From Cupriavidus oxalaticus (GTDB lineage Bacteria > Pseudomonadota > Gammaproteobacteria > Burkholderiales > Burkholderiaceae), in the NCBI RefSeq assembly GCF_004768545.1, contig NZ_CP038636.1, positions 1,128,288-1,192,287 of the forward strand: a stretch of DNA of 64,000 nt, given 5' to 3'. Position 1 is the stretch's first letter. Each line of letters begins with the position of its first letter. Positions 1 through 64,000 of the stretch are shown here, in pieces. The notes beneath the pieces were generated by a model. It had not been told where the DNA came from. It ran no database searches and worked only from the letters and a program-made list of their open reading frames with translations. A program made the position numbers and the translations under genes.

Positions 1-5
1 ATCAA

Positions 6-26
6 TTGATGCACAATAGGTATCAG
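6..26. promoter_or_regulatory. Putative LysR-type operator upstream of the first LysR gene
   Basis: Interrupted inverted repeat TTGATGC-N7-GTATCAG, preceded by the palindrome ATCAATTGAT at 1-10. Seen directly: the same arms recur as a perfect repeat (TTGATGC-N7-GCATCAA) at 5832-5852, upstream of the porin that heads the operon facing this LysR gene. LysR proteins usually bind interrupted dyads near their own promoter, so autoregulation and control of the facing operon are inferred. A gene left of the window could also be served by this site. Confidence 0.5.
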
Positions 27-48
27 TGATGAAGCTCGGGAAAGTGCA

Positions 49-978
49 ATGACCATCAACTTCAACCTCAATGATTTGCAGGCATTTCGTGCCGTTGCCG
101 AGCTGAATAGCTTCCGCAAGGCGGCTAACTCCCTGAACGTCTCGCAGCCGGCCTTTAGCCGCCGCATAGACAAGCTTGAAGAGGCATTGGGGGTGCGCTT
201 GCTCGACCGCACCACCCGCCGGGTGAGCCTGACGACCGTCGGCCGGGATTTCGACCGTAAGGTAAAGGAGATACTTGACGAACTGGATCAGGCACTGCTC
301 GGCATACGCGGAGTGACGACGACGCGGATGGGGGAAGTGACTATTGCTTGCGTACCGTCGACGGTCTATTACTTCTTGCCGCAAGTCATCTCGCGCTACC
401 ATGCGCAGTATCCGAAGATTCGGGTAAAGATTCTGGATGCCAGCGCGAACGAGGTGCTGTCAGCGGTGTCGCGCAGTGAAGCAGATTTCGGCATCGATTT
501 CGTGGGAGGCCAAGAGCCGGACATTGAATTCAGGCCCTTGCTGGAAGAACGCTTCGTTGCGGCCTGTCGTCGCGATCATCCACTGGCGCAGCGACGGCAA
601 GTGACCTGGGCAGACCTCGCCGGCTACGACTACATTTCGGTCAGCAAAGCTTCCGGCAACCGGCTGCTCCTCGATCAGGCGCTATCCAACGTGTCAGGAT
701 TGCCGCAGAGTATCTATGAGACACAGCACGTCACCACGACCTTGGGCCTGGTCGAAGCCGGCCTTGGCATCGCAGCGGTGCCATCGATCGCCATGCCAGG
801 TCCAGACCATCCGCTTCTAGTTAGTGTTCCACTAACCGACCCGGTCGTGACGCGCAAAATTGGGTTAATACGCCGCAAGAGCCGATCCTTAACACCTGCC
901 GCGCAGCAGCTCTACGACTTCCTTTGCGAAACACGACCAAGACGTGGCGCGCCCGCCGGCAAACGGCGTGGCAAATAG
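49..978 (+). CDS. LysR-family transcriptional regulator
   Basis: 309-residue LysR-type regulator of usual family length. The winged helix-turn-helix lies at about residues 8-66 (FRKAANSLNVSQPAFSRRI is the recognition part) and a periplasmic-binding-protein-like effector domain at about 92-295. The ATG at 49 follows a purine-rich GGGAAAG. The gene converges on a minus-strand operon of lyase, CoA-transferase, hydratase and porin, and both its own upstream region and that of the porin carry the same interrupted dyad. The natural inference is that it senses the operon's organic-acid substrate or an intermediate. The effector cannot be read from sequence. The C terminus is basic (RPRRGAPAGKRRGK). 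Confidence 0.9.
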   Translation: MTINFNLNDLQAFRAVAELNSFRKAANSLNVSQPAFSRRIDKLEEALGVRLLDRTTRRVSLTTVGRDFDRKVKEILDELDQALLGIRGVTTTRMGEVTIACVPSTVYYFLPQVISRYHAQYPKIRVKILDASANEVLSAVSRSEADFGIDFVGGQEPDIEFRPLLEERFVAACRRDHPLAQRRQVTWADLAGYDYISVSKASGNRLLLDQALSNVSGLPQSIYETQHVTTTLGLVEAGLGIAAVPSIAMPGPDHPLLVSVPLTDPVVTRKIGLIRRKSRSLTPAAQQLYDFLCETRPRRGAPAGKRRGK

Positions 979-992
979 TATTTTGGCCCGCG

Positions 993-1014
993 GCATGCCG
1001 GCAGGCCGGCATGC
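993..1014. terminator. Hairpin between convergent genes
   Basis: GCATGCCGGC and GCCGGCATGC form a perfect 10-bp inverted repeat with a two-base centre, so about nine pairs with a four-base loop. It sits between the stop of the LysR gene (978) and the stop of the lyase gene (1033). There is no clear T-run, so it may be a bidirectional terminator or only a stable mRNA 3' end. Confidence 0.45.
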
Positions 1015-1032
1015 TCGTCTTGGCAGTGCGTC

Positions 1033-2379
1033 TTAGCGCCGGCTAGCCAGTACCCTGTCGACCATTACGCCGGCTTGGCCAACATTGTTGCGTGGATCGC
1101 ACATGGCCTCGAGTTGTGCGCGTGACACGTGGCTGCTTACTTCCGGATGTGCCGCGAGGATGTCGATCAACGGTCGGTTGTTGGCAATGGCCTCGCGGCA
1201 AAGGTCATAGACCAGATCGTGCGCGTATTCGCGCCCAATATATGGTCCCAGGCCCATCATCACCGCCTCAGACATAACCAGCCCGTTTGTCATGTCGATA
1301 TTCGCGCGCATGCGAGCCGCGTCCACCTCCAAGCCCTGCAACACGAACTTCGCCTGCTTCAGGGCACCGGAAATCAGGCAAAAGATCTCCGGTAGGGATA
1401 CCCATTCGATCTCCCACGGGCCTGTTGAACGCTCGTGGTCAGCCACCATCGCATCCATCAGGGCCGCCGCGTGCTGCCGTGCAACCGAGATGTTGGCGTG
1501 GATGTACAGGCACGAAATCGGGTTGCGCTTCTGCGGCATGGTTGATGAAGAGCCGCGCCCCGGCGCAAAGGGTTCGAACACCTCGGCAACTTCAGTCTGC
1601 ATCATGAGCTTCACGTCCATGGCGATCTTGCCGAGCGAGCCGCCGACGAGTCCGAGAAACGCGCCCACTTCGGCAATCGTATCGCGCACCGTGTGCCAGG
1701 AGATCAGTGGCTGCGCCAGCCCAAGTTCCTTCATCAACGCAGCCTGGGTTTCCATGGCTCCCGTCTGCAACGAGGAAAGCGTACCGGATGCGCCGCCGAA
1801 CTCACCCATCAGCACTCGCGGCTTCAACTGCTGCAGCCGCTCGCGGTGGCGCTCGATGCCGGCAAGGATGCTGGCCATCTTGTAGCCGAACGTAATAGGG
1901 GTGGCTTGCTGCAGGTTGGACCGACCGATCACCGGCGTGTCGCGGTACTGCTTCGCCAGCGTTGCAAGCGCGTCAGCGATGTCCTCGAGGTCCGACTCGA
2001 TCAGTGCCAGGCCCTCGCGCATCTGCAACACCGCCGCTGTGTCGGTAATGTCCTGGGTGGTGGCGCCCCAATGGCAGAATTCGCCAAGCCCATCTCGGCA
2101 GTTCGCGTTGATCTGGTTGACCACCGCGATAATCGGATATCCGATCTGTTCGGTCTTTGCCTTGAGCTTAACCCAGTCAATTTGGGAAAGTTCGCAATTC
2201 TTGACGATCTCGTCGGCCGCTTCCTGCGGGATGATGCCAAGCTCACCTTGCACTTTTGCCAACGCGCGCTCGATGTCCAGGTATTTAGCCGTGCGGTTTT
2301 CATCGGACCACACTTCGCGCATGCGCGCGTCGCTAAACATGTCGCCAAAAATGCGGGAATCAATGATGGTGGAAGCCAT
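1033..2379 (-). CDS. Aspartase/fumarase-superfamily lyase (adenylosuccinate lyase / PcaB-like)
   Basis: 448-residue member of the class II fumarase/aspartase/argininosuccinase superfamily. The signature loop GSSSTMPQKRNP and the upstream HWGATTQDITDT block are both present, the latter typical of the adenylosuccinate lyase and 3-carboxy-cis,cis-muconate cycloisomerase branch. These enzymes eliminate fumarate from N- or C-substituted succinates, or cycloisomerise carboxymuconate. The gene is the last of a minus-strand operon behind a class III CoA-transferase and a MaoC-type hydratase, so a house-keeping purine role is unlikely. It probably prepares a dicarboxylic acid for CoA activation. GGAGACG precedes the ATG at 2379. 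The substrate is not determinable from sequence. Confidence 0.8.
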   Translation of the reverse strand: MASTIIDSRIFGDMFSDARMREVWSDENRTAKYLDIERALAKVQGELGIIPQEAADEIVKNCELSQIDWVKLKAKTEQIGYPIIAVVNQINANCRDGLGEFCHWGATTQDITDTAAVLQMREGLALIESDLEDIADALATLAKQYRDTPVIGRSNLQQATPITFGYKMASILAGIERHRERLQQLKPRVLMGEFGGASGTLSSLQTGAMETQAALMKELGLAQPLISWHTVRDTIAEVGAFLGLVGGSLGKIAMDVKLMMQTEVAEVFEPFAPGRGSSSTMPQKRNPISCLYIHANISVARQHAAALMDAMVADHERSTGPWEIEWVSLPEIFCLISGALKQAKFVLQGLEVDAARMRANIDMTNGLVMSEAVMMGLGPYIGREYAHDLVYDLCREAIANNRPLIDILAAHPEVSSHVSRAQLEAMCDPRNNVGQAGVMVDRVLASRR

Positions 2380-2426
2380 AGGTTACGTCTCCGTTGGTCA
2401 CATGTATGGTGCGCTAGGCCAGCGCG

Positions 2427-3617
2427 TTACACAACGCTATCAGCGCGCATCATGGCGATTTCGTCGGAGGCATATCCAAGCTCCGCGAGAATTGTGTCGG
2501 TGTGCTGACCAAGTGCCGGTATCGGATCCATACGCGGCCCTTCGTTCCAGGTCCCCGGGGGCAAGAGAGCGGGCAGCATGCCCTTGGGCGAGTCGACTTC
2601 AGTCCAGCGGCCGCGCGCCTTGAGTTGAGCATGCTCCCACACCCCCTGCATGTCATTGACGCTGGCATTAGCGATCTGGGCTAACTCCAGTCGCTGCACC
2701 ACTTGAGCACCGCTTAGAGGCAAAAAGGCATCTACGATGATCTGCCTCAGTGCAGTGCGCTCGGCCACGCGTCTGGAGTTTGAGCTAAAGCGGGGATCTT
2801 CGATCAGTTCGGGCCGCTGGAGCACCGTGTTGCAGAAGCTTGCCCATTCCCGCTCGTTCTGCAACCCCAACATTACTGTCGCCCCATCGCCAGCCGGAAA
2901 CGGTCCATAGGGGTAGATTGTGGCGTGGCTTGCGCCCGTGCGCTGCGGCGGCTGTGCCCCGTCAAACGCGTAGTAGAGAGGGTAACTATTCCATTCCGCC
3001 AGCGCCTCTAGCATGGAGATGTCAATACGTTGCCCTCGGCCCGTCTGATTGCGTTGTAACAGAGCGGCCAGAATGTTTGTGTAGGCATACATGCCGGCGG
3101 CAATATCGGCAATGGAAGGCCCAGCCTTGCAAGGCACCTCAGGCGTCCCCGTCACGGACAGAAATCCGGCTTCGCTCTGAACGAGAAGGTCATAGGCCTT
3201 CTTGTCGCGGTATGGTCCGGGATTCTCCGGGTTGTCGCCATAGCCCGAAATATCACACACAATGATTTGGGGCTTGACGGCGGAAAGCGTTTCGTAGCCG
3301 AGACCAAGCCGTGCTGCGGCGCCTGGTGCGAGGTTCTGAACCACCACGTCCGCCTTTTCCTCAATCAAACGCTGTAATACGCCAGCCGCGGCCGGGTGCT
3401 TGACATCGAGCGTCAGGCTTTCCTTCGAGCGGTTTGTCCAGACGAAATGCGAGGCCAGGCCACGGACCCGCTCATCATAACCACGGGCGAAATCGCCGAC
3501 CCCAGGCCGCTCGATCTTAATAACTCGTGCACCCAGATCGGCAAGCTGGCGCGTGGCAAAAGGCGCCGCAATCGCGTGTTCAAATGTGACAACCGTGATG
3601 TCTTTGAGGGGTTGCAT
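2427..3617 (-). CDS. Class III CoA-transferase (CaiB/BaiF family)
   Basis: 396-residue family III CoA-transferase of typical length. The N-terminal block reads LKDITVVTFEHAIAAPFATR and continues into LADLGARVIKIERPGVGD. Asp168 in GPSIADIAAG is the expected catalytic aspartate that carries the acyl-CoA anhydride. These enzymes move CoA between short organic acids such as succinyl-CoA and itaconate, mesaconate or oxalate. The gene starts 22 bases after the hydratase gene and is followed 47 bases later by the lyase, so the three are almost certainly co-transcribed. Together with the hydratase it resembles the activation step of itaconate/mesaconate degradation. The exact acid is inferred. Confidence 0.88.
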   Translation of the reverse strand: MQPLKDITVVTFEHAIAAPFATRQLADLGARVIKIERPGVGDFARGYDERVRGLASHFVWTNRSKESLTLDVKHPAAAGVLQRLIEEKADVVVQNLAPGAAARLGLGYETLSAVKPQIIVCDISGYGDNPENPGPYRDKKAYDLLVQSEAGFLSVTGTPEVPCKAGPSIADIAAGMYAYTNILAALLQRNQTGRGQRIDISMLEALAEWNSYPLYYAFDGAQPPQRTGASHATIYPYGPFPAGDGATVMLGLQNEREWASFCNTVLQRPELIEDPRFSSNSRRVAERTALRQIIVDAFLPLSGAQVVQRLELAQIANASVNDMQGVWEHAQLKARGRWTEVDSPKGMLPALLPPGTWNEGPRMDPIPALGQHTDTILAELGYASDEIAMMRADSVV

Positions 3618-3639
3618 CAGGATCTTCCGTAAAGCGAAA

Positions 3640-4500
3640 TCAGCGAAGGACTGCCGTGGCGTCCATGGTCAGCCAGCCCTCGTGGTCCGATGCCCACAAG
3701 CGAACTGTTTTGCCGTCAGACTGCGGTTGACCGCTGACCCGGAAGGGATGCAGGTCGAAGGTCGGGCGCACCGCACGGAATCGAAAGCTGGCGACCTCGG
3801 CCTGGGGCAATTCACGCTGCAGCAGATCCAGTAGCAACGTAGCGATCAGCGGGCCGTGGACAATCAAGCCGGGGTAGCCTTCGACCTCTGTCACGTAGCG
3901 GCGGTCATAGTGGATGCGATGCCCATTGAAAGTCAGGGCCGAATAGCGGAACAGCAACACGTCGTCCGGAACAATTTGGCGCTGCCAAGCCGCTTCCGCG
4001 GGCGCCGCCTGGGGCATGACAGGCGCCTCGCCAGACTGCTGTGCCTCTCGGTAAACGATGTCGTGAAACTCCACTAACGCCGGTTCCGCAGTACCGATCA
4101 CGCGGATCTCGTGACGCACTTTTACAAATACTAACTTCCCGGTCCGCCCCTCCTTGCTTGTAACATCGTCGATGATGGAGGTGCGCTGGATCTTGTCGCC
4201 CACCCGAAGTGGATGGCGAAACTCGAATTGGCCGCCTGCCCACATGCGGCGGGGCAATGGCACAGGGGGTAGAAATCCGCCGCGCTTGGCATGGCCATCG
4301 TGCCCAATTTCGCTTTGACGATGCATGGGTAGGAAATACAGCCAATGCCACAGTGGCGGCAATGGAGTGCCTGCTGTCTGCGCTGCTGCGGGGTAATCCA
4401 GCGTCGCACGCAGCGCTGCGATCGGCGCGGCAGTGACTGTGTCCTCCCACTGCTCGCTGCGTCCGATCCACGTCCTGGGGTCAATTGCCTGTTCGTCCAC
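3640..4500 (-). CDS. MaoC/HTD2-type acyl-CoA hydratase (mesaconyl/itaconyl-CoA hydratase-like)
   Basis: 286 residues with two hot-dog halves. The N-terminal half is FAS1-type and contains LPRRMWAGGQFEF. The C-terminal half carries the hydratase-2 motif FRYSALTFNGHRIHYDRRYV with the expected Asp/His pair, followed by GYPGLIVHGPL. This architecture is known from mesaconyl-C4-CoA hydratase and itaconyl-CoA hydratase, which make citramalyl-CoA. The start is GTG at 4500, supported by AAGGAG six bases upstream. It lies between the porin and the CoA-transferase in one operon. A citramalyl-CoA lyase would be the next step, and the only CitE-like gene seen (16978-17870) is frameshifted. Confidence 0.82.
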   Translation of the reverse strand: MDEQAIDPRTWIGRSEQWEDTVTAAPIAALRATLDYPAAAQTAGTPLPPLWHWLYFLPMHRQSEIGHDGHAKRGGFLPPVPLPRRMWAGGQFEFRHPLRVGDKIQRTSIIDDVTSKEGRTGKLVFVKVRHEIRVIGTAEPALVEFHDIVYREAQQSGEAPVMPQAAPAEAAWQRQIVPDDVLLFRYSALTFNGHRIHYDRRYVTEVEGYPGLIVHGPLIATLLLDLLQRELPQAEVASFRFRAVRPTFDLHPFRVSGQPQSDGKTVRLWASDHEGWLTMDATAVLR

Positions 4501-4637
4501 TGCTGGCTCCTTGCATTTGTGCTAGCCCGAATGCCCGTTCACGCGCGGGACCAGCGGAGTTAGATCAATCGAAGAATAGTTGGGCACATTGAATCGCCGG
4601 CGCACCAGTTAGCCGCCTGGCAGAACAATGGAGCGCT

Positions 4638-5711
4638 CTAGAAGCGATGTCGCAAGCCGATGCCACCGCCGACTTTGCTGCCTTTCACTCCCATGAAGGT
4701 GGGCAGCGCATAGGCACCGTTGATGCGATTGAAATCAATTTCGGCGTAAATGTCGGTCCGCTTTGAAAGGTTGTAGTCCGCGACGCCGGTCACCATGATG
4801 CGGCTGCCGGAGGCATTGCGCTGGCGGTCGTAGTGCGACGCAACGGATAGCGTGAGAGCAGAGGTAGCCGCCACAGCGAAGCCGCCACTGAATACATCGT
4901 TTCGCGTCGGGCTCACATCGAATCGATTGTTGAGATAGCCGAAAGTTAGCTTGACTATCCCCCATTGATAGTTGCCACCCACGCCCCAGACTTTTCTCGA
5001 CTCAGGCGTGGTTAGGGCATTGGCCTGCTGCCAGAAACCACCGACGTCCACCGGTCCCTGCTTATAGCCAAGAGTTGCGCCGTAACTAGAGCTCGGCTTC
5101 ATATGACCCGACACCTCGCCAAAGGTGTAATACGCTCCCGCAGATAGCGCTCCCCATTGTCCGAAGTATTTCGCCATATTGTCTTGGCGCGGTCCCGTAT
5201 AGCCGTTAAAGATGGTGACTGCGTCCAGATTGGGGTGACCGTTAGGCTGAAAGCGGGAGGTCGCATCGTAGCCCGTGGTGAATTGCCGGCCGAACGTCAG
5301 CCTACCGAAGCGCTCGTGGTTCAATCCGACCCATGCCTGCCTTCCAAACAAACGCCCCTGACCGCCGGTGCTCTGCTGTCCATAGTTTGCCGTTGCGGTG
5401 CCTTGCTGCGATACGCCAGTCGAGGGATCAAAGCCACTCTCCAAATTGAAGATGGCGGACAATCCGCCTCCGAGCGCCTCGTTGCCCCGCATGCCCCAAC
5501 GCGAACCGTTGAAATAGCCGTCGGTTAATGCAGCCAACTTATTGTCGCCCGCGTTATTGCTTGAGTAGCGAAGAGTGGTATCGATGATGCCGTACAGGCT
5601 TACTCCGGACGAAGTCTGTGCTTGCACAGTAGTGGTGATTGCAATCCCAAGGACCGCCCCGGCCGCCAACTTCCCGTTTGACCGACTTTTCCGTTCTTGC
5701 TCGATGCCCAT
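4638..5711 (-). CDS. Trimeric outer-membrane porin (Burkholderia OmpC-like)
   Basis: 357 residues from the ATG at 5711, which has GGGGAGATAGG just upstream; a longer open frame to 5873 has no such support. The signal peptide spans about residues 8-30 and ends TTTVQAQ. The mature protein starts with the typical GVSLYGIIDTTLRY, and the C terminus is LRHRF with the terminal Phe needed for outer-membrane assembly. It contains the porin loop-3-like GQFTTGYDATSRFQPN region. As first gene of the operon it probably provides entry for the acid degraded by the downstream enzymes. A second, distinct porin lies at 36203-37318. Confidence 0.92.
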   Translation of the reverse strand: MGIEQERKSRSNGKLAAGAVLGIAITTTVQAQTSSGVSLYGIIDTTLRYSSNNAGDNKLAALTDGYFNGSRWGMRGNEALGGGLSAIFNLESGFDPSTGVSQQGTATANYGQQSTGGQGRLFGRQAWVGLNHERFGRLTFGRQFTTGYDATSRFQPNGHPNLDAVTIFNGYTGPRQDNMAKYFGQWGALSAGAYYTFGEVSGHMKPSSSYGATLGYKQGPVDVGGFWQQANALTTPESRKVWGVGGNYQWGIVKLTFGYLNNRFDVSPTRNDVFSGGFAVAATSALTLSVASHYDRQRNASGSRIMVTGVADYNLSKRTDIYAEIDFNRINGAYALPTFMGVKGSKVGGGIGLRHRF

Positions 5712-5831
5712 CCTATCTCCCCATTTCGGTCTATTTGTCGTCACCTTCCCCTGCCCCCGCGAACGGGAAAGGCGAATTGACGCCAGTTTGCAGAGACAAC
5801 TCGCAGAGGGGAATTGCAATGTTTCGATGAA

Positions 5832-5852
5832 TTGATGCATTGCTCGCATCAA
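5832..5852. promoter_or_regulatory. Putative LysR-type operator of the porin-led operon
   Basis: Perfect inverted repeat TTGATGC-N7-GCATCAA, 120 bases upstream of the porin start codon. The left arm with flanking bases (AATTGATGCA) also occurs upstream of the LysR gene at 5-13. A shared dyad at the regulator and at the head of the facing operon is what would be expected of the regulator's binding site. The assignment is inference. Confidence 0.55.
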
Positions 5853-5877
5853 AACAGGAGGGATTGTTGCCACGTAG

Positions 5878-6066
5878 GGCTGAGGCTGGCCGGGATCGTG
5901 CCGGCCTATTGCTGAGCGCTCCTCCTAAGCTTCGCACGCCGACGTTCGGACTGGTGCTGTCACCGGCGTCACCGTATCGCCTGTGCTATCGAACATAGGC
6001 CTGCAGGTCACGCGCAACGGGCGCGTTCGGATGGGAGATACGCTCCAGACCCTGGAGGACGAACCT
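5878..6066. pseudogene. Scar of a deleted duplicate LysR-HAD-NADH dehydrogenase module
   Basis: Bases 5878-5957 match 10396-10475 (the 3' end and downstream flank of the CbbR-like gene) with only a few differences. Bases 5963-6066 match 13055-13158 (interior of the NADH dehydrogenase gene) at roughly 90 percent by eye. Both pieces keep the orientation and order of the intact locus, and the roughly 2.6 kb that should separate them is missing. The simplest reading is an old duplication of the module followed by internal deletion and drift. Nothing here can be expressed. Confidence 0.8.
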
Positions 6067-6402
6067 ATCTCTTCTTCCAGCCTTTGAGGGGCGAACCTTT
6101 TCCAGTTTGGGAAAGGCTCATCAATCCTGGCACAGCTGCAGCCTAGGCGCCACCAAGTCACTGATACGGGAGTTGCCGAGCCCACCGACAGAAGCAGAAG
6201 CCTCCTCGCCCGGGTGCATTGCGCCAGCACTGACCGAGCGCCCTCTCGCACCAGCCCAGTCCAGCAGACATAGCCGGTGCCGACATTCGTCACGTCGCCC
6301 CTGCTCGCCAACGGCTATCGCCGCAGCGGCTGCAATGGGGGCTTTCCCACCACCAGGGGCAGCCTTGTCCGCTATGTTGGACCCATGCAAGGGCCGCTAA
6401 CC
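6067..6402. other. Non-coding stretch with no recognised gene
   Basis: About 336 bases between the module scar and the stop codon of the hydroxyacid dehydrogenase gene. Short open frames exist on both strands but their translations are low-complexity Ala/Arg/Pro-rich and match no family I recognise. The stretch probably belongs to the same decayed DNA as the scar. Confidence 0.5.
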
Positions 6403-7329
6403 TCAATAGCCACGACAGCGGTCGATAACGTCCGCGAGCGGCTCACCCCGCTGATGTCGACGAACGTTCTCCAGCAGGATTGGCGCAGCCGATTCGGGCT
6501 GGGTCATGCTCGCCACATGGGGCGTCAGAAATACCCGCGGATGGGCCCAGAATGGATGCTCCGCAGGCAGAGGCTCAGGCTCGGTCACGTCGAGAATCGC
6601 GCGCGATAGCCGTCCCGAATCCAACGCCTCGAGCAGATCCGTATCGACCAGATGCGGACCGCGCCCGACATTGATCAGCGCCGCACCGGCAGGCAGCAGC
6701 GAAAACAGTTCGCGGTTCAGGATGCCCCTGGTGGCCGGGGTGAGCGGCAACAGGCAGATCAGCACGTCGCACCCTGCGAGAAAGGGTTGCAACTGATCCG
6801 GGCCGGCGAAACTCTCCACGCACTCGATCTCACGCAGGGAGCGGTTCCATCCGCGCAGGTTGAAGCCGTAGCTCGCCAGCCGCTCCAGCACGGCACACCC
6901 CAACGCGCCCATGCCCATCACGCCGATCGTGAGGGCCGAGGCAGGCGGTACCTCCAACGGATCCCAGACGCGCGCCGCCTTCGCCGCCACGTAGTCGAAG
7001 AAGTCGCGATGCAGCGCCAGAACGGCCAGGCTGACATATTCCACCATGCCGTTGATGATCCCTGGCTCGACCATCCTGACAATGGGAACGTGCTCGGACA
7101 GCGCGGAAAAATCGACATGATCGACACCGGCTCCGGAGGAGAAGAACACCTTCAGCCGAGGCAGCTTGGCGATGAACTCCGCCGGTGCCTGCCAGGCGAT
7201 CAGGTATTCGACCTCGGCGAGGTCGCCGGCATCGGGCCAGACACGAAAGTCGAGGTCGGGTGCGTACTCGGCGAAGTAGCGCGCCCAAGCTGCAGCGCGA
7301 GGGGCATCTGATCGATAAAGAATACTCAT
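6403..7329 (-). CDS. GhrA-type D-2-hydroxyacid dehydrogenase (glyoxylate/hydroxypyruvate reductase A-like)
   Basis: 308 residues, the usual length for GhrA. The Rossmann dinucleotide motif is GVMGMGALG at about residues 155-163. The catalytic triad region is visible as Arg in NVGRGPHLV, Glu in TEPEPLPAEHPFW and His in LTPHVASMT. The family interconverts 2-oxo acids and D-2-hydroxy acids with NAD(P)H. It begins nine bases after the stop of the IlvD-type dehydratase and is third in an operon with HAD1. A paralogue of the same subfamily lies at 37553-38482 in another operon that also carries a type II HAD protein, so the pairing looks functional. The true substrate is unknown. Confidence 0.88.
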   Translation of the reverse strand: MSILYRSDAPRAAAWARYFAEYAPDLDFRVWPDAGDLAEVEYLIAWQAPAEFIAKLPRLKVFFSSGAGVDHVDFSALSEHVPIVRMVEPGIINGMVEYVSLAVLALHRDFFDYVAAKAARVWDPLEVPPASALTIGVMGMGALGCAVLERLASYGFNLRGWNRSLREIECVESFAGPDQLQPFLAGCDVLICLLPLTPATRGILNRELFSLLPAGAALINVGRGPHLVDTDLLEALDSGRLSRAILDVTEPEPLPAEHPFWAHPRVFLTPHVASMTQPESAAPILLENVRRHQRGEPLADVIDRCRGY

Positions 7330-7338
7330 GCCAAGGTC

Positions 7339-9096
7339 CTACCAGCCTCCTACCCAGCCATCGAACAGCCCCTCGGGAAGGGTGTCCTTGTTGGCGCCAC
7401 GGAGAAAATCGAAGTCGCAGCCCAGATGAGCCTGCTCGATGTGTTGGCTATATAGATTGCGGTAGCCACGCACGTGCTGGGACGGCGGCGCCTGCCATGC
7501 TTGGCGCCGACGTTCGAGTTCATCCGGTTCGACGCAGAGTTGCAGTCGCCGCGCGGCGACGTCGAGCTCGATGATGTCGCCGTCACGCACTAGAGCCAGC
7601 GGACCACCGATCGCAGCCTCGGGAGAAACATGCAGCACAGCGGCACCATAGGCGGTACCGCTCATTCGTGCATCCGAGATCCGGAGCATGTCGCGCACGC
7701 CGCGCTCCATCAGATGGCGCGGCAGGGGCAGCATGCCCCACTCCGGCATCGCCGCGCCCACGGGCCCGGCATTGCGCAGAATGAGCACGCTGTTCTCGTC
7801 GATGCCGAGTTCAGGGTTATCGATCTGGTCGGCGATCGTCTGTACGTCTTCGAACACCACCGCCGGGCCGCGATGGCGGAACAGCTTGGGATTCGCCGCA
7901 CAGGTCTTCATCACCGCACCGTCCGGCGCCAGGTTGCCTTTGACCACGACCATCGTCTCGCCAGGCTTGACCGGTTTGTCCAGCGGGCGGATCACATCGC
8001 TATCGAAGACTTCCGCCGTCTCGAGAATCTCGCCGACCGTGCGGCCGTCGACGGTGCGCGCATCGAGATGCAGCAAGGGCCCAAGGGTCTTGAGCAGGGC
8101 CGGTACGCCGCCCGCGGCCATCAGTCGCTCAGTCAGGTGTTCACCGGCGGGCTGGACGTTGGCGATCAGAGGCACGCGCCTGGCGATCTCGTCGAAGCGC
8201 TCCAGAGTCAGCGGTACGCCGACGCGGCCGGCCAGCGCTAGCAGGTGGATGATGACGTTGGTCGACCCACCTACCGCGCACAGCAGGGTAATGGCATTGG
8301 CAAAGGCTCTCGCATCGAGAACCTCGCTCGGGCGGGGGCTGCCATCGGCGGCCATGCGCACGCTACGACGCCCCACCTCGCGGGCGAGCTGATGACGACG
8401 CCGGTCGACCGCCGGCACCAGGCTGCTACCGGGCAGCGACACACCCAGGGCCTCGCAGATGACCGCCATCGAAGAAGCGGTACCCATTTCTGCACAGTGG
8501 CCGGCCGTCCCCATCACACTTCGCTCGAACGCGGCAAAATCGCCTTCCGAGAGTTCTCCTGCACGCAGTTGGTCGACCAGACGCCAGACACCGGTAGCGT
8601 TCGCCAGATTTCCGCCAGTCGCCGAGCGGGGCGTGGCCGGCCCGCTGGCAAGGAATATGAACGGAACGCCAGCGCTGGCAGCCCCCATCAGGAGTGCCGG
8701 CTGCGTCTTGTCACATCCGCCGAGCAGCACCACCGCATCGAAGGGATAGCCGCGAATGGTCTCCTCGGCTTCCATCGCCAGGAGGTTGCGAAACGGGAAG
8801 GAGGTCGGCTTGATGATGTTCTCGCTGATCGACATCAACGGCACCTCGAACGGGATACCACCTGCCTCGAGAATCCCGACTCTTACCTCTTCGGCAAGCG
8901 TGCGTAGATTGAGATTGCACGGGTTGATATCGGACCAGGTGTTGAGAATGCCCACGACGGGGCGCTCCATCAGGTCTTCGCGGCTCCAGCCGGCGGTCGA
9001 CAAAGTCGAACGATGCACGAAGCCAGGCAGATCATCCTTGCGAAACCAGCGCGCGCTGCGCAGCGGCCGACCATTCTTTGTTTCGTTCTCGCTCAT
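7339..9096 (-). CDS. IlvD/Edd-family dehydratase (sugar-acid or dihydroxy-acid dehydratase)
   Basis: 585 residues from the ATG at 9096, preceded by AAGGTG; the open frame upstream to 9297 lacks a ribosome site and overlaps the HAD1 end. Three iron-sulfur cysteines can be seen in NPCN, GGCDKTQPA and GHCAEMG. The family dehydrates 2,3-dihydroxy acids or aldonates to 2-oxo acids. CDKTQPALLMGA and the overall length resemble the arabonate/xylonate dehydratase branch more than housekeeping IlvD. It is second in the operon HAD1 - dehydratase - GhrA, which suggests conversion of a hydroxy acid to a 2-oxo acid that the dehydrogenase then reduces, or the reverse. The exact substrate is not resolved. 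Confidence 0.85.
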   Translation of the reverse strand: MSENETKNGRPLRSARWFRKDDLPGFVHRSTLSTAGWSREDLMERPVVGILNTWSDINPCNLNLRTLAEEVRVGILEAGGIPFEVPLMSISENIIKPTSFPFRNLLAMEAEETIRGYPFDAVVLLGGCDKTQPALLMGAASAGVPFIFLASGPATPRSATGGNLANATGVWRLVDQLRAGELSEGDFAAFERSVMGTAGHCAEMGTASSMAVICEALGVSLPGSSLVPAVDRRRHQLAREVGRRSVRMAADGSPRPSEVLDARAFANAITLLCAVGGSTNVIIHLLALAGRVGVPLTLERFDEIARRVPLIANVQPAGEHLTERLMAAGGVPALLKTLGPLLHLDARTVDGRTVGEILETAEVFDSDVIRPLDKPVKPGETMVVVKGNLAPDGAVMKTCAANPKLFRHRGPAVVFEDVQTIADQIDNPELGIDENSVLILRNAGPVGAAMPEWGMLPLPRHLMERGVRDMLRISDARMSGTAYGAAVLHVSPEAAIGGPLALVRDGDIIELDVAARRLQLCVEPDELERRRQAWQAPPSQHVRGYRNLYSQHIEQAHLGCDFDFLRGANKDTLPEGLFDGWVGGW

Positions 9097-9211
9097 GCGA
9101 TCACCTTGTGGCCCTATGTTCGGGAAAATTCGATAAGGCAGAGTTGCCGCATGCCGGGGATACGGCACAACGGCGCACCGCCCCTTGCCGAGGCGGTGCG
9201 ACGATTGCTGG

Positions 9212-9880
9212 TCAGAGGCCGACCAGACCGGCCAGCCCGCCGATATCGGCGATCTGGCGGTAGTTGTAGCAAGCGTTACCCGGCTGTTCATGACCACGGG
9301 CGACGAAGGCCTTGTTCTTGATCTTCATGTCTTCAGCCGGCATCAGGTCATAGCGGAAGCTCGAAGAAACGTGGAGCACGTCTTCCGGACCGCAACCGAG
9401 GTTGTCGAGCATGTATTCGAAGGCCTGCAGGCGCGGCTTGTAGGCCTGGGCCTGTTGGGCAGTGAATACCTTGTGGAAAGGCACGCCCAGCTTGTCGACG
9501 TTGGACATGATCTGTGCGTCCATCGCGTTAGAGAAGATCACCAGCGGGATCTTGTCGGCGATCTTCGCCAGGCCGGCCGTCACGTCGGGATGCGGGCCCC
9601 AGGTCGGCACGGCGTTGTAGTAAAGCTGTCCTTCGCCGCGGTATTCCACGCCCCAGCGCTTGCACACGCGGGAGATGGCGGTATTGAGGATCTCGTCATA
9701 AGGACGCCAGTCACCCGTCACCTGATCCAGGCGATAAGCAGTGAAATCCTTGACGAACTGGTCCATCTGCTCAGGGGCAACGCGATCGGCGAACAGCTCG
9801 CGGGTCAGCGGACCCATCTGGAAGTTGGTCAGCGTGCCGTAGCAGTCGAAGGTGAGGTATTTAGGGCGCATGAAGCTCAT
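9212..9880 (-). CDS. HAD hydrolase, type II haloacid dehalogenase-like (HAD1)
   Basis: 222 residues, the usual length for L-2-haloacid dehalogenases. The nucleophile is Asp12 in TFDCYGTLT. Also visible are a conserved YRLDQV that may hold the substrate arginine, FSNAMD for motif II, and YKPR for the motif III lysine. The next block reads VSSSFRYDL where characterised dehalogenases have VSSNAWDA, so the Asn of the active site is not present. Dehalogenase activity is therefore uncertain, and a phosphatase or other hydrolase is possible. It heads the operon with the IlvD-type dehydratase and GhrA. Paralogues lie at 41649-42314 and 58364-59059. Confidence 0.8.
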   Translation of the reverse strand: MSFMRPKYLTFDCYGTLTNFQMGPLTRELFADRVAPEQMDQFVKDFTAYRLDQVTGDWRPYDEILNTAISRVCKRWGVEYRGEGQLYYNAVPTWGPHPDVTAGLAKIADKIPLVIFSNAMDAQIMSNVDKLGVPFHKVFTAQQAQAYKPRLQAFEYMLDNLGCGPEDVLHVSSSFRYDLMPAEDMKIKNKAFVARGHEQPGNACYNYRQIADIGGLAGLVGL

Positions 9881-10054
9881 CTTGGCAGTCCTGAAAGTTC
9901 GTTGATAAGAGCGGTGATCCGTCGCAGCACCACGACTTCATTACAGCACGGTGAAACCACCATATGACGTTGAAAGTTCGAGCCACTCAATACAAAAACA
10001 CAATTATTCGAGCCCCCTCAGCAGACTCTGCGGAACGCCGTCTAGCTCATGCGG

Positions 10055-10367
10055 CTATACGCAATTGTCCCCATCGTCGACGGCTCGTGCGGCACCAGTC
10101 AATAAGCTCAATCGCATCATCGAGGCTGGCTTCGCTGCGACTTGTCAGGCCGCGCCACTCGATTGGCTTGACGCCGGCAGGTGCATCAAATTCACGGGCG
10201 ATGACGCTCGTCGCCGCGACCGTCTTGCCCTTACCTGCTGGCAGATCAACCCGTTGCACCCAGAGTTTCTGACGGCACGGTGCGGGTTTTGATGCCATGG
10301 CGCGATCCGATCGTGAAAGCGATCTCGCAAATTGACTCGCTGATGGTGCGTTGCCACAGCTTCTCAC
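10055..10367 (-). mobile_element. Remnant of an IS4/Tn5-like transposase
   Basis: A minus-strand open frame whose residues about 38-99 read WVQRVDLPAGKGK, then VIAREFDAPAGVKPIEWRGL, then LDDAIELIDW. From memory this matches the segment of Tn5/IS4-family transposases that leads to the C-terminal YREK glutamate region. The N-terminal catalytic aspartates and the C-terminal third are missing and the frame stops soon after the IDW motif, so it is a dead internal fragment. No terminal inverted repeats or target duplication were found. It adjoins the duplicated segment 10396-10475. Confidence 0.6.
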
Positions 10368-10395
10368 CCTTCATCTGAGCGGATTGGTGCCCGGT

Positions 10396-10475
10396 GGCTG
10401 AGGCGGGCCGGGATCGTGCCGGCCTATTTCTGAGCGCTCCCCCTAAGCTTCGCACGCCGACGTTCGGACTGGTGC
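10396..10475. repeat. 80-bp repeat, intact-locus copy
   Basis: Nearly identical to 5878-5957, in the same orientation. It covers the last codons of the CbbR-like gene and its downstream flank. The other copy is joined to a fragment of the NADH dehydrogenase gene. Confidence 0.85.
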
Positions 10476-11416
10476 AGCCGCTTGAGAATGCCATCGAACG
10501 ATTCGAGTTGCCGATGGATCTCCTCAGGCCCGTTCTCAACCAGAAACGCGCGGAATGCGGACGCGACCGGAGGCAATCGGACAGCCGGCAGGTGCGCCAC
10601 ATACCAGTCGCGCTCCAGCGGATTGCCTGCCAGCGGCAGCACATCGATCAAGCCCGCTTCAAACTCCAGCGTGCAGGCATGCAACGACAGAAACGCGATG
10701 CCGAGTCCCGCCGAGACCATGCGCTTGATTGCCGCATTACTGGACAGCTCGGATCCATGCGGCAAGCGCAGCCCCGCCTCGCGGAACAGTCGCTCGACGG
10801 TATCGCGCGTGCCTGAGCCGCGCTCGCGGACCAGCAGGTTTTCCGTCAGCAGATCCCGCAGCGTGTTGTGCCGCCGTGACATCAATGGGTGGTCGGGTGC
10901 GGCAATGAAGGCCATCGGATGCTTGGCAAAGGCGACCGCATTCGTCCTGAGCTCGGAAGGCGGGCGGCCGATGATTGCAAGATCAATCTCGTGCATTCCC
11001 AGCATGCGGACGATCTCTTCCCGGTTGCCGACCCGTAGCACGATCTTCACATCCGGATTGCATTGGGTGAACGCCACCAGCATCTGGGGAAGCAAATACT
11101 CAGCGGTGGTGATCGCGCCGACGCGAAGGGTCCCCGCGATGCCGCCGCGCAAGGCAGCCACTTCCTCCACCGCGTCGCGCCATAGCTTGAGTATCTGGCT
11201 GGCGTAGCCTGCCATCACCTCTCCGGCGGGCGTCATCAGCAAGCCGCGGCCCGAGCGCTGTACCAGCGGCGTGCCCGTGGCTTCTTCGAGCAGCCGCAAT
11301 TGCAGCGAAACCGTGGGCTGGGTCAGGTGCAATTCTTCGGCTGCCCGGGATACGCCGCCGAGGCGCGCGACCGCGTCGATCGCATTGAGCTGCCGGAAGG
11401 TGGTGGTCTTATTCAT
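10424..11416 (-). CDS. CbbR-like LysR-family regulator
   Basis: 330 residues. The N-terminal helix-turn-helix reads GGVSRAAEELHLTQPTVSLQLRLLE across several segments and is followed by a substrate domain with TLRVGAITTAEYLLPQML, close in style to CbbR regulators of the Calvin cycle. It is divergent from a HAD gene (11541) and a type II NADH dehydrogenase (12244), with 124 bases between start codons. CbbR genes often sit beside the HAD gene cbbY, but no RuBisCO gene is in the window. The basic C-terminal tail (KRLHQSERRRAKLRGSAQK) is also present in the scar at 5.9 kb. Confidence 0.87.
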   Translation of the reverse strand: MNKTTTFRQLNAIDAVARLGGVSRAAEELHLTQPTVSLQLRLLEEATGTPLVQRSGRGLLMTPAGEVMAGYASQILKLWRDAVEEVAALRGGIAGTLRVGAITTAEYLLPQMLVAFTQCNPDVKIVLRVGNREEIVRMLGMHEIDLAIIGRPPSELRTNAVAFAKHPMAFIAAPDHPLMSRRHNTLRDLLTENLLVRERGSGTRDTVERLFREAGLRLPHGSELSSNAAIKRMVSAGLGIAFLSLHACTLEFEAGLIDVLPLAGNPLERDWYVAHLPAVRLPPVASAFRAFLVENGPEEIHRQLESFDGILKRLHQSERRRAKLRGSAQK

Positions 11417-11540
11417 AGAAGAAAACCTATCGGTCGGATATGTTTCTTAATTATTCAATATGATTTTTCCCGCGTACAGTGCAAACGACAGCCCTTATCG
11501 AGCCAGCCCTTCGCCTTCTGCGAAACCAACGGAGTTCACC

Positions 11541-12206
11541 ATGTCGATCGAATTGCTGATTGTTTCCGCCGACCATGTACTGTTCCAGACTAAGGCGCAA
11601 CATGCGGCCGGCTTGGCAGCGGCCACCCAGGCCCGGTCGGAAGCGGCGCCTGCCGGCGAAACCAGCGAAGACTTCTGCGCGGCGTATCAGGAGGCGTTCG
11701 TTCAGGCAAGCACGGGAGCAAAACTATCCGTGCGCCGGCAAACCGAACAGCTGATGCGCGAAGCCGAGCAAGCCGGGGCCAGGCTTGCCATCGTAACCAT
11801 GATGTCGTCACGCATGCTGAGCGCCCTGCTTGACCGTTATGACCAGCCCGCCTGTACCGATCGCTTTACCGTGACTGCCACGGCGGATTTGCTTGGCCAC
11901 GGCCGCGGCCATGCAGACCTGCTGCGGCTCGTGCTCCATGCCGTTGACGTTCCTCCCGATCGCGCGCTGTTCATCGGTGCGAATGCCGGTGAAGCCCGTG
12001 CTACCGCCGCGCTTGGCATGCCATCGATGTGGCTGCACGACGACATGGCGCAGGTATGGCGCCAGGACGATGGCGCAACCATCCTTTCCGACGGGCCCAC
12101 CGCGTCGTGGCCATCTTTCGACGACATCGAGATGCGATTCACGCAAGGCGCACTGGCCCAGACGTCGCGCTACACGCGCCTAAGGACATTGGCCGCCCCG
12201 GCATGA
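11541..12206 (+). CDS. Degenerate HAD-superfamily protein (CbbY-like)
   Basis: 221 residues from the ATG at 11541, which has GGAG upstream. The fold is suggested by the central IVTMMSSRMLSALLDRY and by ALFIGANAGEARATAALGMP, which corresponds to the usual VGDSxxDxxAA motif. The catalytic residues are missing: motif I reads IVSADHVLF instead of a DxDGT block, so the nucleophile aspartate is Ser, and the motif IV aspartates are Ala/Glu. It is probably not an active phosphatase. The frame is intact and sits between a divergent CbbR-like gene and the Ndh gene 37 bases downstream, so a binding or regulatory role is possible. Function unknown. Confidence 0.65.
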   Translation: MSIELLIVSADHVLFQTKAQHAAGLAAATQARSEAAPAGETSEDFCAAYQEAFVQASTGAKLSVRRQTEQLMREAEQAGARLAIVTMMSSRMLSALLDRYDQPACTDRFTVTATADLLGHGRGHADLLRLVLHAVDVPPDRALFIGANAGEARATAALGMPSMWLHDDMAQVWRQDDGATILSDGPTASWPSFDDIEMRFTQGALAQTSRYTRLRTLAAPA

Positions 12207-12243
12207 GCCGGCGTGGCACCACCAACGCACAGAGAGGGATGGA

Positions 12244-13539
12244 ATGAAGACGATCGTCATTGCCGGCGGCGGAACCGCCGGCCTTCAACTGGCGGCCCGG
12301 CTGGGAAAGCAATTGGGCAATCGCGGGCTGGCGAACATTGTCCTGGTGGACCGCTACCGGACACACCTGTGGAAGCCCCTGCTGCACGAAGTCGCCGCGG
12401 GAAAGCTTGAGCCGTACATCCACCACACATCCTTCGCGCTCCAGGCGCGCCGCTACGGTTTCCGCTTCGTACAAGGCGAGTTCACCTCGCTGGATCGCGA
12501 CAACCGCACGCTAGCGATCACAACGTCCGGAAGCGATGGCGTCACGCACACGACGACGCTGGCCTATGACACATTGGTGCTGGCCATCGGCGGTACCACG
12601 CAGTACTTTGGTGTCCCGGGGGCGAGTGAGCACGCCCTGGCATTGGACAGCGTACCGGGCGCAGAGTATGCGCGGACCCAGATCGTGGATGCGCTGCGCC
12701 GCGTATCGTCGCAGGCTAAAGCGGCCGACCGTCCGGCGCGGGCCAGCGTCGCCATCATCGGTGCGGGCGCGACCGGGGTGCAGCTGGCCGCCCAAGTGCG
12801 GCAGATGTCGCGCGTGCTGAGCCAGTACGGCCTCCATTCGCTCGATCCGGACCGCGGCACCGAAGTCCTGCTCGTCGAGGCTTCCGGCAACATCCTGCCG
12901 GGCATGGATCGTCGCCTCGCCGACAGGACCACAGCCGAGTTGCAGGCTCAGGGTATCCAGATCCTGCTGAACACGCGCGTCACCGAGGTCCGCCCGGACT
13001 CCCTGCATATTGCAGGCGCGGCCCCTATTGCCGCGGACGTGACGGTATGGACCGCCGGCGTCACCGTATCGCCTGTGCTGTCGAACATCGGCCTGCAGGT
13101 CACCCGCAACGGACGCGTTCGGGTGGGAGATACGCTCCAGACCCTGGAGGACAAACATATTTATGCCTTGGGTGATTGCGCGAGCTTCCGCCCGGCTGGG
13201 GAACAGGCAGAGCTTCCCACGCGAGCGCAGGTCGCGCATCAGCAAGCCATTTACCTGGCCCGGGCCTTGCCACGTGTGCTCGCCGGCAAGTCCGTAGCCA
13301 GGTTCACGTTTCGCGATCGGGGCTCGGTCATCTCGTTGGCCGACGACATGGCGTTGTGCCATCTGCTCGCGCCCGGCAGCAGCGACGGCTGGCAGGTACG
13401 GGGCGCACTGGCAAAGCTGGTGCACCGCGTTATCTACCGACGTCACGTGCTGGCGGTGCAGGGTTTTGCGCGAACCGCCGCGATGGCACTGTCCCAGCGT
13501 CTGGAGCGGCTGCTGGGGGCGGGCTATCGGCTCGACTGA
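12244..13539 (+). CDS. ndh: Type II NADH:quinone oxidoreductase
   Basis: 431 residues, the usual length for NDH-2. The first FAD-binding motif is IAGGGTAGLQLAARLG at residues 6-21. The second dinucleotide motif is IIGAGATGVQLAAQ near residue 175, and the FAD-contacting ALGDCASF is near residue 310. The enzyme passes electrons from NADH to quinone without proton pumping at the inner face of the membrane. It follows the degenerate HAD gene by 37 bases and is probably co-transcribed with it. A fragment of a second copy survives at 5963-6066. It may reoxidise NADH from the surrounding dehydrogenases. Confidence 0.88.
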   Translation: MKTIVIAGGGTAGLQLAARLGKQLGNRGLANIVLVDRYRTHLWKPLLHEVAAGKLEPYIHHTSFALQARRYGFRFVQGEFTSLDRDNRTLAITTSGSDGVTHTTTLAYDTLVLAIGGTTQYFGVPGASEHALALDSVPGAEYARTQIVDALRRVSSQAKAADRPARASVAIIGAGATGVQLAAQVRQMSRVLSQYGLHSLDPDRGTEVLLVEASGNILPGMDRRLADRTTAELQAQGIQILLNTRVTEVRPDSLHIAGAAPIAADVTVWTAGVTVSPVLSNIGLQVTRNGRVRVGDTLQTLEDKHIYALGDCASFRPAGEQAELPTRAQVAHQQAIYLARALPRVLAGKSVARFTFRDRGSVISLADDMALCHLLAPGSSDGWQVRGALAKLVHRVIYRRHVLAVQGFARTAAMALSQRLERLLGAGYRLD

Positions 13540-13550
13540 GGCGCACGTCC

Positions 13551-13600
13551 CAATGCAGGCGCGCAGGCATGGTCATCCGCATGCCTGCGCGCCTGCATTG
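13551..13600. terminator. Strong hairpin downstream of ndh
   Basis: Perfect inverted repeat with 21-base arms (13551-13571 and 13580-13600) and an eight-base loop, starting 12 bases after the ndh stop. There is no T-run on either strand. It separates ndh from the convergent FAD oxidoreductase gene and probably acts for both. Confidence 0.7.
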
Positions 13601-13654
13601 AGGAACAGCTGAGTGAACATCAGCCGCGCCGGTTCACTGTCCTGGAGTGCACCT

Positions 13655-14980
13655 TCAGAAGTCGGCCACTTTGCCCCAGGCCGACTGCTTGAAGCGCGCC
13701 GGGTTGTACGGGGCAGGATCGAAGATCGGCTCGTCACCGGTCACCAGGTCTGCGATCAAGTGGCCCGCTCCGGGGCCGATGCCGAACCCATGCCCGGAGA
13801 AGCCCGCTGCCAGGATGAAACCGGGGATCTCCGGCACTTCGCCAATCCCCGGCACACCGTCAGGGGTGCTGTCCACAAAGCCGGCCCAGGCACTGGCGAT
13901 GCCGGTCTGGCCCAGTGCAGGCATCAGTTCGACAGCACGACGATAGGTTTGCTTGACCGCCGCCGCATCCGCCTTTGGGTCGAGTATTCGCATCCGCTCC
14001 ATGGGGGTTGGTGCATCCAGCCGCCACCGCGCGAGTGTTTCATGGCCTGCGCGAATCCCTTCCAACCCGCCTGGAAACACGTTACGCCAGCGCTTGGCAA
14101 ACATGGGCAGGAACTGCGGCGCGAAGCGCATCAGTTGCGCCGTCGGGTCCACGCGTCCACGCCCGCTGATGGCAAGGTTGTAGCTGCCATCGCTGCGGCG
14201 GGTGATGGACACGCGCGCGGTGTGCAGGGCGTCAGGGAGATGCCCGGCCACCCCAGACACGCGCACGATGGACTGGCGAACGGTAGCTTGGGGAAAACGA
14301 ATGCCCAGTTGGCGACAGAACGAAGAGGCCCACGCACCTCCGGCGAACACCGCGACGCGGGTCTTGATGGTTCCGGCTTCGGTGACGACGCCGCTGACGC
14401 GGCCGCCCTCAAGCTCAATGCCCCGGGCGGCGCAATTCTGCAGCACGGTGCCACCGAGCTTCATGAGCGCCGCAGCCACCGACGGAGCTGCCTTGGCTGG
14501 ATCGGCCGTACCGTCACTGGGCGAGAACACGCCACCCTTCCATACGCGGCCAGTATCCCGACCCCGTTCGCTGGCCTCGCGCCCGCTCAACATGTGGGTT
14601 GTCACGCCGGCAGTTCTGGCGAAATCTCGCCATCTGGCCCAGCGTGCAATCTCGTCTTCGTCGTTGCTGAGGTAAAGCAAACCACACCTGTGGAAGCCCG
14701 TGTCCTCGCCGGTTTCTTCGGCGAACCGCTCCCATAGCTCGAGGCTTCTGGAGGCCATAGGCAATTCACGCGCGTCACGGTTCTGTTGGCGGCACCAGCC
14801 CCAGTTGCGGCTCGATTGTTCGGCGCCGATGCGGCCCTTTTCTACTACGGTAACCGAAAGGCCGCGCCGGGCCAGGTAGTACGCAGCAAAAACGCCGATG
14901 ATGCCACCGCCGATCACTACGGCGTCGGCATGGGCCGGCAGGGATGAGGTACTCTCGATGAGACGCAAGGGCTGGGACAT
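13655..14980 (-). CDS. FAD-dependent amine/amino-acid oxidoreductase (DAO family)
   Basis: 441 residues from the ATG at 14980, which has GAGGAG eight bases upstream; the ATG 18 bases earlier lacks this. The FAD motif VVIGGGIIGVFAAYYLARRG sits near the N terminus, followed by SRNWGWCRQQNRD. Near the C terminus FVDSTPDGVPGIGEV and AAGFSGHGFGIGPGAG are the usual flavin-contacting segments of the D-amino-acid oxidase family. It is the second gene after an aldehyde dehydrogenase (gap 108 bases, same strand), which fits amine oxidation to an aldehyde followed by oxidation to an acid. Substrate unknown. Confidence 0.85.
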   Translation of the reverse strand: MSQPLRLIESTSSLPAHADAVVIGGGIIGVFAAYYLARRGLSVTVVEKGRIGAEQSSRNWGWCRQQNRDARELPMASRSLELWERFAEETGEDTGFHRCGLLYLSNDEDEIARWARWRDFARTAGVTTHMLSGREASERGRDTGRVWKGGVFSPSDGTADPAKAAPSVAAALMKLGGTVLQNCAARGIELEGGRVSGVVTEAGTIKTRVAVFAGGAWASSFCRQLGIRFPQATVRQSIVRVSGVAGHLPDALHTARVSITRRSDGSYNLAISGRGRVDPTAQLMRFAPQFLPMFAKRWRNVFPGGLEGIRAGHETLARWRLDAPTPMERMRILDPKADAAAVKQTYRRAVELMPALGQTGIASAWAGFVDSTPDGVPGIGEVPEIPGFILAAGFSGHGFGIGPGAGHLIADLVTGDEPIFDPAPYNPARFKQSAWGKVADF

Positions 14981-15088
14981 GGATGGATCTCCTCGCATTA
15001 TTTGTCTTGCACGTTTTGTTTCAGGTTGAACCCGGCAACACGCTCTGCGCTCCGCCGTCCGGCAAGATCATGGCGGCCTGCATGCTGG

Positions 15089-16552
15089 CTATTCGTCGCC
15101 GTGTTCAAGGATGGCCTTCGTTTCGAGATACTCTTCCAGGCCTTCCAATCCGTATTCGCGACCATTCCCCGAGCGCTTATAGCCGCCGAAGGGAGCGTGG
15201 GCATTCCATGCCGGATAGTTGATATGCACCTGGCCGGCGCGGATCCGCGCAGCCACGGCTCGCGCCGCGTCCAGATCTCGGCCCTGCACATGGGCGCCCA
15301 GACCATAAATGGTGTCGTTGGCGATCTCCACGGCTTCGTCGACGCTGTCGTAGGCAATGATCGAAAGCACCGGCCCGAAGATCTCTTCCTGAGCGATGCG
15401 CATTTTTGGATGCACGTCCGAGAAGATTGTCGGCCGTACGTAGAACCCGCGCTCCAGGCCCGGCGGCCGACCGAGGCCGCCGCAGACCAGCCGCGCGCCC
15501 TCGGCAAGGCCGGCGCCAATCATTTCTTGCACACGGTTGAACTGCGCGCCGTTCGCCACCGGTCCGTGCGTGGTTTGTACCGAGCGCGGGTCGCCGACCA
15601 CAAGGCGGGCAACCGCCTCGCAAGCGATCTGCTCAACTTCGGCCAGGCGATCGCGCGGCACGATCATGCGCGTGGGTGCGCTGCAGGATTGTCCGACGTT
15701 GCGGAAGGCCGCCGCCACACCCGCCGGCACGGCTCGCGCGAGGTCCGCATCCGGGAGGATGACGTTGGGGGACTTGCCACCCAGTTCCTGCGCTACACGC
15801 TTGACCGTCACGGCCGCCGCCTGCGCGACGAGAACACCTGCACGGGTAGAACCCGTGATCGAAATCATGTCCACGTCCGGGTGCTCCGCCAGCGCGGCAC
15901 CGACCTCCGGTCCTTCCCCGTTCACGAGGTTGAACACGCCCGGCGGAGCGCCCGCGTCCTGCATCACCTGCGCGAACAGCAAGGCGCTGAAGGGTGACAG
16001 CTCGCTAGGCTTCAGCACGACGGTGCATCCTGCTGCCAGTGCAGGGCCTACCTTCGCGGTGATCTGATATAGCGGCCAGTTCCATGGCGTGATGAGGCCA
16101 CACACGCCGATGGCCTCACGCGCGATCGTGATGCCGTCCCGATGCGAGATAAAGGGATGACCGCTCATGACGTCGCAGGCCACCCGGATGTGCGCTGCCC
16201 CGGCCGGCACCTGCGCACTGCGCGCCACGCTGATGGCAGCGCCCATCTCCAGCGAGATTGCCTCGGCGAACACCTCGGCCCGCTCGAGTATGAGCTGGTG
16301 CACACGGTTGAGAAGAGCCGTCCGGCTCTGTATGGAGCTGACGGACCACCCGGCAAAGGCGGCTCTGGCGGCGGCAACGGCGGCGGCGACGTCTTGCCTG
16401 CTGCCCAAGGCGATCTCTGCAACCACATCTTCGGTCGACGGGTCGGTGACGGCCGCCCCCGCTTGCCCTGCAGGGCGAACCCACGCGCCGTCGATGAAGA
16501 TACGATCCAGATGACCCGCGCTGGTCAGGCGCTCAATGATGGCGTGTTTCAT
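15089..16552 (-). CDS. NAD(P)-dependent aldehyde dehydrogenase
   Basis: 487 residues from the ATG at 16552 with AAAGGACGG upstream. ALDH hallmarks are TPWNWPLYQITAKVGPALAA, the general base Glu in QELGGKSPN and the catalytic Cys in GQSCSAPTR. The C terminus INYPAWNAHAPFGGYKRSGNGRE is typical of the broad-specificity family 1/2-like ALDHs. It is the first gene of a two-gene operon with the FAD oxidoreductase at 13655 and would oxidise the aldehyde that enzyme releases. No promoter element was identified. Confidence 0.9.
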   Translation of the reverse strand: MKHAIIERLTSAGHLDRIFIDGAWVRPAGQAGAAVTDPSTEDVVAEIALGSRQDVAAAVAAARAAFAGWSVSSIQSRTALLNRVHQLILERAEVFAEAISLEMGAAISVARSAQVPAGAAHIRVACDVMSGHPFISHRDGITIAREAIGVCGLITPWNWPLYQITAKVGPALAAGCTVVLKPSELSPFSALLFAQVMQDAGAPPGVFNLVNGEGPEVGAALAEHPDVDMISITGSTRAGVLVAQAAAVTVKRVAQELGGKSPNVILPDADLARAVPAGVAAAFRNVGQSCSAPTRMIVPRDRLAEVEQIACEAVARLVVGDPRSVQTTHGPVANGAQFNRVQEMIGAGLAEGARLVCGGLGRPPGLERGFYVRPTIFSDVHPKMRIAQEEIFGPVLSIIAYDSVDEAVEIANDTIYGLGAHVQGRDLDAARAVAARIRAGQVHINYPAWNAHAPFGGYKRSGNGREYGLEGLEEYLETKAILEHGDE

Positions 16553-16977
16553 CAGAGCCGTCCTTTGCACAAGCCCTTCCGATGCATGGCATCATCCAGG
16601 TCGGGGGGCGTGCACGCGACTGGGAAAGCGATCCAGTACGTATTGAGTTTCATGGCAGTGGCGCGTCTATGTCTCGCTGAGGTAGCGAATGAGTGAACTT
16701 TTCGGTCACTGTCATTTCAACATAGAGTCGCCATGCGCTTGTCGCGAAACGCACGGCTGATCATCACGAAGCTGCTGTTTTATGACACGCCGCCAGCATG
16801 CCGTGCCGAGCGGGTGAATGGCGTGCAGGATGCGCATCTTCTGGCCGCCCGCTTCGAGTTAGTCAAGCCTCACCCTGTTCTGGGCGATGCCGGTCGATGC
16901 GCTTCCTCGTTCATCGGCTTGATGTCGACCACGCGATATTGATCGGTGAGAATGCCGGCAAGGCCGAGTCGCGGCAA
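16553..16977. other. Gene-poor stretch with a possible decayed HAD fragment
   Basis: No intact gene was recognised. One plus-strand frame around 16905-16970 reads LDVDHAILIGENAGKAES, which resembles VDVPPDRALFIGANAGEAR in the degenerate HAD protein encoded at 11541-12206. This may be a relic of another copy of that gene, but the similarity is short and the rest of the stretch has drifted beyond recognition. Confidence 0.35.
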
Positions 16978-17870
16978 TCAGTCCGCCCCCTCCGCTCGAC
17001 AAAGAATGCGATGGGCCAGGCGCAGATGCGGGCGGTCAATCATCGCATTGCCAAGCCTGGCAACGCCGGAGGCTCCGACTTTTGAAAATGCTTCGATGAC
17101 GTGTCTCGCCCACTGTATTTCTTCCGCATGAGGCATGAAAGCTTCATTGATCGCGGCAATATGGGACGGATGGGCTGCCGCCTTGGCGGCAAAGCCATCG
17201 CGCCGGGCAAGGGCCACCTCGTGACCGATCTCGAAGTTGTGGGACAGGTTTGTACTGACCGCATCGATGGCATCTATACCGGCCTGCGCAGCGGCTAACA
17301 GACACATCGTTCGTGCCACCGAGAATGGCGAGGTAAGCTCCCGTCCCTGATGGGACGAGCGAATGCCCAGATCGGCCGCCAGATCCTCGACGCCCCACAT
17401 CAAGGCGCGCAGACGCATCGGCGCATTCCGGTACGAAGACAGGCCAAACACACCTTCGGATGATTCCGTGGCCATGGCCACAATGCCCGTCTCCCATGCG
17501 CCATTGAGCAACACATGCTCGAGCGCGGCAAGAAAATCGCACAGGCGATGGACATCTTCGCCCCCCTGCACTTTGGAAGAACGATCGCATCGGGTTGATA
17601 CGGCAACACTGCGGCCAGATCGTGAAGAATATGCCCGGATGCCAGCCCATTGACCCGCACCAGCACTTGTGCGTCTGTCGAAAGACGGTGCTCGGCAAGA
17701 AAGCCCGCCAGCTTCCGGCGGGCCTCGTCTTTCCCATGCTCCGGGACCGCATCTTCCAAATCAAACACCAGGCCATCGGCACCTGCCTTGAGTGAGGCGG
17801 CGAGTTTTCTATCGCTATCAGCAGGCACGAATAGCAAAGAACGCAAATGTTGCGGCATGATTTTGTGCAT
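16978..17870 (-). pseudogene. Frameshifted CitE-like (HpcH/HpaI family) C-C lyase
   Basis: The N-terminal part (17870 to about 17571) reads LRSLLFVPADSDRKLAASLK, GLVFDLEDAVPEHGKDEAR, then VLPK, which are hallmarks of the citrate lyase beta / citramalyl-CoA lyase family. The C-terminal part continues in another frame from about 17571 to 16978 as QGGEDVHRLCDFL, ATESSEGVFGL and LMWGVEDLAADLG. The family's LPKV(Q/E)xxEDV motif is split exactly at the junction: one missing G at about 17570, next to a run of six G, would restore it. It could be a real loss or a sequencing error. If intact it could complete the pathway of the CoA-transferase and hydratase at 2427-4500. Confidence 0.8.
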
Positions 17871-18032
17871 AGTGTCTGGCTTTCAATTCCTTTAGCGCTC
17901 CGGTACGGCGCCTTCTGTGCACGCTGGTCAGACACGCCGGTACCGCAGTTTCTGCGTTCCGAGCAGCACAGTTCGCAATTTGCTCTTGGCGGCGGCGTCA
18001 AAATCAGCGTCTTGCACGGCAATGGTGCTTTT

Positions 18033-18500
18033 ATGCTGGATGGCATCATCCTGACCGTTGCCGCTTACCCGATGCACGCCCACGCCCCCTCATTGGACGA
18101 ACACGCACATCCTCGTCTCGACGCTGCGCTCAAGTACATCCATCGTCACCTCGGCGAGCCGTTGCGGCTGCCATTTCTCGCGCAGCTATCCCGGTTAAGT
18201 GTCGGGCGCTTCGTCACCGTATTTCGGCTGACGGTAGGGGTGACCCCGCATCGCTACATTTACCTGAAGCGCATTCATCGCGCGCAGTGTTTGCTTGGGC
18301 AGGGCCACACTCCGGCATTGGCGGCGCATGAGTGCGGGTTCTATGATCAGAGCCATCTGACACGCTGCCTGAAAAGCCAATGCGGCATGACACCACGGCA
18401 GTTCCAAACGGCGATGAAGTCCGCATCTGCCGGTGTCGATCACTCTCCCTGTATCCCGGTGCATCAAGTTGCCAACGGAAACAACCGTTCAATCGGATAG
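18033..18500 (+). CDS. AraC-type HTH protein, apparently lacking a sensor domain
   Basis: The C-terminal two-thirds is a clear AraC/XylS DNA-binding region: DAALKYIHRHLGEPLRL, then LSRLSVGRFVTVFRL, then AAHECGFYDQSHLTRCLKSQ with the G-Y/F-DQSHLTRxFK-like second helix-turn-helix and a TPRQF end. Upstream in frame (to 17847) there is no recognisable sensor domain and that part overlaps the start of the CitE-like gene. The start at 18033 is a guess with no good ribosome site. It may be a stand-alone HTH protein or the remaining end of a broken AraC gene. Its 3' end overlaps the convergent Lrp gene by 37 bases. Confidence 0.55.
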   Translation: MLDGIILTVAAYPMHAHAPSLDEHAHPRLDAALKYIHRHLGEPLRLPFLAQLSRLSVGRFVTVFRLTVGVTPHRYIYLKRIHRAQCLLGQGHTPALAAHECGFYDQSHLTRCLKSQCGMTPRQFQTAMKSASAGVDHSPCIPVHQVANGNNRSIG

Positions 18501-18958
18501 TGAGTCTTGATGAATGGCGACTTGATGACGATAAAGCTGAAGTACTTTTCAATTCCGATATTGCGCTCCAGCAAACTTTCCATCAGCTCCTGGTAATGAT
18601 TGACACCACGGGTGATGAACTTGAGCAAGTAGTCATAGCCTCCGCTGACAAGATGGCATTCGACGATCTCGTCGATCGCGTACACGGCCTTTTCAAAGCG
18701 CGCGAAATCTTCGCGATGGTGGTCCTCCAGGGTGACCTCGGTGAACACCGTAAGGATGTCGCCGAGTTTGTCCATGCGGATTTGCGCGCTGTATCCGCCG
18801 ATATAGCCGGCCTGTTCCAGGCGCTTGACCCGTATCAGGCAGGGACTCGCAGACAGGCCAACTGCGTCGGCGAGATCCACGTTGGTCATGCGCCCGTTCT
18901 TTTGCAACTGGGCGAGAATGCGGAGGTCAAGCCGGTCAAGTTTGATGGGGGCGGACAT
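18464..18958 (-). CDS. Lrp/AsnC-family transcriptional regulator
   Basis: 164 residues. The N-terminal HTH is NVDLADAVGLSASPCLIRVKR and the C-terminal RAM effector domain includes EVTLEDHHREDFARFE and CHLVSGGYDYLLK. It is closely related in style to the second Lrp protein at 61511-62014, sharing the SGGYDYLLK and GIEK patterns, so the two probably recognise related ligands. Such regulators normally control catabolism of an amino acid or amine encoded nearby. The neighbouring GNAT gene and the transporter at 20580 are candidates. The target is not evident from sequence. Confidence 0.9.
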   Translation of the reverse strand: MSAPIKLDRLDLRILAQLQKNGRMTNVDLADAVGLSASPCLIRVKRLEQAGYIGGYSAQIRMDKLGDILTVFTEVTLEDHHREDFARFEKAVYAIDEIVECHLVSGGYDYLLKFITRGVNHYQELMESLLERNIGIEKYFSFIVIKSPFIKTHYPIERLFPLAT

Positions 18959-19161
18959 GGTCTTTCAAGGCAGGGTGACTGAATCACATTGTCGTCATAT
19001 GCGCCGGTCAGGGCAACCGGGGCGCGCCCGGGGAGAGTTGCGGGTCAAAATCCCCTATGCTCACACTCGCGGGTCGCCTGGCAAATTCCCTGTACGTCGC
19101 GCAGCCGTTGCTTGGCGCGCCGCGAGAATGTGCGCACCGCACTACTTCTTCGTTCGCCACA

Positions 19162-20040
19162 CTACCCGATCGCCTTATCGGCGAGCGCAAATGAAAGGAA
19201 TGGCCTGACAGGGGAATAAGGAGTGCCCCGGAAGAGAACGGCTGCATCTGCGACGCGGGACAGGCCAAGACCAGGAAGCCATTCCTCGAGTTCCCCATGG
19301 GCGTGTACGTCCAAGCGCAGCGTGCGCCCAGTGACCAGGCCCGCCAGGTGCGCAATCATTGCCTTGGCCGCCATCGGGCAAGGGGCGATGACAGGGCCGA
19401 TTGTCGCGCCGCGGCCGAAGCGCCGCAGAATCGCAAAACCTTGTGGACCGTCGGGATGATCCAGTACCACGGTGCCGATGGAATGGCGCAGCCAGGCCTG
19501 GATTAGTTTTTCGCGGACAACGCCTCCTGCGCGCTCATCCATTTCGACCAGCAACTGCATGTCATTGCGTCCCCCTGGGCGCAGACGGGTGTCTTCAGGC
19601 AGGGGCATCAAGGGCGCCTGCAAAGCCTTGCCCTCGTACTGGTGAATTTCGCCAATCCGTTCGAACCCCATACTTCCATAGAAGCCGTGAATGATCCCGG
19701 CGGCGTGAAGCAGCACGGCGCGCCTGTCCAGACCCGCACACAGTGCTTCCAACAAGCTGCGCCCGATGCCCCGCTCACGGAATGCCGGGTTAACAATGAC
19801 GAGGCCGACGGTAGCACCGCGCTCCCCCCAGAGCCAGCGCATGCCTACACCAACCACGGCGCCCTCGACCGCCGCCACTCGCCCCTCGCCCATCGCGAGC
19901 AGAGTCTTCCAGTCACTGGCACGATGCGGCCACCGCTCTGCTTCGGAAAGAGAAAGAGCGACAGGCAAGTCTGACAGGACCATCGGTCTGATCACGGGAA
20001 GGTGTTCGGTGGCATGCACTGGATGCTGGGCGGAGTTCAT
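19162..20040 (-). CDS. Tandem GNAT N-acetyltransferase (YitH-like)
   Basis: About 292 residues from the ATG at 20040. The N-terminal GNAT domain includes RWPHRASDWKTLL and the acetyl-CoA loop NPAFRERGIGRSLLEALC. A second GNAT-like half follows with FAILRRFGRGATIGPVIAP. The same two-domain layout, with RWPHR..DW and RRFGRG..IGPV, is found in the protein at 32576-33433. The frame is open upstream to 20562 but that part has no recognisable domain. It is divergent from the ABC transporter operon at 20580, so it may acetylate the imported amine or an intermediate. The start is uncertain. Confidence 0.75.
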   Translation of the reverse strand: MNSAQHPVHATEHLPVIRPMVLSDLPVALSLSEAERWPHRASDWKTLLAMGEGRVAAVEGAVVGVGMRWLWGERGATVGLVIVNPAFRERGIGRSLLEALCAGLDRRAVLLHAAGIIHGFYGSMGFERIGEIHQYEGKALQAPLMPLPEDTRLRPGGRNDMQLLVEMDERAGGVVREKLIQAWLRHSIGTVVLDHPDGPQGFAILRRFGRGATIGPVIAPCPMAAKAMIAHLAGLVTGRTLRLDVHAHGELEEWLPGLGLSRVADAAVLFRGTPYSPVRPFLSFALADKAIG

Positions 20041-20579
20041 TGCGGTATGGTCGTCGCCGGACGAATTAGTAGCGTAGATCATGCGATGAACCGGCAGATC
20101 CGGATAGGAAAAAGTTGCTGCGTGAGCGCGCACCAATAATGCGCCAACAATAGGGTAATCCCGAAGAATGCTGCAGTGCACATGCCCATCCCAAGTGCAC
20201 GTGGCATGCAATGCCAAACCGCGCGCATGAAACCGCAGCTTTGACTGCCATGACTCGGAATACCCCACAAAGCCTTTGGCCCTACATGCTTCAATGTCAG
20301 GGAGATGCAACGTAGCACGCGCGGCCGCTTTCGAGTCCCACCATGAAGCCTGCAGCGTAGAGGCCAGCCCCCCACGGCGGCCATGTCGGAAAAGACACCT
20401 TCGGAAACTTTTTAAGCAACCGGAACATATATTAGCGCCGTCTCCACCGAATCGAGACTCCTGGCACGAAGTGTCCACACGGGGCTTGGAAATCGGTGCA
20501 CCGTACCGCTCTGATCCGGATGCACAGTCCGACGGGCGGTTCCAAGCGGCCCTGTTTATCAACCAAGAAAGGAGACACC
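20041..20579. promoter_or_regulatory. Divergent control region of GNAT gene and ABC transporter operon
   Basis: Roughly 540 bases between divergent start codons. An A/T-rich patch at about 20405-20440 (containing ACTTTTTAAGC and ACATATATTAG) is the best candidate for promoter elements. I could not identify a specific operator here, and the sequence blocks shared by the control regions near 29 kb and 44 kb were not found. Confidence 0.35.
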
Positions 20580-21536
20580 GTGAACCTGTTCATCCTGCGC
20601 CTGCTGGCGCGGCGCGTCGGACTGGCGCTGATCTCATTATTGGCCGTCTCGGCCATCGTTTTCGCGATCACCGCGGTATTGCCCGGCGATGCCGCACAGG
20701 AGCAACTCGGCCAGGACGCCACGCCTGAAGCGTTGGCCGCGCTGCGCACACAGATGGGCCTTAACGTGCCAGCGCCGGTCCGCTACGCCCAATGGCTGGG
20801 CGGCATGCTTACGGGAAATGCAGGCGAGTCCCTCGTCACGCGCATGCCTGTTTCGGAAGCCATCGGCAGCCGTCTACCGAATTCGCTGCTGCTGGCAGGC
20901 CTGACCGCATTGATCTCCGTTCCGGTGGCACTGGGTCTTGGCATCCTGGCGGCGGTCTACCGTGGTACCTGGTTCGACCGCAGCGTCAGCCTCGGTGCTG
21001 TGGCAGTGGTGTCCGTGCCGGAATTCCTAGTTGCCACCCTGGCGGTCCTGCTATTTGCAGTACAGCTGCGCTGGCTGCCCGCTCTTGCCTATATCGGCAA
21101 CAACGAACCATGGGACAAGGTGCTGCGTTCCCTGGCCATGCCGGTGCTGAGCCTCTGCTGTGTGATCGTTGCACAAATGCTGCGCATGACGCGGGCCGCG
21201 GTGATCGATCAGCTCAATGCGCCGTACATCGAAATGGTGCGGCTCAAAGGCGCATCCCCCACCCGCATGGTGCTGTTCCATGCGCTGCCGAACGCCATCG
21301 GCCCGATCGCCAATGCCGTCGCGCTGAGCCTCTCCTACCTGCTCGGCGGCGTCATCATCGTCGAAACCATTTTCAACTATCCGGGAATTGCGAAGCTGAT
21401 GGTGGATAGTGTCGCCCAGCGCGACATGCCCGTCGTCCAGGTTTGCGCCATGATCTTCTGCGCGGCGTTCCTGACCCTCGTAACGCTTGCCGATGTATGC
21501 GGCATCGTCGCTAACCCGCGTCTGCGCCACCGCTGA
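20580..21536 (+). CDS. Dipeptide/oligopeptide-type ABC transporter permease (DppB-like)
   Basis: 318 residues from a GTG at 20580, chosen because AAGAAAGGAGA lies six bases upstream. About six membrane segments are evident, the first being ISLLAVSAIVFAITAVLPGD. The family's EAA-type loop reads YIEMVRLKGASPTRMVLFHALPN across its segments. This is the first membrane subunit of a peptide/nickel-type importer, followed after 30 bases by the second permease. The binding protein is not in this operon. Two candidates lie at 27367 and 38635 on the other strand. Confidence 0.9.
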   Translation: MNLFILRLLARRVGLALISLLAVSAIVFAITAVLPGDAAQEQLGQDATPEALAALRTQMGLNVPAPVRYAQWLGGMLTGNAGESLVTRMPVSEAIGSRLPNSLLLAGLTALISVPVALGLGILAAVYRGTWFDRSVSLGAVAVVSVPEFLVATLAVLLFAVQLRWLPALAYIGNNEPWDKVLRSLAMPVLSLCCVIVAQMLRMTRAAVIDQLNAPYIEMVRLKGASPTRMVLFHALPNAIGPIANAVALSLSYLLGGVIIVETIFNYPGIAKLMVDSVAQRDMPVVQVCAMIFCAAFLTLVTLADVCGIVANPRLRHR

Positions 21537-21566
21537 TGCCCTGAACGCATGCTGGAGCCGCTACTC

Positions 21567-22451
21567 ATGTCCACCACATCCAATACGCAAGCAACCGCCG
21601 CAGCGAGCGCCGTCGGCAAAAGCTGCCGACGTTTGCGCCTGCCCTACATGGGCTTCACGGCCTGGATCGGCTGCCTGATTCTGCTTGGCTGGCTGCTTGC
21701 CGCCGTACTTGGCCCGATCCTGATCAACGCTGACGGCTCGCCCACTGGCGAAATCCAGATCTTCGGGCCCATCAGCGCGCAGCACTGGCTGGGCACCGAT
21801 TACCTGGGGCGAGATATGCTGACCCGGGTGATTCTGGGTGCACGCTATACCGTATGCGTGGCACTGGTATCCACGCTGTGCGCAAGCGGCATCGGCATTA
21901 CGCTGGCGTTGCTGGCAACAGTCAGCGGCCGCTGGATCGATGCCTGCATGAGCCGCGGCCTCGATACGCTCACGGCGATTCCAAGCAAGATGTTCGCACT
22001 GATCATGGTCGCGGCCTTCGGCTCGTCGGTCTGGATGCTTGCCATCACGGCAGCGATCATCTACATACCGGGCGCCTATCGCATTGCGCGTTCGCTGGCG
22101 GTAAACATCAATGCCATGGATTACGTGACCGTCGCCCGCACCCGCGGTGAAGGTACGGCCTACATCATGCGCCAGGAAATCCTGCCCAACATCATCGGCC
22201 CGATGCTGGCCGACCTGGGTCTGCGCTTCGTCTACGTCGTGCTGCTGCTCGCCAGCCTGAGCTTCCTTGGCCTGGGTATCCAGCCTCCCGATGCCGACTG
22301 GGGTTCGCTGGTACGCGAGAACATCGGCGCGCTGTCCGACGGCAGCATGGCCGTGGTGGCGCCGGCTCTGGCCATTGCCAGCCTGACCCTTGCGGTCAAC
22401 CTCGTCATCGACAACCTGCCGGGTCGCTCGGCACGCAATGGAGTCAAGTAA
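21567..22451 (+). CDS. Dipeptide/oligopeptide-type ABC transporter permease (DppC-like)
   Basis: 294 residues from the ATG at 21567, which has GGAG nine bases upstream, rather than from the ATG at 21549. It shows the DppC hallmarks HWLGTDYLGRDMLTRVILGAR and the coupling loop VARTRGEGTAYIMRQEILPN, with about six membrane segments. Its TAA stop overlaps the ATG of the ATPase gene by one base, a sign of translational coupling. It pairs with the DppB-like subunit to form the membrane channel. Confidence 0.92.
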   Translation: MSTTSNTQATAAASAVGKSCRRLRLPYMGFTAWIGCLILLGWLLAAVLGPILINADGSPTGEIQIFGPISAQHWLGTDYLGRDMLTRVILGARYTVCVALVSTLCASGIGITLALLATVSGRWIDACMSRGLDTLTAIPSKMFALIMVAAFGSSVWMLAITAAIIYIPGAYRIARSLAVNINAMDYVTVARTRGEGTAYIMRQEILPNIIGPMLADLGLRFVYVVLLLASLSFLGLGIQPPDADWGSLVRENIGALSDGSMAVVAPALAIASLTLAVNLVIDNLPGRSARNGVK

Positions 22452-24103
22452 TGGGCACGTCTGTAAAGGTCAGCAACCTCCGCGTTACCGCCGGGCCCGC
22501 GACGCTGGTCGACCGCGTCGACTTTGAAATTGAGCCTGGCAAAGTGCTCGCCCTGATCGGCGAGTCCGGCTCCGGCAAGACCACCACCGCGCTGGCGCTG
22601 ATGGGCTATGCACGCCACGGCTGCGAGATTTCCGGCGACATCCGGGTCGGGCACCATGACGTGCTTCGCCTGCCTGCGGGCGAACAACGCCGGTTGCGCG
22701 GGCGCGAGATCACGTACATTGCGCAAAGTGCGGCAGCGTCGTTCAACCCCTCCCGCACCATCATGGACCAGGTTGTCGAGCCAGCGTTGATCCATCGCCT
22801 CATGGATCGCGACGCTGCCGAAGAGAAAGCCGTGGCGCTGTTCCGGGAACTGGCACTGCCGGATCCGGAATCCATCGGTGAGCGTTATCCGCACCAGGTA
22901 TCCGGCGGCCAGCTGCAGCGGCTTATGGCCGCGATGGCTCTGATCACCGATCCAGATCTTGTGATCCTCGACGAGCCGACCACTGCCCTGGACGTCACCA
23001 CGCAGGTGGAAGTGCTGCGGGTATTCCGCCGCGCCGTGCAGGAACGCCGTACCACTGCGGTCTATGTCAGCCATGACCTGGCCGTGGTGGCCCAGGTCGC
23101 GGACCATATCCTGGTGCTGCGCGACGGCAAGATGCGCGAACTGGGCGAGACGGACCAGATCCTGTACCAGCCAGCGGACGACTACACCCGTTGCCTGCTC
23201 GCCGCCGCCAAGCCCGCCGAGCGCCCCGGGGCCACCGTCGATCCGGACAAGAGTCCCCTGCTGCTAGAGGTACGCGACCTGTCGGCCGGCTATGGTCCGC
23301 TCGACGCGCACGGCCAGCCCGCCTCGAAGATCCTGGAGGGCGTGGACCTGAAGCTGTACCGCGGCCAGGCAATCGGCGTCATCGGCGAGTCTGGTTCGGG
23401 CAAGACCACGCTCGCGCGTGCGATTGCAGGGCTGGTCGCCCCCTGCCGTGGCAGCATTGCGTTCAATGGCCATTCGTTGAAGCCGACCGTCGCGCAGCGC
23501 AGCCGCGAAGAGCTGCGGCGTATCCAGATCGTATTCCAGATGGCCGATACCGCGCTCAATCCGGCTCGCACGATCGAGGATATCCTCGCGCGACCGTTGC
23601 AGTTCTTCCACGGACTGCGCGGCGAAGCCCAACGCGCCCGCATTCGTCAACTGCTTGATCTGGTGCGCCTGCCGTCCGGCGTGGCCCAACGCCTGCCCGG
23701 CGGCCTGTCCGGCGGGCAAAAGCAGCGTGTGAACCTCGCGCGCGCCCTGGCGGCCGACCCGGAACTGATCCTTTGCGATGAGATTACCTCCGCACTGGAC
23801 ACCGTGGTCGGTGCGGCAATCCTTGACCTGATGGCGGAACTGCGCAAGGAACTTGGCGTCTCGTATCTGTTCATCAGCCATGACCTGCATACCGTGCGCG
23901 CCATCTGCGACGAGATCGTGGTGATGCAGGACGGCCGCAAGGTCACGCAGGTCGCACACGAGGACTACGAACGCGGACCGCATCATCCTTATTTCACGCT
24001 GCTCGCCCGCTCCGTGCCGGAGCTGCGCCGCGGCTGGATCGACGAAGTCAACCTGCATATCGAAGGCGCGCGCGCGGTACAAGGCGTACGCAGCGCCGCC
24101 TGA
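22451..24103 (+). CDS. Fused dipeptide-type ABC transporter ATPase (DppD-DppF)
   Basis: 550 residues with two complete nucleotide-binding domains in one chain. Walker A GESGSGKTT occurs near residues 37 and 313. Signature motifs are VSGGQLQRL and LSGGQKQRV. Walker B regions are LVILDEPTTALD and LILCDEITSALD, the second with Ile in place of the common Pro. In many peptide importers the two ATPases are separate genes; here they are fused. It is coupled to the permease by a one-base overlap and is followed 25 bases later by a GabD-like dehydrogenase, so import and catabolism share a transcript. Confidence 0.92.
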   Translation: MGTSVKVSNLRVTAGPATLVDRVDFEIEPGKVLALIGESGSGKTTTALALMGYARHGCEISGDIRVGHHDVLRLPAGEQRRLRGREITYIAQSAAASFNPSRTIMDQVVEPALIHRLMDRDAAEEKAVALFRELALPDPESIGERYPHQVSGGQLQRLMAAMALITDPDLVILDEPTTALDVTTQVEVLRVFRRAVQERRTTAVYVSHDLAVVAQVADHILVLRDGKMRELGETDQILYQPADDYTRCLLAAAKPAERPGATVDPDKSPLLLEVRDLSAGYGPLDAHGQPASKILEGVDLKLYRGQAIGVIGESGSGKTTLARAIAGLVAPCRGSIAFNGHSLKPTVAQRSREELRRIQIVFQMADTALNPARTIEDILARPLQFFHGLRGEAQRARIRQLLDLVRLPSGVAQRLPGGLSGGQKQRVNLARALAADPELILCDEITSALDTVVGAAILDLMAELRKELGVSYLFISHDLHTVRAICDEIVVMQDGRKVTQVAHEDYERGPHHPYFTLLARSVPELRRGWIDEVNLHIEGARAVQGVRSAA

Positions 24104-24128
24104 TTCATTCTCACGGAGATCTCTTTTC

Positions 24129-25607
24129 ATGCCTTTGTACCTGAACCAAGACCTGCTTCCCGGCCGCAACTTTGTCGGCGGCGAATGGTGCAGTGCGGCC
24201 GATGACCGCACCGTGTCCGTGGTGGACCCCGCCACGGAAGAAGCCTTCGCGACCGCGCCGGATAGCGGCGCTGCCGACGCGCTCCGCGCCGTCGACGCCG
24301 CCCACGCCGCATTCCCCGCATGGCGCAAGACCCCGGCCAAACAGCGCGCGCAGATCATCAAGCGCTGGAACGATCTCGTGGTCAGCCACCAGGAAGACCT
24401 TGGCCGGCTGATCTCCAGCGAGCAAGGCAAGCCGCTGGCGGAAGCCAAAGGCGAGGTTCTGTACGCGGCCAGCTATATCGAATGGTTCGCGGAAGAAGCC
24501 ACGCGAGCGGATGGCGACGTGATCGCCGCGCCGGTACAGGGCCGCCGCATGCTGGCGCTGCGCGAGCCGGTTGGCGTCGTCGCCGCGATCACGCCATGGA
24601 ATTTCCCTGCCGCAATGATCGCACGCAAGATTGCCCCCGCGCTGGCTGCCGGCTGCACTGTGGTATGCAAGCCGGCGGAAGATACCCCGCTGACCTCCCT
24701 CGCACTGGTAAAGCTTGCCCAGCAGGCCGGCGTGCCGCCGGGCGTATTGAACATCGTCACGGCCTCGCGCGAGCGGGCTGCCGAAGTCGTCGATGTGTGG
24801 CTGGATGATGCACGCGTGCGCAAGATTACCTTTACCGGCTCGACGCCCGTCGGCAAACACCTGGCACGCCGCTCCGCCGATACGCTGAAGAAGCTGTCGC
24901 TGGAGCTTGGCGGCAACGCTCCGTTCATTGTGTTCGACGATGCGGATCTGGACGCGGCCGTCGACGGGCTGATGGCCGCAAAGTTCCGCAACGGCGGACA
25001 GACCTGCGTGTCTCCGAACCGGATCTATGTCCAGGACAAGGTCCACGATGCCTTTGTCGACAAACTTGCCGCGCGCGTCGGTGCGCTGGTCGTTGGTCCC
25101 GCGACCGACCCGGCGGCGCAGATCGGCCCGATGATCAACGCGCGCGCGGTGGACAAGATCGAACGCCATGTGCAGGACGCGCTGAGCCGTGGGGCCCGCG
25201 TGGTGGTCGGCGGCCAGCGCATTCGCAACGCGCAGTGCACCGGTCCGAATTACTACGCGCCGACCGTGCTGGTGAATGCGGATGCGTCCATGCAATGCTC
25301 TTGCGAGGAAACCTTTGGCCCCGTAGCGCCCGTGACCCGCTTCCATACCGAAGCCGATGTGGTTGAGGCGGCCAATGCCACGCCGTTCGGCCTCGCCGCG
25401 TATTTTTACTCAACTGACGTTCGAAGGATCTGGCGCCTGGCTGATGCACTGGAGACGGGCATTGTTGGCGTCAACGAAGGCGCACTGGCCGCGGAAGCGG
25501 CCCCCTTCGGCGGCGTCAAGGATTCCGGATACGGGCGCGAAGGCTCGCGGCACGGCCTCGACGAGTATATGCACATCAAGTACGTGTGCCAGGGCCAGCT
25601 GGACTGA
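24129..25607 (+). CDS. NAD(P)-dependent succinate-semialdehyde dehydrogenase-like ALDH
   Basis: 492 residues. The catalytic pair is Glu259 in LELGGN and Cys293 in GGQTCVSPNR. ITPWNFPAAMIARKIAPALA and the C-terminal PFGGVKDSGYGREGSRHGLDEY are typical of the GabD branch. It would oxidise succinate semialdehyde or a related omega-oxo acid. It lies 25 bases after the ABC ATPase and upstream of a GabT-like aminotransferase, giving an import - transamination - oxidation set. A strong hairpin follows the gene, so the GabT gene may have its own transcript. A GABA substrate is plausible but unproven. Confidence 0.85.
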   Translation: MPLYLNQDLLPGRNFVGGEWCSAADDRTVSVVDPATEEAFATAPDSGAADALRAVDAAHAAFPAWRKTPAKQRAQIIKRWNDLVVSHQEDLGRLISSEQGKPLAEAKGEVLYAASYIEWFAEEATRADGDVIAAPVQGRRMLALREPVGVVAAITPWNFPAAMIARKIAPALAAGCTVVCKPAEDTPLTSLALVKLAQQAGVPPGVLNIVTASRERAAEVVDVWLDDARVRKITFTGSTPVGKHLARRSADTLKKLSLELGGNAPFIVFDDADLDAAVDGLMAAKFRNGGQTCVSPNRIYVQDKVHDAFVDKLAARVGALVVGPATDPAAQIGPMINARAVDKIERHVQDALSRGARVVVGGQRIRNAQCTGPNYYAPTVLVNADASMQCSCEETFGPVAPVTRFHTEADVVEAANATPFGLAAYFYSTDVRRIWRLADALETGIVGVNEGALAAEAAPFGGVKDSGYGREGSRHGLDEYMHIKYVCQGQLD

Positions 25608-25641
25608 GCGGCTGAGTCAGGCGAAGGCTTTTCTCGTCAGC

Positions 25642-25676
25642 ATGCGGAGCGGCCGGCCTTGCCGGCCGCTCCGCAT
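25642..25676 (+). terminator. Hairpin terminator after the transporter/ALDH operon
   Basis: Perfect inverted repeat with 16-base arms (25642-25657 and 25661-25676) and a three-base centre, 35 bases after the ALDH stop, followed by TTTC-like sequence. The rest of 25677-25952 contains no recognised gene. It presumably carries the promoter of the downstream aminotransferase, though no clear element was found. Confidence 0.7.
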
Positions 25677-25952
25677 TTCAACGTCGGCGACGGACGCGAT
25701 CATCCGGCCAACGAAGGAACTGCTGTTCCCCTCCTTACAACAGGATTCGCTACCAATACAGGGAGCGAAATCCGTCAAAGCGCCTCCGGCATCCTCCCTA
25801 TACTCGTCTTCACGATTAGCGTCAGCCAGCGTGAACGACAAGACTGCACGGCGGCCAGGACCGCCCCGTGCAGAAACGCTTGCCGGCTCCAGTTCCTTCA
25901 CAACTCACCGCGACCCCGGCTTCGCGGAACCTGAAAAAAGAGGTGTAGTGCA

Positions 25953-27245
25953 ATGACCCAGTCCAACCAGGACCTTATCGCGCTCCGTACGCAACATGTG
26001 CCTCACGGCATCGTCACCGCCCATCCGGTTTTCGCGGACCGGGCCGAAGGCTCTTACATCTGGGATGTGGAAGGCCGCCGTTATATCGACTTTGTGGGTG
26101 GCATTGGCGTGCAGAACATCGGCCACAACCACCCCAAGATTGTCGAGGCGGTGCGCAAGCAATTGGGTCGCGTTACCCATGCGGCGTTCCAGGTGGTTGG
26201 CTATGACGGTTATGTCGAGCTGGCCGCGCGGCTGAACAAACTCGTCGGCGGCGCGGCGCACTACAAGACCCTATTCGCGACAACAGGCGCGGAGGCCGTC
26301 GAGAACGCGATCAAGATCGCACGCGCCTACCGCAATGTGCCGGGGGTCATCGCGTTCCGTGGCGGGTTCCATGGACGAACCTTGCTCGGCACCACCCTCA
26401 CAGGCATCAGCGCTCCTTACAAGCAGAACTTCGGGCCCCTCGCCGGCGAGGTTTACCACACGCCGTACCCGGATGCGTTCCGCGGCTTTTCCAGCGCAGA
26501 CGCGATTCGCGCCCTTGAAGACCTGTTCGCGACGCAGATCGCGCCCGACCGCGTTGCCGCCATTATTCTAGAGCCCGTGCAAGGCGACGGAGGCTTCATC
26601 CCTGCCGGAAGCGAGTTCCTGCGCGCGCTGCGCACACTGACGGAAAAGCATGGCATCGTGCTGATCCTGGATGAGATCCAGGCCGGCTTCGGCCGCACCG
26701 GCAAGACGTTCGGCTACCAGCATGCGGGCATCCAGCCGGACCTGGTCACCGTCGCGAAAAGCCTGGCCGGTGGCTTGCCGCTGTCCGGCGTGGTCGGGCG
26801 CGCCGAGATCATGGACGCGCCGGCAGGGGGAGGCCTGGGTGGGACCTATGGTGGCAACCCGCTCGCTTGCGCCGCCGCGCTGGCCGTGCTCGACGTATTT
26901 GAGGAGGAACAGCTTCTCTCCAAGGCACACGGACTAGGCGAGACACTGCGTGCAGGGCTCGATCAGCTCGCCCGGGAGTTCCCCGCCATCGGCACCGTGC
27001 GCGGTCTGGGCCCCATGCTGGCATTGGAGTTCGTCAAGAACGGCGACCCGTTCCAGCCTGACGCGGCCTTCGCGCAAGCGGTTATCGACCGCTGCCGCGA
27101 AGGGGGCTTGCTCGTGATCAAATGCGGCGTGCATCGAAATACCGTACGCCTGCTGGCACCGCTGAACACCAGCCTGGAAACCGCTCAGGAGGCCATGGAG
27201 ATCCTGCGCGCGGCCATTGCGCTGGCCACTAACGCTGAGCAATAA
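25953..27245 (+). CDS. gabT: GabT-like 4-aminobutyrate aminotransferase
   Basis: 430-residue class III PLP aminotransferase. The Schiff-base lysine is Lys269 in [12 protein letters not shown] (Lys268 in the E. coli enzyme). The cofactor aspartate is in [14 protein letters not shown], and [15 protein letters not shown] is the phosphate-binding segment. The length and motifs match GABA:2-oxoglutarate transaminase and related omega-amino-acid transaminases. Together with the GabD-like ALDH upstream it can convert GABA to succinate. The gene has its own leader of 345 bases behind a terminator. The substrate could be another omega-amino acid such as 5-aminovalerate. Confidence 0.87.
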
Positions 27246-27314
27246 CCAGGACACCGGCGCCGCGAACGGCGCCCGGCACACAGCAATTTCGCTGGGCGCG
27301 CATGAAAGCCCCGC

Positions 27315-27337
27315 GGCTCCCTACAGCGTAGGGAGCC
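27315..27337 (+). terminator. Rho-independent terminator after gabT
   Basis: GGCTCCCTAC and GTAGGGAGCC form a perfect 10-bp stem with a three-base loop, directly followed by TTT. It lies 70 bases after the gabT stop and just before the convergent binding-protein gene. Confidence 0.8.
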
Positions 27338-27366
27338 TTTGCCTCATCTGCCGCTACAGAAGCCAG

Positions 27367-28986
27367 TCAGGCATCGAGCCACACATGCTCGGCAAACGAG
27401 TAGCCCATCAGACCTCCCAACGGGATGGGCGACAGGCCCTTGAGCTTGGTCGTATGGGCGTCGATGCTTGCCAGGAACAGCGGGATGCCGATGCCCGCAT
27501 CCTCGTGAATCATCGCCTGCATGTCGGCATACATCTGACTGCGCTTGCCGTTATCGGTTTCGGCCCGCGCGGCCAGCAGCAACTGGTCGAACTTTGGATT
27601 CTTCCAGCGGGACTCGTTCCATGGCGCGTCGGACTTGAAGAACTGAGTGAGAATGGTGTCGGCGCTGGGCCGTGGGTTCACGTTGCCGAACCCTACGGGG
27701 CTATTGAGCCAGTGATTGGACCAATACCCGTCTGCCGGCATGCGCTTGACTTCGAGCTCCAGACCCGCACGCTGCGCTGCCTGTTGCAACACCAGCGCCA
27801 TCTCGACCGAATACAGGGCAGCCGGCGATGTCACCACTGGCACTTTGCCGGTCACGCCCGACTTGCGCAGATGAAACTTCGCCTTCTCGGGATCGAACGG
27901 CCGCTGCGGCAGATCCTTGAAATAGAAGCGGTTGGTGGGGTCGATGGGCTGGTCGTTGGCAACCACCGCATTGCCAAGCGCGATCGCTTGCTTCATCTGC
28001 TGGCGGTCCAGCAAGTACTTCATGCCCAGGATAAAGTCAGGGTTCGTGCCGGGGCCCACATCTTTGCGCATGATCAGGTCGGAGTACTGGCCCGATTGCG
28101 TCGTGAGGACGGCATAGCCGGGAGTCCCTTTGATCCTCGCCACGGCGCGTGGGTTTATCATCGCGACCAGGTCCATGCCGCCGGACAGCAGTGCGTTGAC
28201 GCGCGCACTCTCGTCGCCGATACCGACAAACTCGATCTCGTCGAGGTAAGGCTTCCCGGGCTTCCAGTACGCGTCGTTGCGCACCACCAGTGTGCGCACG
28301 CCGGGCTTGAACTCCTTGATCTTGTAAGGCCCGGTGCCAATGCCGGCGTTGAAGTCGGTGGTGCCGTCCTTGACGATGTGGAAATGGAACGTACCCAGAA
28401 TGACCGGCAGATCGGCATTGGGGCTGTTCAGCACCACCGTGACCTCGTTCGGGCCGGTGGCCTTCACGCTTTCGATCTGCTCGGCCAGCACCTTGGCCTT
28501 GGAGGCTGTGGCCGGATCCTTGTGGCGCATGATCGAGTACACCACGTCGGCCGGCGAGAGCGCCTTGCCGTCGTGGAAGGTCACGCCCTTGCGCAGCGTA
28601 AAGACCCAGGTCTTGGCGTCCGTGGTGTTGAACGTCTCCGCCAGCGCCGCCCGCGGCGTCAGGCTTCGGTCCAGCGAAGTCAGTCCGTTGTACACCATGT
28701 TGCAGCGCACGTAGTCGTTCTGGTTCGACTGCTTGGCCGGATCGAGGGTATCGGAAGCGGCAGCCGTGGCTGCCGCCACGCGGATGCGCCCGCCTCGCCT
28801 GGGCGTCTGCGCATGCGCGCCGACCGCCGCACCGGCCAGGCCGCCGGCCAGCGTGGCCTGCATGCCCCCCGCCAGCAGCATCTTCAGGACATCGCGCCGG
28901 GTGGCGCCGCCTTTGAGCGCTTCCATCATGCGAAGGCTTTCGCTGGGGCCGATAAAGTTTTCCAACTGGTTACGGCTATCGCTCAT
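27367..28986 (-). CDS. ABC transporter substrate-binding protein, family 5, Tat-exported (copy 1)
   Basis: 539 residues of the extracellular solute-binding protein family 5 (dipeptide/oligopeptide/nickel type). The N terminus has a twin-arginine signal: TRRDVLKML at residues 29-37, a hydrophobic AGGM...AGGLAGAA stretch and an AHA-Q cleavage site near residue 59, so it should be folded before export to the periplasm. Motifs include KQSNQNDYVRCNMVYNGLTS and TFTLRKGVTFHDG. It has no permease partners of its own and presumably serves the convergent transporter at 20580-24103. A nearly identical paralogue lies at 38635-40254. It is divergent from an aminotransferase gene across a control region shared with another locus. 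Confidence 0.92.
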   Translation of the reverse strand: MSDSRNQLENFIGPSESLRMMEALKGGATRRDVLKMLLAGGMQATLAGGLAGAAVGAHAQTPRRGGRIRVAAATAAASDTLDPAKQSNQNDYVRCNMVYNGLTSLDRSLTPRAALAETFNTTDAKTWVFTLRKGVTFHDGKALSPADVVYSIMRHKDPATASKAKVLAEQIESVKATGPNEVTVVLNSPNADLPVILGTFHFHIVKDGTTDFNAGIGTGPYKIKEFKPGVRTLVVRNDAYWKPGKPYLDEIEFVGIGDESARVNALLSGGMDLVAMINPRAVARIKGTPGYAVLTTQSGQYSDLIMRKDVGPGTNPDFILGMKYLLDRQQMKQAIALGNAVVANDQPIDPTNRFYFKDLPQRPFDPEKAKFHLRKSGVTGKVPVVTSPAALYSVEMALVLQQAAQRAGLELEVKRMPADGYWSNHWLNSPVGFGNVNPRPSADTILTQFFKSDAPWNESRWKNPKFDQLLLAARAETDNGKRSQMYADMQAMIHEDAGIGIPLFLASIDAHTTKLKGLSPIPLGGLMGYSFAEHVWLDA

Positions 28987-29115
28987 CGTCTGCTCCTTTG
29001 GTGCCGGGGCACGAGGACTGTGCCCCAGGCGGAATGCTGTTGACCCTCGGGCTTGGCCCGCAATTTCTCTATTCTTCGAAACCGACGACTGCCAGGATCG
29101 ACTTCAGGTGCTTCA

Positions 29116-29576
29116 TGCTAGTCAACCCGCACCAGCATTTGTTTCCGTTGGGGGCTGCGCGACCGCATCCAATTGCAAAGCTGGCACCTCCGGCAGACGA
29201 ATCTTTCAAACTACGGATAAACCCCAGCCTGTTTCAGCAGCCTGGCATCAGGTCACTTGGCATCATCCGCCGTGTGATGCGCTCATTCCAGTCCTTCCTG
29301 CGCTGCCTTGCCCTTCCCGCACGGCGAGTCGGCCGCCTCCCTGCCCCTACCGCCAATGGAAGCCGGCCCCCGCTGTCCCGATGCAGCCGGCGCCACTCCG
29401 TCTCCCGCTGTGGCGCAGCCGCCAGAACAGCCAGTCAATACGGGACAGCGTCGTTCAGGCGCTTGACGGACCCCGCGCCAAACAATCTGCTGTCTCGCCC
29501 CGCATAACGGCAGCGTTCATCGTGGCGCCCCCACAATGCGGCACCATACCGCGCGCCACCGCCGCTAAGCTTGTTC
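29116..29576. promoter_or_regulatory. Divergent control region with blocks shared with 44077-44379
   Basis: Two blocks in the gap between the binding-protein gene and the omega-aminotransferase are conserved in the gap between the ALDH at 42546 and the iron-sulfur protein gene at 44557. Block 1 is 29116-29226 versus 44077-44189, containing TGCTAG, GCAAAGC/TTCAAAGC and ACGAATCTT. Block 2 is 29480-29576 versus 44288-44379, containing AACAATCTGCTGTC and CTAAGCTTG. Order and orientation are the same. About 250 bases separate the blocks here and about 100 there. Both sites sit between divergent operons, so a common activator or repressor is likely. Confidence 0.7.
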
Positions 29577-29624
29577 CAAACCAGCCGGCAGCGCTACGCA
29601 CGAATGGATGCGAAGGAAACCGCG

Positions 29625-31028
29625 ATGACCCTGATCAATGACCTGCCCCAACTCGCTTCGCTTGACGCCGCGGACCGTGCGCATCTGATCCATCCCGTCT
29701 CGCCGTGGCGCCTCCACGAGCAGCGCGGCCCTACCGTACTGGCTTCCGGCCGCGGCGCGTGGTTGACGGATGCCAACGGCAATAAAGTCCTCGACGCGTT
29801 CGCCGGCCTTTGGTGCGTCAATATCGGCTATGGACAGGAAAGCGTGGTGCAGGCCGCCGCCGAGCAGATGCGCCGCCTGCCCTATGCGACCGGTTACTTT
29901 CACTTCAGCAGCGAGCCTGCCATCCGCCTCGCCGAGAAGCTTGTGCAGCTCACGCCCGGCTCATTGAACCACGTCTATCTCACCCTGGGTGGCTCCGAAG
30001 CGGTTGATACGGCCGTGCGCTTCATTACGCAATACTTCAATGCCACCGGGCGGCCAACGAAGAAGCATTTCATCGCGCTGGAGCGCGGCTATCACGGCTC
30101 TTCTTCCACCGGTGCCGGACTGACCGCCCTGCCTGCCTTCCACCGCGGCTTCGACCTGCCCCTGCCAACGCAGCACTACATTCCCTCTCCCGATCCCTAT
30201 CGCGCCAGCGACCCCGACGATGCCAAGGGAATCATCGACGCCTCGGTAGCAGCGTTGCGCAACAAGGTCGCGGAGCTCGGCGCGGACAATGTGGCCGCCT
30301 TCTTCTGTGAACCCGTGCAGGGCTCGGGTGGAGTGATTGTGCCGCCCAGGGGCTGGCTCAAGGCCATGCGTGACGCGGCGCGCGAGCTGGACATTCTTTT
30401 TGTCGTCGACGAAGTCATTACGGGCTTCGGGCGCACCGGCCCCATGTTCGCCTGCGAGGCTGAAGAGGTTGTCCCCGACATCATGACACTCGCAAAGGGC
30501 CTCACCGCCGGCTACGTGCCCATGGGCGCGACGATGATATCCGAGCAACTGTATGCCGGCATTGCCGACGGCGCTCCCGATGGGTCGCCAGTTGGCCATG
30601 GCGCGACATACTCCGCTCATCCGGTCAGCGCCGCGGTGGCCCTGGAGGTGCTGCGCCTGTATGAGGAAGGCGGCATCCTGGCCAATGGTCAGCGGGGCGC
30701 AGTGCCGTTTGCCGCGGGCCTGGATGCGTTGCGCAGCCATCCGCTGGTGGGTGACTCGCGCCATCGCGGACTGCTCGGCGCGTTGGAGCTCGTAAGCGAC
30801 AAGGACAGCAAGCGCGGCTTCGACCCTTCGCTGCGCCTGGCCGAGCGGATCGCGGCGACAGCCTACCGCAACGGCATTGTGTTCCGGGCCTTCGCCGACA
30901 ATATCCTGGGCTTTGCCCCCGCACTGACATATACCGAGGCCGAGTTCGAGCTGCTGTTCGCACGCGTGAAGAAGACGCTGGATGACGTGCTTGCAGCAGC
31001 TGACGTGCGCGCCGCGCTTGCAAGCTGA
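29625..31028 (+). CDS. Class III omega-aminotransferase (beta-alanine/putrescine:pyruvate type)
   Basis: 468 residues from the ATG at 29625, supported by GAAGGA eight bases upstream. The PLP lysine is about Lys291 in TLAKGLTAGYVPMGA and the cofactor Asp is in FVVDEVITGFGRTG. DAFAGLWCVNIGYG and FHFSSEPAIRLAEKL are typical of the omega-amino acid:pyruvate / polyamine:pyruvate aminotransferase group, which uses pyruvate as acceptor. It would convert a terminal amine to an aldehyde. It is divergent from the copy 1 binding protein. An ALDH partner is not adjacent, but several occur in the window. Confidence 0.88.
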   Translation: MTLINDLPQLASLDAADRAHLIHPVSPWRLHEQRGPTVLASGRGAWLTDANGNKVLDAFAGLWCVNIGYGQESVVQAAAEQMRRLPYATGYFHFSSEPAIRLAEKLVQLTPGSLNHVYLTLGGSEAVDTAVRFITQYFNATGRPTKKHFIALERGYHGSSSTGAGLTALPAFHRGFDLPLPTQHYIPSPDPYRASDPDDAKGIIDASVAALRNKVAELGADNVAAFFCEPVQGSGGVIVPPRGWLKAMRDAARELDILFVVDEVITGFGRTGPMFACEAEEVVPDIMTLAKGLTAGYVPMGATMISEQLYAGIADGAPDGSPVGHGATYSAHPVSAAVALEVLRLYEEGGILANGQRGAVPFAAGLDALRSHPLVGDSRHRGLLGALELVSDKDSKRGFDPSLRLAERIAATAYRNGIVFRAFADNILGFAPALTYTEAEFELLFARVKKTLDDVLAAADVRAALAS

Positions 31029-31204
31029 TTGCGAACCGGCAACGTCGACAAATCGATTTCCCTAGCCCCTTGCTTTCCGCACGACTGTTTGCCAGAGCCA
31101 TCGTTTCCGATCTGTCGCTGAGACGCTCTTTCGACGTGCGACAGCGCCCCCAGCCCCCAGCGCTGTGCCGCAAAGCATTGCTTAGCGCCGCTTTTAGAAA
31201 AAAG

Positions 31205-31230
31205 GCCCACAGGCATGGCAGCCTGTGGGC
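31205..31230 (-). terminator. Rho-independent terminator of the cupin gene
   Basis: GCCCACAGGC-N6-GCCTGTGGGC forms a perfect 10-bp stem. Read on the minus strand it is followed by CCTTTTTTTCTAAAA, the classical T-run. It lies 56 bases beyond the stop of the minus-strand cupin gene. Confidence 0.88.
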
Positions 31231-31286
31231 AAACGCCTCACAGTGAAGCAGGGACCGCTGAAGAAAAACGGACTGGAAATCGATTG

Positions 31287-32027
31287 CTAGGACGGACGGA
31301 AGATGGCATAAACCTTTGCTACATGCTCCCGGCTTTCCCAACTGCATTGCGCATGCTGTTCGACCAGGAAAATATCGCCTTCGGAAAATGTGCCGCTGCG
31401 GCCAGTCTCGTCCTGGAACGTCACACTGCCGTCCAACAGGTGCATCAGTTCGTAATGGATATACGGCATTGCACGGCGGTGGTAAGGCGTCGAATCCCAG
31501 GTGCCGCAGACAAATTGCCCGTCCTCGGAGCGATAATCGGTATGGTTGCGGCAAACCGGCGTCGGCGTAAGCAGAAACTCGGCCGGTGGCGTGCCGGATT
31601 GTTGCAGTTCCGGCACCTGCGCGATTGGCACCAGTGCGCGCGAGCCAATGACGCTGTGGTTGTAGCGCATGAAAATAATGGTGACAGGCGCTTCGGCACG
31701 CCACGCAAACCCCGCATCGCGCAGTATGACGGCACTGTTGCCGGAACCGAGGACGACCGTTTGGCCCATCTGCGTCAACGTCAGGCTGCCATCGCTGACG
31801 ATAATGAACTCGTCCGCCTGCAGGTCAGCAACGGCTCCCGCACCAGCATCGAGCGCGATCTTCCCTACCGTGACGGGCCCCGGCGGCAAGTCGAGAAGCC
31901 GGCGGCTGGACAGGAATGCATCTTCGCCATCCCGCGCGGTGACCGGGATGCCCCGGGTATGGTCCCGCGCAAACTCGCGCAGATCGACAAAAGTCGCCGG
32001 GGTGGCGCGCTGCTGCAAACTCGACAT
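31287..32027 (-). CDS. Bicupin protein (DUF861/EutQ-like cupins)
   Basis: 246 residues that fold plausibly into two cupin domains. The first, at about residues 45-125, has DAGAGAVADLQADEFIIVSDG and later GNSAVILRD. The second, at about 150-245, has YIHYELMHLLDGSVTF and GTFSEGDIFLVEQHAQCSW. The single-domain cupin at 49145-49498 looks like a relative. Members of this group occur beside amine and ureide catabolic genes, but their reactions are mostly unknown. The metal-binding His/Glu set is incomplete in the first domain. The gene is monocistronic, convergent with the aminotransferase and closed by a clear terminator. Function unknown. Confidence 0.75.
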   Translation of the reverse strand: MSSLQQRATPATFVDLREFARDHTRGIPVTARDGEDAFLSSRRLLDLPPGPVTVGKIALDAGAGAVADLQADEFIIVSDGSLTLTQMGQTVVLGSGNSAVILRDAGFAWRAEAPVTIIFMRYNHSVIGSRALVPIAQVPELQQSGTPPAEFLLTPTPVCRNHTDYRSEDGQFVCGTWDSTPYHRRAMPYIHYELMHLLDGSVTFQDETGRSGTFSEGDIFLVEQHAQCSWESREHVAKVYAIFRPS

Positions 32028-32575
32028 GACTTGTTCCCGCGATCAATGAGATTGCGCTGCATAGCCTGTCCGCGCAGGGTCTCGGAATGAAGAAATTGGT
32101 GGACAGGCACGGTCAGAGCACCATGAAAGCGGCGTCGCTCGTTCCTGCAACCCGAGTAGGATTAGACCACTACCGGATTTCCGGCGTATCGTGTTTGGGT
32201 AGGGCTTAAGGAAAGAATCTATGGCATTCGCCACGCACGGCGGCATATGTTGCTGCAAGCCTCGCATGCGCCCATTATGGGGACGCCGACCGCGCGGTAC
32301 TCGCTGATGCACCCGCCGACGGTAAGCCAACGGTACGCCCATGGGCTTAGCAATTCATGCGGTCTGCCTCCGGCTTAACCGCATAAGACCCTCGTTACGC
32401 CACGGCAGCCAGATGATCGTGCGGAATCTCTGCCAGGCCGCAAAGCGGCCCCAAAGCTATGGCAAGATTACCTGAGTCGCCAGACCCGCCCGACGCGACA
32501 ATGCCAGGCAATGCTGCCAATGGCGCCCGTAGCAAGTCACGGCGGCCGGTTCAATGTGCCAGAAAGGAAGACATC
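32028..32575. other. Divergent intergenic region without a recognised gene
   Basis: About 550 bases between the divergent cupin and GNAT genes. Short open frames are present but their translations look like chance products. It must carry both promoters. I found no dyad or shared block convincing enough to name. Confidence 0.45.
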
Positions 32576-33433
32576 ATGCCAAGCCAAGCTACCGTTGTTC
32601 CAGTAACTTATCGCGCGATGAGCGAGAAGGACCTGCCTGCAGCCTATGAGCTGTCGCAGACTATGCGCTGGCCACATCGCCTCGAGGACTGGAGCTTTGT
32701 CCTCGGCCTTGGCACTGGCTTCGTCGCCGAAGAAGCCGGTGCGGTGATCGGCACCGGCCTGTGCTGGAAACAAGGACAGCAGGCGTCGCTCGGGATGATT
32801 ATCGTGTCCCCGGCGCACCAGGGTAAAGGCATCGGCAAAGCGTTGATGAAACTGGTGCTGGAAGCCCTGGGGGAACGTTGCACACTGCTGAACGCAACGC
32901 CTGCCGGCCAGCCCCTGTACGAGCAGCTCGGCTTTATCGCGACCGGCACGATCCACCAGCACCAGGGAACGTTGAATGCCCTCGTTCACGCCCCGTCCTT
33001 TCCAGGCGAAGCACTGCGCCAGTACGTCCCCGGCGATACCGAGGCCATCATTGCGCTGGGAAACCGCGCCACTGGCATGTCTCGCGACGAGGTCCTCAGG
33101 GCATTGCTCGCCGCTGGCGAGACAGTCGTGCTTGAGCGCCATGGCAAGGTCGCCGGATTCTCCATCATGCGCCGCTTCGGACGCGGCCATGCGATCGGGC
33201 CGGTGGTAGCGTCTGACACGGATCACGCGAAAGCCCTGATCGCCTATTGGTGCGGAGCCTACGCCGGCTCCTTCGTGCGCATTGACGTCACCGGCACGAG
33301 CGGCCTGCAAGGTTGGCTAGCGGAGGCAGGACTACTTCAGGTTGACACGGTGGTGGCCATGGCACGCCACGATGTACCGCAGACGGATAGCACGCTGCAG
33401 CAGTTTGCGATCATTAGCCAGGCGCTCTGCTAA
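32576..33433 (+). CDS. Tandem GNAT N-acetyltransferase (YitH-like), second copy
   Basis: 285 residues from the ATG at 32576 with GAAAGGAAG upstream. The N-terminal GNAT domain includes TMRWPHRLEDWSF and the acetyl-CoA loop VSPAHQGKGIGKALMKL. The C-terminal half has FSIMRRFGRGHAIGPVVAS. It is a diverged paralogue of the protein at 19162-20040. It lies between the aminotransferase/cupin block and the acetyl-CoA synthetase gene. Acetylation of an amine substrate or product is a reasonable guess, with AcsA supplying acetyl-CoA, but the acceptor is unknown. Confidence 0.85.
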   Translation: MPSQATVVPVTYRAMSEKDLPAAYELSQTMRWPHRLEDWSFVLGLGTGFVAEEAGAVIGTGLCWKQGQQASLGMIIVSPAHQGKGIGKALMKLVLEALGERCTLLNATPAGQPLYEQLGFIATGTIHQHQGTLNALVHAPSFPGEALRQYVPGDTEAIIALGNRATGMSRDEVLRALLAAGETVVLERHGKVAGFSIMRRFGRGHAIGPVVASDTDHAKALIAYWCGAYAGSFVRIDVTGTSGLQGWLAEAGLLQVDTVVAMARHDVPQTDSTLQQFAIISQALC

Positions 33434-33541
33434 GTCAGCGCACCAGCAGCTATCCGGAGATTTACAGGCGATCTCTCATATAGCGACCGCCGGCTTGCGC
33501 GGCGGTCGCTGTTGAATCTTGCCGCGCCAGTCCATGCGCGC

Positions 33542-33925
33542 TTATGCGGCCTCGGCATTGAACTCGGACACGAACGCCGGCGCTGCTTCCATGCGATAGC
33601 GTTCATCCTGGCTGACGTAGTACATCGCGGACCGGCCCCGGCGCGCAAACGTTACACAACAGGCATGCTCGAAGCGCCCGAAGCGCGTGACGCCGATCCC
33701 GGGCGGATCCCTCCACTCCCATACACGCTGTTCCTCAATGCAGTCCAACACCCGATGCTGCGTCCGGGGATGCATGGATGAACTGAGCATCATGCTGATA
33801 TAGCCGAACTCGCCCAGCGACGGATAGCGTTGCTGCATTGCCGCCCATCGTCTTTTCGGGGACATTGGGGGAACATTGCCGCCCCCCGTATCCCGCCCGA
33901 GATTCCCTCCTTTCTCCGCGTTCAT
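33542..33925 (-). CDS. Hypothetical protein, 127 residues
   Basis: Start at 33925 chosen because GGAAGGCAA precedes the ATG. No family recognised. The protein is rich in aromatic and charged residues (RVWEWRDPPGIGV, RYPSLGEFGYISMM) with no signal peptide or membrane segment. Two cysteines sit together in HACCVTFARRGR. The last part, RSAMYYVSQDERYRMEAA, looks like an ordinary folded domain rather than out-of-frame translation. It is downstream of the acetyl-CoA synthetase on the same strand (157-base gap) and could be co-transcribed with it. Confidence 0.6.
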   Translation of the reverse strand: MNAEKGGNLGRDTGGGNVPPMSPKRRWAAMQQRYPSLGEFGYISMMLSSSMHPRTQHRVLDCIEEQRVWEWRDPPGIGVTRFGRFEHACCVTFARRGRSAMYYVSQDERYRMEAAPAFVSEFNAEAA

Positions 33926-34082
33926 TTGCCTTCCGATATTTGTTGCAGGTTCCTGCCGGTTTTCAACCATGCGGGCTCGATACCGTTTCCGGTACGTCAC
34001 GCATGGGATCCGCGGGCCATCGTGCGGCGGCCGGCCGCCTCTTGAAGCAGGGATACGTCGCGTGCCGGCCGGTTACGCTGAC

Positions 34083-36065
34083 TTACTGTGCTTGCCTGAG
34101 TTGAACCAGGATCGAGGGATCCTCCAGGGTGGAGAGGTCCTGCGTGATCTGCTCCCCTTTCGCGATTCCTCGCAGCAGACGGCGCATGACCTTGCCGGAG
34201 CGGGTCTTGGGCAGGTTGTCGGCGAAGCGGATCTCCTTTGGCTTGGCGATCGGGCTGATCTCGCGCGCAACCCACTCGCGCAACACCTTCGCGAACTGCG
34301 CTGCTTCCTCCCCCTGCGGGCGTGCGCCCTTCAGGACCACGAACGCGCAGACCGCTTCGCCGGTGGTGTCATCCGGCTTGCCCACCACCGCGGCCTCGGC
34401 CACGTCGCAGTGGGCCGCCAGCACCGACTCGATTTCCATGGTGCCCATGCGATGGCCGGATACATTCAGCACATCATCGATGCGACCGGTAATCGTGAAA
34501 TAGCCGGTCTTGTCATGGCGCACCGCCCCGTCGCCGGCCAGATACAGCTTTCCTCCCAGCTCTGCCGGGAAGTAGCTTTTCCAGAACCGGTCAGCGTCAC
34601 CCCAGATCGTCCGGATCATGGATGGCCAGGGCCGCTTGATGACCAGAATTCCGCCTTGCCCGTGCGGCAGTTCGTTGCCGGTCTCATCCACCACCGCGGC
34701 CATGATCCCTGGCAACGGCAACGTGCATGAGCCGGGTTGCAATGGCATTGCGCCCGGCATCGGGCTGATCATATGTCCACCCGTTTCCGTTTGCCAGAAG
34801 GTGTCCACGATCGGACAGTTCCCGTTGCCGACGTTCTGGTGGTACCACCGCCAGGTGTCCGGATCGATGGGCTCGCCCACCGAGCCGAGCAGGCGCAGAC
34901 TGGACAGGTCGTATCGCCCCGGGTGTACTGCCGGGTCCTTGCCGCTGGCCTTGATCAGGGAACGGATTGCCGTCGGTGCCGTATAGAAGATCGTTGCCTG
35001 ATGCTTGCGCACCATGTCCCAGAAGCGGCCGGCGTTGGGATAGGTTGGTACCCCTTCGAACACGATCTGGGTTGCTCCTGCGGCGAGAGGGCCGTAGGCG
35101 ATGTAAGTATGGCCGGTCACCCACCCGATGTCCGCCGTACACCAGAATATGTCGTGAGGCTTGATGTCGAAGGTCCACTTCATCGTCAACGCCGCCCACA
35201 ACAGGTAGCCACCGGATGCATGCTGCACTCCCTTGGGCTTCCCGGTGGAGCCAGAGGTATACAAGATGAACAGCGGATGCTCGGCCCCGACCCACTCCGG
35301 CTCGCAGGCTGCGGGCTGGGCGGCCATCACCGCATCCAGCCATAGGTCGCGTCCCGCAACCAGCGGAATGCTGGCACCAGTACGCCGGTGAACGACAACG
35401 TGCCTCACCGTTTCGCAACCGCCCGGCGCGAGCGCTTCATCGGCAATGGACTTCAGCGGCAGGGACTTGCCGCCTCGTACCTGCTCGTCGGCGGTGATCA
35501 CGGCCACCGCGCCGGCATCGATGATCCGCTCGCGCAGCGACTTCGCGGAGAATCCAGCGAAGACGACGGAATGCACCGCTCCGATGCGCGCGCACGCCTG
35601 CATCGCGGCAATGCCCTCGATGGACATTGGCATGTAAATGACGACCCGGTCGCCTTTGGCGACCCCCATGGCACGCAAGCCGTTGGCCAGCTGGCAGACC
35701 TTCGCATGCAGCTGCGCATACGTGATCCGCGTGACCAGTCCATCGTCGGCCTCAAACACGATCGCCGTCTTGTCCGCGTTGCCCAGCTGCAGGTTGCAGT
35801 CCAGGCAGTTGTACGAAACGTTGAGCTGCCCGTCCTCGAACCAGCGATAGAACGGCGCATGATCCTCGTTCAGCGTCCTGGTGAACGGCTTGTGCCAGCT
35901 GATGCAATCGCGTGCGTGCCGAGCCCAGAAGCCTTCGTAGTCTGCCTCTGCGGCCGCGCAGTGGGCCTGATAGGCCGCCATGCCCGCAATGTTCGCTTGA
36001 TCCACGAACTGGGCGGGCGGATTGATGAGCTCGATTTCCTGTTGCAGCGGTGCAATATCAGACAT
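34083..36065 (-). CDS. acsA: Acetyl-CoA synthetase (AMP-forming)
   Basis: 660 residues, close to the 650 usual for Acs. The AMP-binding P-loop is [13 protein letters not shown], the adenylation core [14 protein letters not shown], and the C-terminal lysine that is normally acetylated lies in [14 protein letters not shown]. It activates acetate, and often propionate, to acyl-CoA in the cytosol. The ATG at 36065 follows AGGAATT. A porin gene lies upstream on the same strand and a hypothetical gene downstream. In context it could recycle acetate released by deacylation steps or handle acids made by the surrounding ALDHs. Confidence 0.93.
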
Positions 36066-36202
36066 TGGCAATTCCTGTGGACGATGAGAGCGTGGGTGCT
36101 GCGAGTCCGGCCCGGATGCTACGGGGAACTCGCAGCGGTCTGCTCAGCAGTGGGGGCCCGGATTCCCTTACGATCCGGGCATCGCGGCAGGTCGCGGCAG
36201 GT

Positions 36203-37318
36203 TCAGAACTTGTGGCGAATGCCGACAACGGCGCCAAACTGGTTGGTACCGGGACGCACAGCTTCGCTGCTGACGCCCAGCTGGTCATTGAACCCATTTA
36301 CGCCGAGGTTCGACTTGCCGCGGTTCAGCGCGTACGACACCGTGCTGTAGACGTCGGTTCGCTTCGATAGTGCATAGTCGACCAGCGCCACGAACTGCCA
36401 TGGATTGCCGGCATTCGACTCTCGCAGATTCTGGTAGTAGGCAGAGCCAGCCACAGACAATGCGGGCGTAACCTGGTAAGCAGCGCCAAGCCAGGCGAGG
36501 TTCGACACCGTGTTGGCGAGGGCAACGCCCGGCAGGACGGCACCGTTGAACGCGTGCGCATACCGATACCCTGCATAGACCTTGGCCGAACCCACCGAGT
36601 AGGTCGCCGCCGCTGCCGCGCGCCGGATCAGGCTGTTGGTCGACAGCGCGGTAGCTGCCGAACGGTTCGACTGGTCATAGATGGCACCGAAGGCGAACGG
36701 CCCGGCGGCATAGCTTGCCGAGGCCGAATACGAACGTCCGTTGGTGAAATTCCCCGCGACTTCCTGGTTGTTGCTATTGAAGCTATACAGGCCGCTCAGG
36801 CTTAGTCCGCCGAACTTGCCCATGTACTTGACCGAGTTGTCGGCGCGCGCTCCGCCCATGTACGGGTCCTGTGCGCCAACCGAGTACCGGCTGGCGATGG
36901 CCATCGGGTCGTAGGTAACGCCGAAGTCGAAAAAGGGCGTAGTGTGCCGTCCGAACGTAACCTGACCCCACCCGGTCTGCAGGCCGACGTACGCGCCGCG
37001 TCCGAACAAGCGACCGCCCTGCGCCGAGGTACCGGTATCGATGTTGAACCCGCTTTCCAACAGGAAAATGCTCTTCAGTCCGCCTCCCAGATCTTCGACG
37101 CCACGCACCCCCCAACGCGACCCCGACTGGTTGCCCGACTGAATGGCCCATAGATTGGGACCGGCTGCGCCGGCGGCAACGGTGCCATTTGACGCTACTG
37201 CGTGGTTCAGGTACTCGAATCCCACATCAGCGACCCCATAGAGCGTGACGCTCGACTGGGCGTGCGCGCCGGAACCCACCAGACATGCGGCCGACATTGC
37301 CAACATTCTATACTTCAT
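36203..37318 (-). CDS. Trimeric outer-membrane porin, second type
   Basis: 371 residues from the ATG at 37318 with GGAGGAGAAA upstream. Signal peptide MKYRMLAMSAACLVGSGAHA ends at AHA-Q. The mature chain begins SSVTLYGVADVGFEYLNH, carries the loop-3-like GRHTTPFFDFGVTYDPM region and ends with GIRHKF, whose terminal Phe marks outer-membrane assembly. It differs from the porin at 4638. It lies downstream of the GhrA2 gene in the same direction, 235 bases away, so it may be the last gene of that operon or separately promoted. Confidence 0.92.
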   Translation of the reverse strand: MKYRMLAMSAACLVGSGAHAQSSVTLYGVADVGFEYLNHAVASNGTVAAGAAGPNLWAIQSGNQSGSRWGVRGVEDLGGGLKSIFLLESGFNIDTGTSAQGGRLFGRGAYVGLQTGWGQVTFGRHTTPFFDFGVTYDPMAIASRYSVGAQDPYMGGARADNSVKYMGKFGGLSLSGLYSFNSNNQEVAGNFTNGRSYSASASYAAGPFAFGAIYDQSNRSAATALSTNSLIRRAAAAATYSVGSAKVYAGYRYAHAFNGAVLPGVALANTVSNLAWLGAAYQVTPALSVAGSAYYQNLRESNAGNPWQFVALVDYALSKRTDVYSTVSYALNRGKSNLGVNGFNDQLGVSSEAVRPGTNQFGAVVGIRHKF

Positions 37319-37552
37319 GAAAATTTCTCCTCCCATTGCTTTGATTTACCCATTACCTGAAATGCACGGGGTCAGGCGAATTCATCATCGATATTTCTTC
37401 AAGATGAATTCGCATTTTCATGGCTTCCTGAATGATATTAATATCTATTTTCAGGCACGCCGATGTTTATTATTGATGACCGTCGGATCAGGTGATATGT
37501 GATATTCTCTTTATCGTTGATGCCACGATATCTACCTGATTATTTGAAGACG

Positions 37553-38482
37553 TCAGTATCCTTTTGCCCGATCGACAAGCCCGATGACCGGCTCGCCGTT
37601 TTCATGGCGGCGCATATTGTCCAGCACAGCCATGGCAGCAGTATCCGGTCGGGTCATGCTGGCAATGTGGGGCGTGATCCATACCTTCGGGTGCCGCCAC
37701 AATGGGTTGTCCGCGGGCAGCGGTTCGGGATGTGTGACATCGAGAATGGCGTCGCCGATTTGCCCGGAATCCAGCGCGGCCAGCAAATCCGCGTGGTTAA
37801 GTTGCTGGCCCCGGCCAGCGTGCACCAGTCCGGCACCCCGCGGCAAGGCGTTGAACAGGCGCGCGTCCAGCATGCCGCGCGTTTCGTCTGTTAGCGGCAG
37901 CAGGCACAAGAGGATATCGGTACGTGCGAGGAATGCGTTGAGTTCCGCCTGACCGGCGTAGCACGTCACCCCGTCGATGCTGCGTTGCGATCGCGACCAT
38001 CCCGCACAGTCGAAGCCAAACGAGCGCAGGCGCGCCAGCACTGCCTGCCCCAGAGAGCCTAGTCCCAGCACTCCGACACGCCGCTCTTGCGCCAGTCGCA
38101 CCTGGATGGGACTCCAGTTCGACTGCGCCTGTTGCCGCCGATATGCCGGCATGTCGCGGTGGAGCGCCAGCACCGAGAACACCGCATACTCCACCATGCC
38201 CTCCACGATACCTGGCTCGATCATCCTCACCAGCGGCATATGTGCCGGTACTGATTTCAGATTGAACTGGTCAACGCCCGCGCCCGTTGAGAACACCACT
38301 TGGAGGTTGGGAAAGCGCTGTGCAATATCCTCGGGCGGCTCCCACGCCGCCAGGTACCGGACCTGCGCGGGGTCGCCAATATCGGGCCAGATGCGGAAAT
38401 CAACATCCGCCCGCTCGCGCGCAAAGACCTTGGCCCACTGCTGGCCTCGCGCCGGATCTGCTTTGTAAATGAATGTGCTCAT
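37553..38482 (-). CDS. GhrA-type D-2-hydroxyacid dehydrogenase, second copy
   Basis: 309 residues from the ATG at 38482 with GGAG upstream. The Rossmann motif is GVLGLGSLG. Catalytic residues are Arg in HAGRGQQLN, Glu in PEPLPADNPLW and His in ITPHIASMT. Its C-terminal block THPEPLPADNPLWRHPKVW matches the first copy (6403-7329) closely, and both start from the MS-x-YKADPA/YRSDAP pattern. It is the last enzyme gene of the operon ALDH - HAD2 - PuuB-like oxidase - binding protein - GhrA2. The recurrence of a GhrA with a type II HAD in two operons points to linked steps. Confidence 0.87.
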   Translation of the reverse strand: MSTFIYKADPARGQQWAKVFARERADVDFRIWPDIGDPAQVRYLAAWEPPEDIAQRFPNLQVVFSTGAGVDQFNLKSVPAHMPLVRMIEPGIVEGMVEYAVFSVLALHRDMPAYRRQQAQSNWSPIQVRLAQERRVGVLGLGSLGQAVLARLRSFGFDCAGWSRSQRSIDGVTCYAGQAELNAFLARTDILLCLLPLTDETRGMLDARLFNALPRGAGLVHAGRGQQLNHADLLAALDSGQIGDAILDVTHPEPLPADNPLWRHPKVWITPHIASMTRPDTAAMAVLDNMRRHENGEPVIGLVDRAKGY

Positions 38483-38634
38483 GTAGGGCGTCTCCGGTCT
38501 AAGAGCGGTTGTCGTTGAGAAGGCCAAACTACAGCGCGGCCTGGTTCACACAGGGAGCGTGCGGTCGCGAGACCGCCGCGATCATTTGAGGCACTGTTCA
38601 GCGGCCGGATGACCCGGCGCTCCATGGGTCAGGA

Positions 38635-40254
38635 TCACGCATCGATCCACACGTTCTCGGCGAACATATAGCCCATCAGCCCCCCCAGCGGAATGGGCGA
38701 CAGGCCCTTGAGCTTGGTCGTATGGGCGTCGATGCTTGCCAGGAACAACGGGATGCCGATGCCAGCATCCTCGTGAACCATCGTCTGCATGTCGGCATAC
38801 ATCTGCTTGCGCTTGGCGACGTCGGTCTCACCGCGCGCCGCTACCAGCAACTGGTCGAACTTCGGGTTCTTCCAGCGCGACTCGTTCCACGGCGCATCCG
38901 ATTTGAAGAATTGCGTGAAGATGGTGTCGGCGCTGGGCCGCGGATTCACGTTGCCAAAGCCAACATGACTGTTGAGCCAGTGGTTCGACCAGTAGCCATC
39001 GGCCGGCATGCGCTTGATGTCGAGCTCCAGGCCGACACGCTGCGCGGCCTGCTGCAACACCAGCGCGGTCTCGACCGAATACAGCGCTGCGGGGGACGTC
39101 ACCACTTGTACCTTGCCGGACACGCCAGCTTTGCGCAGGTGAAACTTCGCCTTCTCGGGATCGAACGGCCGCTGCGGCAGATCCTTGAAATAGAAGCGGT
39201 TGGTGGGGTCGATGGGCTGGTCGTTGGCAACCACCGCATTACCGAGCGCGATGGTCTGCCGCATCTGCTGGCGGTCCAGCAAGTACTTCATGCCCAGGAT
39301 AAAGTCAGGGTTGGCGCCGGGGCCCACGTCCTTGCGCATGATCAGGTCGGAGTACTGGCCGGATTGCGTCGTCATGATGGCGTAGCCCGGGGTCCCCTTC
39401 ACCCTCGACACAGAACGCGGGTTGACCATCGCCACCAGGTCCATCCCGCCGGACAACAGCGCATTGAGCCGCGCGCTGTCGTCGGCAATGCCGACGAGTT
39501 CGATCTCGTCGAGGTATGGCTTGCCCGGCTTCCAGTATGCGTCGTTGCGCACCACCAGCGTGCGCACACCGGGCTTGAACTCCTTGATCTTGTAAGGCCC
39601 GGTGCCGATGCCGGCGCTGAAGTCGGTGGTGCCGTCCTTGACGATGTGGAAATGGGACGTACCCAGAATGACCGGCAGATCGGCATTGGGGCTGTTCAGC
39701 ACCACCGTGACCTCGTTCGGGCCGGTGGCCTTCACGCTCTCGATCTGTTCGGCCAGCACCTTGGCCTTGGAGGTCGTGGCCGGATCCTTGTGGCGCATGA
39801 TCGAGTACACCACGTCGGCCGGCACAAGCGCCTTGCCGTCGTGGAAGGTCACGCCCTTGCGCAGCGTAAAGACCCAGGTCTTGGCGTCCGTGGTGTTGAA
39901 CGTCTCCGCCAGCGCCGCCCGCGGCGTCAGGCTTCGGTCCAGCGAAGTCAGTCCGTTGTACACCATGTTGCAGCGCACGTAGTCGTTCTGGTTCGACTGC
40001 TTGGCCGGATCGAGGGTATCGGAGGCCGCTGCGGTGGCGACCGCCACGCGGATGCGTCCGCCGCGCTTGGGCGTCTGCGCATGCGCGCTCACCGCCGCGC
40101 CGGCCAAACCGCCGGCCAGCGTGGCCTGCATGCCCCCCGCCAGCAGCATCTTCAGGACATCGCGCCGGGTGGCGCCGTGTTTGAGCTCTTCCATCATGCG
40201 AAGGCTTTCACCGGGACCGACAAAGTTTTCCAACTGGTTACGGCTATCGCTCAT
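38635..40254 (-). CDS. ABC transporter substrate-binding protein, family 5, Tat-exported (copy 2)
   Basis: 539 residues, nearly identical to the protein at 27367-28986, including the twin-arginine signal TRRDVLKML. The DNA is also nearly identical over long runs, which implies a recent duplication or gene conversion. Visible differences include HVGFGNVNP for PVGFGNVNP and DVAKRKQMYADMQ for DNGKRSQMYADMQ. It sits in an operon with PuuB- and PuuC-like enzymes but no permease is nearby, so it probably docks to the transporter at 20580-24103. Expression with a different catabolic operon may supply the same importer under another signal. Confidence 0.92.
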   Translation of the reverse strand: MSDSRNQLENFVGPGESLRMMEELKHGATRRDVLKMLLAGGMQATLAGGLAGAAVSAHAQTPKRGGRIRVAVATAAASDTLDPAKQSNQNDYVRCNMVYNGLTSLDRSLTPRAALAETFNTTDAKTWVFTLRKGVTFHDGKALVPADVVYSIMRHKDPATTSKAKVLAEQIESVKATGPNEVTVVLNSPNADLPVILGTSHFHIVKDGTTDFSAGIGTGPYKIKEFKPGVRTLVVRNDAYWKPGKPYLDEIELVGIADDSARLNALLSGGMDLVAMVNPRSVSRVKGTPGYAIMTTQSGQYSDLIMRKDVGPGANPDFILGMKYLLDRQQMRQTIALGNAVVANDQPIDPTNRFYFKDLPQRPFDPEKAKFHLRKAGVSGKVQVVTSPAALYSVETALVLQQAAQRVGLELDIKRMPADGYWSNHWLNSHVGFGNVNPRPSADTIFTQFFKSDAPWNESRWKNPKFDQLLVAARGETDVAKRKQMYADMQTMVHEDAGIGIPLFLASIDAHTTKLKGLSPIPLGGLMGYMFAENVWIDA

Positions 40255-40327
40255 GGTTGTACTCCTGTGTATCGATTAGGGAAGGCATGCAAGTCGCGTT
40301 GTTGAATACAGGATCGGTTGGTATGGC

Positions 40328-41617
40328 TTAAGCCAGCCGATCCTTGAGCTGGTAGTACAGGCCAACGGCGGGCAAGAACCATGGCGCGCCGAAGTGTCCG
40401 GGAATGGCGGGCCAATCGCGCTCGCGCCATGGGTTGGCGGCTGCGTCGCCGGCCATCACGGCGGCCATGCGCTCACCCATGTAGACGGACATTTGAGTGC
40501 CGTGGCCGCTGTAACCCATCGAATAGAAGAGACCGTCACGCTCGCCAGCATGTGGCAGGCGGTCCTGGGTCATGTCAACCAGCCCGCCCCAGCAATAGTC
40601 CAGCCGGACATCGGCCAGCTGAGGAAAGATTTCGGCGAGGCCGGCACGCAGGATTTCGCCGCTGGCGGCGTCCTGCTGCGGACTGGAGATGGCAAAGCGC
40701 GCCCTGCCGCCGAAGACCAGCCGATGGTCGGGCGTGAGACGGAAATAATGGTGGATGTTCGCCACCGTGGTGTAGGTGCGGCGCTTGGCCAGCAGTGCAG
40801 CCGCGCGCTCTGCCCCCAGCGGCTCCGTGGTCACGATAAAGCTGCCGATCGGCACGATGCGCCGGCGCAGCCAGCCAAAGCTGCCATAGCCGCCATGGCG
40901 GGTCGCGCCGGTGGCAAGCAGCACCTGCCGGGCCAGCACGGTGCCGCGCGTGGTGTGCAGGCGGTGTACCTGGCCATGCATGCGCTCAACGCGCTGTACA
41001 CACGTGCCGGTATGAATCTGTGCGCCATGGCGCTGCGCGGCCACGGCCAGGCCTTGGGCAAAGCGGCCCATATGCATCTGGCCGCTGCGTTTGTAGAGCA
41101 GGCCGCCGTGGAAGCGTTCGCTCTGGACCTCGGCACGCACGCGGTGCGCGTCGAGTATTTCCACATCGGTATCCACGCCATCGGCGATAAGCCTGTCCGC
41201 GCTGCGGCGCAGCGCATCCATCTGATGCGCACGGGTCGCGAGCTTGAGCTTGCCGTTGCGCTCGAAATCGCAAGCGATGCCCTCGTCGCGGATGATGCGC
41301 GCCACCGTGTCGACCGCATCGTCGTAGGCGTGGTACCAGTCACGGGCCCGCTGCGCGCCAACCCTGGCAGCAACGTCGGCGTAATCCACCGCAAGGCCAT
41401 TGTTGACATGTCCGCCGTTGCGCCCGGAAGCCTCCGGCGCAATGGTGGGCCCCGCCTCAAGCACCACGACGCTCGCGCCCCGCCTGGCCAGCGCCAGCGC
41501 TGCCGACAGCCCGGTGAAGCCGCCGCCGACGATGGCGACATCGACCTGGGGCGGCAGATCGTACGCATTCAGAGCCAGCGGAGGCACTGAATCTTTCCAA
41601 TAGGAATCGAGCTTCAT
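40328..41617 (-). CDS. FAD-dependent amine oxidoreductase (PuuB / gamma-glutamylputrescine oxidase-like)
   Basis: 429 residues from the internal ATG at 41617, chosen because MKLDSYWKDSVPP is the conserved N terminus of the PuuB-like group. The FAD motif is VAIVGGGFTGLSAALALARRG, followed by SGRNGGHVNNGLA, and the C-terminal flavin segment is YSMGYSGHGTQMSVYMG. PuuB oxidises gamma-glutamyl-putrescine to its aldehyde. No PuuA-type glutamylating enzyme is in the window. It lies 31 bases after HAD2 and precedes the copy 2 binding protein. A relative starts at 63419. Confidence 0.87.
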   Translation of the reverse strand: MKLDSYWKDSVPPLALNAYDLPPQVDVAIVGGGFTGLSAALALARRGASVVVLEAGPTIAPEASGRNGGHVNNGLAVDYADVAARVGAQRARDWYHAYDDAVDTVARIIRDEGIACDFERNGKLKLATRAHQMDALRRSADRLIADGVDTDVEILDAHRVRAEVQSERFHGGLLYKRSGQMHMGRFAQGLAVAAQRHGAQIHTGTCVQRVERMHGQVHRLHTTRGTVLARQVLLATGATRHGGYGSFGWLRRRIVPIGSFIVTTEPLGAERAAALLAKRRTYTTVANIHHYFRLTPDHRLVFGGRARFAISSPQQDAASGEILRAGLAEIFPQLADVRLDYCWGGLVDMTQDRLPHAGERDGLFYSMGYSGHGTQMSVYMGERMAAVMAGDAAANPWRERDWPAIPGHFGAPWFLPAVGLYYQLKDRLA

Positions 41618-41648
41618 AGTGATGTACGGGAGGGACCGCTGAGGGTTT

Positions 41649-42314
41649 TCAGAGACCAACGACGGCAGGCAGGCCACCGATGTCCTGGATCTCGGTGTAG
41701 CGGTAAGCCGCGTTGCCCGGGCCGTGGCCGCGATTCACGAACACCTTGTTCACGATGCCGAGGTCATCGGCCGACATCAGGTCGTAGCGCAGGCTCGACG
41801 ACACGTGCAGCACGTCTTCAGGATTGCAGCCCAGCGAGTCCAGCATGTACTCGAAGGCCTTCAGCCGCGGCTTGTAGGCCTGCGCCTGCTGCGCGGTGTA
41901 GACGCGGTGGAACGGCGCGCCCAGCTTCGCCACGTTCTTCTGGATCTGGTCGTCCGAGGCGTTCGACAGGATCACCAGCGGAATCTCCTTGGCCACCTTG
42001 GCCAGGCCCGCCGGTACATCCTCGTGCGGGCCCCAGGTCGGCACCGCGTCGTAGTACGACTGGCCATCGCTGTCCAGGTACTGGATCTTCCACTTCTTGC
42101 ACAGGCGGCGCACGGCGTTCTTCAGCACCACTTCATACGGCTGCCAGTCGCCCAGCACCTCGTCGAAGCGATAGGCGCTGAAGTCGGCGATGAATTGCTC
42201 CATTTGCTCAGGGGCAATCCGATCGGCGAACAGCTCGCGCGTCATCTCGCCCATGCGGAATCGCGTGAGCGTGCCATAGCAGTCAAAAGTCACGTACTTG
42301 GGTCGGAAGGTCAT
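41649..42314 (-). CDS. HAD hydrolase, type II haloacid dehalogenase-like (HAD2)
   Basis: 221 residues, strongly similar to HAD1 throughout. The nucleophile is Asp11 in TFDCYGTLT. Other blocks are YRFDEVLGDW, LSNASDDQI, YKPRLKAFEYMLDSLGC and VSSSLRYDLMSADD. As in HAD1 the VSSN motif of true L-2-haloacid dehalogenases is VSSS. It lies between a PuuC-like ALDH (upstream) and a PuuB-like oxidase (downstream) on one transcript with GhrA2 further down. The place in an amine oxidation operon makes a halo-acid substrate less obvious. It may remove another leaving group. Confidence 0.8.
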   Translation of the reverse strand: MTFRPKYVTFDCYGTLTRFRMGEMTRELFADRIAPEQMEQFIADFSAYRFDEVLGDWQPYEVVLKNAVRRLCKKWKIQYLDSDGQSYYDAVPTWGPHEDVPAGLAKVAKEIPLVILSNASDDQIQKNVAKLGAPFHRVYTAQQAQAYKPRLKAFEYMLDSLGCNPEDVLHVSSSLRYDLMSADDLGIVNKVFVNRGHGPGNAAYRYTEIQDIGGLPAVVGL

Positions 42315-42545
42315 GTTTTCTGATCCTCAGGGGTTACCGGTCATCGACCGGGGTGGAACTGCGCGTTGTCCGGCGCAGATGACAGCGTGATTGCGGGGGA
42401 TTAGAGCATGCGAGCTCTTTACGGTTATTGGGAAATTCAGCCGCGTCACGCGGCGAAAATGCGGTTATTTAAGTTGCGACGGCAGGTCGTGCGGCCTGCA
42501 CCGCGGCTGTGCGTCCACAGGCCCCTGTCCTGCCGGCATGCATGG

Positions 42546-44054
42546 CTACCGCGGCTCGGAAAAATCGATCAGCACGCTCTTGAAGCGCAGGTTCGCCTCG
42601 ACCGCCTGCCGGCCAAGATCCTTGCCGATGCCCGACTGGTGGTAGCCTCCGGTCGGAATCACAAAGTCGGCGCTGCGCCCATAACGGTTGATCCATACCG
42701 TGCCGGCCGAGATGCCGCGCATCGCCCGTAACGCCCGCCCGATGTCCGCCGTATGCACGCCTGCGGCGAGGCCGTAGTTCGCATGCCCGGCCAGCTCCAG
42801 GCCTTCTTCTTCATCGCCGAAGGTCTGCACGGTCAGCACGGGGCCGAATATCTCCTCCTGCACGGCAGCGTTGTCTGCGGCCACCCCGGAGATCAGCGTG
42901 GGCTGGAAGTACGCGCCGCCCGGGCCACCGTCGAACAGGCCGCCGCCGCAGCGCAATTCCGCGCCGGTCTGTCTGGACCGCTCGACGATGTCCAGGATGC
43001 GCGACGCCTGCCCTGCCGAAATAATGGGTGCCAGCGTGGTTGCGTCGTCCCAGGTCGCACCCGGGCGCAGGGCTGCGAAGCGCGCCACGATGCGCTCGAC
43101 CAGCGCCTCGGCGACGCCCCGCTGCACAATCAGGCGCGAGCCGGCGACGCACACTTGCCCGGCATTGCCGGTAATGGCCCCGGCGATAATGCCGGCCAGC
43201 CGGTCCAGGTCGGGGGCATCGTCGAATACCAGTTGCGCGCTTTTTCCGCCCAACTCCAAGGTCACGGGCTTGGGCCCATGCACCGCGCAAGCAGCCATGA
43301 TCGACGCCCCGGTGCGCGTCGATCCCGTGAAGGTCATTTTCGCAACCAGCGGGTGGCGCGTGAGCGCATCGCCGGTGGTTTGTCCGTCGCCCTGGACCAC
43401 GTTGAACATGCCCGGCGGCACACCAGCTTCGATAGCGAGTTCCGCCAGCCTCACCGCCGAGAACGGCGTCAGTTCCGACGGCTTCAGCACGACCGCATTG
43501 CCTGCGGCAAGTGCTGCGCCAACCTTCCACGACACCATCACCAGCGGGAAATTCCACGGCGTAATGGCGCCAACGACCCCGTACGGCTCGGCCACCACCA
43601 TGCCCAGATGGTCGGGCCGGGTGGCGGCTACGTCTCCACCAAGCTTGTCCGCGTATTCGGCAAAGAAGCGCAGGCCCTCGGCCGTGAATGGCACGTCCCC
43701 GGCACCGGCATCGCGGACCGGCCGTGTCGAGCACACCGCTTCGAGAGGCGCAAGTCCCCGCACGTCGGCCTCGATCAGGTCCGCCCAGCGGCGCAGCACG
43801 CGGGCCCGCTCGCGCGGTGCACGGCGCGCCCAGTCACTGGTGCGCAACGCCCGCCACGCGTCTTGCACCGCGGCATCGACCGTGGCAGCATCGGCCAGCG
43901 GCAGCTCGGCATGCACCCGGTTGTCGGAGGGTCGGCGCACCGGGATCCGGCCTGCGTCGGTCACTAGGCGGCCACCGATGAAATGGCCCGCGGGCACAGG
44001 GATCGTCTGGGGATCGAATACTTGCACGGGATGAAGGGCGCCTGGGGTTGGCAC
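42546..44054 (-). CDS. Aldehyde dehydrogenase (PuuC-like)
   Basis: 502 residues. Glu268 in LELGGKSAQ is the general base and Cys302 in NAGQVCVAGSR the nucleophile. GVVGAITPWNFPLVM and the C-terminal GGYHQSGIGKDLGRQAVEAN place it near gamma-glutamyl-gamma-aminobutyraldehyde dehydrogenase. It should oxidise the aldehyde produced by the PuuB-like enzyme downstream. It heads the operon ALDH - HAD2 - oxidase - binding protein - GhrA2, with a 231-base gap before HAD2. It is divergent from the iron-sulfur/FAD dehydrogenase operon across the shared control region. Confidence 0.88.
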   Translation of the reverse strand: MPTPGALHPVQVFDPQTIPVPAGHFIGGRLVTDAGRIPVRRPSDNRVHAELPLADAATVDAAVQDAWRALRTSDWARRAPRERARVLRRWADLIEADVRGLAPLEAVCSTRPVRDAGAGDVPFTAEGLRFFAEYADKLGGDVAATRPDHLGMVVAEPYGVVGAITPWNFPLVMVSWKVGAALAAGNAVVLKPSELTPFSAVRLAELAIEAGVPPGMFNVVQGDGQTTGDALTRHPLVAKMTFTGSTRTGASIMAACAVHGPKPVTLELGGKSAQLVFDDAPDLDRLAGIIAGAITGNAGQVCVAGSRLIVQRGVAEALVERIVARFAALRPGATWDDATTLAPIISAGQASRILDIVERSRQTGAELRCGGGLFDGGPGGAYFQPTLISGVAADNAAVQEEIFGPVLTVQTFGDEEEGLELAGHANYGLAAGVHTADIGRALRAMRGISAGTVWINRYGRSADFVIPTGGYHQSGIGKDLGRQAVEANLRFKSVLIDFSEPR

Positions 44055-44076
44055 CGTGGTTGATTCATGGTTTCCA

Positions 44077-44379
44077 TGCTAGACGCGAAGCCTCAGAATT
44101 TGTCCCTGTTGCGGTCTGCGCCACCGCATCGAATTTCAAAGCCGCCCCCCCACGCGAACGAATCTTCCAATCCCCGGAGAAACCCTGAGGCGCGGCCCGG
44201 CACGACGACATGGAAAACAAGCTTGATATGGCGCTCCAGCCGCATCGATCGATGCGAGGCGGCCCACAACCGTCCAATCCAACACCGAACAATCTGCTGT
44301 CATGGCGGAGATAACAGCAGCGTCATTCGTGCGTTCCGCAAATGCAGCACCATGCCATGCGACTGCAGCTCTAAGCTTG
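44077..44379. promoter_or_regulatory. Divergent control region with blocks shared with 29116-29576
   Basis: Contains the second copy of the two conserved blocks described for 29116-29576: 44077-44189 and 44288-44379. It separates the PuuC-like ALDH operon from the three-component dehydrogenase operon. Conservation of non-coding DNA at two divergent promoters 15 kb apart, while the flanking genes differ, suggests selection for a common regulator. No matching regulator gene could be assigned. Confidence 0.7.
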
Positions 44380-44556
44380 TGAAAGCTTCCCGCCGTTTTC
44401 GCCACGCACGCATGGAAGCCTGCCGTCATGCAGCCATGATGACTCGATGACACAGCGGAGCGCGCCTTGACCGACGACGCGCTGTCCCGGTCCGACGTCC
44501 GCGCGGCAACGACATGACAGCTGCCGCGCCATAACCGCCGTTACCGGATCAACGCC

Positions 44557-44931
44557 ATGCCCGACACCTCCCATTCTCCGCCGCCTCGCTTTACGCGCCT
44601 GGCAGAGTCCGATCGCCCCACTATCACCCTGCGCATCGACGGCCACAGCGCCACCGCGCTGGCCGGCGACACCTTGCTGGTCGCGTTGCTGATGAACGGC
44701 CGGCGCGTGCGCGACAGCGAGTTCGGCGACGGCCCGCGCGCCGGCTTCTGCCTGATGGGCGCCTGCCAGGACTGCTGGGTCTGGACGCCCGCCGGCCAGC
44801 GCCTGCGCGCCTGCTCCACCCCGGCCGAGGCCGGCATGGAGGTGCTGACCCGGCCGCCCGCACAGCACTGGCCGGCCACGCCCGACCTGCAGGAATCGCT
44901 CGCCCGCCACCGCCAGGGAGCCGCCGCATGA
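44557..44931 (+). CDS. [2Fe-2S] subunit of a three-component amino-acid dehydrogenase (HcnA/LhpE-like)
   Basis: 124 residues. A ferredoxin-like domain of the sarcosine-oxidase-alpha N-terminal type is shown by TITLRIDGHSATALAGDTLL and by the cluster ligands in FCLMGACQDCWV plus a downstream Cys in LRACSTPAEAG. It passes electrons within a membrane-associated dehydrogenase together with the next two genes. Its last four bases (ATGA) overlap the start of the next gene, so translation is coupled. G+C is very high here and through 47.5 kb. Confidence 0.88.
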   Translation: MPDTSHSPPPRFTRLAESDRPTITLRIDGHSATALAGDTLLVALLMNGRRVRDSEFGDGPRAGFCLMGACQDCWVWTPAGQRLRACSTPAEAGMEVLTRPPAQHWPATPDLQESLARHRQGAAA

Positions 44932-46328
44932 GCGCCCTGTCCGCATCGCCACGCATCGTCGTGGTCGGAACCGGCCCCGCCGGCGTGCGCGCGGCCCAGG
45001 CGCTGGTCCAGGCCGGACTGCGCCCCACCGTGGTCGACGAGGGCCGCCGCGACGGCGGCCAGATCTATCGCCGCCAGCCCGAGGGCTTCAAGCGCTCCTA
45101 CGCCAAGCTCTATGGCAGCGAGGCCCACAAGGCCCAGGCCCTGCACCGCGACTTCGACGCGTTGCGCGACCGCATCGACTATCGCCCCGACACGCTCGCG
45201 TGGAACCTGACCGAAGGCGAGCTGCACGTCGTGCGCGACGGCGAACCGAAGACCTTGCCCTTCGATGCGCTGCTGGTGTGCGCCGGCGCGACCGATCGCC
45301 TCATGCCGGTGCCCGGCTGGCACCGCGCCGGCTGCTACAGCCTCGGCGCCTCGCAGATCGCGCTCAAGGCGCAGGCGTGCGCCATCGGCTCGCAAGTCGT
45401 CTTCCTCGGCAGCGGGCCGCTGCTTTACCTGGTGGCCAACCAGTACGTGCAGGCCGGCGCGCGCGTGGCCGCGGTGCTCGACACCGCGCCCGCCACCAGG
45501 TCGTGGGCCGCCATCGCCGGGCTGCTGGCGCGTCCGCGCCTGGCCCTGCGCGGCCTCGGCCTGATCCGCGCACTGCGCGCCGCCGGCGTGCCGGTGCTGC
45601 AGGGCGTGGCGCCGCTGGCCATCGACGGCGATGACTGTCTTGGCGTGCAGGGCGTCACCGCGCGCGATGCGAGTGGGCGCGAGCAGCGCTTTGCCTGCGA
45701 CGCCGTCGGCCTGGGCTGGCATCTGCGTGCCGAGACGCAGCTGGCCGACCTCGCGCGCTGCGAGTTCGCCTTCGAGCCCGTGAGCCGCCAGTGGCTGCCG
45801 CGCATCGACCAGGACGGGCGCAGCAGCACTCGCGGCGTCTACCTGGCCGGCGATGGCGCCCGCATCCTCGGTGCCGATGGCGCCGAGGCCGCGGGTCGGC
45901 TCGCCGCGCTGGCGGCGCTGGCCGACCTCGGCCACGCGCGCGGGCGCGAGCTGTACACCGCCGAGTCCGCCGCCCTGCGCCGCACACTCGGCAAGATGGA
46001 CCGCTTCCGCCAGGGGCTGGCGCGCGCCTTCCCGTGGCCGCACGCGCAGGCCGCCGCTCTGCCCGATGACACAGTGGTGTGCCGCTGCGAGGCCGTGACG
46101 GTGGGCGAGCTGCGCCGCTGCGTGACCGAGCTCGACAGCCAGGAACTGAACCGCGCCAAGGCCTTCAGCCGTGTCGGCATGGGCCGCTGCCAGGGCCGCT
46201 TCTGCGGCCATGCCGCGGCCGAGATCGTGGCGCAGCGCTGCGCCATCCCGGTCGAACAAGTCGGTCGCCTGCGCTCGCAGGCACCGGTCAAGCCATTGAT
46301 GATGAATACCAGCGAGGTGAAGGCATGA
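44928..46328 (+). CDS. FAD/NAD(P)-binding subunit with BFD-type [2Fe-2S] end (HcnB/OoxA-like)
   Basis: 466 residues. The N-terminal FAD motif is IVVVGTGPAGVRAAQALVQAG, then GGQIYRRQP; GVYLAGDGARILGADGAEAAG is the second flavin segment. The C-terminal 80 residues carry a bacterioferredoxin-type cluster: VCRCEAVTVGELRR with later CQGRFCGHAAA. This architecture is that of opine oxidase subunit A, hydrogen cyanide synthase HcnB and the middle subunit of D-hydroxyproline dehydrogenase. It overlaps both neighbours by ATGA. G+C reaches about 80 percent in some lines near 45.0 kb, well above the neighbouring operons. Confidence 0.9.
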   Translation: MSALSASPRIVVVGTGPAGVRAAQALVQAGLRPTVVDEGRRDGGQIYRRQPEGFKRSYAKLYGSEAHKAQALHRDFDALRDRIDYRPDTLAWNLTEGELHVVRDGEPKTLPFDALLVCAGATDRLMPVPGWHRAGCYSLGASQIALKAQACAIGSQVVFLGSGPLLYLVANQYVQAGARVAAVLDTAPATRSWAAIAGLLARPRLALRGLGLIRALRAAGVPVLQGVAPLAIDGDDCLGVQGVTARDASGREQRFACDAVGLGWHLRAETQLADLARCEFAFEPVSRQWLPRIDQDGRSSTRGVYLAGDGARILGADGAEAAGRLAALAALADLGHARGRELYTAESAALRRTLGKMDRFRQGLARAFPWPHAQAAALPDDTVVCRCEAVTVGELRRCVTELDSQELNRAKAFSRVGMGRCQGRFCGHAAAEIVAQRCAIPVEQVGRLRSQAPVKPLMMNTSEVKA

Positions 46329-47491
46329 GCAGCACGGCAACCCGGAACCAGGACGCCGATGTGCTGATCCTCGGCGGCGGCCTGATGGGCACCACCACCG
46401 CCTTCTTCCTGCGCCAGCGCGGCCTCTCGGTGATCCTGCTCGAGCGCGAGCTGGTCGGCCGCCAGGCCAGCGGCACCAACTTCGGCAATGTGCGCCGCCA
46501 GGGCCGCGCGCTGCACCAGATGCCGCTGGCCAACCGCGCGCGCGCCGTCTGGGGCCGCGTCAGGGAACTGCTGGGCGAGGATCTCGAGTTCGTCCCATAC
46601 GGCCATCTGCGCGTGTGTTACACCGAACAGCAGGCCGCCGTGCTCGAGCAGCATGCGCACGACGTGAAGCCGCTCGGCCTGGACCTGCAGCTCTACACCG
46701 CCGGGCAGCTGCGCCAGCGCTGGGGCATCTTCGCGCCCGCCATCGTGGCGGGCTCGTATTCGCCGCAGGATGGCCATGCCAACCCGCGCCTGGCCGGCCC
46801 CGCCTTCGCGCGTGCCGCCCGCCGCGCCGGCGCAAACATTGTCGAGCATGCCGAGGTGATGCAGGTCGAGCGCAACCCCGATGGCTTCGTCGCCCACACC
46901 GCCGATGGCCGGCGCTTCCGCGCGCCGCAGCTGCTGGTGGCCTGCGGCGCCTGGTCCAACCGCATCGCCGCGCAGTTCGGCGAAGCCGTGCCGATGGAAG
47001 CACGGGGCCCGCAAATGGGCGTGACCGAGCCGCTGCCCTATGCCATCGGCCCCTCCATCGGCATCTCGTCGCCGATCGAATACGAGGGGCTGTACTTCCG
47101 CCAGATCTCGCGCGGCAATATCGTCTTCGGCGGCGGGCTCAAGGGACCGGCGCATATCGACCGCATTCGCGCTTACGTCAGGCCCGACAACGTGCTGCGC
47201 CAGCTCCGCGAGCTGCGCCGCTTCGTGCCGGCCTTCGAGCACGTGCAGCTGATCCGCGTCTGGAGCGGCATCGAAGGCTACACCTCCGACTGGCAGCCGG
47301 TGATGGGGCCCAGCGCCACCGTGCCCGGACTGCACTACGCCTTCGGCTTCAACGGCGAGGGCTTCGCCATCAGCCCCGGCGTGGGCGAGATCATGGCCGA
47401 GCTTATCGCCACCGGCCAGACCTCGATCCCGCTCGAACCTTATGCCGTCGGTCGCTTTGCCAGCGCTGATACCCTCCAGGTCAGCGGCTGA
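46325..47491 (+). CDS. Catalytic FAD subunit of amino-acid dehydrogenase (HcnC/OoxB/LhpB-like)
   Basis: 388 residues from the ATG at 46325, which overlaps the previous stop by ATGA. The FAD motif is VLILGGGLMGTTTAFFLRQRG, followed by SGTNFGNVRRQGR, with a DAO-family end at YAFGFNGEGFAISPGVGEIMAE. The family oxidises the C-N bond of D-amino acids, opines, glycine or D-hydroxyproline. The three-gene set from 44557 to 47491 is a complete heterotrimeric enzyme. The substrate cannot be chosen from sequence alone; an opine-type or secondary amino acid is a reasonable guess. Confidence 0.9.
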   Translation: MSSTATRNQDADVLILGGGLMGTTTAFFLRQRGLSVILLERELVGRQASGTNFGNVRRQGRALHQMPLANRARAVWGRVRELLGEDLEFVPYGHLRVCYTEQQAAVLEQHAHDVKPLGLDLQLYTAGQLRQRWGIFAPAIVAGSYSPQDGHANPRLAGPAFARAARRAGANIVEHAEVMQVERNPDGFVAHTADGRRFRAPQLLVACGAWSNRIAAQFGEAVPMEARGPQMGVTEPLPYAIGPSIGISSPIEYEGLYFRQISRGNIVFGGGLKGPAHIDRIRAYVRPDNVLRQLRELRRFVPAFEHVQLIRVWSGIEGYTSDWQPVMGPSATVPGLHYAFGFNGEGFAISPGVGEIMAELIATGQTSIPLEPYAVGRFASADTLQVSG

Positions 47492-47510
47492 CCGAGCCTG
47501 CGTTCCATCA

Positions 47511-47589
47511 GCTGCGGCAGCATGCTGTGCCGCAGCAGATACGCCCGACCGGAATGCGTCGTGGCGGAGCCGGCGAATCGCGGCTCCGC
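47511..47589. terminator. Two hairpins between convergent operons
   Basis: First stem GCTGCGGCA (47511-47519) with TGCCGCAGC (47528-47536). Second stem GCGGAGCCG (47564-47572) with CGGCTCCGC (47581-47589). They fill the gap between the dehydrogenase operon (plus strand) and aspA (minus strand). There are no T-runs. A bidirectional termination role is inferred from position. Confidence 0.5.
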
Positions 47590-47599
47590 ATGGCTTTGC

Positions 47600-49021
47600 T
47601 TAGCTCGTCAATGCGCTACGGGGCGCCACCATATTCTCCGGCCGTAGAATCTCCGCCAGAAGCGCATTGCTCACGAGCTGTTCCGACTGAACCAGCTCTA
47701 CCACGGTTCGACCGGTTTCCTGCGCGAGGCGCGCGATTCGCGTAGCGTTCTCATATCCGATATACGGATTCAGCGCTGTCACGATACCGATCGAACGCTG
47801 GACCAGCGCGGAGCATTGCTCGGGGTTCGCGGTGATCCCTTCGATGCATTCACGGTCCAGCATGCGCACGGCGCGCGACAATAGCCGAATGGAGTCATAG
47901 AGCTTGTAGGCGATGAGCGGCTCCATCGCGTTGAGCTGCAATTGGCCCGCTTCGGCCGCCAGGGTCAGCGCGGCATCGTTGCCGGCGATCTCATAAGCGA
48001 CCTGGTTCATCGCTTCCGGAATGACCGGGTTGACCTTGCCCGGCATGATCGAGCTGCCGGGCTGGCGCGCAGGCAGATTGATTTCCGCGATGCCGGTCCG
48101 CGGGCCGCTTGAAAGCAGGCGCAGGTCATTGCTGATCTTCGACAGACGGAGTGCCGTCTTCTTGACGAGTCCCGATAGCAGCACGAAGTCGCCCATGTCC
48201 GAGGTCGCGGCGATCAAGTTGGGCGCGGCGCGAACAGGAAACCCGGACAGCGCAGCCAGTTCTTCGATTGCAATGGCCTGATAGCGCGGATCCGCATTGA
48301 TGCCGGTGCCGATCGCCGTACCGCCGAGATTGACAGCGCACAGCGTCGCGGGAATGAGCGTACGCAGTTGCTCAAGGTCGGCCGAGACGGTATCGGCCAT
48401 GGCCTGGAATTCCTGTCCAAGCGTCATGGGAACCGCGTCCTGGAGTTGGGTACGCCCCATCTTCAGGATGCCGCCAAACTGTTGCGCCTTGTTGGCCAGC
48501 GTGGCCGCAAGGTGGCCCAGGTTTTCCAGCAGCGGCAGATGAGCCAGGAGCAGTCCGACCCGAATGGCCGTCGGATATGCATCATTGGTCGATTGCGACA
48601 GATTGACATCGTTGTTGGGGTGCAGCCGGCCGTAGCTGCCCTTCTGCTCGCCCAGGTGCTCCAACGCGCGGTTCGCCAGCACCTCATTGGCGTTCATGTT
48701 CGTGGAGGTTCCGGCACCGCCCTGGATCATGTCAACGACGAAGGCATCGTGGAACGCCCCATCCAAGACTTCCGCGCACGCCTTGGCAATGGCGCCGTGC
48801 TTGGCGGCGTCCAGCAGGCCGAGCCGATGGTTGGCATTGGCGGCCGCATGCTTGACGATAGCCAACGCCTTGATGAAGTCCGGGTACTCGCCGATGCAAC
48901 GGCCGGAAAGATGGAAGTTTTCCTTTGCGCGCAGCGTCTGCACGCCGTAGTACAAGGTGTGATCAAGATCTCGCGTACCCAGTAGATCCTTCTCCTGGCG
49001 CGTGGGCGTAGCTGTGGTCAT
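47600..49021 (-). CDS. aspA: Aspartate ammonia-lyase
   Basis: 473 residues, close to the E. coli aspartase. The class II fumarase/aspartase signature GSSIMPGKVNPVIPEAMNQ is complete. The substrate-binding threonine region is GAGTSTNMNANEVLANRALE, and GRTQLQDAVPMTLGQEF follows. It converts aspartate to fumarate and ammonia. It is last in the minus-strand series M20 hydrolase - cupin - aspartase. That order suggests hydrolytic release of aspartate, or a substituted aspartate, followed by entry into the citric acid cycle. A fumarase role is less likely on the motif pattern but not excluded. Confidence 0.9.
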   Translation of the reverse strand: MTTATPTRQEKDLLGTRDLDHTLYYGVQTLRAKENFHLSGRCIGEYPDFIKALAIVKHAAANANHRLGLLDAAKHGAIAKACAEVLDGAFHDAFVVDMIQGGAGTSTNMNANEVLANRALEHLGEQKGSYGRLHPNNDVNLSQSTNDAYPTAIRVGLLLAHLPLLENLGHLAATLANKAQQFGGILKMGRTQLQDAVPMTLGQEFQAMADTVSADLEQLRTLIPATLCAVNLGGTAIGTGINADPRYQAIAIEELAALSGFPVRAAPNLIAATSDMGDFVLLSGLVKKTALRLSKISNDLRLLSSGPRTGIAEINLPARQPGSSIMPGKVNPVIPEAMNQVAYEIAGNDAALTLAAEAGQLQLNAMEPLIAYKLYDSIRLLSRAVRMLDRECIEGITANPEQCSALVQRSIGIVTALNPYIGYENATRIARLAQETGRTVVELVQSEQLVSNALLAEILRPENMVAPRSALTS

Positions 49022-49144
49022 GATGAGGCTTATGTGATGGGTCGAAGGAAAGCGGACAGGACCTGCCGATCCGAGCGGTCAACGCCCTGACAGCCTGAGC
49101 AATAGCAGCCTGCGCCGCGCCAGCATGGGTAGATATCGTTTCGT

Positions 49145-49498
49145 TCAGGCCGACAACACCACGAATACCTTGCGCAGCGTTTCCGTCACGTGCCATTCGC
49201 CGGTCGTGTTGGCGGGAAAAAAGAGTGTGTCACCTGCACGGATCTGCTGCGCCTCCCCGTCCGTTGGGGTGAACGTGCTAGCGCCGGCGAGGATGTGCAT
49301 GACCTCGGCGTTCGCAATCTGGCGCTCGAACCGGCCCGGCGTACATTCCCAGAGACCGGCATGGCTCTCGCCGGCGCCCTCGAGGTCGATGTCGATGCCG
49401 CTGAGCTCGCAGGGCGGCTGGGTCAGAGGGCGGGCAGGCGTGCCCTGTTGTTGGAAACCTTCGGCGGTCGCCGATTGGCGAATGATAACGATGCTCAT
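49145..49498 (-). CDS. Single-domain cupin (DUF861/EutQ-like)
   Basis: 117 residues from the ATG at 49498; the open frame upstream runs into the M20 gene. The cupin core reads RFERQIANAEVMHILAGASTF, then GEAQQIRAGDTLFFPANTTG. It resembles the second half of the bicupin at 31287. It lies between the M20 hydrolase (34-base gap) and aspA (123-base gap) on the same strand. Proteins of this group accompany amine and amino-acid catabolic enzymes without a known reaction. The role here is unknown. Confidence 0.75.
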   Translation of the reverse strand: MSIVIIRQSATAEGFQQQGTPARPLTQPPCELSGIDIDLEGAGESHAGLWECTPGRFERQIANAEVMHILAGASTFTPTDGEAQQIRAGDTLFFPANTTGEWHVTETLRKVFVVLSA

Positions 49499-49532
49499 GA
49501 ATGATCCAGTGTCGATAGGGTAGTTAGCCGCG

Positions 49533-50714
49533 TCAGTCTGCAGCCAGCGAGCGGCGGGCAACTTCGCAGAACCAGCGCACGCCCAGGGACAGCGCGTCGT
49601 CGTTGAAGTCATAGCAAGGGTGGTGCAACGGTCGCTCTCCATCGGGCCCGGGATCGGCACGTCCCTGTCCCAGCCAAAGGTAGGCGCCAGGCTTTTGCTG
49701 CAGCATGAAGGCAAAATCCTCGGAAGTGAATGCAGCACGGGGGGCCATGCGCGCCTCCAGCCCGATGGCACGGGCCGCGTCAACGGCCAGTGCCGCTTCC
49801 TGCGGGCTGTTCACCGTGGCCGGGTAATAGCGGTCGTAATGCACTTCGACCTCGGTTCCGCTCGCCGTTGCCACGCCATGCGCCATCGCACGCAATGCAG
49901 TCTCGATCCGGCTCTGGGCTTCCATATCGAAGCTTCGCACCGTGCCGGTTATCCGCACTTCGGCCGGTAATACGTTGTGGCAGTGCCCGCCTTCGATACG
50001 CGTGACGGACAACACGGCGGATTCGGCAGGATCAATGCGACGCGCCACGATCGTGTGCAATTGCGACACGAGCTGGCTTGCGGCCAGGATGGCGTCTGCG
50101 GTGTGGTGCGGCTGCGCGGCATGGCCCCCACGCCCGCGCAGCACGATATCGAACCGATCCGCCGCCGCCATGATGGCGCCAGGCAAGGTCTGGGCGTGGC
50201 CGAGCGGCAAGTCCGGCCAGTTGTGCAGGGCATAGACACTGTCGCAAGGAAATCGCTCGAACAGGCCCTCAGCGATCATGCGGCGGGCGCCCCCCTTGCC
50301 TTCCTCTGCCGGCTGGAAGATGAAATGCACCGTGCCATCGATACCGCTGCGCGCAAGCTGACGCGCGGCACCCACAAGCATGCTGGTATGGCCGTCGTGG
50401 CCACAGCCGTGATGCTTGCCGGGCGCGTGGCTGACATAAGCCGGGCGGCCCAGTTCCACCATTGGCAATGCGTCCATATCCGCGCGCAGACCTACGCTGC
50501 GCTTTACCTTGCCGGCGCGCAGCGTGCCCACCACGCCCGTGCCGCCGATCCCCTCGTGCACCGTGAGACCCAGCATGCGCAATGCCTGCGCCACGATGCC
50601 TGCCGTGCGGTGCTCCTCGTAGCCAAGTTCGGGATTGGCGTGCAGGTCCCGGCGCAGCGCAATCAGGTCCGGCAGCAAGTCGGCCACGGGTTCTGCGATC
50701 TGGTTCCACCTCAT
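49533..50714 (-). CDS. M20-family amidohydrolase (N-acyl-amino-acid / hippurate hydrolase-like)
   Basis: 393 residues from the ATG at 50714 (MRWNQIAEPV); the open frame upstream has no domain. The metal site is visible as GLRADMDALPM, KHHGCGHDGHTSML and FIFQPAEEGKGGA, and the dimerisation domain starts at FDIVLRGRGGHAAQPH. TSEDFAFMLQQKPGAYLWLG is the C-terminal metal ligand region. These enzymes hydrolyse N-acyl amino acids or small amides in the cytosol. With aspA downstream an N-acyl-aspartate is a natural guess. The gene is divergent from the TonB receptor at 51099. Confidence 0.87.
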   Translation of the reverse strand: MRWNQIAEPVADLLPDLIALRRDLHANPELGYEEHRTAGIVAQALRMLGLTVHEGIGGTGVVGTLRAGKVKRSVGLRADMDALPMVELGRPAYVSHAPGKHHGCGHDGHTSMLVGAARQLARSGIDGTVHFIFQPAEEGKGGARRMIAEGLFERFPCDSVYALHNWPDLPLGHAQTLPGAIMAAADRFDIVLRGRGGHAAQPHHTADAILAASQLVSQLHTIVARRIDPAESAVLSVTRIEGGHCHNVLPAEVRITGTVRSFDMEAQSRIETALRAMAHGVATASGTEVEVHYDRYYPATVNSPQEAALAVDAARAIGLEARMAPRAAFTSEDFAFMLQQKPGAYLWLGQGRADPGPDGERPLHHPCYDFNDDALSLGVRWFCEVARRSLAAD

Positions 50715-51033
50715 GAGCCGGCCCCCGCTCCATTGGAAGGCTGAATCTGGCGAGGAATGGGATGGTTGGACAGGACTTCGAGATCCCAGAGGTCCATCGG
50801 TGCGCTCCGGTGTTACTGAATGCAGAAAGGTAAAAGGTTCAGCAGCGCCACGCGTGCTGCATCGTTGCCAGCTTAAGAGCACTCTCGCCAACGATGGTGC
50901 CGATCGCAGCGTGCCGCGCCGCATTGAATTGCGTTTTGCCAGTCCAGGTGAACAGATTGTTCGGCGTCCTGAGCCGGCTTTCCCCCGGTAGCACGCAATC
51001 CGGCATGCCGCTCGATTCCCGGTCAGAGAGTAG

Positions 51034-51052
51034 GTGAATGAGAATCTCTATC
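51034..51052. promoter_or_regulatory. Putative Fur box upstream of the TonB receptor
   Basis: GTGAATGAGAATCTCTATC agrees with the 19-base Fur consensus GATAATGATAATCATTATC at 14 positions by my count. It lies 47 bases before the receptor start codon and could repress both the receptor and the divergent M20 gene under iron-replete conditions. The remaining bases 50715-51033 contain no recognised gene. Confidence 0.6.
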
Positions 51053-51098
51053 ATCTGCGCGGCTAAATTCCGGCCCTGCAGTTACTCATGCCACGCTC

Positions 51099-53222
51099 AT
51101 GCCATTATTTCCGCCACGCGCCAGGCGCATCGCGCGCCATGCCTGTCACGTCAGCCTGTTACTGTTCCCGCTATCCGATGGGGCGCTTGCCGAAGCGCCG
51201 GGGCTTGCGTCGACGGCCGATCTTCCCGAAGTGCGCGTCAGCGCCAATGCAGGCGGCAGCGGGTACGTTGCTGTCGAAGCCGCTGGCGCCACGCGAACTG
51301 AAACGCCGCTGCGTGAAATCCCGCAGTCAGTGCGCGTGGTTACCTCCGAGCTCATTGACGACCTGCGCGCGACACGGCTTTCGGACACCGTCGACTATGT
51401 GAGCGGAATCGCGCGCCTCAATGACTTTGGCGGGACCTGGGACAACTATGCCATCCGCGGCTTCAGCAGCACGGAGATGGGATACCTGGTCAACGGTTTT
51501 CCCGGCTCGCGTGGATACAACCCCATGCGCGACGCCGCCACGGTCGAGCGCTTTGAATTCCTGAAAGGCCCGGCCGCGGCACTTTACGGCAGCAGTGAAC
51601 CGGGCGGCTCCATCAATATCGTCACTAAGAAGCCAAGGTTCGCGCCCGCGACCTCGGCGGAACTGAGTGCCGGTACGCTCGGGTTCCGGCGCGCCACCGC
51701 CGATACCACCGGCCCCCTGAGCAAGACGCTGGCCTATCGCTTCAACATCATGGCCGAGGACAGCGCCAGCCGCAGCTCCCTGATCGACGGCCACAAGTAC
51801 CTCGTGGCGCCTGCATTGGCATGGGCGCCGGACGACCGCACCCTGCTGCAATACGAAGGAGAGTTCCTGCGGTTGCGTACGCCGCTCGACCGTGGCCTCG
51901 TCAATGTGAACGGACAAATCACGCTTCCCCGCGACCGCTACCTGCAGGAGCCCAGCGACCCCAACCTTCATCTTTCCAGCGACACGCACCAGCTGACATT
52001 CGAGCGGCAGCTTTCTGCGGCCTGGCGCACGCGGATCGGGGCGAGCTACAAGGAATCGGGCTTCGAGGGATACGCCGCGGAGTTTGGCAGTCTGCTCGCC
52101 GATGGCCGTACGCTCACGCGTCGCAACAGCCTGCGGACATTGCCCTCCCGCGACACGTCTGCCCGCGCAGAGGTGGAGGGCAACTTCCATATGGCTGGCC
52201 TGGGCCACCGCATGCTTCTCGGCATCGAAGCCTCCCGCCTGTTCATGGGCATGGATATCGCCTACTCCAGCCTCGCGGCCAACGCGTATGCGATCGACAT
52301 CTATGAGCCGGTGTACGGGCAAGCGAAGCCGGCGGTCTCGCCAGGCATATCGACGCGCGAAAACCAGCGCAACCTGGGCGTCTATCTGCAGGACGAGATG
52401 TCGATCGACGAGCGTTGGAAGCTGCTTGCCGGCGTCAGGTTCGATAACTACCACCAGTCAGTGGACAACCTCCTTTCCGCGGCAGCGACCCGACAGCGCC
52501 AGAGTGCCGTGTCGCCCCGGATCGGGCTGACGTGGCTCCCGACCGCGCAGTTTTCCGCGTACGTGTCCTTCGGAAAATCGTTCCGTCCGAACAGCGGCGT
52601 GGATGAGGCCGGCAACGCCTTTGATCCGCAGTACGCCCGCTCGGTGGAGGCAGGGCTGAAGTGGCAGTCCCACGACGAACGGCTAGGGGCAACCCTTGCC
52701 CTCTTCGACATCCGCAAGCACAACGTCCTGACGCGCAGCCCCACCAATCCCAACTTCAACATCGCCACGGGCCAGGCCGCGAGCCGCGGGCTGGAGGTCG
52801 ATGCATTCGGCAACCTGGACGAGCACTGGCGCATCAGCGGCAGTCTTGCACTGGTGAACGCCAGGGTCACCGAGGACAATGCCATCGCGCCCGGCACCCG
52901 GCTGGCCAATATCCCGAGGATCAGTGCGAGTCTGCTCGCCATTCGTGAAGATGCCATGCCGAAGTTCGGCGGCCGCTATGGTATCGGCACCGGCATCGTC
53001 TACGTCGGCAACCGATCCGGAAATGCCACCGACACGTACTCGCTGCCCGCCTACGCCACCGTGAAGCTTGTCACGTACTGGCAGCTCGATCGCCGCACGC
53101 GCCTTTTCCTGGACGTTCACAACGTGCTCGACAAGACCTACTATCCCGCCTCGTGGGGCAACCACGCCGTAGTGCCGGGACTGGGGCGCCAGTTTGTCGC
53201 CGGACTGCGGTACCGGTTCTGA
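51099..53222 (+). CDS. TonB-dependent siderophore-type outer-membrane receptor
   Basis: 707 residues. A signal peptide of about 31 residues (ACHVSLLLFPLSDGALAEA) is followed by the plug domain: REIPQSVRVVTSELIDD, then YAIRGFSSTEMGYLVNG and LKGPAAALYGSSEPGGSINI. The barrel ends with GLRYRF, the terminal Phe of outer-membrane proteins. There is no N-terminal STN signalling domain, so it should not drive a FecIR-type cascade. The nearest style is FhuA/FhuE/FoxA-type receptors. A Fur-box-like site is just upstream. Its divergent partner is an amidohydrolase-aspartase operon, which hints at uptake and hydrolysis of an aspartyl ligand. Confidence 0.93.
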   Translation: MPLFPPRARRIARHACHVSLLLFPLSDGALAEAPGLASTADLPEVRVSANAGGSGYVAVEAAGATRTETPLREIPQSVRVVTSELIDDLRATRLSDTVDYVSGIARLNDFGGTWDNYAIRGFSSTEMGYLVNGFPGSRGYNPMRDAATVERFEFLKGPAAALYGSSEPGGSINIVTKKPRFAPATSAELSAGTLGFRRATADTTGPLSKTLAYRFNIMAEDSASRSSLIDGHKYLVAPALAWAPDDRTLLQYEGEFLRLRTPLDRGLVNVNGQITLPRDRYLQEPSDPNLHLSSDTHQLTFERQLSAAWRTRIGASYKESGFEGYAAEFGSLLADGRTLTRRNSLRTLPSRDTSARAEVEGNFHMAGLGHRMLLGIEASRLFMGMDIAYSSLAANAYAIDIYEPVYGQAKPAVSPGISTRENQRNLGVYLQDEMSIDERWKLLAGVRFDNYHQSVDNLLSAAATRQRQSAVSPRIGLTWLPTAQFSAYVSFGKSFRPNSGVDEAGNAFDPQYARSVEAGLKWQSHDERLGATLALFDIRKHNVLTRSPTNPNFNIATGQAASRGLEVDAFGNLDEHWRISGSLALVNARVTEDNAIAPGTRLANIPRISASLLAIREDAMPKFGGRYGIGTGIVYVGNRSGNATDTYSLPAYATVKLVTYWQLDRRTRLFLDVHNVLDKTYYPASWGNHAVVPGLGRQFVAGLRYRF

Positions 53223-53437
53223 CAGCGGAGCAGTGTCGTCCATGGGACCACATGCCGGCCGGCATGCAGCCGCCGCCACGCACAGCATGCCGAGCATGGC
53301 GATGAATACGGGATTTCCTTCTGCCGCCCACCCGGTATACGCAATGTGCCGTCGAAATCCAACCACTACAATTTCGGTCACTACTCGCGGCCCTGGTAGC
53401 GACCATGGCGCTGTTTCGTTACTTCACAGGACTCGTC

Positions 53438-54547
53438 ATGACGACCCAGACATACAATATCGCCGTGATCCCGGGCGATGGCATTGGCAAGGAAGTCATG
53501 CCAGAAGGCTTGCGCGTACTCCGTGCCGCCGCAAGCCGCTTTGGCATTGACCTGAACTTCACCCATGTCGAGTGGGCGAGTTGTGATTACTACGCGGCCA
53601 CCGGAAAGATGCTGCCGGATGACTGGAAAGCGCAACTGGCGGGCATGGATGCCATCTACTTCGGCGCAGTGGGCTGGCCCGATATCGTGCCGGACCATAT
53701 CTCGTTGTGGGGCTCGCTGCTGAAGTTCCGCCGCGAGTTCGACCAGTACATCAACCTGCGCCCCGCCCGCCTGTTCGAGGGCGTACCGTGCCCACTGGCC
53801 GGCAGGAAGCCGGGCGATATCGACACGATCATCGTGCGCGAGAATACCGAGGGCGAATACTCGTCGGTCGGCGGCGTGATGTATGAAGGTACCGAACGCG
53901 AAGTCGTCATGCAACAGTCCGTCTTCTCACGGCATGGGACGGACCGCGCGCTGCGCTTCGCATTCGACCTGGCCCGTCAGCGGCCGCGCAAGCGCGTTAC
54001 CGTGGCGACCAAGAGCAACGGCATTGCCATCAGCATGCCGTGGTGGGACCGCCGGGCATCCGCCATCGCGGATGAATATCCGGATGTCGGCTGGGAAAAG
54101 CAGCACATCGACATCCTGTGCGCCCGCTTCGTGTTGCAGCCGCAGCGCTTCGATGTGGTGGTGGCGTCCAACCTGTTTGGCGATATCCTGTCCGACCTGG
54201 GCCCGGCCTGCACCGGTACGCTGGGACTGGCGCCTTCGGCCAACCTGAATCCCGAGCGCACGTTCCCTTCGCTGTTCGAGCCGGTGCATGGCTCGGCCCC
54301 CGATATCTATGGCAAGAACATTGCCAACCCCATCGGCATGATCTGGTCAGGCGCCATGATGCTCGACTTCCTCGACACGGACAACGATGCCGGAAGGAAA
54401 GCGCACGATGCCATTCTTGCCGCCATCGAGCACGTCCTGATTCACGGCCCTCGCACTGCAGACCTGGGCGGTAATGCCTCCACCACCGAGATGGGTGAAG
54501 CCATTGCCAGCGTCGTGGAACGCATCGGCCTGACCGGGCAGGCATAG
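53438..54547 (+). CDS. Tartrate dehydrogenase/decarboxylase-like (isocitrate/isopropylmalate dehydrogenase family)
   Basis: 369 residues from the ATG at 53438. The beta-decarboxylating dehydrogenase family is evident: IAVIPGDGIGKEVMPEG, then VRENTEGEYSSVGG, then DILCARFVLQPQRFDVVVAS and NLFGDILSDLGPACTGTLGL. FEPVHGSAPDIYGKNIANP is the cofactor-binding end. The length and VRENTEGEYSSVGG fit tartrate dehydrogenase/D-malate dehydrogenase rather than LeuB. It oxidises tartrate or D-malate with NAD. It lies 215 bases after the TonB receptor and converges on the cyclase gene with an 18-base gap. Co-transcription with the receptor is uncertain. Confidence 0.85.
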   Translation: MTTQTYNIAVIPGDGIGKEVMPEGLRVLRAAASRFGIDLNFTHVEWASCDYYAATGKMLPDDWKAQLAGMDAIYFGAVGWPDIVPDHISLWGSLLKFRREFDQYINLRPARLFEGVPCPLAGRKPGDIDTIIVRENTEGEYSSVGGVMYEGTEREVVMQQSVFSRHGTDRALRFAFDLARQRPRKRVTVATKSNGIAISMPWWDRRASAIADEYPDVGWEKQHIDILCARFVLQPQRFDVVVASNLFGDILSDLGPACTGTLGLAPSANLNPERTFPSLFEPVHGSAPDIYGKNIANPIGMIWSGAMMLDFLDTDNDAGRKAHDAILAAIEHVLIHGPRTADLGGNASTTEMGEAIASVVERIGLTGQA

Positions 54548-54564
54548 GGCTCGCGTAGCCGGCC

Positions 54565-57500
54565 TCAGGACAACTCTTCACGCAATTGTCTTTCCCGATG
54601 CCGGTCAGCGGAATCCGTGTCCTCCGTGCAGAGGCCGCTCACGCGCGCCAGCAACAGCCGCGCCGCGTCGTCCTTGCCCTGACGATGCCAAAGCTCGGCA
54701 AGGCTTATCGCACATCGAAGCTCGACGGAACTGGCACCCTCCCCACGGGCCAGTTCCATCGCCGTGGTGAAACACGCCTCGGCTTCGCGGTCTGCCTTGG
54801 ATGACGAAGCACCTCGCGGACCCCTCTTCTGCACCAGGACCTCGCCCTTGAGCCGGAGCAGCGCGGGCTCGTCAAAGCGTTCTCCGGTGTGCCCTGCCAG
54901 GGCCAGGGCCTCGGCCAGCACACGCAGCGCAGGCTCGTCTTGCGCGGAGCGTCGATACGCATCCGCCAGCAGTCCCAGCAGTGAGGGCCGTCCCAATACC
55001 GCGCCGGCGTCCTCCAGATCATCGAAGCCGCGGCGCATCAGGTCAATCCCCGCTTCAGCCTTGCCCGTTGCGGCCAGTGCCCAACCACGGAGTATCGATC
55101 CCCAGCTTCGGTACAGCTGGAACCCATGCTCTTCTGACAGTGCGATCGCCGCCTTCGCGCACTCCAGCACACGTTGCGCATCACAACGGCGCTGGTGCAG
55201 CTCGGCCGCGAAGATGAGGCTCACGGCCAGGCCGAACGGATCGGCGGCCCGGCGTGCCAGCGCCAGCGCCTCCTCGCTTCGGTTCAGAGCTTGCTGCGGC
55301 AGGCCGAGGTACCAGAGCACCCAGCTCAGCGAGCTGCGCATGTGGACCGCCGGGTTCCGCGCGTAGCGCAGCAGGTGGCCATAGGCGTGCTGGTCGGGAC
55401 GGTGCAGCGCCAGCGCTTGCTCCAGGTATGTACGGGCCATTCGGATATCGCCGCGCCGGAACCGTGTAACGCCCAGCACGCGCTGCGCCTCCGCCCGCTG
55501 CTCCGAGTCTCCACTGTCTTCGGCGAGTTGGTGCAGGCCTTCAGCCAGGGATTGTGCCGTCAAGAGCTTGCCGCGCAACAGATAGAAGGACCAGAGCCCC
55601 AATTGGGCGGAAAAACGCTGCGGCGTCTCCGCGCCTTGCTCGCACAAAGTCAGCGCCCGCGTGTAGATTGTCTCGACTTCCGGTGCCCCATGGCCCCGTG
55701 CCGTGATGCATGCAATGCCGAGGTTCAGCAGCAGGCCCAGTTCGTCACGTGCGCGCTCGGGGTTCTCTGGCAGCGTCTTAAGCAAGTCGAGCGCCGCATT
55801 GAGATGGCGGATTGCCTCGCGCTGCGCGGAATGCTGCGCGGCGTGCTGCCCGGCAAGACCGAGGTATTCGATCGCCTTGCGGGTATTGCCACTTCGGCTG
55901 TAGTGGTGTGCCAGTTCGCTGCAGTAATCCATCAGGCTGCCGGGGAACAGCGTTTCCAGGGCTTGGGCGGTGCGCTCGTGTAGCGCGCTGCGCCTGTCAC
56001 TCAGCAGCGAACTGGCGGCAACTTCCTGCGTCAGCGCGTGCTTGAACACATACTCCACCTCCGGAAACGCCGGGCGCTCGTAAATGAAATCTCCGGCCTG
56101 AAGATCGGCGAGCATCGCATGGAGAGCACTGTCCGCCAGCGCCGTGACATGCCGGACCAGGCTCAAGGCAAATTCCTTGCCGATGATAGCGAGCGTCTGC
56201 AGCAATTCCTTTTGAGCCGGCGGCAGGCGGTCGATGCGGGCGGCAAGCACGCCTTGCACGGTGGTGGGCATATGCAGTGACACGACACGGTCGTCCAGCC
56301 GGAAGTTACCCCGTTCTCCGTGCAGGACGTTCTCCTCGATGAGGGTTGTGACGACCTCCTCCATGAAGAAGGGATTGCCTTCGGTCTTCAACTGGATTTC
56401 GCGCTTCAGTGGCTCGAGCGAAGGATGGTCACCCAACATCGCGCTAAGGAAGCCTTGCGCATCTGCCTGGCCCAGGGGCTCCAGCTTCAGCTTGACGTGG
56501 CATTGCATGCCCCCGTCATGCGCGTATTCGGGGCGGTAATTGACGAGCAGCAGCATGCTTGCCCGGGGCACATGATCAGCCAGGATACCGAGAAAGGCCT
56601 CTGATTCACTGTCGAGCCATTGAAGATCATCGAACAGCACCATCAGCGGCTGGATCTCGCTCTCGCGCACAAGCAGCCGTACCAGCGCATCGAAAGTTCG
56701 TTGGCGCCGCACCGAAGCCTCCATCATCGGAAGCGTCGACGCCGGATCCTTGATACCAAGCAGATAGAGCAGATAGGGAAGAACGTCGTCCGGGGCACAG
56801 GCGATCGCGATCAGCCTGGCAGTGATCTTCTCGCGAATCTGACGGTCGTCATCCTGGGCGGTAATATCGAAGTACGCCCTGATCAGGTCGATCAATGGCA
56901 GATAGGGAAACGCCTTGCCATGCGAGACCGAGAAGGTTTCGAGCACCTTGCAGCCCTGTTGCGCACGCGTCCGGAATTCGTGAAACAGGCGCGACTTGCC
57001 GACGCCTGCCTCGCCTGATACGCCAAGGACGCGTCCCTGGCCAAGCCTTGCCGACTCCAGCGCCTCCTGCATGCACTGCAATTCAGCCCGGCGGCCGACA
57101 AAACGCGACAACCCGCGATGCGCCGCGACTTGCAGCCGCGTGCGCAACATGCCGGGGCCAACAACTTCGTAAACGGCAAGCGGTTGCTGAATACCCTTTA
57201 CCGATGCCGTCCCGAGGGTACGAAACTCAAAGTAGCCCTCCGTAAGCCGATGCGTGGCTTCGCTGACAGTGATCGATGAGGGCATTGCAATGCCTTCCAT
57301 CCGTGACGCGATATGGATGGTGTGGCCCACCGGATCGTAGTCAGTGCGCAGATCATCCTTCCGGATCGCCCGCACTACCACTTCGCCGGTATGGACGCCA
57401 ACCCGGATCCGCAGCTGCATGCCCCTCGCTACAGGCGTCTTTTCATTATGACGGCGTATCGCAGCCTGCATCCGGAGTGCGGCGTAGAGCGCTCGAATGG

Positions 57501-57978
57501 GGTGGTCCTCATGCGCGATGGGCGCACCAAAAAGCGCCAGGATGCCATCGCCAAGCGATTTGGCAACGTATCCCTCATAGTGGTGAACCGCCTCCATCAT
57601 CATGGCCACGACGGGGTCGATCAATCCGCGGGCATCCTCGGGATCCAGATCCTGAATCAATGCCGTCGAGCCGGCGATATCCGCAAACAGCGCGGTAATG
57701 GTCTTGCGTTCGCCAGCGGTTTGCCCCCTTGCTTCCATCGCCGCCTGTTCGGCGAGAATGCGCTCGGCCAGGTGCGCCGGCGTATAGAAAGCGGGCGCAG
57801 CCCCACGGTGCTGACCGGTAGGGCCGTCAGGCAGCAGCACCCCGCAAAGGCCGCAGAATTTCGCCGCGGCCCCCGACTCATGGCCGCATTGCGGGCAGAT
57901 TCGCGCAAGGCTCTCTCCGCACGCCTCGCAGAAGCGCCCGCCTGCGGGGTTATCGAATCCGCACTTGATGCAGCGCAT
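54565..57978 (-). CDS. Zinc-ribbon / class III adenylate-guanylate cyclase / AAA ATPase / TPR regulator
   Basis: 1137 residues from the ATG at 57978, supported by AGAGGGG. In order: a double zinc ribbon (CIKCGFDNPAGGRFCEACG, then CPQCGHESGAAAKFCGLCG); a class III cyclase domain at about 90-260 with metal aspartates in FADIAGSTALI and KSLGDGILALFG; an AAA/NACHT-like ATPase with Walker A GVSGEAGVGKSRL and VLFDDLQWLD as Walker B; then a long series of TPR-like helices to the C terminus. Proteins of this layout occur in rhizobia and Burkholderiaceae as single-chain signalling proteins of mostly unknown input. It stands alone on the minus strand. Whether it makes cAMP is untested. Confidence 0.88.
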   Translation of the reverse strand: MRCIKCGFDNPAGGRFCEACGESLARICPQCGHESGAAAKFCGLCGVLLPDGPTGQHRGAAPAFYTPAHLAERILAEQAAMEARGQTAGERKTITALFADIAGSTALIQDLDPEDARGLIDPVVAMMMEAVHHYEGYVAKSLGDGILALFGAPIAHEDHPIRALYAALRMQAAIRRHNEKTPVARGMQLRIRVGVHTGEVVVRAIRKDDLRTDYDPVGHTIHIASRMEGIAMPSSITVSEATHRLTEGYFEFRTLGTASVKGIQQPLAVYEVVGPGMLRTRLQVAAHRGLSRFVGRRAELQCMQEALESARLGQGRVLGVSGEAGVGKSRLFHEFRTRAQQGCKVLETFSVSHGKAFPYLPLIDLIRAYFDITAQDDDRQIREKITARLIAIACAPDDVLPYLLYLLGIKDPASTLPMMEASVRRQRTFDALVRLLVRESEIQPLMVLFDDLQWLDSESEAFLGILADHVPRASMLLLVNYRPEYAHDGGMQCHVKLKLEPLGQADAQGFLSAMLGDHPSLEPLKREIQLKTEGNPFFMEEVVTTLIEENVLHGERGNFRLDDRVVSLHMPTTVQGVLAARIDRLPPAQKELLQTLAIIGKEFALSLVRHVTALADSALHAMLADLQAGDFIYERPAFPEVEYVFKHALTQEVAASSLLSDRRSALHERTAQALETLFPGSLMDYCSELAHHYSRSGNTRKAIEYLGLAGQHAAQHSAQREAIRHLNAALDLLKTLPENPERARDELGLLLNLGIACITARGHGAPEVETIYTRALTLCEQGAETPQRFSAQLGLWSFYLLRGKLLTAQSLAEGLHQLAEDSGDSEQRAEAQRVLGVTRFRRGDIRMARTYLEQALALHRPDQHAYGHLLRYARNPAVHMRSSLSWVLWYLGLPQQALNRSEEALALARRAADPFGLAVSLIFAAELHQRRCDAQRVLECAKAAIALSEEHGFQLYRSWGSILRGWALAATGKAEAGIDLMRRGFDDLEDAGAVLGRPSLLGLLADAYRRSAQDEPALRVLAEALALAGHTGERFDEPALLRLKGEVLVQKRGPRGASSSKADREAEACFTTAMELARGEGASSVELRCAISLAELWHRQGKDDAARLLLARVSGLCTEDTDSADRHRERQLREELS

Positions 57979-58363
57979 ATCCCCTCTGACCACCTGGCCC
58001 GACAACAGTCATTAGAGACCACAGGACAGGCGTCTCGCAAGTTTCCAGAGGCTGATCGGGAGATTGGAAGCTGTGCAGAAAACCACCACGGGAACTGGGC
58101 TGCTGCGCGAGCGGCCTTCGTTCGCGGCATGACATGTTTGCGCCGGTCTCGCAGTGTCGCAAGAGACTCAATATGCCCCTGTCCTCAGGCCCTGCCTTAA
58201 TGAGCCGCCCGACAAAGTTAGATCTGAACGGTCGACGTAGGAAATATCAGGCGTGCTCGAGATTCAAGTGGAAACTGCCTGGTTCTCTCCGCAAAAAAGC
58301 ATCTCCTTAGCACTGATACCAATAAACTTATTTGTACTTGTCCACCTGCAGAGAATCACCCAA
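57979..58363. other. Divergent intergenic region and G+C transition
   Basis: About 385 bases between the cyclase gene and HAD3. From about 58250 the DNA becomes noticeably A/T-richer (CTTAGCACTGATACCAATAA and similar), marking the left edge of the HAD3 block. It must hold both promoters. No integrase, tRNA or direct repeat was found at the boundary. Confidence 0.5.
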
Positions 58364-59059
58364 ATGATATACAAACCGAAATTCATCAGCTTCGATTGTT
58401 ACGGTACTCTCATTAACTTCGAAATGGGGCCGACAGCCAAGAAGATTTTCGAAGGTCGCGTTCCGACTGATCGGATGCAGGCATTTCTTGACAGCTTCCG
58501 ATTTTACCGCCTCGATGAAGTATTAGGCGAGTGGAAACCTTTCTTTGACGTTATTGAAAATTCCATTCAACGGGCGTGCCAGGCACACGGCGTTGAATAT
58601 CGCTCATCTGATGCGGTCGCCTTGTACGACGCGGTCCCAACTTGGCAGCCCCATCCGAACGTAGTTGAGGTGCTTGAGGCAATTGCTCCGCACATCCCGC
58701 TGGTGATTCTCTCGAATTCGATGGTCGATTTGATTCCGCATAGCGTCGCGCACCTCAAGGCGCCCTTCCACGCCGTTTACACCGCCGAGGAAGCACGCGC
58801 CTACAAACCGCGGGCCCAGATGTTCGAATATATGTTTGATCAGCTCGGTTGCGGACCAGACCAGATGATGCACGTCTCGTCGAGCTTTCGTTATGACCTC
58901 ATGACGGCGTCCGATCTGGGATTCATGGCCAAAGCGTTCATCGATCGGGGCCACGAGCCCACCTCCGATAGCTATGGTGTCAATAGGTTGACCGATGTTC
59001 GCCAACTTCCCGGTTTGCTTGGACTTGAATGCCTGCTTCCCACCGCGATGGTGAAATGA
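58364..59059 (+). CDS. HAD hydrolase, type II haloacid dehalogenase-like (HAD3)
   Basis: 231 residues from the ATG at 58364 (MIYKPKFISFDCYGTLI). Asp11 is the nucleophile. YRLDEVLGEWKPF, LSNSMVDL, YKPRAQMFEYMFDQLGC and VSSSFRYDLMTA repeat the HAD1/HAD2 pattern, so the subfamily is well defined by three copies in one window. A ten-residue tail (ECLLPTAMVK) extends past the common end. The gene's first part has about 45 to 50 percent G+C, far below the neighbours. Its stop overlaps the start of the kinase gene (ATGA), so the two are translationally coupled. Confidence 0.82.
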   Translation: MIYKPKFISFDCYGTLINFEMGPTAKKIFEGRVPTDRMQAFLDSFRFYRLDEVLGEWKPFFDVIENSIQRACQAHGVEYRSSDAVALYDAVPTWQPHPNVVEVLEAIAPHIPLVILSNSMVDLIPHSVAHLKAPFHAVYTAEEARAYKPRAQMFEYMFDQLGCGPDQMMHVSSSFRYDLMTASDLGFMAKAFIDRGHEPTSDSYGVNRLTDVRQLPGLLGLECLLPTAMVK

Positions 59060-60123
59060 GACGCAGGATGCCGGAGAATCGCCCGATTACGGCAGCGGCG
59101 TTGAGCACAGCGGCGCCCAGCGTTGTTCTAGACGAAGTGGGAGCCTTGGTCAATCGTCTCTACGGTATCGATGGCAGTGTCAAATCGCTGGCCGGTGAAC
59201 GCGACCAGAATTGTTGCATAGAGACTGCGGACGGCATTCGTTACGTTGTCAAGATCAGCAATCCATCGGAGCCGGTTTCAGTGGTGGATTTCCAGATCGC
59301 TGCGCTTGACCACATCGCGCGTGTATCGCCCGACCAGCCAGTGCCCCGAGTCGTGCGGACGCTTAGCGGACGTACGCGCGACACTGTGGCATTGGCCGAC
59401 GGGCTTCAAACCACCGTGCGGATGCTTACCTATCTCGACGGCGTCCAGATTCGGGAAACTCCCCGGACCGCCGCACAGCGTCGGGCCATGGGGACAGTGC
59501 TCGCCAAGCTAAACCTCGCGTTGCGCGATTTCACGCATCCTTCCGCGATGCACAATCTGCTCTGGAATGTTTCGGCGGCGCACCGGCTGACAGCCAAGCT
59601 CGATGGCATCGTGGACGCCCCGCGTCGCGCGCTCGCTGAGTCGTTCATGTCGCGCTTCACCGACCATGTCCTGCCGCGACTCGCCTCGGTGAGGGCGCAG
59701 GTAATCCACAACGACTACCATCTCTACAACGTTCTGGTCGCACCCGACGATCATGAACGCATATTGGGGATTATCGACTTCGGCGACATGCTGTATGCGC
59801 CGCTGGTCGGCGAGGTCGCTACAGCGGCGGCCTTTCATATGACTGGCAACGCCGATCCGTTCGAGGGGCCTGCGCAGTTCGTCGGGGCCTATCACGCGAC
59901 GCTGCCGCTTACCGAAATCGAGCAGGAGATTGTCACCGATCTCATGGCGACACGCCACCTGATCACAGCGCTGATTTCGGAATGGCGCGCCGCGCGCTAC
60001 CCCGAGAACCGGGCCTACATCATGCGCCACAATCCCGCAGCATGGGAAGCGCTCTCTCAGATGGCCGCTCTTTCCCGCAATGAGGCGCGCGACCGACTAC
60101 TAACCGAAGTACGAAAAGGATAA
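59056..60123 (+). CDS. APH-fold small-molecule kinase (hydroxylysine-kinase-like)
   Basis: 355 residues from the ATG at 59056, which overlaps the HAD3 stop by ATGA. The aminoglycoside-phosphotransferase catalytic loop reads HNDYHLYN at about residues 218-225, with Asp as base. The magnesium-binding IIDFGD is at about 239-244. The ATP-lysine is in YVVKISNP. DQNCCIETADGIRYVVKISN resembles hydroxylysine kinases (AGPHD1) more than antibiotic kinases. It is followed four bases later by a class III PLP enzyme of the phospho-lyase group. In animals and some bacteria such a pair phosphorylates a hydroxy-amine and then eliminates phosphate. Confidence 0.8.
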   Translation: MRRRMPENRPITAAALSTAAPSVVLDEVGALVNRLYGIDGSVKSLAGERDQNCCIETADGIRYVVKISNPSEPVSVVDFQIAALDHIARVSPDQPVPRVVRTLSGRTRDTVALADGLQTTVRMLTYLDGVQIRETPRTAAQRRAMGTVLAKLNLALRDFTHPSAMHNLLWNVSAAHRLTAKLDGIVDAPRRALAESFMSRFTDHVLPRLASVRAQVIHNDYHLYNVLVAPDDHERILGIIDFGDMLYAPLVGEVATAAAFHMTGNADPFEGPAQFVGAYHATLPLTEIEQEIVTDLMATRHLITALISEWRAARYPENRAYIMRHNPAAWEALSQMAALSRNEARDRLLTEVRKG

Positions 60124-60127
60124 GTGA

Positions 60128-61483
60128 ATGAAAAGTACCACTGACCTCAACATGGTCAACGCCTATATCCCCGGACGCGCCAACGTGGGACCTGTCACTG
60201 CGGCGATGATCGATCGGCGCGATGCATTGCTCGGCCCGGCATATAGGCTGATGTACGAACATCCGCTTCACATCGTGCGCGGGGAAGGCGTGTGGCTGAT
60301 CGATCCGGAAGGTCGCCGTTACCTCGACGTTTACAACAACGTCGCTTCACTTGGACATTGTCACCCGGCGGTGACCGAGGCGATATGCAGGCAAGTGCAG
60401 ACCCTCGCGACCAACACCCGCTATCTGCACGACACGATCCTCGAACTGGCCGAACGCCTGCTCGCGAGCGTGCCTGAGACTAACCTTGCCCATCTCATGT
60501 TGACCTGCACGGGCAGCGAGGCAAACGACCTTGCCTATCGCATCGCAAAGGTGCGCACCGGTGGCACGGGCGTGATCGTGACCGAAACCGCCTATCATGG
60601 CTTTACCGACGCAGTGTCGCAATTCTCGCCATCACTCGGCGTGACAGTCGATCTCGGCGCCCACGTTCGCCTGGTTCCAGCACCGCGTCTCTATCATGCT
60701 GAGGGTGCTGACCTCTCAGAACGCTTCACGCGCGATGTCGAGGCGGCGATCGCCGATCTTCGGCGTCACGGCATCAAGCCTGCGGCACTGATTGTCGATT
60801 CCCTGTTCACGAGCGACGGCATCCTTCCTGAACCAGCGGGCTTTTTGAAGGGCGCGGTCGATGCGATCAAGCGGGCTGGCGGCCTTTTCATCGCCGACGA
60901 GGTCCAGCCAGGCTTCGGCCGGACCGGCGAGCATATGTGGGGTTTTCAGCGTCACGGTGTCATCCCCGACATCGTCACCCTCGGCAAGCCGATGGGCAAT
61001 GGACAACCTGTCGCGGGACTGCTGGCCACCGCTGACGCGCTGGCAGAATTCGGAAAGAACTCAAGATACTTCAACACATTCGCCGGCAATACCGTATCGT
61101 GTGCGGCTGCGCTGGCGGTCTTGGATACGATCGAGAAGGAAAGCCTGGTGCAGCATGCCGCCAGGGTAGGCAACATCCTGCGTAACGGCATCGCCGATCT
61201 CGCCAGCCGACACGAGGCCATTGGTGACGTGCGTGGCGTGGGCCTGTTCGTCGGTGTGGAACTTGTCTCGGACCGCGCATCGCGAACGCCCGATCGCGAG
61301 CTCACCACCCGGGTAGTCAATCGAATGCGCGACAAGGGCGTCTTGCTCAGCGCCTGTGCGATGGGGCACAATGTTCTCAAGATTCGACCGCCACTGGTGC
61401 TATCCTCGGAACAAGCCGGCATCGTCATCGAAACGCTCGACGAAGCGCTAACACAGTGCAATCGGCAAAACGGAGGTAACTAG
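60128..61483 (+). CDS. Class III PLP enzyme, probable amine-phosphate phospho-lyase
   Basis: 451 residues. Lys287 in TLGKPMGNGQPVAG binds PLP, and the aspartate pair is in IADEVQPGFGRTG. The GKPMGNG block and length match ethanolamine-phosphate and 5-phosphohydroxylysine phospho-lyases, which eliminate phosphate and ammonia to give an aldehyde, rather than ordinary transaminases (AKGLTAG or AKSLAGG in the two other class III enzymes here). It lies four bases after the kinase with AAAGGA before the ATG. Phospho-lyase action is inferred from the motif and the kinase neighbour. An ordinary aminotransferase is the alternative. Confidence 0.78.
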   Translation: MKSTTDLNMVNAYIPGRANVGPVTAAMIDRRDALLGPAYRLMYEHPLHIVRGEGVWLIDPEGRRYLDVYNNVASLGHCHPAVTEAICRQVQTLATNTRYLHDTILELAERLLASVPETNLAHLMLTCTGSEANDLAYRIAKVRTGGTGVIVTETAYHGFTDAVSQFSPSLGVTVDLGAHVRLVPAPRLYHAEGADLSERFTRDVEAAIADLRRHGIKPAALIVDSLFTSDGILPEPAGFLKGAVDAIKRAGGLFIADEVQPGFGRTGEHMWGFQRHGVIPDIVTLGKPMGNGQPVAGLLATADALAEFGKNSRYFNTFAGNTVSCAAALAVLDTIEKESLVQHAARVGNILRNGIADLASRHEAIGDVRGVGLFVGVELVSDRASRTPDRELTTRVVNRMRDKGVLLSACAMGHNVLKIRPPLVLSSEQAGIVIETLDEALTQCNRQNGGN

Positions 61484-61510
61484 GGCCGACACTGACGGTA
61501 GTATCGACTC

Positions 61511-62014
61511 ATGCGAGCTTCAGCTTCCCTCGACCAGTTTGACATCAAGATTCTTGTGCATCTTCAGCGCGAGGGACGCTGTTCGAATGTCGACCTGGCC
61601 GCAGCCATTGGCCTCAGTGAAAGCCCATGTCTTCTCCGCACGAAACGGCTTCAGGAGACCGGCGTTATCCGTGGCTACCGTGCGGAGGTCGCACTGGAGA
61701 AGCTGGGCAGCCACGTAATCGTGTTTTCCGAGGTCACTATCAGCAGCCATCGGCCCCAAGACTTCCGCAAATTTGAAGCGGGGGTTGAGAAGTACCACGA
61801 AATCGTCGAATGCTACAACGTCAGTGGCGGTTACGATTACCTTCTGAAAGTCATCGCACCTAATATCGCTTATTTTCAGGCGCTCATGGAGCAGTTGTTG
61901 AAAGACGATATCGGGATCGAAAAATTTTCCAGCCGGATCGTATTGCGCAAGCCGCTTGAGCAACGGGGGTATCCGCTGCGAATTATTGCAACCGGAAGGC
62001 CGGACTGGGATTAA
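61511..62014 (+). CDS. Lrp/AsnC-family transcriptional regulator, second copy
   Basis: 167 residues. The HTH is NVDLAAAIGLSESPCLLRTKR. The RAM domain contains EVTISSHRPQDFRKFE and CYNVSGGYDYLLK, nearly the same patterns as the Lrp protein at 18464-18958. It follows the phospho-lyase gene by 27 bases on the same strand and is probably the local regulator of the HAD3 - kinase - lyase operon. Such proteins usually sense the amino acid being degraded. Confidence 0.9.
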   Translation: MRASASLDQFDIKILVHLQREGRCSNVDLAAAIGLSESPCLLRTKRLQETGVIRGYRAEVALEKLGSHVIVFSEVTISSHRPQDFRKFEAGVEKYHEIVECYNVSGGYDYLLKVIAPNIAYFQALMEQLLKDDIGIEKFSSRIVLRKPLEQRGYPLRIIATGRPDWD

Positions 62015-62152
62015 TGAAATGCGCACTGTCCATAAAAATCTTGCGCTGGTGCCGACGTAGTCGTCGCCGCGCGATGCATCGTTGGCGACACTGCCCCAAT
62101 CAGGACCGCCAACTATAGGAGGGTCTTGCGTCTTGTTGATTAAAACGTGGCG

Positions 62153-63073
62153 TCATTTGCGCCAAGGTGCAGGGCTGAAGGCCCGCTTGGCCGCATCGAG
62201 AAACACGCGTTGGCGGACTGTTAAGCCCTGACGCGTCGGCGTCAAGGCCATCACTGGCGCAGGTTCTAGCCGCCAAGCGGGCAACAGTCGCTTCAGCTTA
62301 CCCTCGGCGATCAACGGTGCGGCATCCCATTCCGAGCGCTCCACAATGCCCAGGCCGTCCATCGCCCAGTCCCTGACCACGGTGCCGTCGTTTGATGATA
62401 ATGTGCTATCCAGCCGGATCGTAACGACTTTGCGCCCACGCTTTGTCCCAGTTTCTTGTTGAGTGAAACGCAGGCGGGTAACGTATTCGTCGTTCTCGCG
62501 CAATGTCAGAAATTCGTACTGTGTGAGTTGGGATGGATGATCGAGTTTCGACAGCCGAAGGGCAAGGGCCGGACTCGCGCACAGGAACCGGTCGTTCGGG
62601 GCGAGGTAATGACCTATCCAGGAAGACCCCTTGACGTTGCCGATCGACACGACCGCGTCGGCGCCCGAGGCTGCAGCGAGTGGGCTTTCCGCCAGGATGA
62701 GGGAAATCGCAAGATTTGGGTGCGAGCGATGCAAATCACGAACCAGCGGCGCGACATAGACGCGACCAAACCCGAAGGGCGCCACAACGCGCAAATGGCC
62801 GCTCACACCGCTGTTATCGCCCGCGACGCGTGAGGGAATCGACTCGATTCGCTCCAGGATTTCAATCGCTTCCTGAACAAGCTGCTGGCCTTCGGTGGTC
62901 AGTGAAATACCTCTGGCGGCGCGAATGACGAGGCGAAACCCCATCCGTTCTTCTATCCGCTGAAGGCGCACCGTAACAGCAGGGGGAGTCAGATTTAACA
63001 GTCTCGACGCCGCGGCGAGCGATTGTGACGAGCCCAGCGCACACAGCATGCGCAAGTCTTCCACTTCAAGCAT
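62153..63073 (-). CDS. LysR-family transcriptional regulator
   Basis: 306 residues. The HTH region reads SLAAASRLLNLTPPAVTVRLQRIEERMGF in segments and the effector domain starts at VSGHLRVVAPFGFGRVYVAP. This resembles the LrhA/DsdC-unrelated, AaeR-like branch of small LysR regulators, but a closer call is not possible. It is divergent from the FAD oxidoreductase that runs off the window at 64000. The 345-base gap between them contains a TTAAG-N5-CTTAA dyad. It probably controls that oxidoreductase. Confidence 0.88.
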   Translation of the reverse strand: MLEVEDLRMLCALGSSQSLAAASRLLNLTPPAVTVRLQRIEERMGFRLVIRAARGISLTTEGQQLVQEAIEILERIESIPSRVAGDNSGVSGHLRVVAPFGFGRVYVAPLVRDLHRSHPNLAISLILAESPLAAASGADAVVSIGNVKGSSWIGHYLAPNDRFLCASPALALRLSKLDHPSQLTQYEFLTLRENDEYVTRLRFTQQETGTKRGRKVVTIRLDSTLSSNDGTVVRDWAMDGLGIVERSEWDAAPLIAEGKLKRLLPAWRLEPAPVMALTPTRQGLTVRQRVFLDAAKRAFSPAPWRK

Positions 63074-63219
63074 TGATGGACCTTTAACGAAGGGTTTCGT
63101 TCCATATTAAACAGGATGGCGTTCTTTTTTCTATGGCACCGCGTGAGCAGGCAAGGGGCCATTCCTGCGGAAGACTTTCCGGACCACGCTGGAGGTGCCG
63201 CCTCACACCATGCAGACCA

Positions 63220-63234
63220 TTAAGCTTGACTTAA
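63220..63234. promoter_or_regulatory. Putative LysR box in the divergent region
   Basis: TTAAG-N5-CTTAA is a perfect interrupted dyad with T-N11-A symmetry, as expected for LysR proteins. It lies 146 bases before the LysR start and 184 bases before the oxidoreductase start. A second A/T-rich CTTAA sequence follows at about 63239. The remaining bases of 63074-63418 show no gene. Confidence 0.55.
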
Positions 63235-63418
63235 CGGTGGCTTAATTGAGTTTTCAGCCACACAAGCTTAAGAGGGCCGATAATCCTGACGTGCGATGAA
63301 ACGCCGGTCGGCGCGCTTGGCTAGTCCGCGAGTTTAGCGCCCCCACCCAGGCTGAACCGAGCAACGGAACGGATCGTGTTGAGCCTGCGACAATTACAAG
63401 TCCGCCGGGGAGTCTGTA

Positions 63419-64000
63419 ATGCATTTTAGTTCTTACTGGCTGGACACCTCCGAGCCGTTCGTCAGCAGATCGCCTGACGTGCCGGATGGAAGTTGCGACG
63501 TGGTAGTGGTTGGCGCGGGCATAACGAGTACCGCTGCGGCATTGGCGCTTGCCAAGAAAGGCGCAAGCGTCATGGTATGCGAAGCGGAGACCGTTGGTCA
63601 TGCGGCGTCGGGACGAAATGGCGGCATGTGCAATAACGGCTTTGCGCAAGATTATGCTTCACTCTCGCAGCGCATCGGCACCGAATTGGCCAACCGGCTA
63701 TACCTGGCCTTCGACGCGGGCGTCGATACGGTCGAGCGGCTGATCAGGGAAGAGTCAATCGATTGCGATTTCGTCCGCACGGGTAAGCTCAAACTCGCAG
63801 CAAAGCCCGAGCACTACGACAAGCTCGCGCGAAGCCAGGCGTTGCTCGCAGCGAGCGTCGACCCTGATACGCGCCTTTTGACAAAGGCGGAGCTTTGCGA
63901 CGAAATAGGCTCGAACCACTATCACGGCGGGTTGATCTTCGAAAAGAGTGCTGGGATGCACGTCGGTCGCTATGTTCGCGGTCTCGCGAAGGCTGCGGAA
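63419..64000 (+). CDS. FAD-dependent amine oxidoreductase (PuuB-like), truncated by window end
   Basis: 194 codons are open from the ATG at 63419, with GGGGAG six bases upstream, to the window edge; the rest lies outside. The start MHFSSYWLDTSEPF, FAD motif VVVVGAGITSTAAALALAKKG and SGRNGGMCNNGFAQDYASL match the PuuB-like oxidase at 40328-41617, including the shared DCDFxRTGKLKLA block. The Ile-Thr-Ser within the glycine motif is unusual but the glycines remain. It would oxidise an amine or amino acid to an imine/aldehyde. The neighbouring kinase/phospho-lyase operon and the LysR gene suggest a related substrate. Confidence 0.87.
   Translation, partial: MHFSSYWLDTSEPFVSRSPDVPDGSCDVVVVGAGITSTAAALALAKKGASVMVCEAETVGHAASGRNGGMCNNGFAQDYASLSQRIGTELANRLYLAFDAGVDTVERLIREESIDCDFVRTGKLKLAAKPEHYDKLARSQALLAASVDPDTRLLTKAELCDEIGSNHYHGGLIFEKSAGMHVGRYVRGLAKAAE

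Follow-up and report, generated by a model that had tools for sequence, protein, structure and literature searches.

The operon at the end of the window (by which we mean the whole 64,000-nucleotide stretch analysed here) would be a branch pathway that breaks down a hydroxylated amine made by the cell's own HAD hydrolase, a reading whose chances we put at slightly better than even. It consists of HAD-c (called HAD3 in an initial annotation of this DNA), a kinase, a PLP-dependent enzyme and a regulator (Table 1). The predicted enzyme classes are established by homology, and the conserved order and the co-occurrence by comparison; the order and direction of the steps and the strained-ring substrate are what we infer.

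Table 1. Genes of the operon and of the surrounding island, in window coordinates
Feature	Position	Strand	Remarks
GhrA-type 2-hydroxyacid dehydrogenase	6403..7329	-	adjoins HAD-a; NF012013 248.7 bits, below cut-off 403
Dihydroxy-acid / sugar-acid dehydratase family protein	7339..9297	-	adjoins HAD-a; NF004784 765.2 bits, cut-off 539; PF00920/PF24877; true start probably below 9297
HAD-a	9212..9880	-	TIGR01428 153.7 bits; 70% to HAD-b, 51% to HAD-c
Dpp/Nik-type ABC transporter (two permeases, ATPase)	20496..24103	+	homologs of annotated neighbour clusters
Succinate-semialdehyde-type dehydrogenase (proposed malate-semialdehyde dehydrogenase)	24129..25607	+	TIGR01780 652.7 bits, cut-off 646.35
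4-Aminobutyrate-type transaminase (proposed 4-amino-2-hydroxybutyrate transaminase)	25953..27245	+	TIGR00700 511.1 bits, cut-off 506.65
PRK05965 class III aminotransferase	29571..31028	+	NF004625 844 bits, cut-off 729
Nik/Dpp-type solute-binding protein	38635..40254	-	NF045468 147.5 bits, cut-off 600; recurs beside HAD-b
DAO-family FAD oxidoreductase paired with HAD-b	40328..41677	-	pipecolate oxidase AmaA 174 bits (cut-off 600), Phn_aa_oxid 147 (cut-off 632.8); recurs beside HAD-b
HAD-b, paired with FAD oxidase	41649..42314	-	TIGR01428 168.6 bits
Aspartase-family gene	47600-49021		
Tartrate dehydrogenase family protein (proposed D-malate dehydrogenase)	53405..54547	+	TIGR02089 528.1 bits, cut-off 470.4
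HAD-c, type II haloacid-dehalogenase-family hydrolase	58364..59059	+	ATG 58364, stop 59057-59059; first enzyme of module
APH-fold small-molecule kinase (proposed amino-alcohol kinase)	59056..60123	+	ATG 59056, stop 60121-60123
PLP-dependent phospho-lyase (predicted), class III aminotransferase fold	60128..61483	+	ATG 60128
Lrp/AsnC regulator	61511..62014	+	fourth module gene; PF01037, PF13412
LysR gene	62153-63073		orientation opposite to operon and FAD gene
DAO-family FAD oxidoreductase, start only	63419..64000	+	PF01266; cut by contig end, where the window also ends

All the genes lie where the initial annotation had placed them, and inspection of the sequence confirmed the four-base overlap, ATGA, of HAD-c and the kinase, for which the ORF list also holds an alternative start at ATG 59029; the ATG of the PLP gene comes four bases past the kinase gene. 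The name HAD3 is apt, there being three HAD paralogs within the window, and the Lrp regulator does adjoin the enzymes. As for the "PuuB-like oxidase" said to lie alongside, a DAO-family FAD protein is there, but no named model scores above its cut-off for the 193 residues within the window, and a LysR gene of opposite orientation stands between this gene and the operon, to which it therefore does not belong.

The four-gene arrangement is not due to chance. Among the best 80 of the 445 relatives of the PLP gene, the kinase gene lies on the same strand and no more than 2.5 kb away at all 80 loci, a HAD gene (at least 50% identity) upstream at 73 and an Lrp gene downstream at 69; all four genes stand together at 65 of the 80, and the arrangement is found across alpha-, beta- and gammaproteobacteria. 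The HAD, kinase and Lrp genes were counted by tblastn; our own ORF caller is crude. Three loci (L030, L051 and L075) keep the kinase and PLP genes and are devoid of HAD-c. The identities of the HAD, kinase and PLP proteins correlate over 70 loci (r 0.905-0.918), a comparison confined to linked genes.

The PLP enzyme is predicted to be a phospho-lyase of the ethanolamine-phosphate type: in sequence it clearly resembles characterised phospho-lyases more than it does other class III chains. Its best PDB chains are 5g4i (3.5e-112), which we take to be A1RDF1 of Arthrobacter, and the human enzyme 6tor (2.8e-102), which lead the next chain (2.5e-63) by 161 and 128 bits; with 5g4i it is identical at 184 of 408 positions (45.1%, the last nine aligned positions omitted). 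The GKPMGNG block pointed out in the initial annotation is present and common to both solved phospho-lyases in the alignments; like the NNV, TRYL, FNTF and NVLKIRPPL blocks, it is absent from two transaminases of the window (20 sequences compared). The enzyme shares the class III fold of the known phospho-lyases and would, as they do, take a terminal-amine substrate and eliminate phosphate and ammonia; unlike them, it belongs to an operon with HAD and Lrp genes, and its substrate is probably an acid. Another near known system is presumably 5-phosphohydroxylysine phospho-lyase. The best NCBIfam model for the kinase and for the PLP part is PRK06148, whose fusion proteins presumably have the domain order kinase-peptidase-PLP; here the two parts are separate genes (285.6 and 471.7 bits, against a cut-off of 1128 for the fusion) with a HAD in place of the middle domain. 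The PbfA model for hydroxy-aminoethylphosphonate ammonia-lyase (NF049939) gives 212.9 bits, below its cut-off of 525.

The kinase scores 90.5 bits with PF01636, above the cut-off (ORF from 59029), and its residues H218, D220, N225 and D241-F-G-D244, unchanged in all 32 aligned rows, agree with the HxDxxxxN and DFGD motifs. Its best PDB match by sequence (E 4.9e-4 with the single sequence, 3e-14 with a profile) is 6ef6, an aminopropanol kinase according to the entry title, while by fold the highest Z is that of homoserine kinase 2ppq. Since the PLP enzyme is nearest to phospho-lyases and the kinase to an aminopropanol kinase, there is good support for a route in which a vicinal amino alcohol is phosphorylated and then loses phosphate and ammonia to become an aldehyde, which upholds what had been suggested for a hydroxy-amine. 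This chemistry itself is already known: the amino-alcohol kinase and phospho-lyase routes (6ef6; hydroxylysine kinase) have the same two-step logic, but they occur in other contexts and are not known to involve a HAD. An Erwinia and Pseudomonas amino-alcohol pathway of the 1970s reportedly phosphorylates and then eliminates, and the same is said of a mycobacterial microcompartment. A title cited in the available part of PMC8154272 concerns human hydroxylysine kinase and ammoniophospholyases.

HAD-c passes the HAD type II model TIGR01428 (159.7 bits, cut-off 125.4). By sequence, its nearest solved proteins are 3smv, an azetidine-2-carboxylate hydrolase, and the close homolog 8hp5. Two observations weigh against the azetidine reading: identity to 3smv is only 31% (59/189), and by fold a Zobellia L-2-haloacid dehalogenase stood level with the leading rows. 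For HAD-b the best PDB matches are 8hp5 (4.2e-22) and 3smv (7.6e-22), the next different protein (1.8e-9) being 40 bits worse. Residues R49, N118, K148, S172-S174 and D178 are invariant in the 28 aligned HAD rows, and D11 and T15 in the 26 which cover them. Asp12 and Lys152, the catalytic residues of 8hp5 named in the titles of 8hp6 and 8hp7, are conserved in the HADs; the title of 8hp7 further describes a protein trapped with (2R)-4-amino-2-hydroxybutanoic acid, and that of 8ywo an azetidine-2-carboxylate hydrolase soaked in its own substrate. The L-azetidine-2-carboxylate hydrolases (3smv/8ywo; AzhA of Aspergillus, in the available part of PMC8016842) and 8hp5-8hp7 are by sequence the nearest solved HADs, with catalytic Asp and Lys kept and, by our proposal, the same product class, 4-amino-2-hydroxybutyrate; the difference lies in the 30-31% identity and in the presence here of three paralogs with three partner sets.

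The larger catabolic island fills most of the window (about 6-64 kb), and the four-gene module nearly always occurs alongside such an island. Of 73 genomes with HAD-c, drawn from the best 80 of the 445 PLP relatives, 72 have a further HAD paralog (E <= 1e-50); the exception is G501, where HAD-c stands alone. We picked 14 second-HAD regions and left out L174, which is a HAD-c locus; one of the others (L178) comes from a genome without HAD-c. A solute-binding protein gene is present in 13 of the 13, a DAO oxidase gene also in 12, and in 11 the second HAD lies on a different contig from the module, the trait for which the regions were mainly picked. In the window the solute-binding protein has a paralog at 27367-28986 (92% identical, 496/539). 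HAD-a or HAD-b was found in 76 of 77 genomes with the near PLP type (at least 65%), whereas genomes having only a diverged PLP relative (at most 60%) hold any such HAD in 0/11 and 1/25 cases, that is 1/36. Fisher's test gives 7e-27 for this contrast, a value which ignores relatedness and is overstated because the genomes are related. The 25 came from a class draw of 289; these and 8 of the other 11 were defined by the PLP gene alone, the kinase not being a criterion. As background, such HADs occur in 1 of 368 other genomes of the window's class and in 7 of 288 others of the class of G462. The split between HADs and PLP types is not clean, because at least three plasmid records (NZ_CP012399.1, NZ_CP018096.1 and NZ_CP054028.1) carry both a HAD of this kind and a diverged PLP relative, in separate places, and three loci, with differing gene orders, have a diverged kinase-PLP pair directly beside a HAD. 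Neighbour clusters were made at 40% identity or more and 70% cover, thresholds which cause distant island genes to be missed. The tartrate dehydrogenase family is common: counting the own genome, 47 of 60 relatives have a member, versus 39 of 40 module genomes. The association of module and island is absent from the initial annotation.

We propose that HAD-c would attack the carbon adjoining the carboxylate with its Asp nucleophile and expel a leaving group there; the likeliest such group is the nitrogen in the ring of a strained amino acid. The resulting acid would carry a free amine at its end and, adjacent to that amine, a hydroxyl. The kinase would phosphorylate this hydroxyl with ATP, and the PLP enzyme, through a Schiff base with the terminal amine, would drive out phosphate and then ammonia to leave an aldehyde, which may be taken on by two dehydrogenases of the island, the semialdehyde and the D-malate-type one; the Lrp protein would regulate the operon. 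The branch would serve the larger island, where sister HADs may treat related substrates, the putative partners being the sugar-acid dehydratase and 2-hydroxyacid dehydrogenase for HAD-a and the FAD oxidase and ABC transporter for HAD-b. The HADs could open azetidine-type rings to 4-amino-2-hydroxy acids. Since the hydroxyl of an azetidine opened at C2 is not adjacent to the amine, the phospho-lyase step needs an extra 3-hydroxyl. Our best single guess is 3-hydroxyazetidine-2-carboxylate, which would yield 4-amino-2,3-dihydroxybutyrate, its 3-phosphate, and then malate semialdehyde, ammonia and phosphate; the extra 3-hydroxyl makes this guess less simple. Should the substrate be a different one, the operon would still link HAD hydrolysis with a kinase and a phospho-lyase.

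Other substrates must be weighed. Ethanolamine, 1-amino-2-propanol, hydroxylysine or 2-hydroxyputrescine might be imported as such, with HAD-c in a side role, for clean-up or as an unrelated dehalogenase. The nearest solved proteins, an ethanolamine-phosphate phospho-lyase and an aminopropanol kinase, speak for such an ordinary route, as do the public names ("hydroxylysine kinase", the sources' own naming) and the HAD-free, diverged kinase-PLP pairs, which adjoin other ABC transporters, one of them annotated lysine/arginine/ornithine. Because these pairs exist, the kinase-PLP pair alone needs no HAD. However, the HAD counts given above for the operons, for second HADs and for diverged PLP relatives all weigh against this route, which we regard as rather unlikely. 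It is improbable that HAD-c acts on a 3-amino acid at C2, splitting off a halide or opening an aziridine ring, to give isoserine, from which kinase and lyase would make malonate semialdehyde. HAD type II chemistry would suit this and no extra hydroxyl is needed, but we know of no abundant natural substrate, and the dihydroxy-acid dehydratase, the tartrate-type dehydrogenase and, in some loci, a PF07005/PF17042 kinase point to C4 acids. Some HADs act on alpha-fluoro-beta-alanine (PMC12184663, available part), whose hydrolysis would, we infer, give isoserine. We attach equally little probability to the kinase-lyase pair acting on 2,4-diamino-3-hydroxybutyrate (derived from hydroxyectoine or from the central unit of mugineic acid) to form aspartate semialdehyde, which would be converted to aspartate and from there, by the aspartase of the island, to fumarate. 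In its favour are EutB/EutC- or BhcB/BhcD-like genes, present within 10 kb at 20 of the 80 loci (a raw count), the aspartase-family gene and a Chelatococcus pair which adjoins ectoine genes; yet it leaves no role for HAD-c, and the Chelatococcus pair is diverged, with no HAD beside it.

Two further alternatives concern the enzyme classes. A transaminase is what the class III fold, the automatic names and PMC13275390 (in its available part, which has 4-aminobutyrate aminotransferase) would make of the PLP enzyme. This is very improbable: TIGR00700 gives 206.6 bits against a cut-off of 506.65, the phospho-lyases are far ahead in the PDB, and the signature residues disagree, a Lys standing at the site of an Arg in the window's GABA-type transaminase. 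Phosphatases of the HAD superfamily have a second Asp in motif I (D-x-D). The suggestion of the initial annotation that the HAD is a phosphatase, here one recycling a phosphorylated intermediate, has in its favour the operonic position and the superfamily, but we give it hardly any credence: motif I reads D-C-Y-G-T in 24 and D-C-H-G-T in 2 of the 26 rows which cover it (28 aligned, two not covering), S-S-S-x-R-Y/H-D is found in 28/28, the type II model is passed, and the nearest solved proteins are 8hp5 and 3smv.

The claim that no such pathway is described holds in part. Kinase and phospho-lyase routes are known, and the operon was noted in 2026 as Hrubri_0245-0242 of Herbaspirillum rubrisubalbicans M1, but the available part of that paper (PMC13275390) assigns no function to the enzymes, the regulator having been studied (PHB, motility, colonisation). 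The four gene types, their order and the flanking fatty-acid genes, as in the Herbaspirillum loci compared here, are the same, and that part of the paper holds no difference that we could see. In the open-licence literature we found no described enzymatic function for the combination of HAD, kinase and phospho-lyase.

Grasses secrete mugineic-type chelators for iron uptake, and soil microbes destroy them. According to the available part of a 2021 paper (PMC7786132), the bacterial genes for this breakdown are unknown. The substrate may come from nicotianamine or mugineic acids, and the operon may be part of a still undescribed bacterial route degrading azetidine-ring plant metal chelators. That the whole island is a pathway for nicotianamine and mugineic-acid phytosiderophores, with HAD-a and HAD-c as two routes for the 3-hydroxylated ring, is a tentative and, in our judgement, doubtful extension. 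A TonB receptor and the Nik-type ABC transporter would import the chelators, the FAD oxidases would cut amine bonds, and HAD-b would open the azetidine ring to (R)-4-amino-2-hydroxybutyrate, to be handled by the transaminase, the semialdehyde dehydrogenase and the D-malate dehydrogenase. HAD-a and the sugar-acid dehydratase would offer one way for the 3-hydroxylated ring of hydroxymugineic acids; HAD-c, kinase and phospho-lyase would be the second, a new route via 4-amino-2,3-dihydroxybutyrate 3-phosphate. The island, with its three HADs and three different partner sets, is a concrete and testable gene set. Finally we must note that related gene sets bearing HAD-b are found on three Hyphomicrobiales plasmids.

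The operon formed by a HAD gene (HAD-c), a kinase gene and the gene of a class III PLP enzyme (the PLP gene) is real and conserved. That these genes make up one unit, as the initial annotation had it, is borne out by their tight contacts: the kinase and HAD genes do overlap by four bases (ATGA at 59056-59059), the PLP gene starts four bases past the kinase stop, and the Lrp gene, rightly placed beside the operon, begins 27 bases past the PLP stop. The window is the terminal stretch of a 1.19-Mb contig; PLP genes 98-99% identical to its own occur in Cupriavidus sp. LEh25 (G019), in another genome of the genus (G034) and on a C. necator megaplasmid. When a single genome of each species was scanned with the PLP gene, 445 relatives turned up, the best 80 of which were retained. 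Among these best 80 of 445, a kinase lies close to the PLP gene at all 80 loci, HAD-c upstream of it at 73 and Lrp downstream of it at 69, while all four genes are found at 65. HAD-c is absent from three loci (L030, L051, L075) and just a 43% match is left at a fourth (L076); all four keep kinase, PLP and Lrp genes, and each of their genomes has one HAD of the type of HAD-a and HAD-b, the two HAD paralogs of the window. On an Aureimonas plasmid (L106) the PLP gene is 65% identical, a phosphotransferase gene is on the opposite strand, and the stretch read holds no HAD.

Coordinates of the module and of selected genes in the window
Feature	Coordinates	Strand	Remark
HAD-a	9212..9880	-	
Nik/Dpp-type binding proteins	27367-28986 and 38635-40254	-	within the island; 92% identical (496/539), about 10 kb apart
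HAD-b	41649..42314	-	
Aspartate ammonia-lyase family gene	47600-49021	-	within the island; PRK12273, 696.7 bits, over cut-off 510
TonB-dependent siderophore receptor	51099-53222	+	best solved relative: enantio-pyochelin receptor 3qlb
1146-aa protein	54565-58005	-	between tartrate dehydrogenase gene and operon; zinc ribbon, guanylate/adenylate cyclase, AAA and TPR domains; resembles TOMM kinase/cyclase fusion model (430.5 bits, under cut-off 705.75)
HAD-c	58364..59059	+	
APH-type kinase	59056..60123	+	
PLP phospho-lyase	60128..61483	+	
Lrp regulator	61511..62014	+	

The link between this module and the island, the larger catabolic gene set around it, is more than positional. Of the 73 genomes with HAD-c (within the best 80 of 445 PLP relatives), 72 carry one or more additional HAD paralogs at E <= 1e-50, the exception being G501 (locus L095); in a Methylobacterium genome (G465) the module HAD is only 54% identical. 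We read 14 regions around second HADs, of which 13 were usable: the second HAD is on another contig than the module in 11 of the 13, with a binding protein nearby in all 13 and a DAO oxidase in 12. As control we took genomes whose sole PLP relative is of the diverged type (43-60% identity). Any such HAD was found in none of 11 (8 of the same genus and 3 others) and, in a class draw of 289 genomes, in 1 of 25 (G577), which is no commoner than in those without a diverged PLP gene (6/263; P 0.47). Altogether, such a HAD is present in 1 of 36 diverged-only genomes versus 76 of 77 with the near type of PLP gene (Fisher 7e-27, kinship among genomes being ignored), and its background rate is low (1/368 in other genomes of the window's class, 7/288 in the class of genome G462). 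The split between near and diverged types is imperfect: at least three plasmid records (NZ_CP012399.1, NZ_CP018096.1, NZ_CP054028.1) contain such a HAD together with a diverged PLP relative, the two lying apart, and in three further records a HAD directly adjoins a diverged kinase-PLP pair, in the order kinase-PLP-HAD in Pantoea, HAD-kinase-PLP in Sinorhizobium and Lrp-HAD-kinase-PLP in Novosphingobium. Hence, the three genes have been joined in more than one order. HAD-free pairs adjoin an ABC transporter accompanied by a 4-aminobutyrate transaminase on a Rahnella plasmid (L108) and a transporter annotated lysine/arginine/ornithine on a Klebsiella plasmid (L109); these pairs perhaps belong to hydroxylysine or hydroxy-polyamine routes.

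At least three families of a recurrent neighbour set lie within 10 kb of the module at 43 of the best 80 of 445 loci, module loci alone being counted, and most of the set is present in the window itself. On the same basis the set comprises, besides further families, a FAD oxidase of about 441 aa (34/80), an aldehyde dehydrogenase (32), a DAO-type oxidase (27), ornithine-cyclodeaminase-like and threonine-dehydratase-like genes (20 each), a GhrA-type reductase, a cupin and a Nik/Dpp-type binding protein (18 each), and a PRK05965 aminotransferase and a GNAT (16 each). The three HADs of the window have three partner sets: a dihydroxy-acid dehydratase and a GhrA-type reductase for HAD-a, the DAO oxidase for HAD-b, and the kinase and phospho-lyase for HAD-c. 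The same three sub-operons are found together at two Pseudomonas loci (L027, L032).

The initial annotation had supposed an undescribed route, in which a hydroxylated amine is phosphorylated and then loses phosphate and ammonia. Part of this chemistry is known already, but the combination of HAD, kinase and phospho-lyase is likely new. The kinase-lyase step very probably proceeds as proposed, and that the HAD catalyses the initial step of that route is moderately likely. HADs of this subgroup act on the carbon adjacent to a carboxylate, where they displace a group and produce a 2-hydroxy acid, in the R form going by the title of the solved relative 8hp7; (R)-4-amino-2-hydroxybutyrate would then pass through malate semialdehyde and D-malate to pyruvate. 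Such a reaction fits the island, which contains a GABA-type transaminase, a succinate-semialdehyde-type dehydrogenase and a protein of the tartrate dehydrogenase family, all over their model cut-offs; the last family has D-malate activity. Plasmids of Mesorhizobium, Chelatococcus and Neorhizobium carry sets of HAD-b, DAO oxidase, class III aminotransferase, semialdehyde dehydrogenase and tartrate dehydrogenase, with no kinase or PLP gene in the stretches read around them; the Chelatococcus plasmid has a diverged kinase-PLP pair at another site. The partners of HAD-c would require a hydroxyl next to a terminal amine, and the dehydratase partner of HAD-a a 2,3-dihydroxy acid. Since 4-amino-2,3-dihydroxybutyrate, the ring-opening product to be expected from 3-hydroxyazetidine-2-carboxylate, would meet both needs, we propose it as the shared intermediate, a deduction from gene sets and not a measurement.

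The ring found in nicotianamine and the mugineic acids is azetidine-2-carboxylate, and the hydroxymugineic acids of barley and rye carry 3-hydroxylated rings. That the island serves phytosiderophore breakdown is a minority hypothesis, which we consider rather unlikely. A purely plant-linked role is weakened by the close PLP relatives (among the best 80 of 445) in Halomonas, Billgrantia, Denitromonas and others, which to our knowledge are not plant bacteria. The module is a lead to an open question: according to PMC7786132, soil bacteria degrade phytosiderophores, and the responsible genes were called unknown in 2021. P. fluorescens SBW25 is among the phytosiderophore consumers that this paper reports. 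In Herbaspirillum rubrisubalbicans M1, the same four gene types stand in the same order, named 2-haloacid dehalogenase, hydroxylysine kinase, 4-aminobutyrate aminotransferase and Lrp in PMC13275390. According to that paper, the M1 operon drew attention through upregulation of its Lrp gene with sorghum, nitrogen limitation induces this gene, and the mutant is a weaker competitor on sorghum roots, results which bear there on the regulator and not on the enzymes (PMC13275390). The fatty-acid genes that the paper names beside the operon match the ones in our Herbaspirillum loci.

Homologs of the TonB-dependent receptor are found at 7 of the 80 module loci (best 80 of 445), and the aspartate ammonia-lyase family gene would fit an aspartate intermediate. 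At L023 and L024, a protein of PF07005/PF17042, which we take to be of the four-carbon acid kinase type, and a class II aldolase lie a few kb upstream of the module, co-directional with it; this run, within at most 8 kb, also holds cupin, Asp/Glu-racemase-like, ornithine-cyclodeaminase-like and threonine-dehydratase-like genes, with a GhrA-type gene at L023 only, and suggests C4 hydroxy-acid or hydroxyaspartate chemistry.
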